A DNA stretch of 64,000 nt from Anthopleura xanthogrammica. Lineage: Eukaryota; Cnidaria; Anthozoa; Actiniaria; Actiniidae. Below are positions 1 through 64,000 of the stretch, one piece after another. Numbering within the stretch: position 1 is the stretch's first letter; every line of letters begins with the position of its first letter. The DNA lies in the NCBI GenBank assembly GCA_964019055.1, contig OZ025224.1:7730194-7794193 (forward strand), in the 5' to 3' direction. The notes below the pieces were generated by a model. The model was not told the DNA's origin. It searched no databases and saw only the letters and a list, made by a program, of their open reading frames with translations. The position numbers and the translations under genes are program-made.

Positions 1-88
1 AACCATTAAACCATCAAACAAGCAACGAACGAACGAAAAAAATACTAATTCAAAGATTTCATTTGATTTTTTCTCCTACTATTTCTAG

Positions 89-2975
89 TCAAGGTTGGAT
101 TCCGTCCAGCAGCCTACCAGGTCGTCGAGAGTAGAGCATACGTCATAGTCAAAGTCTACAGAATTGGAAACATCAAGGGAGTCACTAAAGTCACGTAAGT
201 TGAAAATCTATTAATATTTCGGGGGTCGCCTCGTCCACCCCTCGCTACGCCACTCCTGAGCGGAAGTCATCTTCAGAGTACAGTGATATCATTATGATAT
301 ATAAGATTATGTAATGTCATTAAGATTCAATCCCACTTGCAGATTGAATACCAATGATGGAAGAGCCAAGGCCAACCGTGACTACAAACCTCTTAAGAAC
401 TTCCCTGTGATATTCGCAGCCGGACAGACAAGAAAGAGTATCAAGGTACGAATCATCAACAACAGAGTGGTAGAACGATTGGAAGGCTTCAGTATTAAGA
501 TGACGACCAGTGATAGAGCTGTGACGAAGATCATGCCAAATGTTGCAAATGTCAGGATTATTGACGATGATGGTAAGAAAGAAGTTGATAGAAAAGCCTT
601 AAACTTAATCAGAAGATCAAATTTGACGCCTCTCCCAAATTCCTGGGATATAAAACGTCTGCGCAGCCCAAGTGTTGCCAATTGTATGATTTTAGATTAC
701 GAAAAATTAATCCCACCGACTCATTCTCTGCGCCTTCTGGGACTTGACGTAGATCCTACCCAGATTATTTTGAGTGTTAAAAATTCTGTTCTGTTTTTTT
801 TTTATAGCAATAATTGGATTCCAAAGGACGAAATACAGTGTAAAGGAAACTAGCAGATCAATAAAGGTTGTCATCAGGAGATCTGGTGCCACGAGATTCC
901 AGCATACCGCTATGTAAGTAATGTTTAATATGGCACGTAAATAGAATCATAGCATGAAAATATTTTATTTACTTATACACGTTAGGTAGGCGTAGCACTA
1001 TTGTTTTTAAAAGAAAACATGTTATGCTACAGAGATATCGCATAGAGAGAGAAATAAGGAAAGAATGAACGAAGGAAGGAAGGGAGCCAGGCATGCAGGC
1101 AGCAAGAAAAAAAGAAGGAAGGAGGAAGGAAAGAATGAAGGAAGGAAGGAAGGAAGGGAGCCAGGCATGCAGGCAGCAAGGAAGGAAGGAGGGAGGGAGG
1201 TAGGGAGGGAAGGAAGGATGGAAGGGCAATAAAGGACATACAAATGCAGACATACAAATTGAGAGCAATGGGATGCACAGTGTTTCTTATAGGAGGGCAT
1301 ACTGAACATGATAACATGAATTTGGGTGTTACTTTAAAACTTCTTTTAGTCTGTTGAGTCGCGATGGAACAGCTTCAGCACCAAGAGATTACCAACAAAT
1401 CAAACCAACCGTCATCAAATTTGCACCCAAAGAATTAAGAAAAGTAGTCCTCGTTAAAATTAATGATGACAAACTCGAAGAAGGTCCGGAAACCTTTAGA
1501 CTCATTCTCACGACAAAAGATCCCAGAGTACTCGTGAGACCTAGGACTGCATCTGTCAGCATTGTCGACAACGATGGCAAGTATCTTTTGGCTTTTGAAA
1601 TTTGAATAGTCCCCTTCACAGTTCTCTGCGCCATCTTGAAACGCACTCCCGCCTTTACATCGAAGCGAGACCAACGGTGAGCTTGCAATGATAGAGACCT
1701 TTGTCGCAGGGAACCGTGAAAGGGACTATTCTGAATGGGACAAGTTAATGGTTGACCAGATTTTTAGCTAAAATTTGGAGGGATTTATCGCGCTCGCTTC
1801 ATGGCTTGCTACAGTGTTTATAGACCCCTTGTAGCACTTTTGGAATGCAGCATAATTTGGAAGACAAAACAATAAAATTCCGATTGTCCGGAGATTGAAA
1901 TTCTTAATGTTTTGTCCTCCAAATTGAGATGCTTTGACGTCGCGTGCAAGGGGTCTCTATTTGGAATATAAAACGGCGCGCGAGTTTATAGAGTGTTTAA
2001 GAATCTCGTTTTCGGCAAACGTGAAACGTCAGTTGACAAGTGAAAAATTCTTTAAGATTAGTCAAAAGGAATCGCAAAAACCTCCAAGTGGTAGATAAAT
2101 AAAAGAATACTTGTCTTAGGTGAGAAACGTAAAGTGAAATGCAGGAAAACGAAGAAAACGTGGCTACGTCTGCCGTTTGCGGGAAGGAAAAAGCGTAAGC
2201 GCGGAGCACTAATAATATGGTGTCTATGTTACAGTTAATGGCAAATGGTCAGCTTGGTCTGCCTGGAGTGCGTGCGGTAAAACTTGTGGTTTGTCAACAA
2301 AGAGCAGAACCAGAGTCTGTACCCCTCCAAAGGGTGGTGGGCGCCGTTGCGTTGGATTAGCAAAACAAAGCAGACGGTGTTTCATCAAACGTTATTGCCC
2401 AGGTACGTTCTTAGCATCTGTCAGTTGAACTGAGATATTGACTGGCCATGATTAGTATCTTGTGTAATCCGTACAAATGGGTGGATGGAGAGATGAAAGC
2501 ATGCATTTATTGAGAGGAAAGGTTTCTCTTAAAAATTGAAGAATTCATATGGCAGCTACAAAGAATGTGGTCCAGATTTGATCATTCTCTTATTTCTCAT
2601 ATTGATAAAAAAAAACTTTTTTAAAATCTAGGAACAGGAAATCCGTACGGAGTTGAAAGCCAGTCCGTTACTAAGCCAGCAAATCCTTACGGAGGACAGG
2701 GCCACCCTGCAACACAGGCACCACATCCTTACGGAGGACAGGCCCAGCCTGCAACACAGGCACCACATCCTTACGGAGCACAGGCACCACATCCTTACGG
2801 AGCACAGGCACCACATCCTTACGGAGCACAGGCACCACATCCTTACGGAGCACAGGCACCACATCCTTACGGAGCACAGGCCCAGCCTGCAAAACAGGCA
2901 CCACATCCTTACGGCGGCACCCCCTATGGATCAGCTTATGATGAAAGTGTAGAGGACCAAAAGAGAAAGACTTAA
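89..2975 (+). CDS. Gene A (5'-partial): Calx-beta x2, TSP1, Pro/Tyr/Gln-rich tail; extracellular matrix-like protein
   Basis: Exons seen: 89-194, 343-572, 808-913, 1350-1576, 2235-2402 and 2632-2975 (TAA stop at 2973-2975). The first two exons make one Calx-beta domain and the next two make another. Each ends in the typical acidic strand (IIDDDG, IVDNDG) and contains the IxDDxxEExxExF core. The fifth exon is a TSP1 repeat with WSAWSAWSAC, TRVC and a final RYCPG. The last exon encodes repeated PYGAQAPH units. Calx-beta domains elsewhere bind calcium, and TSP1 domains bind matrix glycans and proteins, so an extracellular role is inferred. The Calx-beta pair closely matches exons 18862-20464 of gene B, and the TSP1 matches both 21171-21341 (B) and 51435-51608 (C), so A, B and C are paralogs. 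The intron at 1577 starts with GC instead of GT. Signal peptide and upstream domains lie outside the window. Confidence 0.87.
1070..1240. repeat. Purine-rich GGAA-type repeat with a duplicated unit
   Basis: GAAGGAAGG-type simple repeats contain two copies of GGGAGCCAGGCATGCAGGCA about 75 bp apart. Intronic; reading frames here are low-complexity artefacts. Confidence 0.7.
1604..1734. repeat. Foldback element in gene A intron
   Basis: GAATAGTCCCCTTCAC at the left end pairs with GTGAAAGGGACTATTC at the right. A related fragment lies at about 16850-16950 in gene B. Confidence 0.55.
1821..1959. repeat. Foldback MITE-like element, family 1
   Basis: The inverted ends read TAGACCCCTTG and CAAGGGGTCT, with an inner pair AATTTGGAAGACAAAACA and TGTTTTGTCCTCCAAATT. 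A full relative sits at 52683-52817 and a half copy at about 52070-52165. Confidence 0.65.
1997..2212. repeat. Dispersed ~210-bp repeat, copy 1
   Basis: Shares long similar stretches (AACGTGAAACGTCAGTTGAC, CCTCCAAGTGGTAGATAAAT, GTGAAATGCAG) with sequences at 18463-18715 and 43985-44200. No terminal structure is evident. It lies in an intron here. Confidence 0.6.
2640..2975 (+). other. Gene A C-terminal PYGAQAPH repeat region
   Basis: In-frame repeats with a 24-bp core (HPYGAQAP) are flanked by longer GGQAQPATQ variants. The tail ends in an acidic/basic stretch and the stop codon. The DNA repeat is very regular between about 2760 and 2880, which points to recent slippage. The Tyr/Gly/Pro/Gln composition recalls cross-linkable or elastomeric matrix proteins; that function is inferred. 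Confidence 0.8.
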
Positions 2976-2976
2976 G

Positions 2977-3600
2977 GTAATATATTGCGGTGGTACGGGA
3001 AACAAAAGCCTAGAGCCCTGAAACATTCAGTTGTTGAGCTGCAACTTGATGAAAAGAGTGAATGTGCATGGCTCGTATTACAGTCCCAATGATTAAACAT
3101 TTTTGTGTTGCACAAAGTAGATGCTGTCTTTTCTCTTTCCAAGATCACAATATATTTTTCGGCATGGGGCTAATAACACCAGTAACTTAGCCCCTTCACC
3201 TTGAAACACACATCGATGATGCAAAAGAAGTTGCAAGACTTTGTTGCGCCTATTACCACACCCATAGTTTCATGTTTTTTATCTATAAGCTGCGCAATAC
3301 CAAGCATTTTACTTCAGAACTCGCACATGAAATCCATAAAGTCTGCATGGTCGATGCGAGCATTTTTCGATTGCGCAATCTTATGATTATTTATGATTAT
3401 TTATGATTATTTATGATCATTTTATTTTTCTTCTATTTTGCAGATACAGCAAATACGTTTTTAGCGATTAAACTACTCAGTTCGTCTACGCACCTTAATG
3501 GATACCTACATATAACAAAACAGACTAAAAAAGGTCATTGCATTCATGAAGATAACTATAAAAAAATTCGAGGAATAATAAATGAATATTCTGTGCAATT
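2977..3600 (+). other. Gene A 3' UTR with an intron and poly(A) signal
   Basis: A GT-AG intron (2977-3443) begins two bases after the stop codon. The last exon begins at 3444, and AATAAA lies at 3577-3582. Genes B and C also carry an intron just after the stop codon, which supports a shared ancestral gene structure. Confidence 0.6.
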
Positions 3601-3639
3601 GTTATTGTATTTATCTTTGTGTTTTTGTTATGATTGTCG

Positions 3640-4080
3640 ATGATGGTGATGGTGATGGTGATTGTGATGGAAGTGATGCATGTTGTTGATAAAGTTGATG
3701 ATGATGATAGTTTGTTGTGGTGGTAATGGGGCATAATTCTGATGATGCTGGTTCTGCTGCTGCTGCTGATGGTGATGGTGATGGTGATGGTGATTGTGAT
3801 GGAAGTGATCATGTTGCTGATAAAGGGGATGATGATGATGGTAGTTTGTTGTGGTGGTAATGGTGCATAATGCTGATGATGGTGGTTCTGCTGCTGATGA
3901 TGGTGGTGATGGTTGTGGTGTTGATAGTGTATGATACATCATTCAGACTGCTGCTGTTTCTGTTGCTGATAATTATTGTGATTATGATGGCTATTGTGAT
4001 TGTCATGGTGATGGGGATGCATTATTATGATGGTTATAATGATGATGGTCATGATAATGATATTATAGTTGCTAAGATGA
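3640..4080. repeat. GATGGT/GATGAT-rich microsatellite block
   Basis: Interrupted TGATGG and GATGAT repeats include two related ~150-bp units at about 3640-3760 and 3775-3910. The His/Asn-rich frames on the minus strand are by-products. Confidence 0.75.
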
Positions 4081-4699
4081 AGGGATGATGACGACCATTC
4101 ATAATGATGGAGGCGATGTTGATGACAATTGGAATAATGAGAATAACACTCCAAAACCAAAAGGACTGTAACCTTGATACCAAAACGAAGCAATATCGAC
4201 TAAATTGATAAAATTTGCTACAGACAAATTTGCTGGGCGTTTACTGTAAGAAGTTGTTGATTGCGAGAAATTTGAAAGATGCAAAGTAAAATGCTTTAAT
4301 TTCCTTATTGACGTTTATCTTGTAAGTTACCTGTGGCCTCAAGAATATCAAATGCAAGATACGTTGGAATAATGGAATAAGATGTTTAAATTAAAAGAGA
4401 ATGATATTTATTTGGACAAATGTAATGTAACAAGCAGAGATTATATTCTTGAATTTCTAAAATAGGAGTAGAATGATTGTAGGAAATTTGTCAGCACTCG
4501 TACCTTGATACAATGGTGCACTGCTGGTTATCCTTTTAGCAATGAAAAATGTAGGAAAGCATTGATCACGTAGAAGGGTTTGATGCACGAATTCGGCCAA
4601 ATTTCGTACGAGAGTAGTTTATTGTTTTCTTAAATATGCATTAAGGGTTTTTTATTACCGTTTTTTTCTTCCTGTCGTAAAAATCCAACATCCATAAAT

Positions 4700-4915
4700 T
4701 TCATGGGTAGCACGTACGGGTGTCGCATAGCGGTGAGAGCGCTCGCCTCTCTCCAAGGCGACAAGGGTTCGAGTACCGCCGGGCTCGGTGTCCTATGTGA
4801 GTAGAGTTGTTTGTTAAATTGGGTTTTTCTTGTGCTTCGAGGGGTTTTTCTGGGTTCTTTGGTTTTTCCTCCTTCCGCAAAAATCAACTTCTAAATTCTA
4901 AACTTCTAAACTTAT
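4700..4915 (+). repeat. tRNA-derived SINE-like element, copy 1
   Basis: The head resembles a tRNA promoter: TAGCGGTGAGAGCG (A-box-like), then GGTTCGAGT (B-box). A conserved body follows (GAGTTGTTTGTT) and a tail ACTTCTAAATTCT. A minus-strand relative lies at 54365-54530. It cannot fold as a normal tRNA, so it is called a SINE and not a tRNA gene. Confidence 0.6.
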
Positions 4916-5484
4916 ATTTGGAAATTTGATACCCTTAACCTAGTTTTTATTCCCTAAATTTTTTCCTCAAAGTTTTCCAATAACTTTTAAACTAATTTTC
5001 TGCTACGAAGGAGGTCGTTACTATGCATTTCGTGATACTTATAGCAGCTCGCGTCGACAGGCAAACTCTTGCCTAATATAATCTATTAGTAATTTTGCAT
5101 AACTTAGCAACTATGAGAGCATCGCGATTGATGATAGTACACTCATGTTAGTCTTGGTCGTCGTGCTACCTTGGGCACGAGCTGTGGGACGCGTAAATTA
5201 TTTCCAAACATTAATAAAATTGCATTGCTTGTACAATATTTGTGACATAAAAGAAATTTCTACACATTACATGTTCTATAAATATTTTTCTAAGTCATTA
5301 ATAATGGATTATACTTGGTAAAGAAGAAAGAATATGTTTTTTTTTTGTAGCCCCCAGCTTCACCGTGACGCACTCTTTCAGTGCGTTGCCTTCGACTGAC
5401 TGTTCTCTTTACCACGCCAAGCATGTGTCCTTCAGTCTAAGGGCATTTAAAGCCAGAGGTACACGGATTAAAGTGTAGCCCAAA

Positions 5485-5742
5485 CAATAGACCATTTTAC
5501 GGTTGTCGTCGCTCAACCTCAGCCTCGATAGTGTGTAATATATTCTTTAAAATTTGACTACAGCTCACGGCAATTTAAGGAATGTACACATTATCAAACA
5601 ATAGACCATTTTCGAGATGCAAGAGCGCTTTCAAAAATATCTATTGAAACACTTAAAACTTCCACGTAGTCAAATTCTAAAGAATATATTACACGCTATC
5701 GAGGCTGAGGTTGATCGACGAAAACCGTGAAATGGTCTATTG
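5485..5742. repeat. Foldback MITE-like element, family 2
   Basis: CAATAGACCATTTTACGG at the left pairs with CCGTGAAATGGTCTATTG at the right, with long inner pairing (CAACCTCAGCCTCGATAG against CTATCGAGGCTGAGGTTG). Confidence 0.75.
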
Positions 5743-5849
5743 CAAGTTTTTTTGATCACAGGGTATCCAAATGTAGATCTCTTGCTTCACTGGCCAATGC
5801 ACTTGCCAACCAATTCGTAACTGCCCAGTAACCTCCCCAATTCATATTG

Positions 5850-5945
5850 ATATTATATATATTATATTATATATTATATTATATATTATATTATATTATA
5901 TTATATTATATTATATTATATTATATATTATATAATATTATTCAT
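5850..5945. repeat. TATAT-type microsatellite
   Basis: Nearly pure TATAT/ATTAT repeat of about 95 bp. Confidence 0.85.
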
Positions 5946-6552
5946 ATTGAATCAATTGCTAAAGCTGCAGGGACGATATTGTGGTCAAAGCATGTTACAA
6001 AATGGCCAGTGTACTAGCCAGCCAACCTTTAGAGTGTAGATGGATAGGACTCTAGCAGAAACGAGTTTGTGAGGTCATGGTGAAGCAAACGACAGCATTT
6101 TTTCTTTGCTGCCTAATACACATGCCAACCACTTACTTGGACCATTAAGATAATTTTTTTATTTTTATTATTTTTTTTTTTTTGTCTTTTGATGAGTGAT
6201 GTTGAGACTACTAAACTCTTTTTTTTTTACTCGACGAACTTTATTTATGCTATAAATCTGTAAATTGGCCAAGTTCATCTGGGGTCTGACATGTTTGAGT
6301 CGTTTTACCTTTAATTGCAAGTAAATACTGACCCTCTTGTCTGAGTTATTTTGCTAAGTTGAGACGGTACTTGTCAGCAAGTGCCGAGAAGAATCTTATT
6401 TATATCATGAATTTCTTTTGAGTTCCATATTTGAGTTCCTTATATTTAGAGTTATTTACATAGTTTTACATTTTGCTGCCAGAAAAGCAATCACTTATTA
6501 CTTCATTCCCCTGTGATCTGAATCATTTGTTACCTCAGTTTGGAAAACAGAA

Positions 6553-6569
6553 CGGAAGAAAGAAAGGAA

Positions 6570-6607
<38 letters not shown>

Positions 6608-6650
6608 AGAATTGAAGGATGGATAGAAGGAAGGAAGGAAGGAAGCAAAG
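6553..6650. repeat. GAAA/GGAA microsatellite
   Basis: Purine-only (GAAA)n followed by GGAA units. Confidence 0.85.
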
Positions 6651-8069
6651 GAAATACAAAAAGGACTACATAAAAACCAGGAATTCACATTTTTTTTTTG
6701 GAAAAAGTAATAAGGAGTGAGAACAGTGAAACATCCTTCAAATTGTTTGATGGTAGAAAATGTCAAATGCTTTTTTATGACTGAAAAAAACTAACACTCA
6801 GCATGAAAACGTATTTTAGAGTATAGTGGTCAACTAAGGTGTCTGAGTGCATTAATGTCTGGCGAAGGAGCAAGTGCTTTATTTCTAATAAACTTAACAA
6901 TTGATCTAAGTGATTGCTGATGGGAAAAAATCGACAAATAGCTAGATTATCTGCACTATCAAGTCACGTTACCCTACCCCTTAAATCAAGCAGTTGTGTC
7001 AAAATGAACGCCAAAAATAGAAACGTTTTTACTAAAACTTTTATCAGTTGTACGTGTCAAAATCAAATCCAGAATGGAAATGCAAAGTTTTAGCTCCTAA
7101 TGAGGTGATAAGTAATGATCTTGAAAATGAAATCCAATTTATTATTTATTATTTTATATATTAACTTGTATAGGGAAATCTATTTGTCGGCAAGCTTTCG
7201 ACTTCCATCGCATTTTACAAAATGGCCTGGCCAATAAAGTACAAATTAAGTTTAAAAGACTATAGCATGTAAAAAGCAACAAAGAAGCCATACAATTTGT
7301 GAAAGAAAACCTTGAACTTGGGTTTTCCAGAAATTACCAAACTTTCGTGATGTCAGCCCACATTTAAGGTCAATACGTGACCTACGCATTTAGTACTTCT
7401 CGAGAACATTGATTTAGTCGTAAATCTTCATAATTAAACATGCTCAACATCTTGATTTCTCTAAACTACCATGGCAACGACCTCGTGTAGATCTCTTATG
7501 GACTGGAAAAAAGCTAGATTTTTTTCTTGAGTTGAGAGTTTTTTTTTCAGGTATTTTTCCTCTTTTGAACGTTCTTATTAATTTTTATTATTACCTTTAT
7601 ATGGTCAAAAATATAGCGATTTACCTATGTGTGAAGAGAATACTGGAAATAGAAAAGCTGCAGAATTTTGGGGAAGACTTTAACATGTATCAGAAGGTGC
7701 TCACATGTGACAATTCAGGAATCGATTGCCTGTCATGTTGTCGAGTTGCATAAATGCAAGCTCTCTCTTCCGCTATGCCAACAATCCTTCCCACAATATA
7801 CGTACGTTGCCTGAGCTTTAAGAACTTCGAGCTTCTTCAAGAACAAACGCACGCTCGAGATCCTATAACTCGAGGGGGTAATCATGAAATGCAAATAAAT
7901 TCCTCTTTTTATGGATAATATCAATTGAATTATACAAAATTCTTGTCAATTATTATTATTATTTTTAGTACTAAATTAGCATGATTGAGAAGGATTAGTC
8001 TTGTATTTATGTCGTGTTTTTGGAAATAAAGCAGGATCGACCGTTTATTGCTTGAAAAATGCATCATTC

Positions 8070-8207
8070 TCTCTCTCCCTCTCTTTCTCCCTCTCTCTCT
8101 CTTGCTTGCTTGCTTGCTTCCTTGCTTCCTTGCTTCCTTGCTTCCTTGCTTCCTTGCTTCCTTGCTTCCTTGCTTCCTTGCTTCCTTGCTTCCTTGCTTC
8201 CTTGCAT
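8070..8207. repeat. CTCT then CTTGCTTC microsatellite
   Basis: A CT-rich run passes into regular CTTGCTTC octamers. Confidence 0.85.
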
Positions 8208-8489
8208 AGTAACGAGACTCATTTTAAATTTTACATCTTAGCCTAAGTATTTCAAAACACATCAATATCATGCAAGTCATTAGTGTAGGTGGCGCAAAAG
8301 AGGTAATCACAACATAAATGATAAATCAGCTACCGTAGATAGTTAATTTTTGGGATTATTTTTGTTTATACCAAAACGATTACAAAATTAATGATACAAA
8401 AAGATGACTCAATCGCAAAAGAATGAAGCGTGAATCATCTTCAAAATGATTTTGTAAATAGACAAGTTTTAATAAATAAGAAAAATGAG

Positions 8490-8655
8490 GGGGAAAAAGA
8501 AAAGAAAAGAAAAGAAAAGAAGAGAAAAGAAGAGAAAAGAAAAGAAAAGAAAAGAAAAGAAAAGAAAAGAAAAGAAAAGAAGAGAAAAGAAGAGAAAAGA
8601 AAAAAAAAAGAAGAAAAAAAATAGGAAAAGAAAAGAAAAGAAAAAAAGAAAAAAA
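8490..8655. repeat. AAAAG microsatellite
   Basis: Pentameric AAAAG repeats with AGAGA interruptions. Confidence 0.85.
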
Positions 8656-9327
8656 TTGTGTTGTAAAGACATTTTATTGTTGCCTATTGATTTAGGGAGC
8701 CGTAAGAGTTTTATCCACTGCTATTCCGCTGCCCTTCGCATCACACATGACTAAAGTTGCTAGTTGGTTCTCTCCTACGCTTCGAGGACTTTTCTCGGGT
8801 TTTCTTCTTTCAAGAAAATTCATCACTATTTCGGGCGTGTCGTTATGGGCCTATACTATAGCAGTGTCCATTGAATCATTCCATTCATATAAGGAAATAA
8901 TATTTTAGTGTTTTTAGTAAAATTTATTGACGATTCGTAAACCTTCATCTCAATAAACAACTCTATCAGTTGATACCACTTGAAACTGCTGAAAAATTAC
9001 AAATCTGAATACAAAAATATTTTTGTGGTTTTCATTAAGAATACATTCGTAAGAAACAGTGTTGCTAGGAGCTAAACCTCCACGGTTTTTACATACCATT
9101 TTTTGATTAAATTGCCATAAATTAAATGATTCATGCTACAGTATTCCTCAATATTACATTTTGAATTCGTAATCAATATAAAAATCCAGCAAAAATCCTT
9201 ACTATTTGGAATTTATATTTAGCGTGAACATGATTTTGAATGTATTTGGTACCTTGGATACCGCTAATGATCCAAGCAATATTTCAATTTTTTTCTAATT
9301 ACTTTTTTGTTTAACAGTGATTGCTCC

Positions 9328-9335
9328 TATAAAAG
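9328..9335 (+). promoter_or_regulatory. TATA box of gene B
   Basis: TATAAAAG lies 73 bp upstream of the ATG at 9401, the spacing expected for a start site near 9358 and a short 5' UTR. Gene C has the same TATAAAAG at a similar distance. Confidence 0.65.
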
Positions 9336-9400
9336 AGGAGAGTTGATGAATTTCTTCTCACACATCATACCCTTGGACTGAAGTTTACTCAAGTGCAGTC

Positions 9401-9917
9401 ATGGTTTGCAAGCAGGGGATTGTTTTTCTAGTTCTGATTTTTGTGGGCTGTACGTTTAGCTGGCCTTGGAGAAGTGGTAAGTTGGAGCATCGTTGCATGA
9501 ACCATTGTAGAATTTTCGCTAATTTATATATTAAGCTTAGATTTAGGCTCAATTTGGACGTCGAACTTTTTTCGCTTTGAATCTAATTGTCTTTGAGGTC
9601 GAGTGCTGTTCTGACTTAAAGTAGTAGAAATATGGAGACCAAACGTAACAAATTTCGTTTCCTTGTGCTAAGCAAAAGAGCTGTCTTATCTTAGATTTGA
9701 CGCACCAAAGGTTTGACCTCTGTACTAGGTCTTTGTGTCCAATATTCAATTTTAGTTTCTGTCGCTCCAGTGAAAGAGAAATTATTGAGGGATTCTTTTC
9801 ATTCGGGTTTTTTTTTTCAATCTTCTTTACTGTAATTTTACTAAAGCTGGGTTTCCGATCCTCTTGCATTATTGCGATTCCTCTAGTGCTATTGTATTTT
9901 ATATTTTCTTTGTGTTC

Positions 9918-10001
<84 letters not shown>

Positions 10002-11478
10002 ATTCAAGTTGAATATCATGTATTTATAACGGAATCTTGACGTTTTTCTGTCCCTACAGAACCAAGTCAGGACGAGCAACTTGAACGACAAAGGCGAAGT
10101 GAGTAATGAAAGAAAACGAGATTTGAAAAAACTGAATTTGGATTCAGTTAATAATTATAAGCACTCGATCGCCCTTCAAAGTCCCTTGTTCTAAGGGACG
10201 GCATCGATACCCTTTATACCAACAGTTGAATTAGTGAATGATCCACGGTGATTCAGTTTCAAATTTATAGTCCTTTATGCCTGACCTTTATATTGAACCT
10301 GTGTCCAGTTAGCCAGACCCTCACGCGACCCATGTCAGTGGAACACACTTTGACCCTTTTATATCATATATACATAAGTATATCAAAAGTATATCAGAAA
10401 TTTTGCGATATCATCCCGGCTGATATTTGTTCAAGTTTGCCATTGTAAGCTTGTATTTTGGTTCCTGTAAGTTGTGTATTTATGCTTACTCGGTTGTAAA
10501 TATAATAAAGAAATAAATAATAAAGAAATGATATATCTTATATTTTTTAGGCGTGAATTGCAAAAACCACTTGGACTGTTTCCAATGTGACGAGAAAAAG
10601 CGTACAGGCCAGTGTGCAGCATACTTGTCAGTATGTCAGAAGACATGTAATCCTGAGTGCTGTAAGTAGAAACAATGTACATTAAACTAAACTATATAAA
10701 GTCCTTTAAGAGACAAGAAACAAACAAAAGAAGAATTTAAAAAAAATATCGTGAAAATAAAAATCTAACTTTACACAGCAAAACGGGAAAGTTTTTTTAA
10801 AAATTTCTTTTCTAAAATAGACCTTTCCGAAATCGGTTGGATGATCACGAAACAATGGTTTCAACTCGAGACTGAACTTGATTCTTTTATTTATCAAGGC
10901 CAACCTCGACTTAAAACCATTGTTTCGTGATCATCCAAGCGAATTCGGGAAAGGTCTGTTAAAACATCTTTATTCTTTGTCATAATGACGCAATATAAAG
11001 CTCGCGTAAGTGCTGTGCGCTGCACTCCCATCCAATCAGAAGTCGAGATTTATAACAATAATTATTTTTATTTTGGAAATTAAGTGTAAAAGTGATGTCG
11101 TTAATGTTCATTTTAGGCCCGGTTTAGACGTCGAATTTCACATGTGCCGAATCTAATGCAAATGAATTCAAACAATAGGTTTTGCTCATTTGCATTAGAT
11201 TCGGTACACGTGAAATTCGACGTCAAAGCTGGGTCTTATTACACTAAAAAAAGACAATAAAATGATGTAAATGCTAACTGAATTATCAAATATTTTGCTT
11301 TCTTTGTTGTTATTTGTTGGTGTTAGCATCGACACCTTATGCTGACCAGCCTTACAAGCCATGCGCAGATATCAAAAGCCAAGGCGATTGTAAGAAGGCT
11401 ATGCCTTATTCAAGTGCTCTTTGGGTGTCTGTCTGCGAGAAGACTTGCTGTGTTCGTAAGTATTTGTATACGTTTATG

Positions 11479-11519
<41 letters not shown>

Positions 11520-14500
11520 AGACTTGAGCATCTTGTAAAATAATGGATTTACTTTTTAAAAAGAGCCCATAACTGATACTTGAGAAACTCTGTTTTACGC
11601 TAGATTTTTCATGCATTCCATGTAAATTAATCTTCTTTATAGATTTGCTTTTTAGAAATGAAAGTACCTATAGATAATCCATGAAAAACTCATTTTCACA
11701 CTAGATTTTTTGATAAATATCTTGTAGAGTGATTCGTGGATGGACGTACAAGAAAGGATCTATAACTGATCCTTGAGGAACTCCATTTTACGCTAGATTT
11801 TTTGATAAATATCTTGTAGACTGATTCGTGGATGGACGTACAAGAAAGGATCTATAACTGATCCTTGAGGAACTCCATTTTACACTAGAATTTTCATAAA
11901 TAACTCGTAGTCCAACTCGTAGATTCACTTTCTAGAAGGAACTATAAATGTTTCTCGAGGAACTACTTTTTACACTAGATTTTTTGATAAATATCTTGTA
12001 GACTGATTCGTGGATGGACGTACATGAAAGGATCTATAACTGATCCTTGAGGAACTACTTTTTACACTAGATTTCTCATAAACACCTTGTAGTCTAATTT
12101 ATGGATTCACGTTCTAGAAATAACCGATCCTCAGGAACCCCTTACGTTTTGATAAAAGAAATAAAGTTAATTATTTGGTACCAAACATTTGATTACTTTT
12201 TTATCGACAGTCGATACTCCACCTAAATGGGGTCAATGGACAGACTGGGGATCCTGCTCCAAGTCTTGTCATTATGGATTCAAAACCAGGACTCGTGTAT
12301 GTCAAGGAGCAGGATTTGGTCAAACTTGTACAGGATCTCCATTTGAATCAGCCAAGTGTAACGTTGATGTTCCCTGTAAAGGTAATTATCAACCTTTATT
12401 TTCAAAAAAGAACTTCTCTTCAAAGGTCATTCTAACAAAGCCAAGTTTTTCTTTTTTTCTCTCTCTTGAACTCGTTTTCAAAATATATTTAGAAATAGTC
12501 TTTTGACTACAGGAAGATGGAAAAAATCTTACATAAAAAGTTAAGAATTTTGTAAACAATTCTTGTATTTATTTTACAGGAACCGTTGGCTGGAAACAAG
12601 TTACCACAACTGTAGAAGAAACAGTTGGAAAGGTTACACTTACAATCGTAAGAACAGTAAAGACAGACTGCGAAGCGACCATCAAGTAAGAACTGCCATT
12701 TTTAATGTTATTTTGATTATGATGATCAGTCACTTCACCGTAAATTTATAACAAGGGAAGATTCATGGTTTTCGAAAGGGGTTGGGGCTTGGAAGTGTGT
12801 GTGTGTGTTTGGGGGAGGGGGGTGGCCTTCGGTCAGGTCGGATGCATAGGTACGTAGGACAAATGCTGCATTGATTGCTTGTAAGAATCAAGTGTTATCT
12901 CAGCATCCCAAGTGTTTAGATCAGAGTTCCTAAAACGGAAAATATGTAGCGTTGTATGGAATGACATTGGCACAAATTAACGAACGAAAAAATCCAAGCG
13001 TATTTGATGAAAGTGGCTTAACACCAGGAGCGCTAGGTATTCGAGAATTAAGGCGTTATGTTCCTAATAATAACGCATTAAAAAAATACTTCGATCATAT
13101 ATGATATGTAAATGGATGAACGTTTTTGGGGAATCATTCAAGCCGCACGTGCAATAATTATTATTACTTCATTGCGCAGATTTAAAAATTGACAGTCAAA
13201 TCAACATATATCAGAGTATTTTTGTGGATGTGCCATTATGTATATTAAGAAATCGATAATCATTTATTTTTTCAGAGTAAATACCAAAGATGGCACAGCA
13301 GTTCAACCAGGTGACTATGGCAAAATAGAAAATCTTGTCATCGACTTTGCCAAGGGTGAAACTGAGAAGACAGTAACGTTCATCATCAAGAAGGACAGGC
13401 TGATCGAACCTCTGGAGTCATTCACCGCTATCATCACAGCTGAAGCTCACAAACTGAACGTCGATCCTGCCGTAACAACAATCAATATCAAAGACTGTAC
13501 CGGTTAGTAATAATAAATATTTTGATAAAATTAAAACTCGATTATTTATGAAAACATGGCAGGAACTTGGTGTTCGTATCTGACTGACTCGTACAACAAG
13601 AGATGTAAGGCTTTAATGAATAGTCTTTATTCAGCTTTATCTGGAAGACATTAATTTCACTACACTGTACTGGTGTAGTGGCACTTCGGAAGGCGAGCAA
13701 GCCAAGCCAATAATGCTATCTACAATAATGGGAGCCTAGACACGAAAAGCCAAGAAAAGACGCTTTGCGTGAAAAAATAGGGAATGACATTGTGTAGCCT
13801 GCTATGATGCAAACTTTACGCGGACTATGAGTGGACAACATGCGAACGCTGTGGCTTCTCTTGTCTTATTTTTTCCGTGTCGCATGGATGACAAAAACTA
13901 ACGTTTCAGACGTGCAGTGCCGGTACAGAGTCTAGGTATTTTCATTGGACGAAAAAACATCTCGCGCGCTCTGATTTGTTCAAATGATATTGACAATTTT
14001 GTACCTTTCCATTTAAACTTTGTCCTACTTGCTGTTATTGGTCATGCAAATGCTAAGTTGAAGTATTTCTGCACTAAATAGATAATTATCAAATTGGGTG
14101 ATTTACCTCATTGGAGACTTATTAGTTTTATTAAGTCCTATTAGTTCTATTATAAATTACCTGACTTGGAAAAATCTTTCTTTAGCTAAGGTTGGTCTTC
14201 GTCCAGATAGTTATGAAGTTAAGGAAAACTTGAAAATTGTCAAAGTCACTGTGTACAGAGAAGGATGTCTGACTGATACGAATAAAGTCTGGTAAGCTTT
14301 GAAAATAACTTTCTTGTTTGATCTTCAATACGTAATTCCTCTTCTCTCATCACTTTTATTTCCTTTCTTCAGCTATTTTCCTCCTTTTGTTTTTTCTGCG
14401 TTTCTCTTCTTTTCTTTTCTTTTCTTTCCTTTTCTTTTCTGAAACAAAACCTTCACCAACCTTTTTTTTAGAAAAAGCTGTATTATTGAATCCTTTTGCA

Positions 14501-15395
14501 ATTGAAAATAATACATTGAAATATAAAATAATGTTACTTCGCTCTACTAACAGCATTTCCACCGTCGAGGGAACCGCCAAGGCTGCAAGTGACTTCACCG
14601 CCATTTCAAAACAGGAAGTATCCTTCGCACCGACTGAAAAGTCCAAGGAAGTTTCTGTCATTATTGTGGATGATGGTGTAGAAGAACAAGACGAAAAATT
14701 CTTCGTTGAACTCGGCTGTGCAGACCCTGCTACTTTGATAGTTACACCTGGTAAAGCCACTATTGTGGTAAAAGATGATGACGGTAAGTTTATCTTCTTT
14801 CCTTTCATGTCATTAGTTGTCTTCATGATCATTCTCCTTCGCGTTCCTCTTCCTTATTGTTCTTTTTTCTCCTTCTGGTCGCCCTCGTTCTTGTTCTTGT
14901 TATCGTTTTGCGTCCCCTTAGCTACATTAAACTCATTCTCCTGAGCTCAATAATAATCCCAAATGAATCCTCGTTCTTGTCCTTATCGCCATCCTCGAGC
15001 TCTTCCTACTTATTTTTATCCTCGTCTTCGTCGACCTCATATTCGTCCTCCTCACCCTCCTCATCGTAATGGAAAAAAACACCGTCTCCTTCTGTTCCTC
15101 CCCTTCTTCTGCAAATAACAGCAACATAGTAACCTTTTTTTCAAATGTTTCACATAGTTGATGGCAAATGGTCTGACTGGGGTCCATATGGAGACTGCAC
15201 CATGACTTGTGGTGGCGGCAGCCAGACACGATCAAGAACATGTACCAACCCTAAGCCACAAGGAGGTGGAAAAAAATGTGAAGGAGCAGCAGTCAGCTCT
15301 CAGGCCTGCAACACCCATCATTGCCCAAGTAAATAACTATTGCATTTATACATATTTAAAAAGAAGTAAAATTCAATTTTTGCCTTTATTTTACT

Positions 15396-15446
<51 letters not shown>

Positions 15447-15753
15447 GTTTAATGGTTATTCCACTGGGTGGCTCTTACATGACCATAACTACTAACCTAA
15501 TAATCTGAACTAATTATAATATAATATAATATATATATATACAGCGACATGCAGAAATTATGATCCTGCTGATATATATACAAGTATATCAAAAGTGTAT
15601 CAGAAATTATGGGATATCATCGCTGATATTTTTTTCGAGTTGCCTATCACTAGGGCTTTCTGAAAAAAATATCATAGTTGGTATCCCATGATTTCTGATA
15701 CACTTTTGATATACTTGTATATGTATCAGGAGGATCATAATTTCTGCATGTCG

Positions 15754-15798
<45 letters not shown>

Positions 15799-18700
15799 TA
15801 CGGTTAGCCCAGCATCTAAGTTCTCTTGACACTTTACATCACCTTATTTACTTTACAGTCAATGGAAGCTGGTCTGAATGGAGTCCGTGGAGCGAGGGAA
15901 GCAGATCATGTGGAGGAGCAACACGATACCGAACCCGAACATGCACAAACCCTGCCCCAAAATATGGCGGTCTTGATTGCGTAGGACCGTCAAAACAAAC
16001 TGAAGGTTGCAATAGCCAGCCATGCCCAGGTAAATACATGGTTATGATTGAGTGAAGGATTTATTATTGTATATGAAGCGAACTACACAACTATTTCAAA
16101 AAAGGTTGGTGAAGGTTTTGTTGCATGTGGCATTTTGCATGTTGCTTGTTGCATGTTGTTTACTATGCTTGAAATGGATTATATGTTATATGTAAATAAT
16201 GCCAGCGCAGAAACAAATATGCTGGAAAAACCTACAGACACATTTTTGGAGAATCCCATATTGTTATGACCTTTTGCAGCTTGAATTCACATCACCTATA
16301 CTGCATTTCGGGCTTGGTAAGGAATATGCAACATACAACAAGCAAACAAGCCTTCAATGACCTTTTTTGAAATAGTTGTATAAGTTATAATGTAATTTGA
16401 GATAATAGAATACCGATTTAGAATTAGCTATAATTTTTTTTTATAGATTTTTGATTGTGATGATGTTGAAGGTATATGACGATCAATGTTGTTAATATTC
16501 TCATACTTATTCTGGTACAATCTTCATCAAATATATATAATATATATCTTCTTCAGCTCAAGTTGGTCTTAAGCCTAAAGAAGTATCAGTCCTTGAAAAT
16601 GTTGGAAAGGTTGTGGTCACCGTTTTTAGAGTTGGGAATGAAATTGGATCAAACAAATGCAAGTACGTTCAATACATGTGCTATAAATTCTCTTTAAACA
16701 ATCTTTGTGCATCTTATTTGCATTCTCGTTTTGTGTGATATGCTTTCAATAATGCAAAATATATTTACTCTCTGTAATTTAGTTGCTATGTAATGATTTT
16801 TGATAGAAATATTTTCCTCCCTGTGAATAACTTGACCCATCCCAATGATACCCTTCACAGTTCCCAGTGCCAACTTGAAAGGTAGCCGTGTCTTTGCATC
16901 GAAGCTAGGCATGAGGTGACCTTGCAATGATAGAGACATCGATATGTGATTTAGCCTTGCCCAGACTTTGTTTGGTTTAAAATAAAATTTGAAGGTAGAG
17001 CCGTAAACGTCGATAATGAAGATAGTAAACATTTGCGCTTTCTTATTCTTTTTAGGATCACAACAGTTGCTGGCACCGCCAAAGAATCTAGCGATTTCGT
17101 TGCCATTGCAGATACAGATGTTATTTTTGGTGTTGGAGATGCTTCGAAGACTGTATCAGTCGATATAGTTGACGACAAAGTACTTGAATCAAGCGAGACC
17201 TTGGAAGTTAAACTGTCTTGTAGTGATGACCCTAGTGTAAAAGAAGTCAAACCTGACACTACTACCATCACAATTAACGACGACGATGGTAAGTAAAAAA
17301 TGGAAAGTGGAGAAATGAAATGGGAATTAGTATCAATAAACAGAAACGATGACAAGTAAAAATGGAAAATGAATGAAACAAAATTGAATTGGTAGAAAAT
17401 AACGACATAGATGGTAAGGGGAAAATAGGGAATGAATGAATAGAAATTTGTAACAGTATATGTTAGCGACGAAGACGATGGTAGTGTAAATTGGGAAATG
17501 AACGAATAGAATTGTGAAAAAAGTGAAATATTTACTGTTTAATAAGCGAGCAAAAGTGTTTTCAGTATCAGGTTTAAAAGCGCGATGCGCGAGGCGTAGC
17601 CAAGTGATCTTAGACCAGATAAAACACGCTCTGCGAGTTTGTTGAACAGCTTCAAAACTCGTGAATAATTAACAAACCTTTGGTCGAATTGGATTAACCA
17701 TACACGCCACCAACATGGACTTTTGTACACCATTAGGGTTTGTAAGTCACTGTCATGCGCAGTCCGTCCCAAAATGGCTCCCACATCTTTTGATTGGTTT
17801 TCCGTCTTTTTATTCTTGTTTTCTTAATACAGTTCTAATTGGAGTCGACCCAACTTCTTACAGTGTTCGTGAGACCGATGGTAAAGTGACATTGAAGGTG
17901 TTCAGGAAGGGTTACCTCAAAGAGCCCAATACTGGCCTGTAAGTATCTCATGCTCATTAAAACCGTTCATTTATGGGATGGTTTATATTTACCCTTGGAC
18001 AAATTCGTACAAATAATCTGGATTAGAACTTGAAAAGCATGCATGGAACGCCGTCGGTATGGCTGACACTGCAGCGAAAATTTTCAAACATCTAATAAAA
18101 AGTACGAAATATTATATTATATACATTACACTCATTCTCATTTTCTATACATTCTTTTTTTTCTAATTTAGTATTAACACATGCGACCAAACAGCCAAGG
18201 CAGTAGAAGATTACGCTGCACTAACAGACTTTAAAGTGAGCTTTGCAGTAGACGAGACTTCCAAGGATGTAGTCGTTAACATCGTTGATGACAAAGTTCT
18301 TGAAGACATTGAAACTTTCTGTGCCACCCTCAGTACTAAGGACCCTAAGGTGTCTAAAGTTGAACCTGAAAAGGCTGTAATCTCCATTGTTGACAACGAC
18401 GGTAAGGAAATGTTCGTGTGTACTTATAGCTTGACTTGCCTAAATATAAATTTAGATATTAAGCATTCTCGTTAAGGCAAATGCAAAACGTCAGTCGACA
18501 AGCAAAAAAAGTTTTAGAATTAGTGAAATTATGCCCAAAGTGTACTTGAAATGATCCCCGAGTGGTAGACAACTGATAAGAAGAACACTTATCTTTGGTT
18601 AGAAGGTTTACAAAAGGTAAAGTGAAATGCAGTGAAACGATGAAAACCTGGTCATGCATGTATGCCAGTTGTGGAAAAAAAACACGGTGCTTAATCCCTC

Positions 18701-21700
18701 TAATATACTTTCTGTTACGACAGGCGTTCGATAAAAACCAACCTCGAAATAAGTCAGTGTATCTCTTAGATGCATTAAGCTTTAAACTGCGTAAAAACGT
18801 GCCGACCAGATTTTGAACCAAGTTTATTATTTTTGATGTTGTTTTCTATTCTTTAATTTAGTTAAAGTTGGGTTCCGTCCAGAGGCTTATGAGATTGTAG
18901 AGAGCAAGCCATACGTCATAGTCAAAGTGTATAGGGTTGGAAACCTCAAAGGAGTTACTAAAGTCGTGTAAGTTAAGAAGATGAACACACTACATTGTTA
19001 AAAAATACTATGTATTCTTCAAACCTAATAACTAAAAATGACTGACCAAACAACCAACCAACAAACAAACAAACAAACCAGAAAATAATCTGAAAACCCT
19101 ATTTATTCTTCGCCTGCAGCTTAAATACTATTCCTGGCACAGCTTTGGAAGCCAGTGACTACACTCCTCTTAAAGACTTCGTTGTCACATTCTTGGCTGA
19201 CGAGAGTATCAAGACCTTCAAGATAAAAATTGTTGATAATAACATTGTTGAGCAGCTGGAGGCCTTCACCGTGAAGATGACTACCGAGGACAAAGATGTT
19301 ACGAAGATTCTTCCAGATGTTGCTAACATTAAGATCATTGATGATGATGGTAAGATGATTTTTAGGTGATCTGAAATTTACAATATATGTGACGCGTGCC
19401 ACTACTTACGTTCTTACACCTTAGCCAATCAGAGATCTTCCCTTTGATTAACATTGCGAATGAGTTCAGTCTTTCCTTCGACTTATACACTGGAGCTATA
19501 TATATTGGATCTGCAAGATAATTCCTTGGTATCCTAGTTGACGAATGCGTAAAAAATCATTGAGTGGCAGCGGCGGCACGCATTGCACTGCAAAAACTGC
19601 CCATAAATAAAGCAAGTTTCCCATGAAACAAATGCTTGTGCATTAGCAGATACCATTACTACTTACTGCGATTTAGGACTTACGACTTACGATTTACGAT
19701 TTACGATTTACGGCTTACGACTTACGACTTACGACTTACTACTGAGTATGAGTATGTGTCCTGTGCTTATGCTGTTAGTGGTGGGCGATACGGGTGGGTC
19801 CTATAGTTATCTGCAGCCTCTCCTGGGAAGGGGAAAAGGGGGATGAATTATTGCTGCTGCTAGTGAGAGAAGAATCCTACCCACTTCCCTGTTGTCATGA
19901 AACAAGTGTGAACTTTTGCTATATTCTTCCTTAGCCGTATTCAGCATAGAACAACCACAATACTGTGTCCCAGAAACTGTTGGATCATTGAAAGTTAAAA
20001 TTACCAGGAAAGGTGCAACTGGCTTCGAACACACTGCTGTGTAAGTACACTGTAGTTTATAGCACACGTACTCTGTACATAAAAGAGAAAATAGTCTCCA
20101 TTGCAGCCGTACTTACAAAAACCCTACCCACTAACGGCTGCTTACCGCAGCCAGGCATTCCATTCGCCGTATTGGCAAAAGGTCTATAGAGGTATCACTG
20201 TAATGGTATTTAAGATTTTATATATTTTGTCACACAGCGTGAACTCCAAGGATGTATCAGCCATTGCACCAGCTGATTACGGAAAGATCGCCGACTTGGA
20301 TGTCAAATTTGCTGCCAACGAACTGGAAAAAGACGTTACCGTCACTATTGTTGATGATAAGATAGAAGAGGGCACAGAAAAATTCAAACTTGTTCTTACC
20401 ACACGCGATCCTCGAGCCACTGTTGAGAATGACGTTGCTGTTATTCACATTAAAGATAACGATGGTAGGTCTTAAAATTACTTCTAAAATTTGGGGATCA
20501 AGGGTGGTGTAGCGGTAGTGCACTAGGCTCTCATCTTAAGGGTTATACTTGGACTCGGTCTCACATCAAGAGTTTGTCAGAAATAATCATGCCAAAATAA
20601 AGTTAAAAATAACTTGTCCTTGTTTGACGAGGGGAGCACAGGATAGGCAAGGTCTAACAAACCTGTGTCTTTTTCCATGATCGAATTGAGAAACAAGTCT
20701 ACAAACACGCTTGTTTTAAACTTTTCGTAGGAATGTAGTCTTGTTTTATAGTCTGTGATTTACCATGTGGCAAAAATTTGCTTAACAGAAAAAAAAAATT
20801 CCATTGGGCAGCTAAAGCATTAGGGAGAAGCATACCTAGGAGTTTAAAATTTAATTTGCAGGCACGCTTCAGAACCAGAGTATTGCGAAACCGATTTCTT
20901 AAAAAAAAATTTCAGGCACGTGCTTGCAGGATTTTAGGCTCACTGGGTACGCTACTATATACTCCCTATAATGGGCTATAAGGGGTCGAGATTCCGGGCA
21001 GAACATCCCCGTATTAAACACCGCAATACCCCCCCCCCCCCGGGATTCCTTCGTTTAGTTACTCTAGTTGATTATCTGTCTCACAATGTCCTGATGTGTT
21101 ATATTAAGCTTGTATAAGGATAATTTCTTGACTCCATGGAATACTTATACGAGATTTTATCGTATCGTAGTTGATGGCAAATTATCCGAGTGGTCAGCCT
21201 GGAGTGCATGTGGCAAGCCATGTGGAAAGTCCACACAAAGTAGAACACGAGTTTGTGATCCAGCTCCACTGGGTGGCGGAGCTGCTTGTACTGGATCCCT
21301 TTCAGAATCAAGATCTTGCTTTGTTGTGGAACACTGCCCAGGTTGGTAGCTAATGCTTAGTTAACGAAAGAACGAAAGAACGAAAGAACGAAAGAACGAA
21401 AGAACGAAAGAACGAAAGAACGAAAGAACGAAAGAACGAAAGAACGAAAGAACGAAAGAACGAAAGAACGAAAGAACGAAAGAACGAAAGAACGAAAGAA
21501 CGAAAGAACGAAAGAACGAAAGAACGAAAGAACGAAAGAACGAAAGAACGAAAGAACGAAAGAACGAAAGAACGAAAGAACGAAAGAACGAAAGAACGAA
21601 AGAACGAAAGAACGAAAGAACGAAAGAACGAAAGAACGAAAGAACGAAAGAACGAAAGACGTGAAGGGAGGAAGGGAAGAAGGGAAAAAGGAGTGGAGGA

Positions 21701-23023
21701 GGAAGGAAAAAGGGAAAGAAAACATTTCCAAATGTATAATTTCTTTATTCTTTTCCAGTTGATGGTGGTTTCGGTGACTGGACAACCTGGGGAGATTGCT
21801 CCAAATCCTGTGGTGGTGGATTCCAGCTGAAGTATCGTAAATGCTCCAACCCAGCTCCTCAATATGGTGGCAAACCTTGCATTGGAAGCTTAGTACAAGC
21901 CCAGGCCTGCAACGACAAATGTTGCCCAGGTTAGTATACTTATTGTACACGTAGTTTTTAACTCCTTTTATATTTTTATTATTTGCTTATTTTACATTTC
22001 GCCTTTATTGTTGGGTTTCACTTGACATCATTTCCTGTCTCGTGCAAAATGTTCATCAGCTGAATCACAAGTTTTCAATAGAATTCTTTCTGGCTGACAG
22101 CACATGGTGGTCAGTGTTTGACCACCAACTGGAGCAGATAATGAGATTTCGTGTTTTTCCCCCCTTTTTTTAAAGCTAGTTAATGCTGCTTAGTCTTCTT
22201 TTTTCTGCAAATTTAAGTTATTAATTTAGTTTTAATATAAGGTATTGACTTTAACTGTTGGACGCCCCAAAACCAAAATATCTAGAGGTTTTACAACCAT
22301 AAAGATATACAAAGATTTAAAAAATCCTGAAAAGCCTAAAACGTTTAAAGTAGAAAATTACTGTACCATAACAGAAAATGCTCAAAAATGTTCAAACTTT
22401 TTTCTATCTGACAAATACTTGTGACCCCTTTCCAAAAAGACGTGTCCATAACCTAATGATTGTAAATTGTTATAGTTAATGGACAATGGAGTTACTGGGG
22501 CAAATGGAGCGACTGCAAAGATGGAAAACTATCCAGGACCCGCCAATGTAACAACCCTGCACCATCCTGCGGAGGCAAAGTATGTGAGGGAGGTGATGCT
22601 GCAGCAACTCAGAGCAAGGACTGTGAACCAGCTTCACCTTGTGATTCTGCATATGGTAAGAGAGCAAGCTGAGGAGCCCAAGTAGGGCCTTCTGTTGATA
22701 AGAAAAGCGAAGATGGAGGGAGGAAGTGGAGGAAGGAGGGGATTAGAGGGGGGGCGTTTCGGTGGAATCACGGAGTAAACACTAAGTAGGCCCTTTTACT
22801 TTGGTTACGTCAATTTTCCCATTTCAAATTTCTTGGCGATAAGTGTAACCACCATCTTTATTTCTCATTACAGTTTTCATCCCCTTGATTGATTTTTTTT
22901 CTGTGACACCACATGCCTTCTCCATCACAGTCAACATGCCATTCTCTTGATTCTTATTCTTTTGTTCTCACTCAACACATATTTTTTTCTATAGTTGCAC
23001 CAACTCAACCTCCAGCGTATTAA
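9401..23023 (+). CDS. Gene B: secreted ShK/TSP1/Calx-beta multidomain protein, 1,143 aa
   Basis: Twenty-three coding exons: 9401-9476, 10060-10098, 10551-10661, 11327-11455, 12211-12381, 12580-12685, 13276-13502, 14186-14291, 14554-14783, 15158-15328, 15859-16029, 16557-16662, 17056-17288, 17833-17938, 18172-18401, 18862-18967, 19120-19349, 19935-20040, 20238-20464, 21171-21341, 21759-21929, 22476-22655, 22995-23023. They total 3,432 nt, an exact multiple of three. Domain order: signal peptide (MVCKQGIVFLVLIFVGCTFS), linker, two ShK-like domains, TSP1, two Calx-beta, two TSP1, four Calx-beta, three TSP1, short tail ending QPPAY. Each Calx-beta is a 106-nt exon plus a 227-233-nt exon; each TSP1 is one exon of about 171 nt. 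TSP1 exons show the Trp ladder and CSKSC/CxxTCG motifs. It is predicted to be an extracellular adhesive or matrix protein. Splice sites are by eye; the 21341 donor (GTTGGT) is the weakest. Confidence 0.88.
9922..9998. repeat. (CT)n microsatellite in gene B intron 1
   Basis: About 77 bp of nearly uninterrupted CT dinucleotide. Confidence 0.9.
10819..10957. repeat. Foldback MITE-like element, family 3
   Basis: AGACCTTTCCGAA at the left pairs with TTCGGGAAAGGTCT at the right; the inner arms include GGATGATCACGAAACAATGG and its complement. The AATTCGGGAAAGGTC end recurs near 55240. Confidence 0.7.
11117..11235. repeat. Foldback MITE-like element, family 4
   Basis: The arms contain GACGTCGAATTTCACATGTG and CACGTGAAATTCGACGTC, plus CATTTGCATTAGATTCGG. 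A longer relative is at 45150-45366 and a half copy begins near 9549. Confidence 0.7.
11490..11516. repeat. (TA)n microsatellite
   Basis: Short TA dinucleotide run just after the second ShK exon. Confidence 0.85.
11560..12140. repeat. Tandem repeat, period about 92 bp
   Basis: Five to six degenerate copies share TTTGATAAATATCTTGTAG and ACTGATCCTTGAGGAACT. Two adjacent copies (from 11701 and 11793) are almost identical. Intronic. Confidence 0.7.
12580..14783 (+). other. Calx-beta domains 1 and 2 of gene B
   Basis: Domain 1 is exons 12580-12685 plus 13276-13502; its final strand reads INIKDCTG, so the usual DDDG is degraded. Domain 2 is 14186-14291 plus 14554-14783, ending VVKDDDG. The intron inside each domain is phase 2 and the outer introns are phase 1. 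Confidence 0.8.
15396..15445. repeat. (AAT)n microsatellite
   Basis: Roughly 16 AAT units. Confidence 0.9.
15533..15785. repeat. Foldback element with TA-repeat ends
   Basis: ACAGCGACATGCAGAAATTA at the left pairs with TAATTTCTGCATGTCGCTGT at the right, and the inner arms include AAGTATATCAAAAGTGTATC. A fragment of the family is at about 10350-10440. Confidence 0.75.
16081..16386. repeat. Foldback element in gene B intron
   Basis: ACAACTATTTCAAAAAAGG at the left pairs with CCTTTTTTGAAATAGTTGT at the right. Single-end relatives occur at about 14443-14490 and 58760-58830, both containing AACAAAACCTTCACCAAC. Confidence 0.7.
16557..20464 (+). other. Calx-beta domains 3 to 6 of gene B
   Basis: Four consecutive two-exon domains: 16557-16662 with 17056-17288, 17833-17938 with 18172-18401, 18862-18967 with 19120-19349, and 19935-20040 with 20238-20464. 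All keep the IVDDK...E..E.F core and acidic ends (INDDDG, IVDNDG, IIDDDG, IKDNDG). The last two are the closest match to gene A's pair. Confidence 0.82.
18463..18715. repeat. Dispersed ~210-bp repeat, copy 2
   Basis: Similar to 1997-2212 and 43985-44200 (AACGTCAGTCGACAAG, AGTGGTAGACAACTGATAAG, AAGTGAAATGCAG). Intronic, between Calx-beta domains 4 and 5. Confidence 0.6.
20498..20640 (+). repeat. SINE-like fragment with tRNA-like head
   Basis: GGTGTAGCGGTAGTGCACTA resembles an A-box head of the SINE family seen at 4700. No B-box-like GGTTCGA remains. Confidence 0.35.
21362..21659. repeat. (CGAAAGAA)n octamer satellite, about 37 copies
   Basis: Almost perfect 8-bp repeat over about 300 bp, 20 bp after a TSP1 exon. 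Its length and purity suggest recent expansion. The long FVLSFFRS frames on the minus strand are artefacts. Confidence 0.95.
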
Positions 23024-23058
23024 ACAAGCTATGGAAGACCAAAGTGTCACAAAATAAG

Positions 23059-23560
23059 GTAGACTGATAAATATACTTTATTATATTGTCTGTCTGTCTG
23101 TCCGTCTGTCTGTCCGTCTGTCTGTCCGTCTGTCCGTCTGTTTGACAGTCAGTGTGTCTGTTTTTCCGCGGACTATGCCTGTCTTCTTTAGTGTGTCTGT
23201 CTCTCTTTCTGTTTTTCTGTCTCTGTCTGTCTGTCTGTCTGCCTGTCTATGTGTTTATGTGTCTATGTGCCTATCCATCTGTCTATTTTGTCTGTCTATG
23301 TGTTTTTCAAGCTTCAGAACTACACTGAAACAGTGTACCGCAAACAAGTTGTTGAAGTGGTGTCCTATTTTCCCCCCAGGATCTTTGTCAAGCGTTTCTT
23401 TATTCTGGGGAAACAAAACTACAATGTAGCTTCTAATCGTTAATATTTGGATTGTAAAACAAGATCTTCAATTCAGTTTGCTGCTTATTAATAAATAATT
23501 ATTCAGTTAAATCTTTGGAAAAACCACTAATGAATAAAAGGTATTTTAAAAATCAATTCA
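23059..23560 (+). other. Gene B 3' UTR with intron and poly(A) signal
   Basis: The stop codon is at 23021-23023. A GT donor follows at 23059 and the acceptor is near 23311 or 23317. AATAAA is at 23533-23538. The intron contains a (CTGT)n microsatellite. Confidence 0.5.
23084..23300. repeat. (CTGT)n microsatellite
   Basis: CTGTCTGT/CCGT repeats, degenerate towards the right. Confidence 0.85.
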
Positions 23561-23748
23561 GCAGTCAACGTGTCCTTTGTATTTTATTTATATCTATAAG
23601 CCTCTATAATCCCCAACCAGATCAACATAAAAAAATCGGCTCTTCTTGGTGTTGATGGCACCTGATGCATAAACACGATAAAACAATAGCCACGAATAAA
23701 GAACTTAGAACGTAACAATACTCTGCAATTGGTGGTTTAATTAAAAAA

Positions 23749-24321
23749 AACATGGCAGCCATGTTGGATGATATAACAAAAGACATGGCAGCCATGTTGG
23801 ATGTAATAACAAAAGACATGGCAGCCATGTTGGATGATATAACAAAAGACATGGCGGCCATGTTGGATGATATAACAAAAGACATGGCAGCCATGTTGGA
23901 TGATATAACAAAAGACATGGCGGCCATGTTGGATGATATAACAAAAGACATGGCGGCCATGTTGGATGATATAACAAAAGACATGGCAGCCATGTTGGAT
24001 GATATAACAAATGACATGGCAGCCATGTTGGATGATATAACAAAAGACATGGCAGCCATGTTGGATGATATAACAAATGACATGGCGGCCATGTTGGATG
24101 ATATAACAAAAGACATGGCAGCCATGTTGGATGATATAACAAAAGACATGGCGGCCATGTTGGATGATATAACAAAAGACATGGCGGCCATGTTGGATGA
24201 TATAACAAAAGACATGGCCGCCATGTTGGATGATATAACAAAAGACATGGCCGCCATGTTGGATGATATAACAAAAGACATGGCAGCCATGTTGGATGAT
24301 ATAACAAAAGAGACTAATTGC
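23749..24321. repeat. 33-bp minisatellite, about 17.5 copies
   Basis: The unit contains ATGGCAGCCATGTTGGATGA followed by TATAACAAAAGAC. Because 33 is a multiple of three, several frames stay open on both strands; the plus frame would read MAAMLDDITKD repeated. No splice context or start region supports translation. Variation between units is mainly GCAGCC, GCGGCC or GCCGCC. Confidence 0.92.
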
Positions 24322-25299
24322 GAAATTCATCCCACATGGCAGCTATAAACTCAACAATACAAAGAACTCTAACTCCGAATACAATACTTCCTGCAACACC
24401 AAGAAAGACCCAAGAAATCATCCAATAGTTGTTCAATGTTTTTGGCTCTGAATTTAGAGACTCGTCAGAAACCCAGCCCTAAAAAGACCGTTGATAAAGT
24501 CATCAGGTGACATTCTCGTACCTAGACTCAGTACTCTTGATTCAAATTGGGGAGGGTCTAGGTACGAAAATGAGCTCGAGAAACGAGAGAAATATTGATG
24601 TTTGAACATTTTTTGTCCTGTGGGGTTTCAAGGGAATGTTAGGGAGGTGGCTGTTAACTTGAAAGACAATATATAGCTCTCACTTTAACTTCATATGAAA
24701 AAAAGCGCGAAATATATCAGGCGCATGCGCGTTGTGAAGACTTAGATCAGCGGTTTTTCCTATGAAAATTGATATTTACAAGCATGCGCAGAAACTGTCT
24801 ACATGCTGCTTTCCCTCTAGATTTTATAGATGACTCGTTATTCTTAATTTTAAAACTCAAATGGGGTTATTTGTCAACCAATCCCCCCCCCCCCCCTGCA
24901 CCCCAACTCATATCCCCCTTGGATCCACTAGCTTTAGTAGACATTAATCAATTCAAAATCAAAAAAACACACAACACAAAACAACAGACTCCCACCCACA
25001 CACAAAGAAGAAAAGTGAAATACTTGCATGGGGATAGTCAGGGAACTTTTCATAGGAAGTATTTCAAACTATAGAGCTGTTAAGTTGTGACGTATTTTCG
25101 GGTTCAACTGCTTACAAAAACCGCGAAAATAAAGCAAACATGTTTTCAATGATTTAACCTCCACCTAAAACAGTTAGAACTTTAGACATCAAGTTCTATC
25201 ACGAAGAAAAAGTAAAAAAAATCTTTATAAAACTGCTTTTGGTTTTGGACCCGGAAGTCGTTTTTTCGTTCGATTGCCGTCACACTTAAAAGCTCTAAG

Positions 25300-25560
25300 G
25301 AGCAGGCGTAGCTCAGTTGGTTAGTGCGCGGCCTTCGGAGCTAGAGGTCCACGGTTCGATCCTCAGGATCTCCACGTCTGTTTCGACTTCTCTCTGTTCT
25401 GTGTAGCTTTAGCTTTAAATACCCGTAATAAGGAGCACTGATAGCTTGAGGAGGTAAAGGGCGCACCTTCGATCGCTTAAAACATGAGCCGCTGGCTCGG
25501 GAGAATTGGGCAACCACTCCCCGCGCTTCGAAGTAAAATATTGGCTTTACCTGGCTTTTT
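25300..25560 (+). repeat. tRNA-derived SINE-like sequence
   Basis: GTAGCTCAGTTGGTTAGTGC is a textbook A-box and D-arm, and GGTTCGATC is a B-box. The T-stem arms around it (CACGG and CTCAG) do not pair, and no acceptor stem can be formed. It is therefore a tRNA-derived repeat or pseudogene. Confidence 0.6.
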
Positions 25561-25612
25561 ATAGGAAACCATATTTATTCCCAATGGTCACACTCTACTC
25601 GATCCTATAAAC

Positions 25613-25775
25613 CTTTACAGCTTGGACGTAATATTTTCCCATTTCAGACCACGTGTCATTCTCTAGATAATAAGATTCTTTGTTTGAGTTGTACCCATAT
25701 TCATGTGTTTTCTCATACACTACCGTTAAACAAAGTAATGATACTCTAGGGAATGACACGTGGTCAGAAAACATT
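25613..25775. repeat. Inverted-repeat element
   Basis: GACCACGTGTCATTCTCTAG at the left pairs with CTAGGGAATGACACGTGGTC at the right. The left end with its flank recurs at about 51770-51820. Confidence 0.6.
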
Positions 25776-25785
25776 CAGCCAAGCC

Positions 25786-26124
25786 GAATAGACCTTTTTC
25801 CAAAATGGCGGTTGAAAACTCAAATGAGTGAAAATTAAAAGCCAATACCAGCACTAGAAAGAGCACCTTTACTTTAGTAACCCTACAAAGATTCATTCTG
25901 TCAGGTGTTATATCGGCCGAGAAGCATATTTTGAAAATCGACAACCATACAAACGTCTGTAAATTTGTCGATTTTCAAAAAATGTTTTCTCGGCCGATAT
26001 AACACCTGACAGAATGAATCTTTGTAGGGTTACTAAAGTAAAGGTGCTCTTTCTAGTGCTGGTATTGGCTTTTAATTTTCACTCATTTGAGTTTTCAACC
26101 GCCATTTTGGAAAAAGGTCTATTC
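25786..26124. repeat. Foldback MITE-like element, 339 bp
   Basis: Almost the whole element folds on itself. GAATAGACCTTTTTCC at the left pairs with GGAAAAAGGTCTATTC at the right, leaving a loop of about 20 bases near 25955. Confidence 0.85.
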
Positions 26125-26288
26125 GAAAGATGTATTTTATAAAGAAGCTAGACCTGGTAGAGCTATTGAAAGAACCACAGCAGCGCTAGAGAGGGGAGTG
26201 TGGAAAAAGGCTTGGGATAAGAAGAAGAGCAACCGCTAAAATAGTAGAAAAGCGTTGGGTAAAGGTCCGAACTTTACAGTTTTGAACT

Positions 26289-26327
26289 GAAGTGACTGAC
26301 AGGGCAGAAAAACGCAGCGCATGCGCA
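26289..26327 (+). repeat. Left target-site duplication and TIR
   Basis: GAAGTGACT (26289-26297) is followed by the 30-bp TIR (26298-26327). Confidence 0.9.
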
Positions 26328-27526
26328 CGAGACATTCTATCGAATTTATTTCAAAATGGCGGACGAACTAGAGGTGATTGAAGAGAGTCTTCAAAGGCAT
26401 TTTGTAGCTTTTCTGATCAAGTAATTAACATCTACTCTTCACAGTTAGATTGGGCTATATAAGAAATGTTTTCAAGGCTACTAGCCTTCACTGTATTAGC
26501 CAACAACTACTCGCTATAGATGCTCTTCGTTGAAGCCTTCAGACGAGAGAGGATTTTTATCGAGTTCGTGGATGTGCGACGAAAAATCTCAACTATAAGG
26601 TCGTATATAGAAAAATAAGGTTGAAAATACACCAGCGACTACATTGATAAATATTATACAAAATATCAAATGCGCATTTTTTTATTTTGATGCGCATTTT
26701 CAAACGAAGGATTTGAATTCAGGTCGCTGCTAGTACTAAATACTGACACTTCAACAACACCAAAGCAGTTTATTATGATTTCTTCTCTGACACAAATGTT
26801 TATATAATGGTGCTAATAACCTACCAACCTGTATTATATTCTTTATCAAGTGATCAATTAAACTTAAGCTTACATTAAACGTCTTGATAGTTGTAGTTCT
26901 TCGCTGTGAATACGCTCGCACCGCTCGCACAACAAAAGTAAAAAATGGCGCCAAAAATGTGGCACGCGCTTCCACCGTTTCCCGCCTTTTTAAAGAAGCC
27001 ATACAAATGTATTTTTTGTCCACACAAAAACATTTCAAGTATTCAATGTTACGTTCATCAAAATGAATGGCGACAAAATCTGTGTTTTTTCGCCTCGTTC
27101 ACGGAATTCGAGTGACAGTTGTTCTGTTAGACTAACTAAAGTGAGTGGACAAGAAGCTAGAGGGTGTGGTATTCGATACGAAACAGTTATTTGCTTCAAA
27201 CACCTACAAGACAAAAAAAGAAACGATAGTCTGATGTGCTGCTATCCTTTAAAGGAGACCACAAATTGTAGCGGTCAAAAAGTGCCGTGTCCAACAAGAC
27301 TTTTTCAAGTTTTTGACGAGATTGGGAATGAAACAGGTACCCACATTTGTACTAAGCACCTAACGATTGCAGACAGTTCTTCGGAAATCAAGTCTCATGA
27401 AAACTACGTCGGACCAAGTTCAAGAAAAAAGGTATTTTATACAACAAAACTGTAAAAAAAAAATGGGGGGGGGGGGGGGGAAGGAATACATAAAACAAAA
27501 ACAGAACAGAAGCAATACAAAAATAC

Positions 27527-28245
27527 TTTTATTATATATATAACTAGAATTTCATACAATAAATCTCTATTATAAAAATCTCTATGCTTTATATTTCACT
27601 GGTGAAAAATGCAATACGACCAATTAGCATCGCGTACAGCTTTTCACTGTGTAAAAATATAACCAATCAAAATTTAGAGTTGACCAAACCAACCAATCAT
27701 AAAAAGAGCAATTGTGACATTTGAATGGCTTCCCGCCAAAGCAAAGTTGTGTTTTCTGTAGCTTTGTTGATGTGAACAAAATGGCGAGTCGTTTTTTGTC
27801 ACTAGATGTGCCGGTAGATGAGTTTATTCAAAACCAAGAAAACAAAAACACACTAAGCAAGACGAGAGACCTGGCTTTATTGACTACATATCTTGAAACA
27901 AAAAATGTGCAGCAAAACCTGGAAGAAATCCAGCCAAGAGATTTAGACGAGCTGCTTCTTTGCGTGAAGAAACAACAACAAAGCGCCGCCGTTATTGCAT
28001 CTTGGATTCGCCAGACAGCGACTAATTATGAAAAACAGTACATTTTTGATATTTATATTGACTTTTTGTATATTCATTTTCCTTTTATAAACTGACATGA
28101 GGAGTTTTTCAATTTAATTATGTACAGTTGCATGACATTTTAACTTATAAACTTAAAACTTACGAAAGTTTCGACAAAATTTGTCATTTTTATTCAATCA
28201 AAATAAACGTGTTTGTATGTGAATTCTAGTTATATATATAATAAA
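27527..28245 (+). mobile_element. Nested 0.7-kb element with Crypton-like N-terminal ORF
   Basis: Imperfect terminal inverted repeats contain ATTATATATATAACTAGAAT (left from 27531) and its complement (right, ending near 28241). Between them an ORF starts at 27781 with MASRFLSLDVPVDEF, then QENKNTLSKTRDLALL and EIQPRDLDELLL. This is the pattern of the N-terminal SAM-like part of Crypton/KIAA1958-type (DUF3504) tyrosine recombinases, as remembered. The catalytic part is absent; the ORF ends at 28095. It lies inside an intron of the transposase remnant. Confidence 0.55.
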
Positions 28246-28254
28246 GAGAAAACA

Positions 28255-28389
28255 TCATAGAAAGTGCTTTGTACGGGGCTATATTCACTCGTTGTTTGTG
28301 TAAAAACACTCACTCGCTCGAAGACTCGCTCGTTCGTGTTTTACACAAACAACTCGTGAATATAACCCCGTACGCCGCACTTTCTATGA
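28255..28389. repeat. Foldback MITE-like element
   Basis: TCATAGAAAGTGC at the left pairs with GCACTTTCTATGA at the right; the inner arms contain GTACGGGGCTATATTCACTC and its complement with few mismatches. Confidence 0.8.
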
Positions 28390-29917
28390 AGTAATCTATA
28401 TTTATTACACATTACAAAACATTTTGACAATTAACAAAATTAGATAATTTTGAGACCTTTATTTTAAAGACAAAAACATGTACTGATGATGACAAGCAGG
28501 GTGAGATTGAAGACATGAAGAAGAGGATTGAAGAGCTTGAAAGTGAAAATGATGTACTAAAAAAGAAATTGGAAGGTACCTACAAAATAACAAACATATT
28601 TCACAATAAATAACAATTACTGTTATTAATACATGTACTGTTTTATTTTTATTTTTTGAATTTTACAGCTTCATCACTAAAAATTAAAGTACAAAATTTC
28701 CACAAGGCTTTAACCCTACATTACTCTGATAATGGAAAACCACTGTATGACCCAAGAGACTTGAAAAGCTTTAGTGAATCATGTGCCCCTGGTCTGTTCG
28801 ATGAAATATACACATTAATAACAAATGACGACCAAAGAAGAGTAGAAAAGAATAAGCCAAAAAAAGAGAAACAACATCTACAAAGGACAGTGTCAATACT
28901 ACACAATTTCTCATTTTTTAGAAATCAGGTAATGATCCATCAATACAATCATATAAATGTATTTTAAAAAGAGGATTGCTTTGATTCTCTACCAATTCTT
29001 GAATCAGTATACTGATATTCTGATAGTTTAAAATATTTTAAAATATAATTGTAAATTAAAATAAATACCAATTAAGAAAGCTACATGACTGTGAGGCATT
29101 TTGATTTACAGAAAAACAACAAACTGCAGAGTGATTGTGGCCTTTTTCTATTGATGCATGGTGCTTCTGAGCAGGCAATGGTTACAGGAATTATATTATA
29201 CTATGTGGTCGTGCTGCTGAATATCTAATAGATAATTTTGCAGACATATGGAATTGCACCAGTGAAGTAGTCAAGCTACCAAAAGGAAAAAAAAAGTTTC
29301 AGGTGATTTTTTTCTCAACAAAAATAAGAAACCTATTTTTAATTTTATTTTTTCGGCATCTTAAATCTTACTCATTGTAGAATACTACCAAATTAGAAAC
29401 TTGTTTTTGATAATTAAAATTATTTCAACAGCCATACTATTTACCAACCTTTGATGCAACTGTTGACCAACGATGTCTGCCACTAGGCTTTACATGGACA
29501 AAAGACCATCCAGAGCATGATAAGCTTTGCCATATATCAACATGTGCAGATAAGAGCACCAACATCCAGGTCCTGACATGTGGTCACTCATTCCATCACA
29601 ACTGCTTTAAGGATAAGTGTCCAATCTGTCTACCTAAATTACAAGAACAAATGAGAAAGATCGCCACAACTTTTAACTTGGGTCTGTTAAAAGATAAAGA
29701 TGAAGAGAAACAAGATGATGATGACAATGATGATGACAATCAAGATGATGATGATAATGATGAAACAGATGAAAAAACAAAAGAATACTACTCATCTCAA
29801 CAATTTAAAGATAGTCTTATTGCACGTTTCCATGCCCGCATTTCTGAACAATGACTAACTATATTCAGAATTGCTAACTATATGTCAATTGTAAATAGTA
29901 GATTTTGAACAACTTAA

Positions 29918-30019
29918 AGATATAAATAATATTGAGAGTAAAGCTTGATTATATTAAACTGTCTTATAGTGTACACCGAAACGTCGCTTTGTGTACTCTC
30001 AATATTATTTATATCTAAA
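29918..30019. repeat. Small foldback element
   Basis: GATATAAATAATATTGAGAG pairs with CTCTCAATATTATTTATATC downstream. It lies just after the transposase remnant's stop codon. Confidence 0.65.
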
Positions 30020-30151
30020 ATGTAAATAGTAGAAATTTAAGCTTAATGGTAGAAAAAATAATCAGACAAACAATCTAGAATGAGCACAATGTACATAGAT
30101 ATTTTTTAGTACAAAAATAAATGAATGAACTTACCTTTTAGTGTTGCTCAC

Positions 30152-30264
30152 GTTCCACCACCAGACCAATAATTATTCAAATCATCCAGTTTAGGTTTCA
30201 CGAGTCGTGTTAAAAATGAAGTATAATCTCTAAAATACTCGATTGATAAGTTCAAAAAGGCCAT
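30152..30264 (-). other. Possible isolated minus-strand first exon
   Basis: A minus-strand ATG starts MAFLNLSIEYFRDYTSF and runs 113 nt to a good GTGAGC donor. No following exon was found to the left, and it is not part of the palindrome. It could be a leftover of another gene of the element, or chance. Confidence 0.2.
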
Positions 30265-30649
30265 ATTTTCCCCTTAAAATCAGCCACAAACTTAATTTGT
30301 ATCACATATAGATTAAAAGTATGGTAAATCGAAGAGAAATAGAAAATTCTTCTTTAGCTCGAAGTCGTTGCACCATGCGGTCACCGGCGAGAAGTTGGCC
30401 CGGCATTCGGCCCGGGATTCGCCAGCCGCGGATTCGAGAAACATAAACCTATTTTACAACATGTTTTCGAAACAAACCTCAACCTAATTTATTCTATAAT
30501 TGTTCACAATACAATATCGCATTCTTATCACAAAAAGAATTGTTATTCTTATAATTGAATTTGGCTCGGCATACGTTCGCTGGCGGCACTTGGAAAATTT
30601 CACACGTGCTGAAGAATTCAAGGAGAAATTGAATCTCTAATAAATTTTC

Positions 30650-31610
30650 CGCTTTTTATCCCCTAGCATTAAAACTTCTTGAAACACCAAAACAATCATT
30701 CATAAGCCCATTGCAAGTGATTTTGAGTTATTTCAATATTCATTTTTACACTTTTTAAGACGTCTTATCGGTGAGTTTTCACGAAAAATTCCACATTTTA
30801 AACCTTAATAACTTTTACACTTTTCCTTCTACATCCATTAAACTTTCACAGCATATTCCTCATACATCGCTTAACCCATTGCAAAAGGTTTGACGTAATA
30901 CAAATCTTTGAAAGCGCTTCAAAAAAGTTGCCGTAATCCCTTCTTGGTCCCACCGCCCTCCGGGGCACTTTGAAAATTTCACTTTTGCCAGAGAATTCAA
31001 GGACAAATTCAAAGTGTAATAACTTTGCTGTTTTTAACCCTATAGCCTTTAAACTTCGTAAAATGCCACAAAAATAGTTAGGAAACCCATTGCAAGTGAT
31101 TTTGAGTTATTTTAATCTTCATTTTTACACTTTTTGAGACGTCTTACCGGTGAGTTTTCACGAAAAAATCCACATTTTAAACCTTAATAACTTTTACACT
31201 TTTGATTCTACATCCATTAAACTTTCACAGCATATTCCTCATACATCGCTTAACTCATTGCAAAAGGTTTGACGGAATACAAATCTTTGAAAGCGCTTCA
31301 AAAAAGTTGCCGTAATCCCCTCTTGGTCCCGCCGCCCTCCGGGGCACTGAAAATTTCACTTTTGCCAGAGAATTCAAGGACAAATTCAAAGTGTAATAAC
31401 TTTGCTGTTTTTAACCCTATGGCCTTTAAACTTCGTAAAATGCCACAAAAACAGTTAGGAAACCCATTGCAAGTGATTTTGAGTTATTTTAATCTTCATT
31501 TTTACACTTTTTGAGACGTCTTACCGGTGAGTTTTCACGAAAAAATCCACATTTTAAACCTTAATAACTTTTACGCTTTTAATGGTCCCGCCGCCCTACA
31601 GGGCACTTTG
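30650..31610. repeat. ~378-bp tandem repeat, about 2.6 copies (left arm)
   Basis: Units share AAAACTTCGTAAAATGCCAC, GTGAGTTTTCACGAAAAA and CCGCCCTCCGGGGCAC. The mirror array is at about 41035-41995. The spacing of the GTGAAAACTCACC motif there is 376 and 379 bp. Confidence 0.75.
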
Positions 31611-31875
31611 TAGAACTGGGTAATCTATCTCAAAAACACTCAAACAATAAGCAATAGATTATATAACAAGGATTAGGAGTTATTTTGGTCTTGGAGCGAC
31701 TCAGTTTTCTACGCGAGACCACTAAAGTTGAGTCAAAATTCATAGTTACAAATAGCATTTTCGGCGGACTTTGGAAATTTTTCTCCGAAATGAAACGTTA
31801 TTTTATAAAACCAACTATACAGTTATTCTCAGGAAAGATTGCTCTATCAAACTTGAAAGTATGAGCGAAATCGAA

Positions 31876-34423
31876 TTACAGACATCCACTCATAAATGCT
31901 TTTATACGTGAAGCACACTTGTTTTTCCATGATTTGTTTTGGCTTGAAGATGATGGTAATCTTATAGTGGTTCTTGCTGTTTCTGTCACTTGAACATTGA
32001 CATCTTCAGGGCTGACAGTGCTCATCAGAATTTCTACCATATTCTGATACATGGCCGTTACACTACCAACGTCTCTTGCACTTGTTTCTACATAAGGAGA
32101 CTTGATGTTGCTAGCATATTCAACGGCGCTTTCTTGTGGAACGAAAACATCTGGATCAGTAATTTTGGATTTCCTTAAATCCACTTTGTTTCCAACCAGC
32201 AGCATCGGCAAGTTTTCATTGTTGTTATATTTTTTGAGCCTCTCTATCCAGAATGGCAAACTTCGAAGTGATACTTTGTTAGAAACATCATAGACCAGAA
32301 AAACACCATCAACATCGCGGTAATAAGTTGATGTCAAGCAAAAGTATCGCTCTTCTCCTGAGGTATCCACTATTTCCATCCTTACGACGTTTTCATTGTA
32401 CTCAAAATAATGTACCGCTGGTTCTATTTTCACTGTAGCTTTCATCATAGCTGTGTCTATATCAAAGACCGGGTTTCTCAACAGCTCAAATAGACTTGTC
32501 TTTCCAACATTATGATTTCCAAGAAGTAGTACTTTGAAGTGATAATCATGAGCTGGCCTCTGACACACTCTCTCAAAAGTGGGAGCTTGCTGTGCCTTTT
32601 GACGCTCTCTTTCATCTTTGATTTTTCCCAGTTTAGTGACTAATTCGCTTGCACTTGGTCTGCTAGAACTCTTGTCTTGAAGACACTTGATAACTAGCTT
32701 TTTTAGTTTGTCCTCTTTCATCTCGTCGATGTCTTTTTGCCTTCTCTTTTTTTCTGAAAATTTCCCTTTGGTACAAATTTAACAAAAGTTAGACGGTATA
32801 TTTTATATATGTTACATACAATATGAGTGTCCAATTTGTGTGGCTGGTCTGTAAGAACGGTCCCAAAGCATGAGAGGGATGGGGGGGGGGGGGGGGGGGG
32901 GCGGAGCCGGGTGATAGTAAAGCCCATAAAGATCGGACTGGAGTATTGTATATTGCTTATCAAATGTCTAGGAGTATAATTTCTACTATTTTTTTGAGAT
33001 TCAAGTGGATTTGACAGACAGAAAATCCATGTTACAGTCAAAAAGGCTCAAGCGTACCCCCCTAGGTTCCATTATTGATTTTATTATTCGAATATTGAGT
33101 TGATTATTCACTTTGAATTTTCATTAATAAATCGAAGACTCCAAACTTCACATTCAATTCAAAACTAAAATTCTAAGGGATGGCCTTTCTGGGGAGTTTT
33201 TCTACCTTGGCCGTGACAATTATTGAAGAATCGAATCAAAACTTAAGTATTAATATACAAGGCCAAATATTTAACTGCCCTCACTAAAACGTTCAGTCTA
33301 GCGGACCAAACGCCAAGCGCGCGGGCTGTAAATGCATTTACCGCCCTGCTTCGACCTGAAACTTAAACTTAAACTTAAACTTTTGATATTGAATATAATT
33401 TGGCCTTGTATATTAACGATAATTGTGATTTAATTAAGTGAAATAAGATATTATTAAAAATATATATCATAATAATTGGTAAGGTCTAACTGATATGTGA
33501 GAAAAATTATAATTTATAACACATATGACATAATTAATAGATTTCTCCTATAATACGGGAATATGAGCGAAGGAAGTCGAATCAGTCAGTTTCCGACGGC
33601 TAGTCGCGAATAGTGCGAATCATCATTATTCGGGACTATTCGCCACTATTCGTGACTATTCGGGTTTTATCACTAGCCGTTTCCGTTGTTATCGTTGCTT
33701 CGATTTTCGATATTTTCGTTTGGTATTTAACTTATCTTTACCTTTTGCAGGCAAAACACAAACACGAGGTTCGTGACCAACGCTCATTTCCAGCAGCACC
33801 ACTCCAAAGGAAAAAATATCAACGCTAACCTCATACATCCCCATACGGGTTTCAGGAGCAGCATACAAGGGCGTACCTGCCCTTGGGGTTGCTAAATCGT
33901 CTTGGCCAGAAAGCAATAATTTGGCAAGTCCCAGATCTGCTATCTTTGGCTGGTCGTCCTTTGATAACAGAATGTTTTTAGATGCAAGATCTCGATGAAC
34001 CACAGAAGGAGTCAGTTCATCATGTAAGTACTTTAAACCTTTAGCGACTCCTAGAGCGATTGACACTACTTTCTCTGGACTGACTTTAGGAGTGCTTGTG
34101 GATTTCTTTATGTAATGCATTAGATCACAGTGCATTAGCTCCATAAGAATAGCTTGTGGGTCAAACTTCATCGTGTGTATTTTGACGATGTTTGGATGGT
34201 CCAACGCTCGTAGTGTTTCCCACTCTTCCCTTAATCCTTCAATAACTTCTGTTTTGAGGAATTCTTTATGAATTCGCTTGGCAGCCACCACCGTCACCCT
34301 TCCATTTTCATCTTTCCATTCAGCACGCCAAACGTTGCCGTACGATCCTTCTCCAATTTTCTCGTTATAAATAATCCTTTCTTTTGGTTTTCTTAAAGAA
34401 GCGGTTGAAAACTCTGTACTCAT
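31876..34423 (-). CDS. Kinase-Rab-like GTPase fusion protein, left-arm copy, 519 aa
   Basis: Mirror copy of 38218-40770. Exon 1 is 33742-34423 and exon 2 is 31876-32753, on the minus strand, with the same GT-AG splice sites and stop. The two exon translations are identical to the right copy, although the intron differs in the length of its G/C homopolymer and a few bases. The two genes are divergent from the palindrome centre, each with about 1.7 kb between its start codon and the spacer. Identical coding sequence argues for recent duplication or ongoing gene conversion between the arms. Confidence 0.8.
33254..33421. repeat. MITE-like insertion in the kinase-GTPase intron (left arm)
   Basis: Ends TAATATACAAGGCCAAAT and its inverted partner enclose AAACTTAAACTTAAACTT repeats. 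The same insertion is in the right arm at 39225-39392, so it predates the arm duplication. Confidence 0.6.
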
Positions 34424-34879
34424 GATGATTTAGGGGAACAGTACGTATTTCCTTCTTAGTTATGGTTTGAATTTGTGGATGAAAAAAATACTAAAGAAGA
34501 AGATAAGTTTATACATTTGCAAATATACCTCACCTTGACAGGTGTTGCGTTGTATTCATAATATGAACATCTTGAAACCAAGATTTCCAAGAAAAACGAT
34601 TGTTGACTCCAAGCTCCCATCATGCTGTTGGAAATCTAATAAGTAAAAAGACTCTGGGATAGGTGAAATCCATATGCAAATCAAAGAATGTTGTTGCTAA
34701 CTCTATTATGATTGTCAACAATAAACTTGCCGTATAAATTAAATCCTCGTCTCGATTTGAGCAGGTGGACGTTGCCAAAATCCAGAATGGGGAATGAGAA
34801 CTGAGGAATAGAGATTGTACAGTTTAGTTTGAGGTTCCAGGCTTGTGTATTAGAGTGGTTTGGCCTTTTAGCAATACAA

Positions 34880-35560
34880 TAAAGTCCAATATCTTAGACG
34901 ATCGAGAGAGACTAGGGAGAGTAGCATAAAAACGAGGCATCCAGGCCACATCAATCTATCATACAGTGTTATTTTATCATTATGGCGCAAAATTGAGGTG
35001 TTCCTGAATGTAAGAAGAAAAATGTATACTTCGTATAGATGCCATATAATACACCTTTCCGGTAATGACATCACACTTCTTGGAAACGATGCTCCATGGC
35101 TATAGTATTTTCCCGAGTCGAGTAAAAGATTCATAAAATCGGAAAAAAAGGCAAATCAAACAAGATAATGACAACCAAGTCGAGAAAAAAAGTCAAAAAT
35201 GTATCTGAAAGTTTTCCGAAGACGATACTGGTTGCTTCATTCAGAAAAGATCCAAAATAGCTCTCTCTAAAGCAGGTGAAACCCTTGTTGTCGAAGAAAA
35301 GCAACGAAATGTCCAAACAAAAGATGAGCTTGTTTTGCTTGTTGAAAGTTATAACATCACAGAAGTATGAATAAAATCATCTACCCAGATCAAGACAAAG
35401 TTTTTAAATAAGAAAAGCTTGAGGATGAGAAGAACAACAGCAAAGTAAGCGATGCTAAAAGAACTGTAATCATGAAAGCTGTCCACCGAATCGCTTGAAA
35501 ACCGTTCGAGAGCAAACCTCAACACCAAGATATTTTTCTCCATGGTCATGATGAATTGAT
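34880..35560 (+). pseudogene. Possible decayed ORF in the palindrome arm (left copy)
   Basis: The plus strand has broken but protein-like reading stretches: VQYLRRSRETRESS, then KVKNVSESFPKTILVASF, then ALSKAGETLVVEEKQ with a stop after YNITEV, and KLEDEKNNSKVSDAKR. Frame changes separate them. The hydrophobic minus-strand frames in the same place look like their antisense shadow. The same sequence occurs inverted at about 37092-37770. No family was recognised. Confidence 0.25.
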
Positions 35561-36160
35561 TTAGATTTTAATTACATATACTAATTTCCTCTTCTAGTTT
35601 AATAATGCAGAGTTTCAGTGATTTTCATCGAAAACAGAGCCTGAAAACGTACTTTGTTAACTTCAAATGTTAGGTAGAGAACTTGGTTTCGGCAGGTTTT
35701 CATTTCGCTTGGATAATATTTTACAATATACAATAATTTTTCCTTTTCCTGTGCCGTTTAGAAATTGTTTAGAGTGTCCCGGATATTAACAGTTTTTTGT
35801 CCTGCAAATAAGTGTTAACAAAATCAGTTCTCACTACACAAGTGGCGATGTTTTATTTTGAAAACTGACTCTTTTTCTCCTCACCTTCTAGCTAACTTTT
35901 CTCATTGTTTAGCGTCCAGTGGAAATTTTTGATAGCTTAAGGTGGCTTCCTATAGTATTCTTCAGACCATACCTTTCATTTTCATTTGGCTTATTTATAG
36001 TCTAAACTTACACCTATATACTTGGTTTTTGGACCAGTGATAATGCTTGGATGAAAGTTTGGATTGATGTCAGTTTTAGCTTGATTGGCGTTACCTTGGC
36101 AACGATAAACAAATATGGTCGAAATTAGTTTTTGTAGAATAACTCTAAAACACGATGAGA

Positions 36161-36491
36161 TTTTTTTTTTCATTGCATGAATATTTTGATATTTTAATAA
36201 ATATTAATGCAATGAAAAAAAAAATTGTATCTCTGCTTCGGTAAAGAATTAAGATTTAGCATTTAGTCAGAGGGAAGTGTATAAGGAAAGGTCTTTTCTA
36301 TAGTATTTTTATGTTATTTCGTTTTTTTCCAAGTATCGATTAGGCCACCGCCATCTTTCAACATACGAAAATTACGGCTTTAGAGTATTTCTGCGAATTA
36401 CTCAAAATCAAACAGATTGATTTTTTTTTAAATAGTGAGAACTGTTCCGCAATATTATGAAGTTTATGATGTTATTAACCGCTTGTCCAGG
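36161..36491. other. Palindrome spacer, 331 bp
   Basis: Unique sequence between the arms. It includes a small hairpin: TTTTTTTTTTCATTGCAT at the left pairs with an ATGCAATGAAAAAAAAA stretch 40 bp later. No coding signal was seen. Confidence 0.8.
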
Positions 36492-38217
36492 TCTCATCGT
36501 GTTTTAGAGTTATTCTACAAAAACTAATTTCGACCATATTTGTTTATCGTTGCCAAGGTAACGCCAATCAAGCTAAAACTGACATCAATCCAAACTTTCA
36601 TCCAAGCATTATCACTGGTCCAAAAACCAAGTATATAGGTGTAAGTTTAGACTATAAATAAGCCAAATGAAAATGAAAGGTATGGTCTGAAGAATACTAT
36701 AGGAAGCCACCTTAAGCTATCAAAAATTTCCACTGGACGCTAAACAATGAGAAAAGTTAGCTAGAAGGTGAGGAGAAAAAGAGTCAGTTTTCAAAATAAA
36801 ACATCGCCACTTGTGTAGTGAGAACTGATTTTGTTAACACTTATTTGCAGGACAAAAAACTGTTAATATCCGGGACACTCTAAACAATTTCTAAACGGCA
36901 CAGGAAAAGGAAAAATTATTGTATATTGTAAAATATTATCCAAGCGAAATGAAAACCTGCCGAAACCAAGTTCTCTACCTAACATTTGAAGTTAACAAAG
37001 TACGTTTTCAGGCTCTGTTTTCGATGAAAATCACTGAAACTCTGCATTATTAAACTAGAAGAGGAAATTAGTATATGTAATTAAAATCTAAATCAATTCA
37101 TCATGACCATGGAGAAAAATATCTTGGTGTTGAGGTTTGCTCTCGAACGGTTTTCAAGCGATTCGGTGGACAGCTTTCATGATTACAGTTCTTTTAGCAT
37201 CGCTTACTTTGCTGTTGTTCTTCTCATCCTCAAGCTTTTCTTATTTAAAAACTTTGTCTTGATCTGGGTAGATGATTTTATTCATACTTCTGTGATGTTA
37301 TAACTTTCAACAAGCAAAACAAGCTCATCTTTTGTTTGGACATTTCGTTGCTTTTCTTCGACAACAAGGGTTTCACCTGCTTTAGAGAGAGCTATTTTGG
37401 ATCTTTTCTGAATGAAGCAACCAGTATCGTCTTCGGAAAACTTTCAGATACATTTTTGACTTTTTTTCTCGACTTGGTTGTCATTATCTTGTTTGATTTG
37501 CCTTTTTTTCCGATTTTATGAATCTTTTACTCGACTCGGGAAAATACTATAGCCATGGAGCATCGTTTCCAAGAAGTGTGATGTCATTACCGGAAAGGTG
37601 TATTATATGGCATCTATACGAAGTATACATTTTTCTTCTTACATTCAGGAACACCTCAATTTTGCGCCATAATGATAAAATAACACTGTATGATAGATTG
37701 ATGTGGCCTGGATGCCTCGTTTTTATGCTACTCTCCCTAGTCTCTCTCGATCGTCTAAGATATTGGACTTTATTGTATTGCTAAAAGGCCAAACCACTCT
37801 AATACACAAGCCTGGAACCTCAAACTAAACTGTACAATCTCTATTCCTCAGTTCTCATTCCCCATTCTGGATTTTGGCAACGTCCACCTGCTCAAATCGA
37901 GACGAGGATTTAATTTATACGGCAAGTTTCTTGTTGACAATCATAATAGAGTTAGCAACAACATTCTTTGATTTGCATATGGATTTCACCTATCCCAGAG
38001 TCTTTTTACTTATTAGATTTCCAACAGCATGATGGGAGCTTGGAGTCAACAATCGTTTTTCTTGGAAATCTTGGTTTCAAGATGTTCATATTATGAATAC
38101 AACGCAACACCTGTCAAGGTGAGGTATATTTGCAAATGTATAAACTTATCTTCTTCTTTAGTATTTTTTTCATCCACAAATTCAAACCATAACTAAGAAC
38201 TGTTCCCCTAAATCATC

Positions 38218-40770
38218 ATGAGTACAGAGTTTTCAACCGCTTCTTTAAGAAAACCAAAAGAAAGGATTATTTATAACGAGAAAATTGGAGAAGGATCGTA
38301 CGGCAACGTTTGGCGTGCTGAATGGAAAGATGAAAATGGAAGGGTGACGGTGGTGGCTGCCAAGCGAATTCATAAAGAATTCCTCAAAACAGAAGTTATT
38401 GAAGGATTAAGGGAAGAGTGGGAAACACTACGAGCGTTGGACCATCCAAACATCGTCAAAATACACACGATGAAGTTTGACCCACAAGCTATTCTTATGG
38501 AGCTAATGCACTGTGATCTAATGCATTACATAAAGAAATCCACAAGCACTCCTAAAGTCAGTCCAGAGAAAGTAGTGTCAATCGCTCTAGGAGTCGCTAA
38601 AGGTTTAAAGTACTTACATGATGAACTGACTCCTTCTGTGGTTCATCGAGATCTTGCATCTAAAAACATTCTGTTATCAAAGGACGACCAGCCAAAGATA
38701 GCAGATCTGGGACTTGCCAAATTATTGCTTTCTGGCCAAGACGATTTAGCAACCCCAAGGGCAGGTACGCCCTTGTATGCTGCTCCTGAAACCCGTATGG
38801 GGATGTATGAGGTTAGCGTTGATATTTTTTCCTTTGGAGTGGTGCTGCTGGAAATGAGCGTTGGTCACGAACCTCGTGTTTGTGTTTTGCCTGCAAAAGG
38901 TAAAGATAAGTTAAATACCAAACGAAAATATCGAAAATCGAAGCAACGATAACAACGGAAACGGCTAGTGATAAAACCCGAATAGTCACGAATAGTGGCG
39001 AATAGTCCCGAATAATGATGATTCGCACTATTCGCGACTAGCCGTCGGAAACTGACTGATTCGACTTCCTTCGCTCATATTCCCGTATTATAGGAGAAAT
39101 CTATTAATTATGTCATATGTGTTATAAATTATAATTTTTCTCACATATCAGTTAGACCTTACCAATTATTATGATATATATTTTTAATAATATCTTATTT
39201 CACTTAATTAAATCACAATTATCGTTAATATACAAGGCCAAATTATATTCAATATCAAAAGTTTAAGTTTAAGTTTAAGTTTCAGGTCGAAGCAGGGCGG
39301 TAAATGCATTTACAGCCCGCGCGCTTGGCGTTTGGTCCGCTAGACTGAACGTTTTAGTGAGGGCAGTTAAATATTTGGCCTTGTATATTAATACTTAAGT
39401 TTTGATTCGATTCTTCAATAATTGTCACGGCCAAGGTAGAAAAACTCCCCAGAAAGGCCATCCCTTAGAATTTTAGTTTTGAATTGAATGTGAAGTTTGG
39501 AGTCTTCGATTTATTAATGAAAATTCAAAGTGAATAATCAACTCAATATTCGAATAATAAAATCAATAATGGAACCTAGGGGGGTACGCTTGAGCCTTTT
39601 TGACTGTAACATGAATTTTCTGTCTGTCAAATCCACTTGAATCTCAAAAAAATAGTAGAAATTATACTCCTAGACATTTGATAAGCATGTACAATACTCC
39701 AGTCCGATCTTTATGGGCTTTACTATCACCCGGCTCCGCCCCCCCCCCCCCCCCCCCCCCCCCCCATCCCTCTCATGCTTTGGGACCGTTCTTACAGACC
39801 AGCCACACAAATTGGACACTCATATTGTATGTAACATATATAAAATATACCGTCTAACTTTTGTTAAATTTGTACCAAAGGGAAATTTTCAGAAAAAAAG
39901 AGAAGGCAAAAAGACATCGACGAGATGAAAGAGGACAAACTAAAAAAGCTAGTTATCAAGTGTCTTCAAGACAAGAGTTCTAGCAGACCAAGTGCAAGCG
40001 AATTAGTCACTAAACTGGGAAAAATCAAAGATGAAAGAGAGCGTCAAAAGGCACAGCAAGCTCCCACTTTTGAGAGAGTGTGTCAGAGGCCAGCTCATGA
40101 TTATCACTTCAAAGTACTACTTCTTGGAAATCATAATGTTGGAAAGACAAGTCTATTTGAGCTGTTGAGAAACCCGGTCTTTGATATAGACACAGCTATG
40201 ATGAAAGCTACAGTGAAAATAGAACCAGCGGTACATTATTTTGAGTACAATGAAAACGTCGTAAGGATGGAAATAGTGGATACCTCAGGAGAAGAGCGAT
40301 ACTTTTGCTTGACATCAACTTATTACCGCGATGTTGATGGTGTTTTTCTGGTCTATGATGTTTCTAACAAAGTATCACTTCGAAGTTTGCCATTCTGGAT
40401 AGAGAGGCTCAAAAAATATAACAACAATGAAAACTTGCCGATGCTGCTGGTTGGAAACAAAGTGGATTTAAGGAAATCCAAAATTACTGATCCAGATGTT
40501 TTCGTTCCACAAGAAAGCGCCGTTGAATATGCTAGCAACATCAAGTCTCCTTATGTAGAAACAAGTGCAAGAGACGTTGGTAGTGTAACGGCCATGTATC
40601 AGAATATGGTAGAAATTCTGATGAGCACTGTCAGCCCTGAAGATGTCAATGTTCAAGTGACAGAAACAGCAAGAACCACTATAAGATTACCATCATCTTC
40701 AAGCCAAAACAAATCATGGAAAAACAAGTGTGCTTCACGTATAAAAGCATTTATGAGTGGATGTCTGTAA
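38218..40770 (+). CDS. Kinase-Rab-like GTPase fusion protein, right-arm copy, 519 aa
   Basis: Two exons, 38218-38899 and 39893-40770, join in frame over a GT-AG intron of 993 bp. Residues 18-270 are a protein kinase: GEGSYGNV loop, Lys49 in VAAK, HRDLASKN (143-150), DLG (163-165, replacing DFG), APE (189-191), and a C-lobe end CLQDKSSSRPSASEL encoded by exon 2. The catalytic residues are all present. Residues about 298-475 are a Rab/Ras-like GTPase: GNHNVGKT (306-313), DTSGEE (357-362), NKVD (416-419), ETSA. The catalytic Gln of DTAGQE is Glu here. The C-terminus ends SGCL and lacks a clear CaaX or double-Cys prenylation signal. The fusion puts a kinase before a GTPase, unlike LRRK/Roco order. 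A signalling role is inferred; the substrate is unknown. Both arms encode the same protein. Confidence 0.8.
39225..39392. repeat. MITE-like insertion in the kinase-GTPase intron (right arm)
   Basis: Mirror copy of 33254-33421. Confidence 0.6.
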
Positions 40771-41034
40771 TTCGATTTCGCTCATACTTTCAAGTTTGAT
40801 AGAGCAATCTTTCCTGAGAATAACTGTATAGTTGGTTTTATAAAATAACGTTTCATTTCGGAGAAAAATTTCCAAAGTCCGCCGAAAATGCTATTTGTAA
40901 CTATGAATTTTGACTCAACTTTAGTGGTCTCGCGTAGAAAACTGAGTCGCTCCAAGACCAAAATAACTCCTAATCCTTGTTATATAATCTATTGCTTATT
41001 GTTTGAGTGTTTTTGAGATAGATTACCCAGTTCT

Positions 41035-41995
41035 ACAAAGTGCCCTGTAGGGCGGCGGGACCATTAAAAGCGTAAAAGTTATTAAGGTTTAAAATGTGGA
41101 TTTTTTCGTGAAAACTCACCGGTAAGACGTCTCAAAAAGTGTAAAAATGAAGATTAAAATAACTCAAAATCACTTGCAATGGGTTTCCTAACTGTTTTTG
41201 TGGCATTTTACGAAGTTTAAAGGCCATAGGGTTAAAAACAGCAAAGTTATTACACTTTGAATTTGTCCTTGAATTCTCTGGCAAAAGTGAAATTTTCAGT
41301 GCCCCGGAGGGCGGCGGGACCAAGAGGGGATTACGGCAACTTTTTTGAAGCGCTTTCAAAGATTTGTATTCCGTCAAACCTTTTGCAATGAGTTAAGCGA
41401 TGTATGAGGAATATGCTGTGAAAGTTTAATGGATGTAGAATCAAAAGTGTAAAAGTTATTAAGGTTTAAAATGTGGATTTTTTCGTGAAAACTCACCGGT
41501 AAGACGTCTCAAAAAGTGTAAAAATGAAGATTAAAATAACTCAAAATCACTTGCAATGGGTTTCCTAACTATTTTTGTGGCATTTTACGAAGTTTAAAGG
41601 CTATAGGGTTAAAAACAGCAAAGTTATTACACTTTGAATTTGTCCTTGAATTCTCTGGCAAAAGTGAAATTTTCAAAGTGCCCCGGAGGGCGGTGGGACC
41701 AAGAAGGGATTACGGCAACTTTTTTGAAGCGCTTTCAAAGATTTGTATTACGTCAAACCTTTTGCAATGGGTTAAGCGATGTATGAGGAATATGCTGTGA
41801 AAGTTTAATGGATGTAGAAGGAAAAGCGTAAAAGTTATTAAGGTTTAAAATGTGGAATTTTTCGTGAAAACTCACCGATAAGACGTCTTAAAAAGTGTAA
41901 AAATGAATATTGAAATAACTCAAAATCACTTGCAATGGGCTTATGAATGATTGTTTTGGTGTTTCAAGAAGTTTTAATGCTAGGGGATAAAAAGC
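41035..41995. repeat. ~378-bp tandem repeat, about 2.6 copies (right arm)
   Basis: Mirror of the array at 30650-31610. Motif GTGAAAACTCACC occurs at about 41109, 41485 and 41864. Confidence 0.75.
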
Positions 41996-42484
41996 GGAAA
42001 ATTTATTAGAGATTCAATTTCTCCTTGAATTCTTCAGCACGTGTGAAATTTTCCAAGTGCCGCCAGCGAACGTATGCCGAGCCAAATTCAATTATAAGAA
42101 TAACAATTCTTTTTGTGATAAGAATGCGATATTGTATTGTGAACAATTATAGAATAAATTAGGTTGAGGTTTGTTTCGAAAACATGTTGTAAAATAGGTT
42201 TATGTTTCTCGAATCCGCGGCTGGCGAATCCCGGGCCGAATGCCGGGCTAACTTCTCGCCGGTCATGCGGTCAGCTACAAGATCCGACAAAAAATCAAAG
42301 TTTTTGCCACAAATGTTGAAGAAATCGTCAAAAATAATTTGCACAATTACAATTACACTTTTCTCCAGGATAAATGAGTATTTTTGAGTTTCGATTTGCA
42401 ATTTCAAAGGAAAAAAGCGCCTTTGTTTACGAGTTCCAACACAAATACCGCCAAGACAATCGACTCGTGGCACTCAATGCGTAA

Positions 42485-42523
42485 TGCGCATGCGCTGCGT
42501 TTTTCTGCCCTGTCGAAGTGACT
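42485..42523 (-). repeat. Right TIR and target-site duplication
   Basis: The TIR at 42485-42514 is the exact reverse complement of the left one and is followed by GAAGTGACT at 42515-42523. Confidence 0.9.
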
Positions 42524-42742
42524 AATACTCCAGCATGGAGTTCTTTGTTCGTCAGAATTTTTCTCGATTTTGTGTAGAATATTCACGTGTTCCAGTGAGG
42601 GTCTTTGGAAATCCAAAGTTTTTGTATTGTTGAAGTTGTGCATTCTTTACTTGACCGTTGGTATTTGTGAATGTTCTTATGCTGAAATGAGGCTAACCCT
42701 GAGTAAACGAGTCTGTAATTAAGGAACTTAATGATGGTAAAC

Positions 42743-43161
42743 TTCTTAATACCGCACGAACTATGTGAATTCCCGGTTGGGCTATTTTTAGCATCCGCGT
42801 ACAAACAATTTTCGCCATACCCTACTCCTGTGCGTCAAAAAATTGCGTGCTTCATCCAAACCTGGAAGTAGCTAAAAGCACGTAAAGGTTTTTGGGGAAA
42901 AAATATGAGTGTCGCGTCTTTTTGAGTATTCAACAGTCTCAGTCGTGTTTTATCGGAAAACAGGACATAGCCAATCCTGATGTTTTTGCTTTATCTAATA
43001 GATTTTGTCGAAAAAAGTGAGAAAAATCGACGAAAAGTACGTTGTTTCTTAGCGCGTGCACACGTCCACGCCATAAAAAAATTAAAAACCAAACGACTTT
43101 GGATGCTAAAAATAGCCCAACCGGGAACTCACATGGCGCGCGCGGTATTATGAAGTCTCCC
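42743..43161. repeat. Foldback element, about 420 bp
   Basis: CCGGTTGGGCTATTTTTAGC at the left pairs with GCTAAAAATAGCCCAACCGG at the right, and the outer ends pair imperfectly. Confidence 0.7.
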
Positions 43162-43569
43162 TCTTTTATTTATGCTCTCTTATTATAACAGATGATGATG
43201 ATGGTTTGAGTCATTTGGACACATATTGTTAACTAGAAAGTCTACGAACTTGGACATTTCTTAGATTTTGAGTAAATATTTGTCTCCTTGCATCGTGCAC
43301 GTGCTTACTCAATAACACTTACTAATACAATTTGTGAGAGGTGCCCACGTGGATACAGTCATATGTACCAAAATAGACCTTGCATCATCACGAAGAAAAA
43401 TAGGCTAAAATCACGAAAACTTGTAACATTGATATCGAACCTTATCACTATAGCAACGTTAAGTCAGTGGATGGAAACTTTGCTGCAATGGTCAGTGATC
43501 TAAAATCTAGCTGAATATCTTGAAAAATTTCTTACTGCAGTTAGTTACGCGATTAAAAGTTAGTTTTTT

Positions 43570-43870
43570 ATTTAAAAAAGAAGAGAGAAGAAAAAGAAGA
43601 AAAAGAGAAAAGGAAGAGATGGAAAGAGGAATGAAAGCAAGGGAATGGTAGAGAAGAAAAAGAATAGAGATAAAAGAAAAAGAAAGGAAAAGAAAGGAAA
43701 AGAAAGGAAAAAAGGAAGGAAAGGAACGTAAAGGAAAGGAAATGAAAGGAAAAAAAAGGAAAAGAGTGAAAAAACGATATCACAAGGAAAGAAAGAAAAC
43801 TGACGAAATGAAGGAAATGAAAGAAGAAAAACTGACTACAAGATCTAAGGGAAAAAGAGGAGAACATCTT
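43570..43870. repeat. Purine-rich GGAAA/GAAAA stretch
   Basis: Degenerate AAAGGAAAAG repeats; frames on either strand are low complexity. Confidence 0.8.
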
Positions 43871-43984
43871 ATCTTTTTTAACAGATTCGAAGTTGAATTA
43901 TGCTAGATTTACGAGGTATATTATGTTACGATAGTGCCAATGGCTGCTACTCAATTAACCTTCATCAATAATAAAGAGTTTTAG

Positions 43985-44200
43985 TTTCTCGATTACAGAA
44001 AACGTGAAGCGTCAATTGACCAAATAATCTTTAAAATTAGTAAAAAGGAATCGGAAAAACCTCCAAGTAGTAGATAAATAAAAGAATATTTGTCTTTGGT
44101 GAGAAGGTTTGCAAAAAGTGAAATGCAGAGAAAAGATGAAAACGTGGTCGTGCATTGCCTGCCATTTGCAGGAAGAAAAACACGAGATACTTAATCTGTC
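43985..44200. repeat. Dispersed ~210-bp repeat, copy 3
   Basis: Closest to the copy at 1997-2212 (AAACGTGAAGCGTCAATTGAC, CCTCCAAGTAGTAGATAAAT). Confidence 0.6.
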
Positions 44201-45038
44201 TTTGAAGGCTCAGATACACGATTCAACATTGCTTGCAACATTATGATTACAGTGATATTTCAGCAACCAAAACAGGGAAAATTTCTCAACAAAATAAATC
44301 AGACGTTCATTTTTTGTATATTTTATTGTGATGTTGCACGCAATGCTGCACGTACCGCGTGTCTGAGTTAACCTTGACGCCCACTTCCCATCCACTCTCG
44401 TTTAAAGATATTTTAAGAAATCTTACGAATAATGAGTAAATTTGCGTTCGTCATTAAACTAAAAATAACAGTGATATTAATATAATAGAAACTTTTAAGC
44501 CAAAATATAAGAATTTTATTGAAACAACTAACACATTTTTTCTAGAGTACATTCGATTTTTATGAGACACAATACAAAAAGTACTGGACTTTCTTTTTGT
44601 GAAAGTCCTATATTTCTGTTACTTACACCATCTAGACTAGAAGATGAAAAGCTGATTAAATAATGGTTACCATAGAAACCTTCTAATAAGGGTTGCCATG
44701 GTTATTATCATTAGAAGAGAACGGTCAATGTCATTGTTTAAGTTTAAATTTGAGAGTCAATATTGAGGATAAATAATTATTCTTTAGTTTGAAACACGTT
44801 AATAAACCAAGTCGTTTTTGTTCGTTTGTTCGATGTCTTCTGAATTACTCTATAAGTATAAAGCTATTTCAAAAAATGTTGGATACTGATTACTGAATAC
44901 TGAAAAGTGCATTCCAATAACAAAGGGCATTGTGGGTCTCGTTAATTTGAAATAAAAAGTAAATATACAGCGATACAGCGATTTGCTCTCTAGATGTAGC
45001 TAGTATATTTTTTCGGATGGAATGTCCTAAAAATAGAA

Positions 45039-45064
45039 TAAAGAGAGAGAGAGAGAGAGAGAGC
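45039..45064. repeat. (GA)n microsatellite
   Basis: Short GA dinucleotide run. Confidence 0.85.
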
Positions 45065-45149
45065 GATCCTGAAAAGCTAGTGATATAGTTGCCAACCCCA
45101 TGCAGAGCACGTCTCGAATTCAAGTCTGGTTCTGGTTGCAATTAAGGTG

Positions 45150-45366
45150 AAGTTCAGACGTCGAACTTTTGCCGCGTCGAGTCTATATTGCCTTTGAGAC
45201 CAGTGACTATGACAACGCCGAGGATTACCATATTAGGCATCAGCTTTTTTGCTCAGCGACTGGAGGAGACGTCTACATACTTCTACTAGTTTAAGTAAAA
45301 ACAGCGCTCGACCTCAAAGGCAGTTATAATCGACGCGGCAAAAGTTCGACGTCTGAACTTGGCCTT
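45150..45366. repeat. Foldback MITE-like element, family 4 (long form)
   Basis: AAGTTCAGACGTCGAACTTT at the left pairs with AAAGTTCGACGTCTGAACTT at the right; related to 11117-11235. Confidence 0.8.
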
Positions 45367-45469
45367 GCACTACATGTCGTGAGAAATACTAAGTGTTGAT
45401 AGCCAGAAAAGAAAAAGAAAAAAAGGAACGAACGAACGAACGAACGAACGAAGAAAAGAAGGAGGAAAA

Positions 45470-45720
45470 ATAGACCCTATATGCGAAAAATAATAAAAAA
45501 AGGAAGGAGTGAAGGAAAATATGAAGGAAAGAAGGAAAGAAGAGGGAAAATAAACCTTAGATGCGAAAAATAAAAAAAGAAGGAATGAAGGAAAATATGA
45601 AGGAAAGAAGGAAAGAAGAGGGGAAATAAACCCTAGATGCGAAAAATAAAAAAAGAAGGAAAATATGAAGGAAAGAAGAAAAGACGAGGGAAAATAAATC
45701 CTAGATGTGAAAAAAAAAAT
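45470..45720. repeat. Tandem repeat, about 70 bp, roughly four copies
   Basis: Units share GAAAATATGAAGGAAAGAAG and CCTAGATGCGAAAAATAA. Confidence 0.75.
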
Positions 45721-46804
45721 CGAAAGCAAAAACCACGCAGACATTAGTGATGCGCATGTGCAGTGACGAACACCGAATATCGCGTGCAACTTATATTTGC
45801 CGTAAAGGGACAAAAATTGAAGGTTGTCAGTCGGTCACAGAGCTTTGAGCAGGAGGAGCGGTTGCTTAGCTGCTTCATGAGCGTGGGGGAATGCGATGGC
45901 GTGGCATCCAAATTAGCTGAAAGACGATCAAACAAATAAACACACAATAAATGTCTTATAAACAAAAATAGTATCGAAAAAGTATGTAACCAAATATTTT
46001 TTTTCATAGTGTTTTTCATGATTTTTCAGTTTCTTGCTTTTCTTTTCTTTTCTTGTTCTTTCTTTTTTCATTCATGTGGCTTTCGTGTGCATCTTTTAAG
46101 CTTAGAAATGGCCCCTTCCTCTTGATGACGCATACATCATGGTATGGAAACATTACTAAATCTAAATTTAGACCAAAAAATAAAGAATATAAAAATACAC
46201 ATACAAAATTTTGAAACATGCCATTAAGAAAGTTAAGTCTTGCTGTCCTTATATTTGCCATTGAGTGATGCATCTTTTATTCGATGAACTGGAAGTTGAG
46301 TTTTAGTATTTTTTTCAGTTTACATATGCTTTTCCCTATCCGAGGATACTTCGAAAAGTAGTGATGTTATGTAGAATAAATAGTGGCGAGACGTTTTCAC
46401 CACGGGCAATATCTTAATTGAACACTTATTACACACTCGAGACAAATTGCCTTAATTTTTTTTTCAATTGCTTTACACATTTCTGATTTTTAGACAGTTT
46501 TTAAACTGTAAATTCATCTTAATTGGCACTGGGATTTAATTGGGCTTCGATTTCCATTTAACAGATTTTGAAAAAGATTTTTTATTATATTTTTTTATTT
46601 TATTGTATTTGTAACGTTTTGGCCTTTAGAAGTACATCCTAAAATAGATTTATCTTATCAAAATTAAATGCCATGAATCATGGCAAACTCTGATATCGTG
46701 ATCAGAATTATTACTATAGCAACGACAGCTTTCTTTTGCCAACGCAAGTCGTTGCCATGAAAATTGACGACGTAATTTTAGAGAGATTTATCAAATCTCA
46801 GCGC

Positions 46805-46812
46805 TATAAAAG
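46805..46812 (+). promoter_or_regulatory. TATA box of gene C
   Basis: TATAAAAG, 65 bp upstream of the ATG at 46870. Confidence 0.65.
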
Positions 46813-46869
46813 GGTGAAGATCTCTCTGGAGATCACACTTCGGGCTTGATAGCGCTAGAAAGGCTCAAG

Positions 46870-49800
46870 ATGGCAGCGATGAAAATTCTGGTTGGAGTTT
46901 TTGCTTTTGTTTGCTTGTACGTGAGTACCGCTGAATCCTTCTACTATCCTCCAAAAGGTAGGCAACTAAACGACAAACCAATTTTCTTTCTCTCCTTATG
47001 TTGTGCATCAAGATAACTCTTGGCAGTATTTGGATCCTCTCTTGAATCGGAGTTTTGCGATCATATCATATCCAAGAGAATCAAAAGTGAAAAAAGGAGT
47101 AATATCAGATGTTTCCTGATTTTATTTTTCCAGGTTCCTGGGGACCATGGGGATCGTGGTGCAAGTGTAGCAAGTTGTGTGGTGGTGGCGATCAGTATCG
47201 TACAAGGAAGTGTTCGTACTCTCCTTGTGTAGGAAAGGCCAGGCAAACTAGAGCTTGCAACACACAAGGCTGCAAAGGTTTGTTGGGTTTGTTTTGTATT
47301 TTTTTTTTTTCATAAAACAATTCAAGGGGAAAAAAATCCAACATTACTTGTGGCATTGATAAATGTTCAGTTGATGAATGTTGGTATTATAGAAGTTTTA
47401 TATGCTGTCTTAATAACAGTTTGTTCGTTCGTTCGTTTATATTTTTGCAAGACATTTCCCTCTCCGTCTGTCAACAGATAAGTTACACAATCGATTAATC
47501 AAATTATATTCTTTAACTACAGTTGATGGTGGCTGGAGTGACTGGAGTGCCTATAGTACTTGTACCAAGTCCTGCAAAAGTGGGACTCAATCTCGAACCA
47601 GAACATGCACCAACCCTGCACCAGCTAACGGTGGACAAAAGTGTGTAGGAGACGATAGCCAGAGCAGAGTCTGCAACAAACATATTCCTTGTCCAGGTAC
47701 GACACATCAGTTCTTTATGCAAGAAGCATATCGAATAGGCAAATAATTAACCCTCCTATTGAATGCGGAAATCCTTTGAACTTTTTCAAATCTAAATTTC
47801 CTCCATGGCTTCGTCCTGCCAAAATACATTTTTTTCAATAACTAATCAATTATCTTATTTATTTTCAGTTGATGGTGAATGGAGTGACTGGAGTGACTAT
47901 ACTACATGCACCAAGTCTTGCAAAAGTGGAACTCAATCTCGTACCAGAACATGCACCAAACCTGCACCAGCTCACGGTGGAAAACAGTGTGTAGGAGCCT
48001 CAAGCCAGAAAAGAGTCTGCAACAAAAATGTTCCTTGTCCAGGTATGTAGGATGAACTCTCCATTGTGAAACGATTTTACAACTTTGTTTATGTAAACAT
48101 ACAAAGTTAAAGAAAAAGAACTATTTGTCACAATCTGAGAAAACAAATTCTTATCAGCTTTTTGCATTAGGGAAAAAAAAGCTATGGAAAAACAACTGAA
48201 GTGAGGAAATGTGAGGATCTTTAAGAAAAAAGAGAAGCGTATAGTTCGTACAGTTAGATTCTGTTCGATAGAGATAGTGCGTACTTTCCTCTCATTGATC
48301 CAACCAAAAATTGTTCAGTTATTCGGATTAAGAAATTCCTGAATTGCCAAGTCACTAACAGTAATGTGATGTCATAAATAGTTGATGGCGTTTGGAGTGA
48401 TTGGAGTGACTACAGTGCGTGCAGCAAGACTTGCAGGGCAGGGACTCAATCTCGTACCAGAAAATGCAACAACCCTCCACCAGCTAACGGTGGAAATAAG
48501 TGTAAAGGAGATTCAAGCCAGAGTAGAGCTTGCAATGCCGATGTTCCTTGCCCAGGTAAAACTATATTTTCTTTCTATCGATCGAGAATATTTTTGTTTA
48601 TTTATTCGCTCTATTTTTTTTCATTTTTCCAAATATTTCTGAACTTATTATATTATATCTTAGCTGCAATATTTTTCAGTCTCTTGTCTCCTTTCCTTTC
48701 CTTTTCTTTTCAAAGTAATAATATTCAACATGCATACGCTTCCAAACTTCCATCAACTCAACGATCATGACTTAGGGGCTATGTTGCTGCAATAGCATCA
48801 CATTTTACAGCTCTGTAACGAGGTCTTGTGATATAAACTTATAGTGAAATTCTCAATCAAACTCTCCCTATTCTTTGCCTCCACAGTAAGTGTTCGATTT
48901 TACCCAGTGAACTACAAAGCAGTTGAGAGCGATGACGTTACAGTAGTGATTGTAAGATCTGGAGACCTTCAGCAAGCAACAACAGTCTTGTAAGTGATTT
49001 TTTATATGATTCTTTCCCCCTTCTCTGTAATATCCATGCGTCCATCCAATCTCATTTTCAAAATAACATCCCTTGTGCATCCATCCAATTCAATACCTTC
49101 CCCACATCCATCCAGTTCACTAACATCCATGTATCCATTCAATCTCATTTTTAAAATAACATCCCATGTGCATCCATCAAATTCAATAACTTCCACGCAT
49201 CCATCCAGTCCACTAACATCCATGTATCAGGCTCATTCAGTAATATCCCTGCATCCAACCCAATTCTGTAACTTCCAGGCATAGCATCCATTGAAGCAAA
49301 TATGGCTGCTGTGTAATAAAATGCAATGTATACTATTTACGTTTTTAGTGTGAGTACATCCGATGGCACAGCAAAGAAACTGACTGACTATCGACCACTC
49401 AACAAACTACCAGTGAAGTTCCAGCCTGGACAAAAGTTAAAGAAAGTCGTGATTGATATCATTAATGATAAGAAGGTTGAACAATCTGAGAGATTCTTCG
49501 CCGTACTCTCATCCGATAGCCCATCGGTTCAAATTGTCCCCGCTGGAAGAAAGGCAAACATCAGGATTGATGATGATGATTGTAAGTACGATCGGGCTTT
49601 ACTCGTGGCCAATCGGGGCTTCGTCGTAATTCATGATAGATTAGTCGTGGTTTGTTTTTGATTGACGTCCGCCAAAACCAACTTCGTCGCGACAGTAAAT
49701 TGTACGATTTCGCGCGTGTGAATGGAAAGCGCTGTAACTTAACTTTTGTTACAAAACACGATGTTAAATTTATATATACCTGCAATAAGTGGAGATGATG

Positions 49801-52483
49801 AACAACCCCAACTCTGTTAAGTGGGATTGCTAGGGCACTGCCAGCTCCGCCACCTATGTGTCTAGAGGCAGCCCACCGAAACAGGATGACGATTTTGACG
49901 TCTTATCCTTTCTTTTTTAGCTCAATTCAGATTCCAGAGGATCAGTAATTCCGTCAAGGAAAATGCTGGAAAAGTAAATCTTGTTATTCTGAGATCTGGT
50001 TCAACTAACAGCCAACAAACAGCACGGTATGTCACATGTCAATAACTGTGCCACTGTTTCTCCATTTTTGATACCTTAATCACATACCGAATATAAGCCC
50101 TCGGCCTATATTTGCCCAGCGCGCCTTTTTGATCTTTAATAGAACAATTATCACATGATAATGGATTATTTTCGGAGGGGCTTACATTCGGAGGTTTTCG
50201 GTAGCCTCAGAACGTCCCCAACGAAGGTTTAATGATAAATATAAGATTGTAGGGGAGTGGAGTTAAAGATATCTTGGGTGAAGTAGTCTTAACTTGGAAG
50301 TACGTTATCTATAGTGGACACATGCTAGCTACGTGCGGTCCATAGCCTCCCAATAAACCTTTTTAAACCAGCAAGAAAAATATTTTTTACGCCGATCAAT
50401 CCAAGCCCTGTTTACAAGTGATCAGTGGCAAAGTTACTCAAAGATTTCTGATTGACTAACGTGCAAAAGAGCAAAATGTGTAACCTAGGAAGCACAATTC
50501 CAATTCCATCTGTGAGTTAGCCGTGCCCTGACTTAGACTAGTCCAGAGATCGTTTCAGGGTTCGATCCTTGATTTAGCCATGCCTTGACTTAGATCAGCC
50601 CAGAGGTTGTTTCAGGGTTCGATCCTTGATTTAGCCATGCCCTGACTTAGATCAGCCCAGAGGTTGTTTCAGGGTTCGATCCTTGATTTAGCCATGCCCT
50701 GACTTAGATCAGCCCAGAGATCGTTTCAGGGTTCGATCCTTGATTTAGCCATGCCTTGACTTAGTTCAGCCCAGAGGTTGTTTCAGGGTTCGATTTGCGA
50801 GTTAGTTGCTCCCTGATGATTTAGATCAGCCCAGAGGTTATCTTAATCCATGTATATTCATAAAAACGTGAAGGTAAAGGTGAACGTCTTACTCCATACG
50901 ATGCCACCTGATTACTATATTTTTTTACTTTTCTTCCAGAGTTCAGACAAAAGATGGCTCTGCTGTTTCAACAGCAAATGGTGATTTCCAAAGCGTAGGC
51001 AACCCAACTCCATTGTCTGTTGTATTTGCAGCAGGAGAAAAACAGAAAACAGTTTCTGTCAATATAAATGATGACAAATCTGACGAACAGAAAGAAAAAT
51101 TCACAGTCATTTTGTCAACGAATGATGCCACAGCCACTGTTAACGATGCATTTGATGTTGCAACTGTCTATATTCTTGACAATGATGGTAAGAATGGAAA
51201 CATAAGAAAGATAGATAGAAAGAAAGAAAGAAAGGATGGATGGATGGATGGATGGATGGATGAATAAGATGCATATTAATGGTTGCTGGATGGATGGATG
51301 AACGGATGAATAGATGGATGGACAGATAGATGGATGGATGGATGGATGCACGAATGGGTGAATGGACCAACAAAGGAGCTCTATTATATATTTTTTTTGA
51401 CAAATCAACAAATTCCATTCCATTCATATTCTAGTTGACGGAGGCTGGGGAAAATGGTCATCATGGGGGGCATGCAACAAACCTTGCGGCAGCGGCAGAA
51501 AATACAGAACTCGAAAGTGTGATAATCCCGCGCCACAAGGAGGAGGAAGTCCATGCAAAGGACCTGCGAAACAGTCAAGACGTTGCTATATCAAGAGATA
51601 CTGCCCTAGTAAGTACATCATTTGTAAGGATTTTATGTAATACAAAAATGCTATTCTGGCCTGTCATATTACTATGTTAAAAGTCCTATACAATTTCACA
51701 ATAGCACATGGAAGGGTAAAATATTTTCCAGGGAAAGGCTAGGTAAAGAATCATATAGACCTCTTGGGCGGAATGTTTTCCCATTACAGACCACGTGTCA
51801 TTCTCTTGAGCATGTGCACTCATAACGATTCTTAAACTGTGAATTGGCTTATTGGGATAGGCTTAGCTTTTAAGCCGGGAGACAATCTCCTAGCACCACC
51901 GAATTTTCCGTTCCCCTTATTACATTTTGATACGCGAATTTAAGATCAAATTAAATATAACCTATATTTTGTCTGTGTTATTATTGTAATGAATGTTCCT
52001 AATTATCTATATACGTTTATGTCATATCAAGGCTCCATTTTCAACTAGCTAGGCTAAATTGGATGTTACCACTAAAATTTCCCTTTCACTTGACGCCAAA
52101 GCAGCTCAATTTGGAGGATAAAACAAAAATAATTTCAATCTCCTGAGAATTGTAAGCCTTTATAGTCACGCAAGTGTAATCGGCCACAAGTCTATTATTA
52201 TCTCGTTGTTTTGATCATGATTAGTCCAAAAGATGTCACACATTCTGTACGCGTGACTCAGTGCCGTACAAGTATCGTGACACTTTAAAGTCACGCAAGT
52301 CTAGTCAAATCATTAACATTTTCTTATATATATATATAAGAATATTATCTTATATCTTCATTAGCAATCAGACCTCCTTACCAACCAGAAACCAGACCAC
52401 CTTACCAACCAGAAACCAGACCTCCTTACCAACCACGAACTAATCCTCCCAATCAGCCTTACTACGATGAGGATGAAATCTAA
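46870..52483 (+). CDS. Gene C: secreted TSP1/Calx-beta protein with Pro/Tyr tail, 578 aa
   Basis: Eleven coding exons: 46870-46957, 47134-47277, 47523-47696, 47869-48042, 48382-48555, 48887-48989, 49349-49581, 49921-50026, 50940-51187, 51435-51608, 52365-52483; total 1,737 nt, an exact multiple of three. Order: signal peptide (MAAMKILVGVFAFVCLYVST), a short TSP1, three closely related TSP1 (WSDWSxY, CTKSCKSGTQSRTR), two Calx-beta domains (ending IDDDD and ILDNDG), one TSP1 like that of gene A, then a tail of RPPYQPET repeats ending in an acidic YYDEDEI. WxxW motifs suit C-mannosylation and CxxSCxxG suits O-fucosylation, as known for TSP1 domains. The predicted product is an extracellular adhesive or matrix protein. 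The shared domain order and tail with gene A indicate recent common origin. Confidence 0.88.
49025..49290. repeat. CATCCATC-rich degenerate tandem repeat
   Basis: Two to three ~110-bp units sharing AATCTCATTTT and AAAATAACATCCC, within a Calx-beta intron. Confidence 0.65.
50523..50840. repeat. Tandem repeat, about 58 bp, five copies
   Basis: Units share GCCCTGACTTAGATCAGCCC and GTTTCAGGGTTCGATCCTTG. GGTTCGATCC is B-box-like, so the unit may derive from a tRNA-type SINE. Confidence 0.8.
51205..51365. repeat. (GATG)n microsatellite
   Basis: GAAA then GATG repeats with interruptions. Confidence 0.85.
52065..52165. repeat. Half copy of family-1 MITE
   Basis: CAGCTCAATTTGGAGGATAA followed by AACAAAAATAATTTCAATCT; the opposite end is not recognisable. 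Confidence 0.5.
52365..52483 (+). other. Gene C C-terminal RPPYQPET repeats
   Basis: Three RPPYQPxT units, then NPPNQPYYDEDEI and the stop. It matches the position of gene A's PYGAQAPH tail but with a different unit, so the tails diverge faster than the domains. Confidence 0.8.
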
Positions 52484-53440
52484 AGACCAAAAAACGACTG
52501 CCCTAAGAATGAAAGGTAAATATCATTTAGTATAAATCATTTCATATTTTACAAATAAGAGAAACAGAAGAACACGAAGAAAAACTCAGCTCGAATCATC
52601 AATGGAAAAACTCGCGTGTGATGAAGAGTCTCCAGGAATCGAACTTGAAGGCCCGCCTACAGGTGAAAGGCGAATGCCTTATTAACCCCTTGCAGCACGT
52701 CGGAATGCAGCTCAATTTGGAGGGCAAAACAATAGGTTCCAATCCTCAGGAGATTAACAATCTTTTGTTTTGTCCTCCAAATTGAGCTCCTCTGACGTCA
52801 CGTGAAAGGGGTCTATAGCTCTTCAACCCTTGATTCTCAAGAGAGAATAATGTGTTAAGCCTCTCCTACTCAGCCAATACCCAGTACCTTTTTACATGAA
52901 ATTTTCGCGACACGTCCACTTCGTGATTTTGGAGGTCGCATATTTCGAGACACTTTAATTTCACGATTTTTAGAAAAAAATCATATTCTTGATCACTTTA
53001 ATTTCGCGATTTCATTGAATAAACTATTCATGATTTTCTTCCTAAATGCACAAAAATTCCTTTAGAAAACCCACTAGTTAATTCCTTGGTTTTGTCTCAT
53101 AGTTAATACTTGTTTCAATCATATATTGTTGATCAGAACCAATAGGCTCTGGTTCTCAGCAACGTCCGCGATTTTATAGAAATCGTGAAAATCGTGAAAT
53201 TAAAGTTTCGTGAAAATTTCATGTTACAAGATACAGTAGTCAATAACTTCCCATTTTTTTTTTCTTTTCGCAGGACTTTGATGACAGGCATCCAAATGCC
53301 TCTAAAAACTCGTTTTAAGACTTAAACTTGATAAAATAGAAGGTTTAAACTGTGAAGTAATGAATGGCAAACCTAAGGTGTTATCATTAAAAGTATGAAA
53401 ATAAAGCAAATTAATAAAATTCATTAACTTGGAGTCTTGA
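52484..53440 (+). other. Gene C 3' UTR with intron and poly(A) signals
   Basis: The UTR intron spans 52516-53273 (GT-AG) and begins 32 nt after the stop. AATAAA hexamers lie at 53400-53405 and 53412-53417. The intron holds a family-1 MITE at 52683-52817. Confidence 0.55.
52683..52817. repeat. Foldback MITE-like element, family 1 (full copy)
   Basis: CTCAATTTGGAGGGCAAAAC at the left pairs with GTTTTGTCCTCCAAATTGAG at the right. Confidence 0.75.
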
Positions 53441-53943
53441 ATCTTTAAAATAGGGCCCCAAATCTCTTTTTCTTGGCACTTCTCTTCAGTCACTGAGGGG
53501 ATTCAAAAAGACGTTGGATATTTTCAGCGATTTTCCATCACACGCGTACCGTGAAATTGCATTGAAAAAACATTCCGTATCGCAACAAAATGTGGTTCAG
53601 TTGGTGGAGGTCAATCAAAGTGTTCCCGTGATGAAATTGTCGGAAAACACAAAGTTTTCAAGAACATGCGTCTATTGAATGTCGTGTAAACGCCTTGATT
53701 GACGTCCACCAAAAACCTTCTTCATCGGGAAGGCACATTTTACGATTTTGCGCGTGTAATTGGAAAACGCTGTAAAGACGTTTAAAAACCAAGTAATTAG
53801 AAAAAGGAGCAGACAGAAACACAGGCTTGCAAGCATCCGAGCTAGCGAATTGACTTACAGGCAGTCCAACAAACGAACGAATGAATGAACGAGGGAACGA
53901 AGGAATGAAAGTACAAAATAGGACAACGAAAAGAAACAATTAA

Positions 53944-54186
53944 ACACCTTTTTAGAACACCTAAAATATGTCTGGAATGTTTATTTAGACCGTTGCTTGT
54001 AAAATAGAAATTTCCGCTACCGTGAAAAGAGTTCGTAATGAATTCTTCTCTCGTGTATCCATCTGTCTAGAATAGAATTCTATAAGTTCTTGAAAATAAA
54101 ACTAAAATATAAAGTTTGAAACTATTAAACGGCAAACAACTTTGATCGCGGTGGTAGACATTCCAGACATACTTTAGGTGTTCACA
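53944..54186. repeat. Foldback element
   Basis: AACACCTAAAATATGTCTGG at the left pairs with CCAGACATACTTTAGGTGTT at the right. Confidence 0.7.
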
Positions 54187-54364
54187 GTTTTATTGGTTTG
54201 ACTGTAACTCAATCCGTCCATCAGTACAAAAATAGCTCAAAAGTGAAGTCATACAATCTTATATCACGCCTTTCCCTCCCAGCCTTAACCTTTTACTTTT
54301 TTCAAGGGCAACCTTTTGGGGGAAATGACCCAATTTCAAGGCAACCGCTAGATTGAATTAGAAT

Positions 54365-54530
54365 TTAGAAGTGTATTTTTGTGGAGGGAGGAAAGCCGGA
54401 GATCCCGGAAAAAAAACCTGGAAGCGCAGGAGAGAACCAACAAACAACTCGACTCACATACAACACCGAGGCGAGCGCTCTCACCCCTACGCCACCCGTG
54501 CTTCCCTTTTTCAAGAGCATATATACCGGC
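54365..54530 (-). repeat. tRNA-derived SINE-like element, copy 2
   Basis: On the minus strand it reads GGTGGCGTAGGGGTGAGAGC, then GAGCGCTCGCCTC and GAGTCGAGTTGTTTGTTGG. It matches the element at 4700-4915 but lacks the B-box segment. Confidence 0.55.
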
Positions 54531-54811
54531 GTTTTTTACGCGCTTATAGCAGTCATTTCATCCCATAAAAAAAGTTGCTAACTAAATCACGTGAAATGCT
54601 ACGCAGTTGTACTTTAATATGAGGTGGTTCGCACACCAGTTTTCTTCTTTGGGAGCATTATGAAATAATGATTCAAAAGCAACGGCTGTTGCCAAGAAAC
54701 AAGGCGTGAGAAATCGAGTTTTGAAGTTGATTATCTTTTTATGGTTTTATTTATTTTTAGAATAACGTTCTCCGCGAGAGAAGTAAGGGAAGTGAGGGAT
54801 GAACCAAACAG

Positions 54812-54975
54812 CCCACCTTCGATATTCTGGTTGAGTGATCACGCAAAAAGCAATTCAAGAAGAGGCTCCGGGAAAGCAATAGAGTAATCCTGATATATTC
54901 TTTTATTTCCCCGGAGCCTAGCCTTGAATTGCATGCTTTGTGCGTGATCACTCAACCAGAATATCGAAAGTGGGC
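54812..54975. repeat. Foldback element
   Basis: TCGATATTCTGGTTGAGTGA at the left pairs with TCACTCAACCAGAATATCGA at the right. Confidence 0.75.
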
Positions 54976-55019
54976 TATTTTGAATTTTACCTAGCAAATA
55001 CCAATTTCGTGTACAGGTT

Positions 55020-55310
55020 ATTGATGGCCTCATTTTTAGCTCAGAGTGACGCAAAGAATTTTAACGATTGGCAAAAACTGTCGCAATAGACATTTCTCGA
55101 ATTCACTTGACTGACCACAGAATAAAAAGATCCAAGTCCAGGCTGGAGAGTTTCAAATCCATACATGTACATTCACTGCATTTGTCTACAGTCTTCAGAC
55201 TCGCCTTGAATCTTTTGTTCGTTGGTTAATCAAGCGAATTCGGGAAAGGTCCATTGCGACAGATCTTTGCCTCCCTCTGAGCTAAAAATAAGGCCATTAA
55301 TAACCTGTAA
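55020..55310. repeat. Imperfect foldback
   Basis: GGCCTCATTTTTAGCTCAGA near 55025 pairs with TCTGAGCTAAAAATAAGGCC near 55275, and TCGCAATAGAC pairs with a GTCCATTGCGA stretch inside. Confidence 0.6.
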
Positions 55311-56933
55311 AAATAGTTCCTGCAAAAAAACAAACAAACAAACATTACTCGAAAACAACAATATAGACCTTGTGCAATAGCTGTCGCTCCTAATTTACAT
55401 AGAGGAAAAGCTTAACGAAAATATTTTTGAAATATTTTGAATTGAGAAAATATTTTGTCTTCACATGAAATTTTATCAGGGAATAAGTAACTGTGTGCAT
55501 TTTCAAATATTAAAGGTAATTGTTTTCAGAGCTATAAGCATTTAATGTGCCAAAAACATGAAAACGAGGCTGGTCGGACCATGGCTGTGTTTCACATACA
55601 AATCCTTCTACTTTTAAATTGCTGTAACTTCCCTGATATTTATGCTAGAGCACTCAAATTTTGTTTAAATACTAATCTTAGCATATGCTTTTGAATGTTT
55701 ATGACTTTAGAAGCAGACCAGCTCAGTCGTGAGTGAAAAACAGTACTAGCATAGCATTCCTCATATGGGTTTTGCATAAGGTCTATAGTATTTTGAGAGC
55801 TATTTTTATCCAATTGACGTACGCGTCAATAAGGAAAAAAAGGTTTTGAATTGGAACTGTTATGATAAGATAGATGTGTTATTGGTTCGAGTTCAAAGGG
55901 AAAATTGGATATTGGTTGTATGTTGGAAACGATTAAAAACAAAAATAAATTTGAAGGCTTAACTTGTTCTTCATTAAACATCTGGTTTACACCATTAACT
56001 TACATCATCATCATTATGTTTTCCCCTTGGGCGCGTGTTGGGTGTCTATACCCAGCAGGGATTCTATCCTAGTCCATATAGTCCTAGATGTTCTTCTATC
56101 AAACAGAATCTGCTTCTGAAGTGCACTATTTTCCATTCTGCATATGTGAGAGAAACATTCTCTTCGAAGACCCAAAATATTAACCATCTCATACTCTATA
56201 TCTTTTGGTCTGTTTTTATATTTCTGTTCAAATAGACCCCTTTCAAAACAAAAGAACTCCTTTCTTATGAGGATTGAAATATCTTGTGATCTTAATATTT
56301 TTCATTGTCTTGACCCCCACGTTGGAAATTCGTCACTTTGGAAACGAGCAATTCAAGGGACTTGCTCTCGTTCTTTTTGTTGTGCAGTCTTTTTCTTTTT
56401 TTCTCCTTATAGTTCTGTTTCTAAGTTAATCAAATCAAACCATTAAACAAAATAAGTGTACTAAAAAACGAATTATAAAAATACTTGCTGAAATGATGGT
56501 GCAGAACATTAAGCTCATTGTTGTCAAATTAAAAACTTTGTACATTAAAAACAAAATCAACCAAAAATAAACAAACAAACTAAAGAAACACTAACATAAA
56601 AAAAAGAAAACTGAAAAGCAATATCGTAGAAATTCTAGGTCTAGTTGTATTAGAGCATTTAGAAATAGTTGACGAATTGTTGGGGTCATAAATTTTGTTA
56701 AATCTTTGTCGTAGCTGCTTTTCATCCAGAAACAATTGCAGGTAAATATAAAAATAGCTTGTTTTTGAAAATCCAAGCGAACCCGAAGCAACAAAAGTTA
56801 TTATTACAGCTTGTATCGTGGGAACCAAACTGTTTGCTTAATAATGCGAGAAACTTCCTTGGAGATTTGTGTTTTTCAAATAATTAAACAATTTCCTTGA
56901 CGACTTATCCTTAATTTTCCTGTTTGGTTTTGC

Positions 56934-56943
56934 TATATATAAG
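56934..56943 (+). promoter_or_regulatory. TATA box of gene D
   Basis: TATATATAAG, 68 bp upstream of the ATG at 57002, a spacing like genes B and C. Confidence 0.55.
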
Positions 56944-57001
56944 GGTTGAACCCTAAGGTCTCGATACTTTAAGATTGTCTGCAGTTCAGTTCTTGGCAAT
57001 T

Positions 57002-57275
57002 ATGAAGACCTTGCTTGGAGTAGTTGCTCTCGTTTCTTTGTGTAGTTCTGCTATTGCAGCTACGCTAAATGACCCGGCCTCTTATGGTAAGTACTCTTTA
57101 TCATGATCATTATATTCCATAGGTTGCTTTGTAATCATTAGATAGCCATTTGGGCAATAAACAGGCACTTTATTTCAAAAATGTGTAAACACCATTTTGT
57201 TTTTAAACGTTTTTGAAGGCCATCAATTCCATTATGATAGGATTTTTTTAGTTGACCTTAACTGCTAAAGAACAC

Positions 57276-57342
<67 letters not shown>

Positions 57343-60300
57343 TACGAGGAAGAAAAAATAAGATTAAAGGAGTGAAAAATAAAAGGAAGGTCGGAAAGAC
57401 AAAAAAGAAACAGCAACAGGAATGCCCTTCGTAAATTTTAAATATTACCGAATTATCATTCATAGCAGACAACTGGGGACCTTGGGGTCCGTACTGCGAA
57501 TGTACTAAGACTTGTGGGGGTGGCACACAATATCGTTTGAGGGTGTGTGCTAATCCACCGTTGTACGGTAAAATTCCACCATGCAAAGGAAGTACCAAGG
57601 AGACAAGGGATTGTAATACCAAGCATTGTGAAAGTAAGTCCAATCGTCATATTTCTGTGAAAGAAAATTGTTGTGATGCTTCGAATGCGGTGCAGTGATC
57701 AGTCAAGTTAAATGTTTTTTTTTTTGTTTCTTTATCCTTCTTCGTTTTACTCGAATTGAATTCTATTATGTAATGTGTCTTTAGTTTCTTGCTTTTATCG
57801 ATTCATTGATTTATTCCTGATTGCATCCATCCATCTACCCACTAACGTACCTACCCATTATCAATCATTCAATGACTCATTTCTATCTATATATCCATCT
57901 ACCTACCTAAACCCACCCATTTATCTTGTAATGCATGTATGTGTCCATCCATGCATCCATCCACCCATCCATCCATTCATCCATCCATTTATTCATCCAT
58001 CCATCCATTCATTCATCCATTTACGCTTTCATAGTGTCCTTTATACATAATTATCTTTCAATACAACAACCCAAGAAGATCATCTAGTTATTTTTGAATT
58101 CATCTTATTTCACATCATTCTTCTTGCTTTGCAGTCAATGGAGGATACTCAACTTGGTCACAATGGGGCAAATGCAACAAGAGCTGTGGCAAGGGAATTT
58201 GTACACGAAAACGTACCTGCACCAACCCACCTCCTCAATATGGTGGCAAATCCTGTGATGGATATGGGTCATACCAGGACACAAAAGTGTGCAGCGCTCA
58301 TCCCTGTCCAGGTAAAGAATTTTTTGCATACAGGTATTTAGAAATATTTAATAAAGGTTTTTTTTGCGTTTCGCATGCTGCATACCAAGCTGGAAGTGTA
58401 CTTTTAATTAATCTACATGTATAATTGTCTAGCTTATAATATTCTGGCTTGAAGAGGTTACTCCAGCTTTCCGGCACTCTCTTCTATAAATGTAAAATTG
58501 AATTTGTATATTATATTTACAGCTTACAGATTGTTAAATTTATCATTATAATTTTCATGCTTCTTGTAAATATTATTAATATATATATAGAAAATATGTA
58601 AAATAAGTGCAAATAAACATATCTTACTTACTTACCATGGGCGATGCGAATTCAAGCAGCTAAAGTTCACAACAACATGAAAATTTCAAAAACGTTGCCT
58701 GAAAGTTTTTCCCACATTTTTTCTTCTGTGCTGACAATATATGCGCATGAAAAAAACAACTTCAAGCTTGGTAGGCAACATGTAACATGCAGCATGCAAC
58801 AAAACCTTCACCAACGTTTTTTTAAATAGCTGTATATTGCTTGCACATTACTCCAATTTGGGGGGAAAAGCAGAAGTTTTCTCTTCTTTTTCAATTTTTG
58901 TAATTGATGATATTTTCTCAATCTACCAACCATAGTTGATGGATATTGTGATGCATATGGCAGTTGGGGCAAATGCACCAAGACATGTGGTGGTGGAACA
59001 TGTACAAGAACAAGAACATGTCACCCACCGAAATATGGAGGAAAACCTTACACCGGGCATCCAACTAACACCAAAGCATGTGGAACCCATCCTTGCCCAG
59101 GTAAGATAGAATTTACATTGAATTAAAAAAGCATTGGAGATTTGGAGATTTTTGTTTTGAAGCCCTTTTTTTCATTTAGAGAACTTTACATCATTTGTAT
59201 TTTGTTGAATAATGTTTTTCACTTTTCACTCTCATTGCACCCATAGTTGATGGATATTGTGATGCGTATGGCAGTTGGGGCAAATGCACCAAGACATGTG
59301 GTGGTGGATCATGTACAAGAACAAGAAAATGTTACCAACCGAAATATGGAGGAAAACCTTACACCGGGCATCCAACTGACACCAAAGCATGTGGAACCCA
59401 TCCTTGCCCAGGTAAGATAGAATTTCCATTGAATTAAAAAAGCATTGGAGATTTGGATATTTTTCTTTTGAAGCCCTTTTTTTCATTTAGAGAACTGTAT
59501 ATTATGTGTATTTTGTTGAATAATGCTTTTCACTTTTCACTCTCATTGCACCCATAGTTGATGGATATTGTGATGCGTATGGCAGTTGGAGCAAATGCAC
59601 CAAGACATGTGGTGGTGGATCATGTACAAGAACAAGAAAATGTTACCCACCGAAATATGGAGGAAAACCTTACGTCGGGCATCCAACTAACACCAAAGCA
59701 TGTGGAATCCATCCTTGCCCAGGTAAGATAGAATTTCCATTAGTAAAAAAAGGCATTGGAGATTTGGAGATTTTTCTTTTAAAGCCCTATTTTTCATCTA
59801 GAGAACTGTATGTCATATTTAAAAAACTCTTTAATATTCAATAGCCATTTTGCCCAATCCGATAATCATCAGTAGTCACGTGGAGAGCACTTTATACTCT
59901 ATAAAGTACTATACAAATTTAAAGCGCGGGGAGGGATTTGAATTCAGCCCAGGGGAATAACGGGGTATAATACACAGACAATGGTTTTTAATGAGCTTTA
60001 ATCTATATCTAAAGTTAGAAAACTCATAAATATTCATTAGGGTTTTAATCCAATCATGGCCATGGATAAGAACACGTGACGGTATTTATATATATCGATA
60101 GCAAACCAAGAAACTTAAAGCCGGGGGCGGCTTTGATTGTTTTCAGGGGAGATCGGGGCTGACAAAATCCCTGATGAATAAAAGATTAGTTTTTTATGGG
60201 ATTCAAAACTACTGATGAATTAAACATCAGTAGTTTTAAATATCATATAACACTAATCTTTTATTCATTAGAGTTTTTATCAGACCCGATATCCCCTGAA

Positions 60301-63300
60301 AACTACACCAACAAATAACAAACATAAAATTAAAAAAACGTGAAACTGTTCAGAAATACAACTATAACCGTTGTATCTTTAATTGACATTCATCACGAAA
60401 TACATTGCCTTTTCAAGAACTAATTACATACTACTCAGAACTACTTACAAGCAGAAACTACTTATTTATGTTAAAGTTAATGGTACAATTTCTAAATACG
60501 GGATTGCTAAGCACAGTTGTCAACTCATTGGAGCTGGGAATTACATTTTTGAAATCACCCGGAATATCTGGAATTTGGATTGCACCCAAGATATCATCAC
60601 TAATATCACGATCTAACTCCCAAAGATTGTTAAATTCACTCGCAAAATCTGGAATATGAACTTCAGACAATAATTCATCACTTACTTCATATTGGTAAAA
60701 TTCTGATACCTCTTTCCTCTGACATTCATTTGTAATACTTGACGGGATATCAATTACAGACAAAATCTCATCGGTTACCTCATCGTGAACTGAACTAGAA
60801 CCACAGTCATCAACCAAATTAAATAATAGCGTAAAGACTACTCGGAGGGTAATTTTTTCCATCCTTTTTCGCCACTTCTTCAATGAATTTTACGAACCAA
60901 AAGTTTAAGGACTCCGCATTTATCTCCTCTAGACTTGTACTTAAATCTTGAAAGGACTCTTTACCCGGGAATTTTAAACTTGAATCTTCTTTAGCCGCAA
61001 TGATATTTTTACGGGAACTCTGCCATTCTCGAAATATTTTAGTTGCCCATTTCGTAGCATAGCTAGTCTTCGCTGGTACTGCTCCATCAAGACACGAGGC
61101 CTCTTGGTTTCTAGTTTTAGGCAACTTGAATCTACTCATCTTCTCGAATTCAAGGCAAAATGCAAATTTACTTTGAAATACAAACTTTTCAAGTACAAAG
61201 TAGCTCCCTACGGAATTTGTTACTAAGTCAGCTTTCATGGATCATCAATCTCGCACGTCCCTTGAGATTCACTAAACTGCAACTTGTTCAATATTGTGTA
61301 CTAAAAAATATCATCTTTGATCAAAATTAACGAAATTTTCAAGAAACTGGCATTATTTACACCATATGAAAATAAGTATGAGTTTCCTAAGCCATTTATA
61401 AAACTCGAGCCCGTGTTTTATCGGCTATAAAGATACTAGTACTCGCCTTCGGCTCGTATCTTTATATGCCGATAAAACAAGGTCTCTCGTTTTATAAACA
61501 TTATTATAAAATAACTTTGTTATTACGCGCGCTCTGATTGGTCAAAAAGCCATGTTTTATGAGAGCATAATACATGCTCACGTCATTTTTTTCTCTCTCG
61601 AAAAGTTAGTTATTTTATAAAAGCAATAAAAAACAGTTTTCCGTGTATTATACTCTGATAAAGACACTTGGGATGTGGAGAGAACACTTGAGAAGCTGGA
61701 AACCACTCCGCTACGCGTCGTGGTTTCCTACGCTTCTCTCGTGTTTTCTCCACATCCCGCGTGTCTTTATCAGAGTATAATACACGGAAAACTGTTTTTT
61801 ATTCCTTAACTTACATGTGTCTTTATATAAAGGTACGTGTGGAGATAGATAAAGAAATACAACGTTCTTATATTATAGTTCCACAGTATTTATATCATAC
61901 GAATTGCAAATCATGCTATTTATCTTTGAACATAACTGTATTTGTTGGTAACCTAATTTCTTATCTTATTTATGACTATGCTTGACTATGTCAGTTCAAG
62001 TTCTATTAGCGAGTGAAATGAAATACGCAATTATTAAATATTCCACCGGGTGCTGACAATGTGCTTTCAGGATTAGCAGAGCTAGACGGTTCTGATATAT
62101 TTGCAAGTATATCATCGGGAATATCTAAATCTAAATCAAATAAGGACTGAAAATCACTAGCATTATGGCTATTGAACATTAATGAGATTTTTTAAGGCAT
62201 TACCATTTCATTGTTATTGCTCAATAAAGCAAATTCCCAAGTGAAAACGACGCATCTCTTTTTATTTCAAAAGCATTTTTTAATCATTGTTTTCTATCGA
62301 TATTGAACAAAATGGCTATTGAACATTAATGAGCTTTTTTAACTACATATTTTGTTGAATAATATTATTCACTTTTCACTTTCATTGCACCCATAGTGGA
62401 TGGATATTGTGATGCGTATGGCAGTTGGGGCAAATGCACCAAGACATGTGGTGGTGGAACATGTACAAGAACAAGAAAATGTTACCCACCGAAATATGGA
62501 GGAAAACCTTACACCGGGCATCCAACTAACACCAAAGCATGTGGAATCCATCCTTGCCCAGGTAAGATAAAATCTCCATTAGTAAAAAAAGGCATTGGAG
62601 ATTTGGAGATTTTTCTTTTGAAGCCCTATTTTTCATTTAGAGAACTGTATATCATGTGTATTTTGTTGAATAATGTTTTTCATATTTCACTCTCACTGCA
62701 CCCATAGTGGATGGATATTGTGATGCGTATGGCAGTTGGGGCAAATGCACCAAGACATGTGGCGGTGGATCATGTACAAGAACAAGAAAATGTTACCCAC
62801 CGAAATATGGAGGAAAACCTTACACCGGGCATCCAACTGACACCAAAGCATGTGGAATCCATCCTTGCCCAGGTAAGATAGAATTTCCATTGAATTAAAA
62901 AAGCATTGGAGATTTGGAGATTTTTGTTTTGAAGCCCTTTTTTTCATTTAGAGAACTTTACATCATTTGTATTTTGTTGAATAATGTTTTTCACTTTTCA
63001 CCCTCATTGCACCCATAGTTGATGGATATTGTGATGCGTATGGCAGTTGGGGCAAATGCACCAAGACATGTGGCGGTGGATCATGTACAAGAACAAGAAA
63101 ATGTTACCAACCGAAATATGGAGGAAAACCTTACACCGGGCATCCAACTGACACCAAAGCATGTGGAACCGATCATTGCCCAGGTAAAGCGATACTATGT
63201 AGTTTCTTGTTCTTCCTGTTAGCACGTTTTAATAATTAACAAAGCTACATATGAGTATATCTGCAATTTGTTTAACGAATCATCATATTTCTTATATCTA

Positions 63301-63792
63301 GTCGATGGATATTGTGATGCGTATGGCAGTTGGGGCAAATGCACCAAGACATGTGGTGGTGGATCTTGTACAAGGACAAGAAAATGTCACCCACCGAAAT
63401 ATGGAGGAAAACCTTACGTCGGAGTTCCAGATGAAACTAAGGCATGTGGAACCGCTCATTGCCCAGGTAAATCGCCCAATCAAATAACACGTGCAAATAG
63501 TGTAAATCATTCATTGCCGTAGTGTCTGTGATTTATCAAAATCCCCGGGATGATGTTCTGTGTAAATCATAAATGCTAAGTGAAGCATAATCTTTTTAAA
63601 GTATGACTACTTTACAATCTTGTCTAGTCGATGGATATTGTGATCCTTATAGCAGCTGGGGTTCATGCAGCAGGACGTGTGGAGGTGGATATTGTACAAG
63701 AGCACGAAAATGTTACCAACCGAAATATGGAGGAAAACCATGCCCAGGAACTACTGTGGAAACTCAATCATGTAAACCTCATCCTTGCCCAG
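57002..63792 (+). CDS. Gene D (3'-partial): secreted TSP1-array protein
   Basis: Exons: 57002-57086 (signal peptide [20 protein letters not shown]), 57469-57633, 58135-58311, 58936-59100, 59247-59411, 59558-59722, 62397-62561, 62708-62872, 63019-63183, 63302-63466, 63628-63792, continuing beyond the window. After the signal exon each exon is one TSP1 domain bounded by phase-1 introns. The first two are diverged; the last eight are near-identical 165-nt exons with [18 protein letters not shown] and CPG ends. They lack the first two Trp of the usual WxxWxxW ladder but keep the CxxTCG O-fucosylation site. The product is predicted to be extracellular. A 2.5-kb insertion splits the array between 59722 and 62397. 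Whether Calx-beta domains follow is not visible here. Confidence 0.87.
57277..57342. repeat. (GAAA)n microsatellite
   Basis: About 16 tetramer units in gene D intron 1. Confidence 0.9.
57820..58030. repeat. (CATC)n microsatellite
   Basis: Degenerate ATCCATCCAC-type repeats in gene D intron 2. Confidence 0.8.
60139..60303. repeat. Foldback element
   Basis: GTTTTCAGGGGAGATCGGG at the left pairs with CCCGATATCCCCTGAAAAC at the right. Confidence 0.75.
60458..61238 (-). pseudogene. Crypton-like tyrosine recombinase fragment, core deleted
   Basis: The minus-strand ORF from 61238 contains [19 protein letters not shown], then [20 protein letters not shown] and PPSSLYAII, the N-terminal pattern of KIAA1958/Crypton-type (DUF3504) proteins as remembered. 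It stops at 60819, where a second frame takes over ([42 protein letters not shown] to 60458), which looks like the C-terminal tail of the same family. The catalytic domain between them is missing and the junction is out of frame. It is likely a non-functional remnant. Confidence 0.55.
61395..61498. repeat. Foldback element
   Basis: TTTATAAAACTCGAG at the left pairs with CTCGTTTTATAAA at the right; inner arms TGTTTTATCGGC and GCCGATAAAACA. Confidence 0.75.
61625..61803. repeat. Foldback element, nearly perfect hairpin
   Basis: AATAAAAAACAGTTTTCCGT at the left pairs exactly with ACGGAAAACTGTTTTTTATT at the right; the arms are about 80 bp. Confidence 0.85.
62006..62170 (-). pseudogene. Second Crypton-like C-terminal fragment
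   Basis: The minus strand reads [20 protein letters not shown] and ends [11 protein letters not shown] before a stop at 62006-62008. It parallels the tail of the fragment at 60458 ([10 protein letters not shown]...FRNCTINF) but is clearly diverged, so it derives from a related element. Confidence 0.5.
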
Positions 63793-64000
63793 GTACCAAA
63801 TCTTTATATGCACTTTAAAGTAAGAATTATTACAAACGTAAAGAATTCTATTGATAATTGTTAAACACATTTCAAAATTCCGATGTGTATGTATTTGGCA
63901 TTTTACACATGTTCATCGTTGCATAGCTAGCACTAGAAAAAGGCCAGCGAAGTGGGAGGGGATGACCGGGCTATATGGCCCCTTCTCCCGTTAGTTCACG

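Follow-up and report, generated by a model that had tools for sequence, protein, structure and literature searches.

The locus described here raises the question of how two copies of a kinase-GTPase gene came to lie between the ends of what looks like one DNA transposon. In the 64,000-nucleotide stretch of Anthopleura xanthogrammica DNA that was analysed (the window), two inverted ends identical at 30 of 30 positions are found 16.2 kb apart, both abutted by the 9-bp direct repeat GAAGTGACT (Table 1), just as the initial annotation had described. By simple arithmetic with equal base use, a perfect 30-bp inverted pair would occur by chance in 64 kb at about 2e-9, and the abutting direct repeat contributes a further chance factor of about 4e-6. 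The same annotation took the whole for a large DNA transposon that carries, or has captured, an accessory signalling gene. A transposon and a captured gene of host origin were indeed found, but the cargo appears to have come with a second element: we consider it highly probable that the locus consists of two nested cut-and-paste transposons, the second inserted into the first.

Table 1. Features of the outer element and of the element lying within it (positions in the window)
Feature	Position	Strand	Basis or remark
Outer TSD, left copy GAAGTGACT	26289..26297	.	sequence
Outer left TIR, 30 bp	26298..26327	+	recurs in genome copies
Outer body, left part, with first copy of inner TSD	26298..30382	+	aligned to C2, C19, C6
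Outer transposase remnant, like P0121 residues 6-66	27333..27524	+	match
866-bp MITE within outer element	27535..28400	.	TTTATTA flanks 27528-27534, 28401-28407
Outer transposase remnant, like P0121 residues 130-206	28689..28928	+	match
ORF with RING-like finger of outer transposase	29414..29854	+	RING matches below Pfam's cut-off
Inner TSD, left copy CATGCGGTC	30374..30382	.	C2, C19, C6 copies show empty site
Inner foldback-like element, 11881 bp	30383..42263	.	arms 30383-36160 and 36492-42263, 331-nt spacer
Foldback terminal region (ACCGGCGAGAAGTT...), left	30383..31610	+	379-bp subrepeats at 30585-31580
Solo terminal repeat of TE X, left arm	31611..31877	.	abundant other TE
Captured gene exon 2, left arm	31876..32753	-	kinase C-lobe end, Ras-like GTPase, stop; mirrored from right arm
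Captured gene exon 1, left arm	33742..34423	-	kinase domain; mirrored from right arm
Nested MITE Y (TTAAGGTGG... ends) at palindrome axis	35937..36715	.	arms 35937-36160, 36492-36715 around 331-nt centre
Captured gene exon 1, right arm	38218..38899	+	kinase domain, then GT donor
Captured gene exon 2, right arm	39893..40770	+	GTPase, stop 40768-40770
Solo terminal repeat of TE X, right arm	40769..41035	.	copy of left
Foldback terminal region with subrepeats, right arm	41036..42263	-	palindrome
Inner TSD, right copy CATGCGGTC	42264..42272	.	sequence
Outer right remainder with TIR 42485-42514	42273..42514	+	alignment to outer copies
Outer TSD, right copy GAAGTGACT	42515..42523	.	sequence

The initial annotation had made its transposon depend on other copies of the terminal repeat, and these exist. 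With up to 3 mismatches the outer 30-mer was found at eight sites of the 290-Mb genome and its reversed control at none; besides the two in the window there is a pair at C2, a pair at C19, one end at C6 and one, with 1 mismatch, at C10. The C2 copy has a complete TIR pair (3974 bp) and the TSD TTCTTGGCC, while the equally complete C19 copy (3972 bp) has flanks without a duplication. The cargo is absent from the outer copies at C2, C19 and C6. The window differs from these three by 0.25-0.83% over two shared blocks, and outer copies differ among themselves by 0.16-0.83%. Without its insert the outer element (26298-42514) measures about 4.3 kb, including the 866-bp MITE, for which dozens of related matches occur genome-wide. 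It is a young and gutted element, non-autonomous at this locus.

Within it lies a near-perfect palindrome of 11881 bp with its own 9-bp TSD, and the junction is empty in all three of the other outer copies that span it (C2, C19 and C6). This second duplication and the empty site in three copies show that the cargo does not belong to the outer element itself. A single 16.2-kb transposon carrying its own signalling genes is therefore very improbable: all of it does lie between the outer TIRs and TSD and might still be mobilised together, but the inner duplication and the empty sites argue against it, as does the fact that the inner ends constitute a separate family. The 21-bp inner end, searched with up to 3 mismatches, has 17 matches in the genome including the two in the window (control 0), although some may be segmental duplicates and not separate insertions; six matches on C5 share one flank. 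A complete member of this foldback family is present at C4 (3735 bp, TIRs of about 600 bp), with a different interior and no kinase. Its TSD, CATTGCTCC, is 9 bp long, as in the window, so both complete members found share this length; at nine other single-end loci a second end with a TSD was not found in the stretch examined.

The inner element displays long inverted ends (its 5.77-kb arms) and 379-bp subrepeats, which are features of foldback elements, and it is non-autonomous here. For the foldback-like family no transposase came to light. A MULE-profile search of the genome gave 12 loci, from which the nearest of the 17 foldback termini lies about 200 kb away; the family may nonetheless have a Mutator-related transposase. 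The cargo-bearing element was found once, and a single TSD is therefore the evidence that it moves as an 11.88-kb unit.

Two intact kinase-GTPase genes had been reported inside the transposon; both are open and spliceable (splicing was worked out on the right arm), but each belongs to one arm of a single 11.88-kb palindrome. Between these arms there are 5 substitutions over 5.77 kb (0.09%) and three indels of 6, 1 and 11 nt. Fold-back reads are a source of assembly artefacts in which near-identical arms surround a short spacer, and in this respect the palindrome looks typical. Nevertheless the right arm leads on into the outer right end with its TIR and TSD and then into a flank unlike the left one, the inner TSD is precisely doubled, and the arms carry the differences just given, all of which make a false palindrome hardly credible.

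The symmetry axis falls inside the MITE that we call Y, and arm identity runs beyond both of its ends, which an ordinary insertion of Y would not produce. Whereas the 1.05-kb copies of Y at C4 and C21 are fully palindromic, the one in the window is a deletion form of them. At the far end of the gene each arm has a solo terminal repeat of the transposable element X, with at least 38 scored matches elsewhere in the genome; the last two bases of the captured gene's stop codon come from its outer end. A junction between foldback end and X was not present outside the window among the scored matches, which were drawn from at most 40 candidates per search and end at this point.

The sequence shows an outer element with a 9-bp TSD that has lost exons, has taken up the 866-bp MITE and has received the foldback-like element as a further insertion. 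We propose that, before this insertion, an end of the foldback family may have become joined, through the X fragment, to a host gene with Y upstream, and an inverted duplication primed at the inverted repeats of Y could have copied this one-ended segment into a palindrome. Having two matching ends, the product could be mobilised by a transposase acting in trans, which would have moved it into the outer element. We give about an even chance to a palindrome formed at Y prior to insertion; against it count the deletion form of Y in the window and the fact that conversion of one arm after insertion would leave an identical picture. This second course, in which a gene-bearing foldback element went in before it was palindromic and one arm was then copied over the other in place by conversion or template switching, seems to us rather unlikely; it would be consistent with arms that differ less (0.09%) than outer copies do (0.16-0.83%), and the inverted repeat of Y at the axis could equally prime such an event. 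Against it, the good family termini at both ends and the perfect TSD fit insertion of a palindrome, although they do not require it.

Concerning the cargo, the captured gene has two exons and a spliced product of 519 amino acids, to which kinase and Ras-like GTPase profiles match well; its C-terminal tail, following KCAS, is private to the captured gene. Kinase-GTPase fusions of this kind already make up a gene family in anthozoans, and C3 has a tandem cluster of them. Exon 2 with the edge of the intron (39845-40750) is 92.9% identical to C3 and exon 1 (38158-38935) 77%, the intron aligns in part, and in the tree the captured gene and its C3 relative are joined at 100/100. Judged from these comparisons, the gene is a capture of DNA, intron included, from the lineage of the host C3 cluster; retrotransposed cargo was rejected on the retained and partly alignable intron.

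An accessory signalling gene that aids the transposon or its host would be compatible with 519 open codons, with the well-matched profiles and with dN/dS estimates of 0.36 (exon 1) and 0.66 (exon 2); values below 1 show the signature of constraint at some time. We find such usefulness quite unlikely, however. The DNA search with the kinase exon returned seven matches in the genome, two in the window and five on C3, and none outside these two places, so that no amplified copy was found, and the other complete foldback member, at C4, is without the kinase. Moreover, private changes in the kinase exon are about twice as numerous in the captured copy as in C3a (19-21 vs 9-11; chi-square 3.1-4.2 with three outgroups, which are not independent tests), whereas in the GTPase exon they are even between the two. 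Most probably the cargo is a passenger whose constraint is partly relaxed, as opposed to an accessory gene that serves the transposon.

The outer element may be the more novel part of the find. The initial annotation rightly saw a gutted transposase-like gene: in 26298-30382 the protein P0121 is recognisable (E up to 1e-3) solely at residues 6-66 and 130-206, and the sister copies at C2, C6 and C10 cover further parts of it. In the first protein search the best 7999 candidates by shared words were scored. The named members of the resulting group (P0121-P0197) are cnidarian, from at least seven genera. A distant 5.6-kb family of the group occurs at C10 and C13 (TSDs CCTCATGAC and AATTAGATC), and a 9-bp TSD with a TIR starting GACA is common to this family, the window and C2.

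For residue conservation an alignment (A3) was used of 69 of the 75 proteins with P0121 and P0122, from which P0148, P0153, P0173, P0183, P0189 and P0193 had been removed by hand before the counts. Conserved candidate catalytic residues are D139/D140, D295 and E523/E527 in P0123, and the outer element has lost the exons that bear these candidates. A sequence search of the PDB with A3 gave 49 matches, every one in the RING stretch. The group is one of RING-containing proteins with a putative DDE core.

When 22 group members were compared with Pfam at E up to 1, no transposase model matched among the families listed (25 of 30), and further Pfam scans gave none either. Merlin elements have 8-9 bp TSDs and a Merlin-type transposase; the outer TSD is compatible, yet this lack of a Pfam transposase match led us to reject Merlin. 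Polintons have a 6-bp TSD and carry polymerase and integrase genes, in contrast to the 9-bp TSD here and to the six ORFs scanned, in which no such domain was found. A Crypton was considered because an ORF close to the outer copy at C10 resembles a tyrosine recombinase (L014:6963-7553, Phage_integrase E 1.5e-6), but this ORF lies past the RING exon there and was not seen among the ORFs of the 5.6-kb relative; the 9-bp TSDs favour a transposase over a Crypton-type recombinase. Pfam presumably includes a KDZ model. According to the excerpted text of PMC12730594, the TSD is 8 bp in Zisupton and in a Dileera family and 7 bp in Kyakuja, which is without TIRs. KDZ elements are likewise DNA transposons, with extra genes in some Dileera and Kyakuja (same excerpt), but the window element differs in its 9-bp TSD, its TIRs and the missing Pfam match. 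As for MULEs, whose TSD range of 8-11 bp accommodates the outer element on length alone, no PF10551 match was obtained among the families listed and the MULE loci of the genome lie elsewhere. The KDZ, Mutator-like and Polinton affiliations first suggested were consequently abandoned.

No description of the group was recognised in literature titles and abstracts, a scope that stops short of Repbase and most subscription journals. We tentatively suggest an undescribed cnidarian superfamily (RING, putative D-D-E, TIR 5'-GACA, 9-bp TSD, one or more families active until very recently), hosting here a transposon that would have been born by inverted duplication at a nested MITE, from one-ended capture to two-ended palindrome. 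Being without a Pfam family and having very young copies, the group is open to laboratory testing. The inner element is an animal foldback-like element that holds a whole, intron-bearing signalling gene in each arm; the MITE at its axis, the TE fragment at the gene end and the empty sister sites suggest how one-ended captures may turn mobile.

A foldback element, FB, is known from Drosophila. In passages of PMC3169594, Tm1 of Meloidogyne, a foldback and Mutator-related element, is described with composite TIRs of variable length, several interiors and mostly 9-bp TSDs of no consensus; the inner element resembles it in its composite long TIRs, its 9-bp TSD and the differing interiors of its family, but its TIR, up to 5.77 kb long, contains a whole intron-bearing host gene. 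In fungi, DNA transposons of several superfamilies bear TET/JBP genes, and in TET+ IS3EU families such a gene has the transposase on one side and an alpha-kinase gene on the other (PMC12730594, in excerpt). That cargo, as far as the excerpt describes it, is recurrent across many families, whereas here there is one captured copy, in which a protein kinase and a Ras-like GTPase are fused. Extended TIRs that take in acquired host sequence are known from Pack-MULEs and from MULEs with multiple long TIRs (PMC3310237, in part), a likeness from which we do not claim MULE membership for the inner element. The cases in that part of the paper are gene fragments in plants; ours is a complete ORF in an animal, with a MITE at the axis. 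Gene capture into TIRs is thus already known, and it is the palindromic build that is unusual.

What the initial annotation had described as one 16.2-kb transposon with cargo does have the perfect terminal inverted repeats (TIRs) and the 9-bp target site duplication (TSD) claimed for it: the inverted ends are identical over 30 bp and GAAGTGACT adjoins each on its outer side. The cargo, however, sits in a second, nested transposon. When aligned with the copies on host contigs C2, C19 and C6, the outer element is broken by extra sequence; CATGCGGTC is present once at the insertion site in these three copies and twice in the window, where it brackets the insert, whose termini are ACCGGCGAGAAGTT, inverted at the opposite end. 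The doubled CATGCGGTC and the inverted terminal ACCGGCGAGAAGTT mark this insert as a separate transposon insertion of 11881 bp. The window holds a real, sharply delimited nest of two young transposons.

The genome-wide search for the 30-bp end that had been proposed was run over the host genome (G000; 290 Mb, 125 contigs; the window is G000:C21:7730194-7794193) and found eight sites at no more than 3 mismatches, the reversed control giving none. Complete pairs are found in the window and on C2 and C19, a single end on C6 and an end with one mismatch on C10. The C2 copy measures 3974 bp and has the TSD TTCTTGGCC; the C19 copy measures 3972 bp, and its flanks are unlike each other, so that it is without a matching TSD. 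Mutual divergence of the outer copies in shared blocks is 0.16-0.83%. The MITE nested in the outer element has dozens of related matches elsewhere in the genome.

Features of the window and of related loci in the host genome (bare coordinates, window; L, genome stretches with their own numbering; C, contigs of G000)
Feature	Location	Remarks
Outer element	26298-42514, minus the insert	ends 26298-26327 and 42485-42514
Inner element	30383-42263	foldback-like palindrome
MITE in outer element	27535-28400	866 bp; TTTATTA duplicated around it
Fragment of element X	31611-31877	X is an abundant inverted-repeat element; X ends of this type, ~270 bp, pair by eye into 2.3-3.9 kb elements
Captured gene, right arm, exon 1	38218-38899	
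Captured gene, right arm, exon 2	39893-40770	
Tandem cluster	G000:C3:8440820-8465519	at least 5 kinase-GTPase fusion genes or pieces, kin to the cargo's source
5.6-kb relative, a DNA transposon	L064:373-5993 (G000:C10); L065:322-5942 (G000:C13)	RING-type putative transposase; perfect 9-bp TSDs
ORF of outer transposase group	L063:864-4073 (G000:C20)	intronless, 1069 aa, RING finger; C-terminal stretch with conserved SNACT motif, protease-like by eye, no profile match
Tyrosine-recombinase-like ORF	L014:6963-7553	near C10 outer copy; Phage_integrase E 1.5e-6; perhaps a Crypton
Calx-beta domain ORFs	305-850; 14336-14941	Pfam E-values 2.1e-13 and 1e-14; likely host-gene exons
Minisatellite	23745-24311	33-bp unit, 17 copies, 96% matches; several frames open
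Inverted repeat	25785-26125	perfect, 139 bp, 63-nt loop; a short way left of outer element
Tandem 311-bp units	58887-63795	~94% alike in two blocks; thrombospondin type-1 repeat look when translated (by eye)

An 826-aa query for the outer transposase, joined by hand from the C10 copy, gave two matches among 7999 candidates scored, P0121 of Desmophyllum pertusum (40%) and P0122 (38%). With P0121 the host genome gave 77 exon-wise matches, including the 1069-aa open frame on C20, and this frame led to 75 related proteins; all nine rows with an organism name are cnidarian (Exaiptasia, Oculina three times, Dendronephthya, Desmophyllum, Acropora, Paramuricea and Rhopilema). Across an alignment of 71 rows (69 of the 75 proteins with P0121 and P0122) two adjacent aspartates are conserved in 57 of the 57 rows with a letter, D295 in 68 of 69, H371 in all 71, and E523 and E527 in 69 of 69, as are the RING cysteines and histidines. 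The conserved D/D/E residues are candidates for a DDE core; none of the Pfam transposase models matched the group.

The 5.6-kb relative (TIR start GACACCGCGG, TSDs CCTCATGAC and AATTAGATC) is present in two copies that are 99.9% identical over 5622 bp, with eleven near-equal matches elsewhere in the genome, and has probably been active recently. From this identity and these TSDs, the outer transposase group duplicates 9 bp of target on insertion and was mobile in the recent past. In the window itself the transposase is gutted, as first described: the outer body retains only residues 6-66 and 130-206 of P0121 and, with the candidate motifs at 276, 445 and 634 all lost, is non-autonomous. Only the third motif is retained on C2, the first two on C6 and all three on C10.

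The inner element consists of facing arms of 5778 and 5772 bp with 331 nt between them, which differ by five substitutions and three indels (6, 1 and 11 nt), all outside the coding exons. Both kinase-GTPase genes noticed earlier are present, not as independent copies but as the two arms of one palindrome. That a fold-back artefact of the assembly produced it is unlikely, because the right arm is followed by what the outer element was lacking, its right end with TIR and TSD. With up to 3 mismatches allowed, the 21-bp inner terminus occurs 17 times in the genome, the window's two counted. One complete family member (C4:9956942-9960676; 3735 bp) is flanked by the TSD CATTGCTCC; its TIRs measure about 600 bp and are 95% alike, and its interior is unlike the window's and lacks the kinase. 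At nine other loci bearing one end, a second end with TSD was not found within about 3 kb; six ends on C5, since they have one common flank, are probably segmental copies. No transposase was found for this family; the genome has 12 MULE-profile loci, none closer than about 200 kb to one of these 17 termini.

The gene in both arms is a captured host signalling gene. On the right arm its splice borders are GT-AG with matching phase, which predicts a product of 519 aa; the left-arm ORFs match the Pfam protein kinase (exon 1, E 1.9e-39) and Ras (exon 2, E 1.2e-33) models. Searched as DNA, the kinase exon has seven matches: one in each arm and, over a stretch of 23 kb, five on C3. The closest host paralogue, C3a, matches at 92.9% over 39845-40750 and 77% over 38158-38935, and part of the intron aligns, so that the capture is, on this alignment, one of DNA and not of spliced RNA. 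A tree of 15 proteins joins the captured gene and C3a at 100/100. In it Actinia proteins are the partners of two paralogues from C3 (98/96 and 95/95), each of them a short row. The best named relatives over most of the protein are all anthozoan, namely Actinia tenebrosa (51, 45 and 43% identity), followed by Stylophora and Montipora (38% each), Acropora (34%) and Porites (33%). These affinities suggest that the host resembles a sea anemone. Against C3a, dS is 0.43 in exon 1 and 0.10 in exon 2, an unevenness suggestive of mosaic origin or of a parent since lost, and dN/dS is 0.36 and 0.66, respectively. Relative-rate counts with three outgroups gave 19-21 captured-only and 9-11 C3a-only changes in the kinase exon (chi-square 3.1-4.2) and even counts in the GTPase exon (6-12 and 8-13). 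Partly relaxed constraint would fit the captured gene, though its frame is still open.

The outer end of the X fragment gives the final two bases of the captured gene's stop codon, and the C-terminal residues of the captured protein are absent from C3a. A MITE, here called Y, sits on the palindrome axis. Its ends (TTAAGGTGG) and its inverted arms are found at many other places in the genome; two full copies are 1.05-kb palindromes and the window's Y is a deletion form. As arm-to-arm identity extends beyond Y's ends on both sides, we infer that the palindrome is younger than Y's insertion. Most simply, a segment with a single end, made up of foldback terminus, X fragment, gene and Y, would have been duplicated as an inverted copy, primed between the inverted repeats of Y, and so have acquired two matching ends. 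Conversion of one arm by the other after insertion is a live rival to such inverted copying.

Systems of this kind are already known; of interest here are the way the nest is built and the group of the outer transposase. The absent profile match and the 9-bp TSD speak against a KDZ/Zisupton affiliation of the outer element; TSDs are described as 8 bp for Zisupton and a Dileera family and 7 bp for Kyakuja, which is without TIRs (PMC12730594). Alpha-kinase genes are reported from fungal IS3EU elements (PMC12730594), so that a kinase carried by a transposon is in itself no novelty, and extended TIRs with acquired sequence are already known from MULEs (PMC3310237). The inner family, for its part, resembles the Foldback and Tm1 elements, as described in PMC3169594, in its long subrepeat-bearing ends and its 9-bp TSD.
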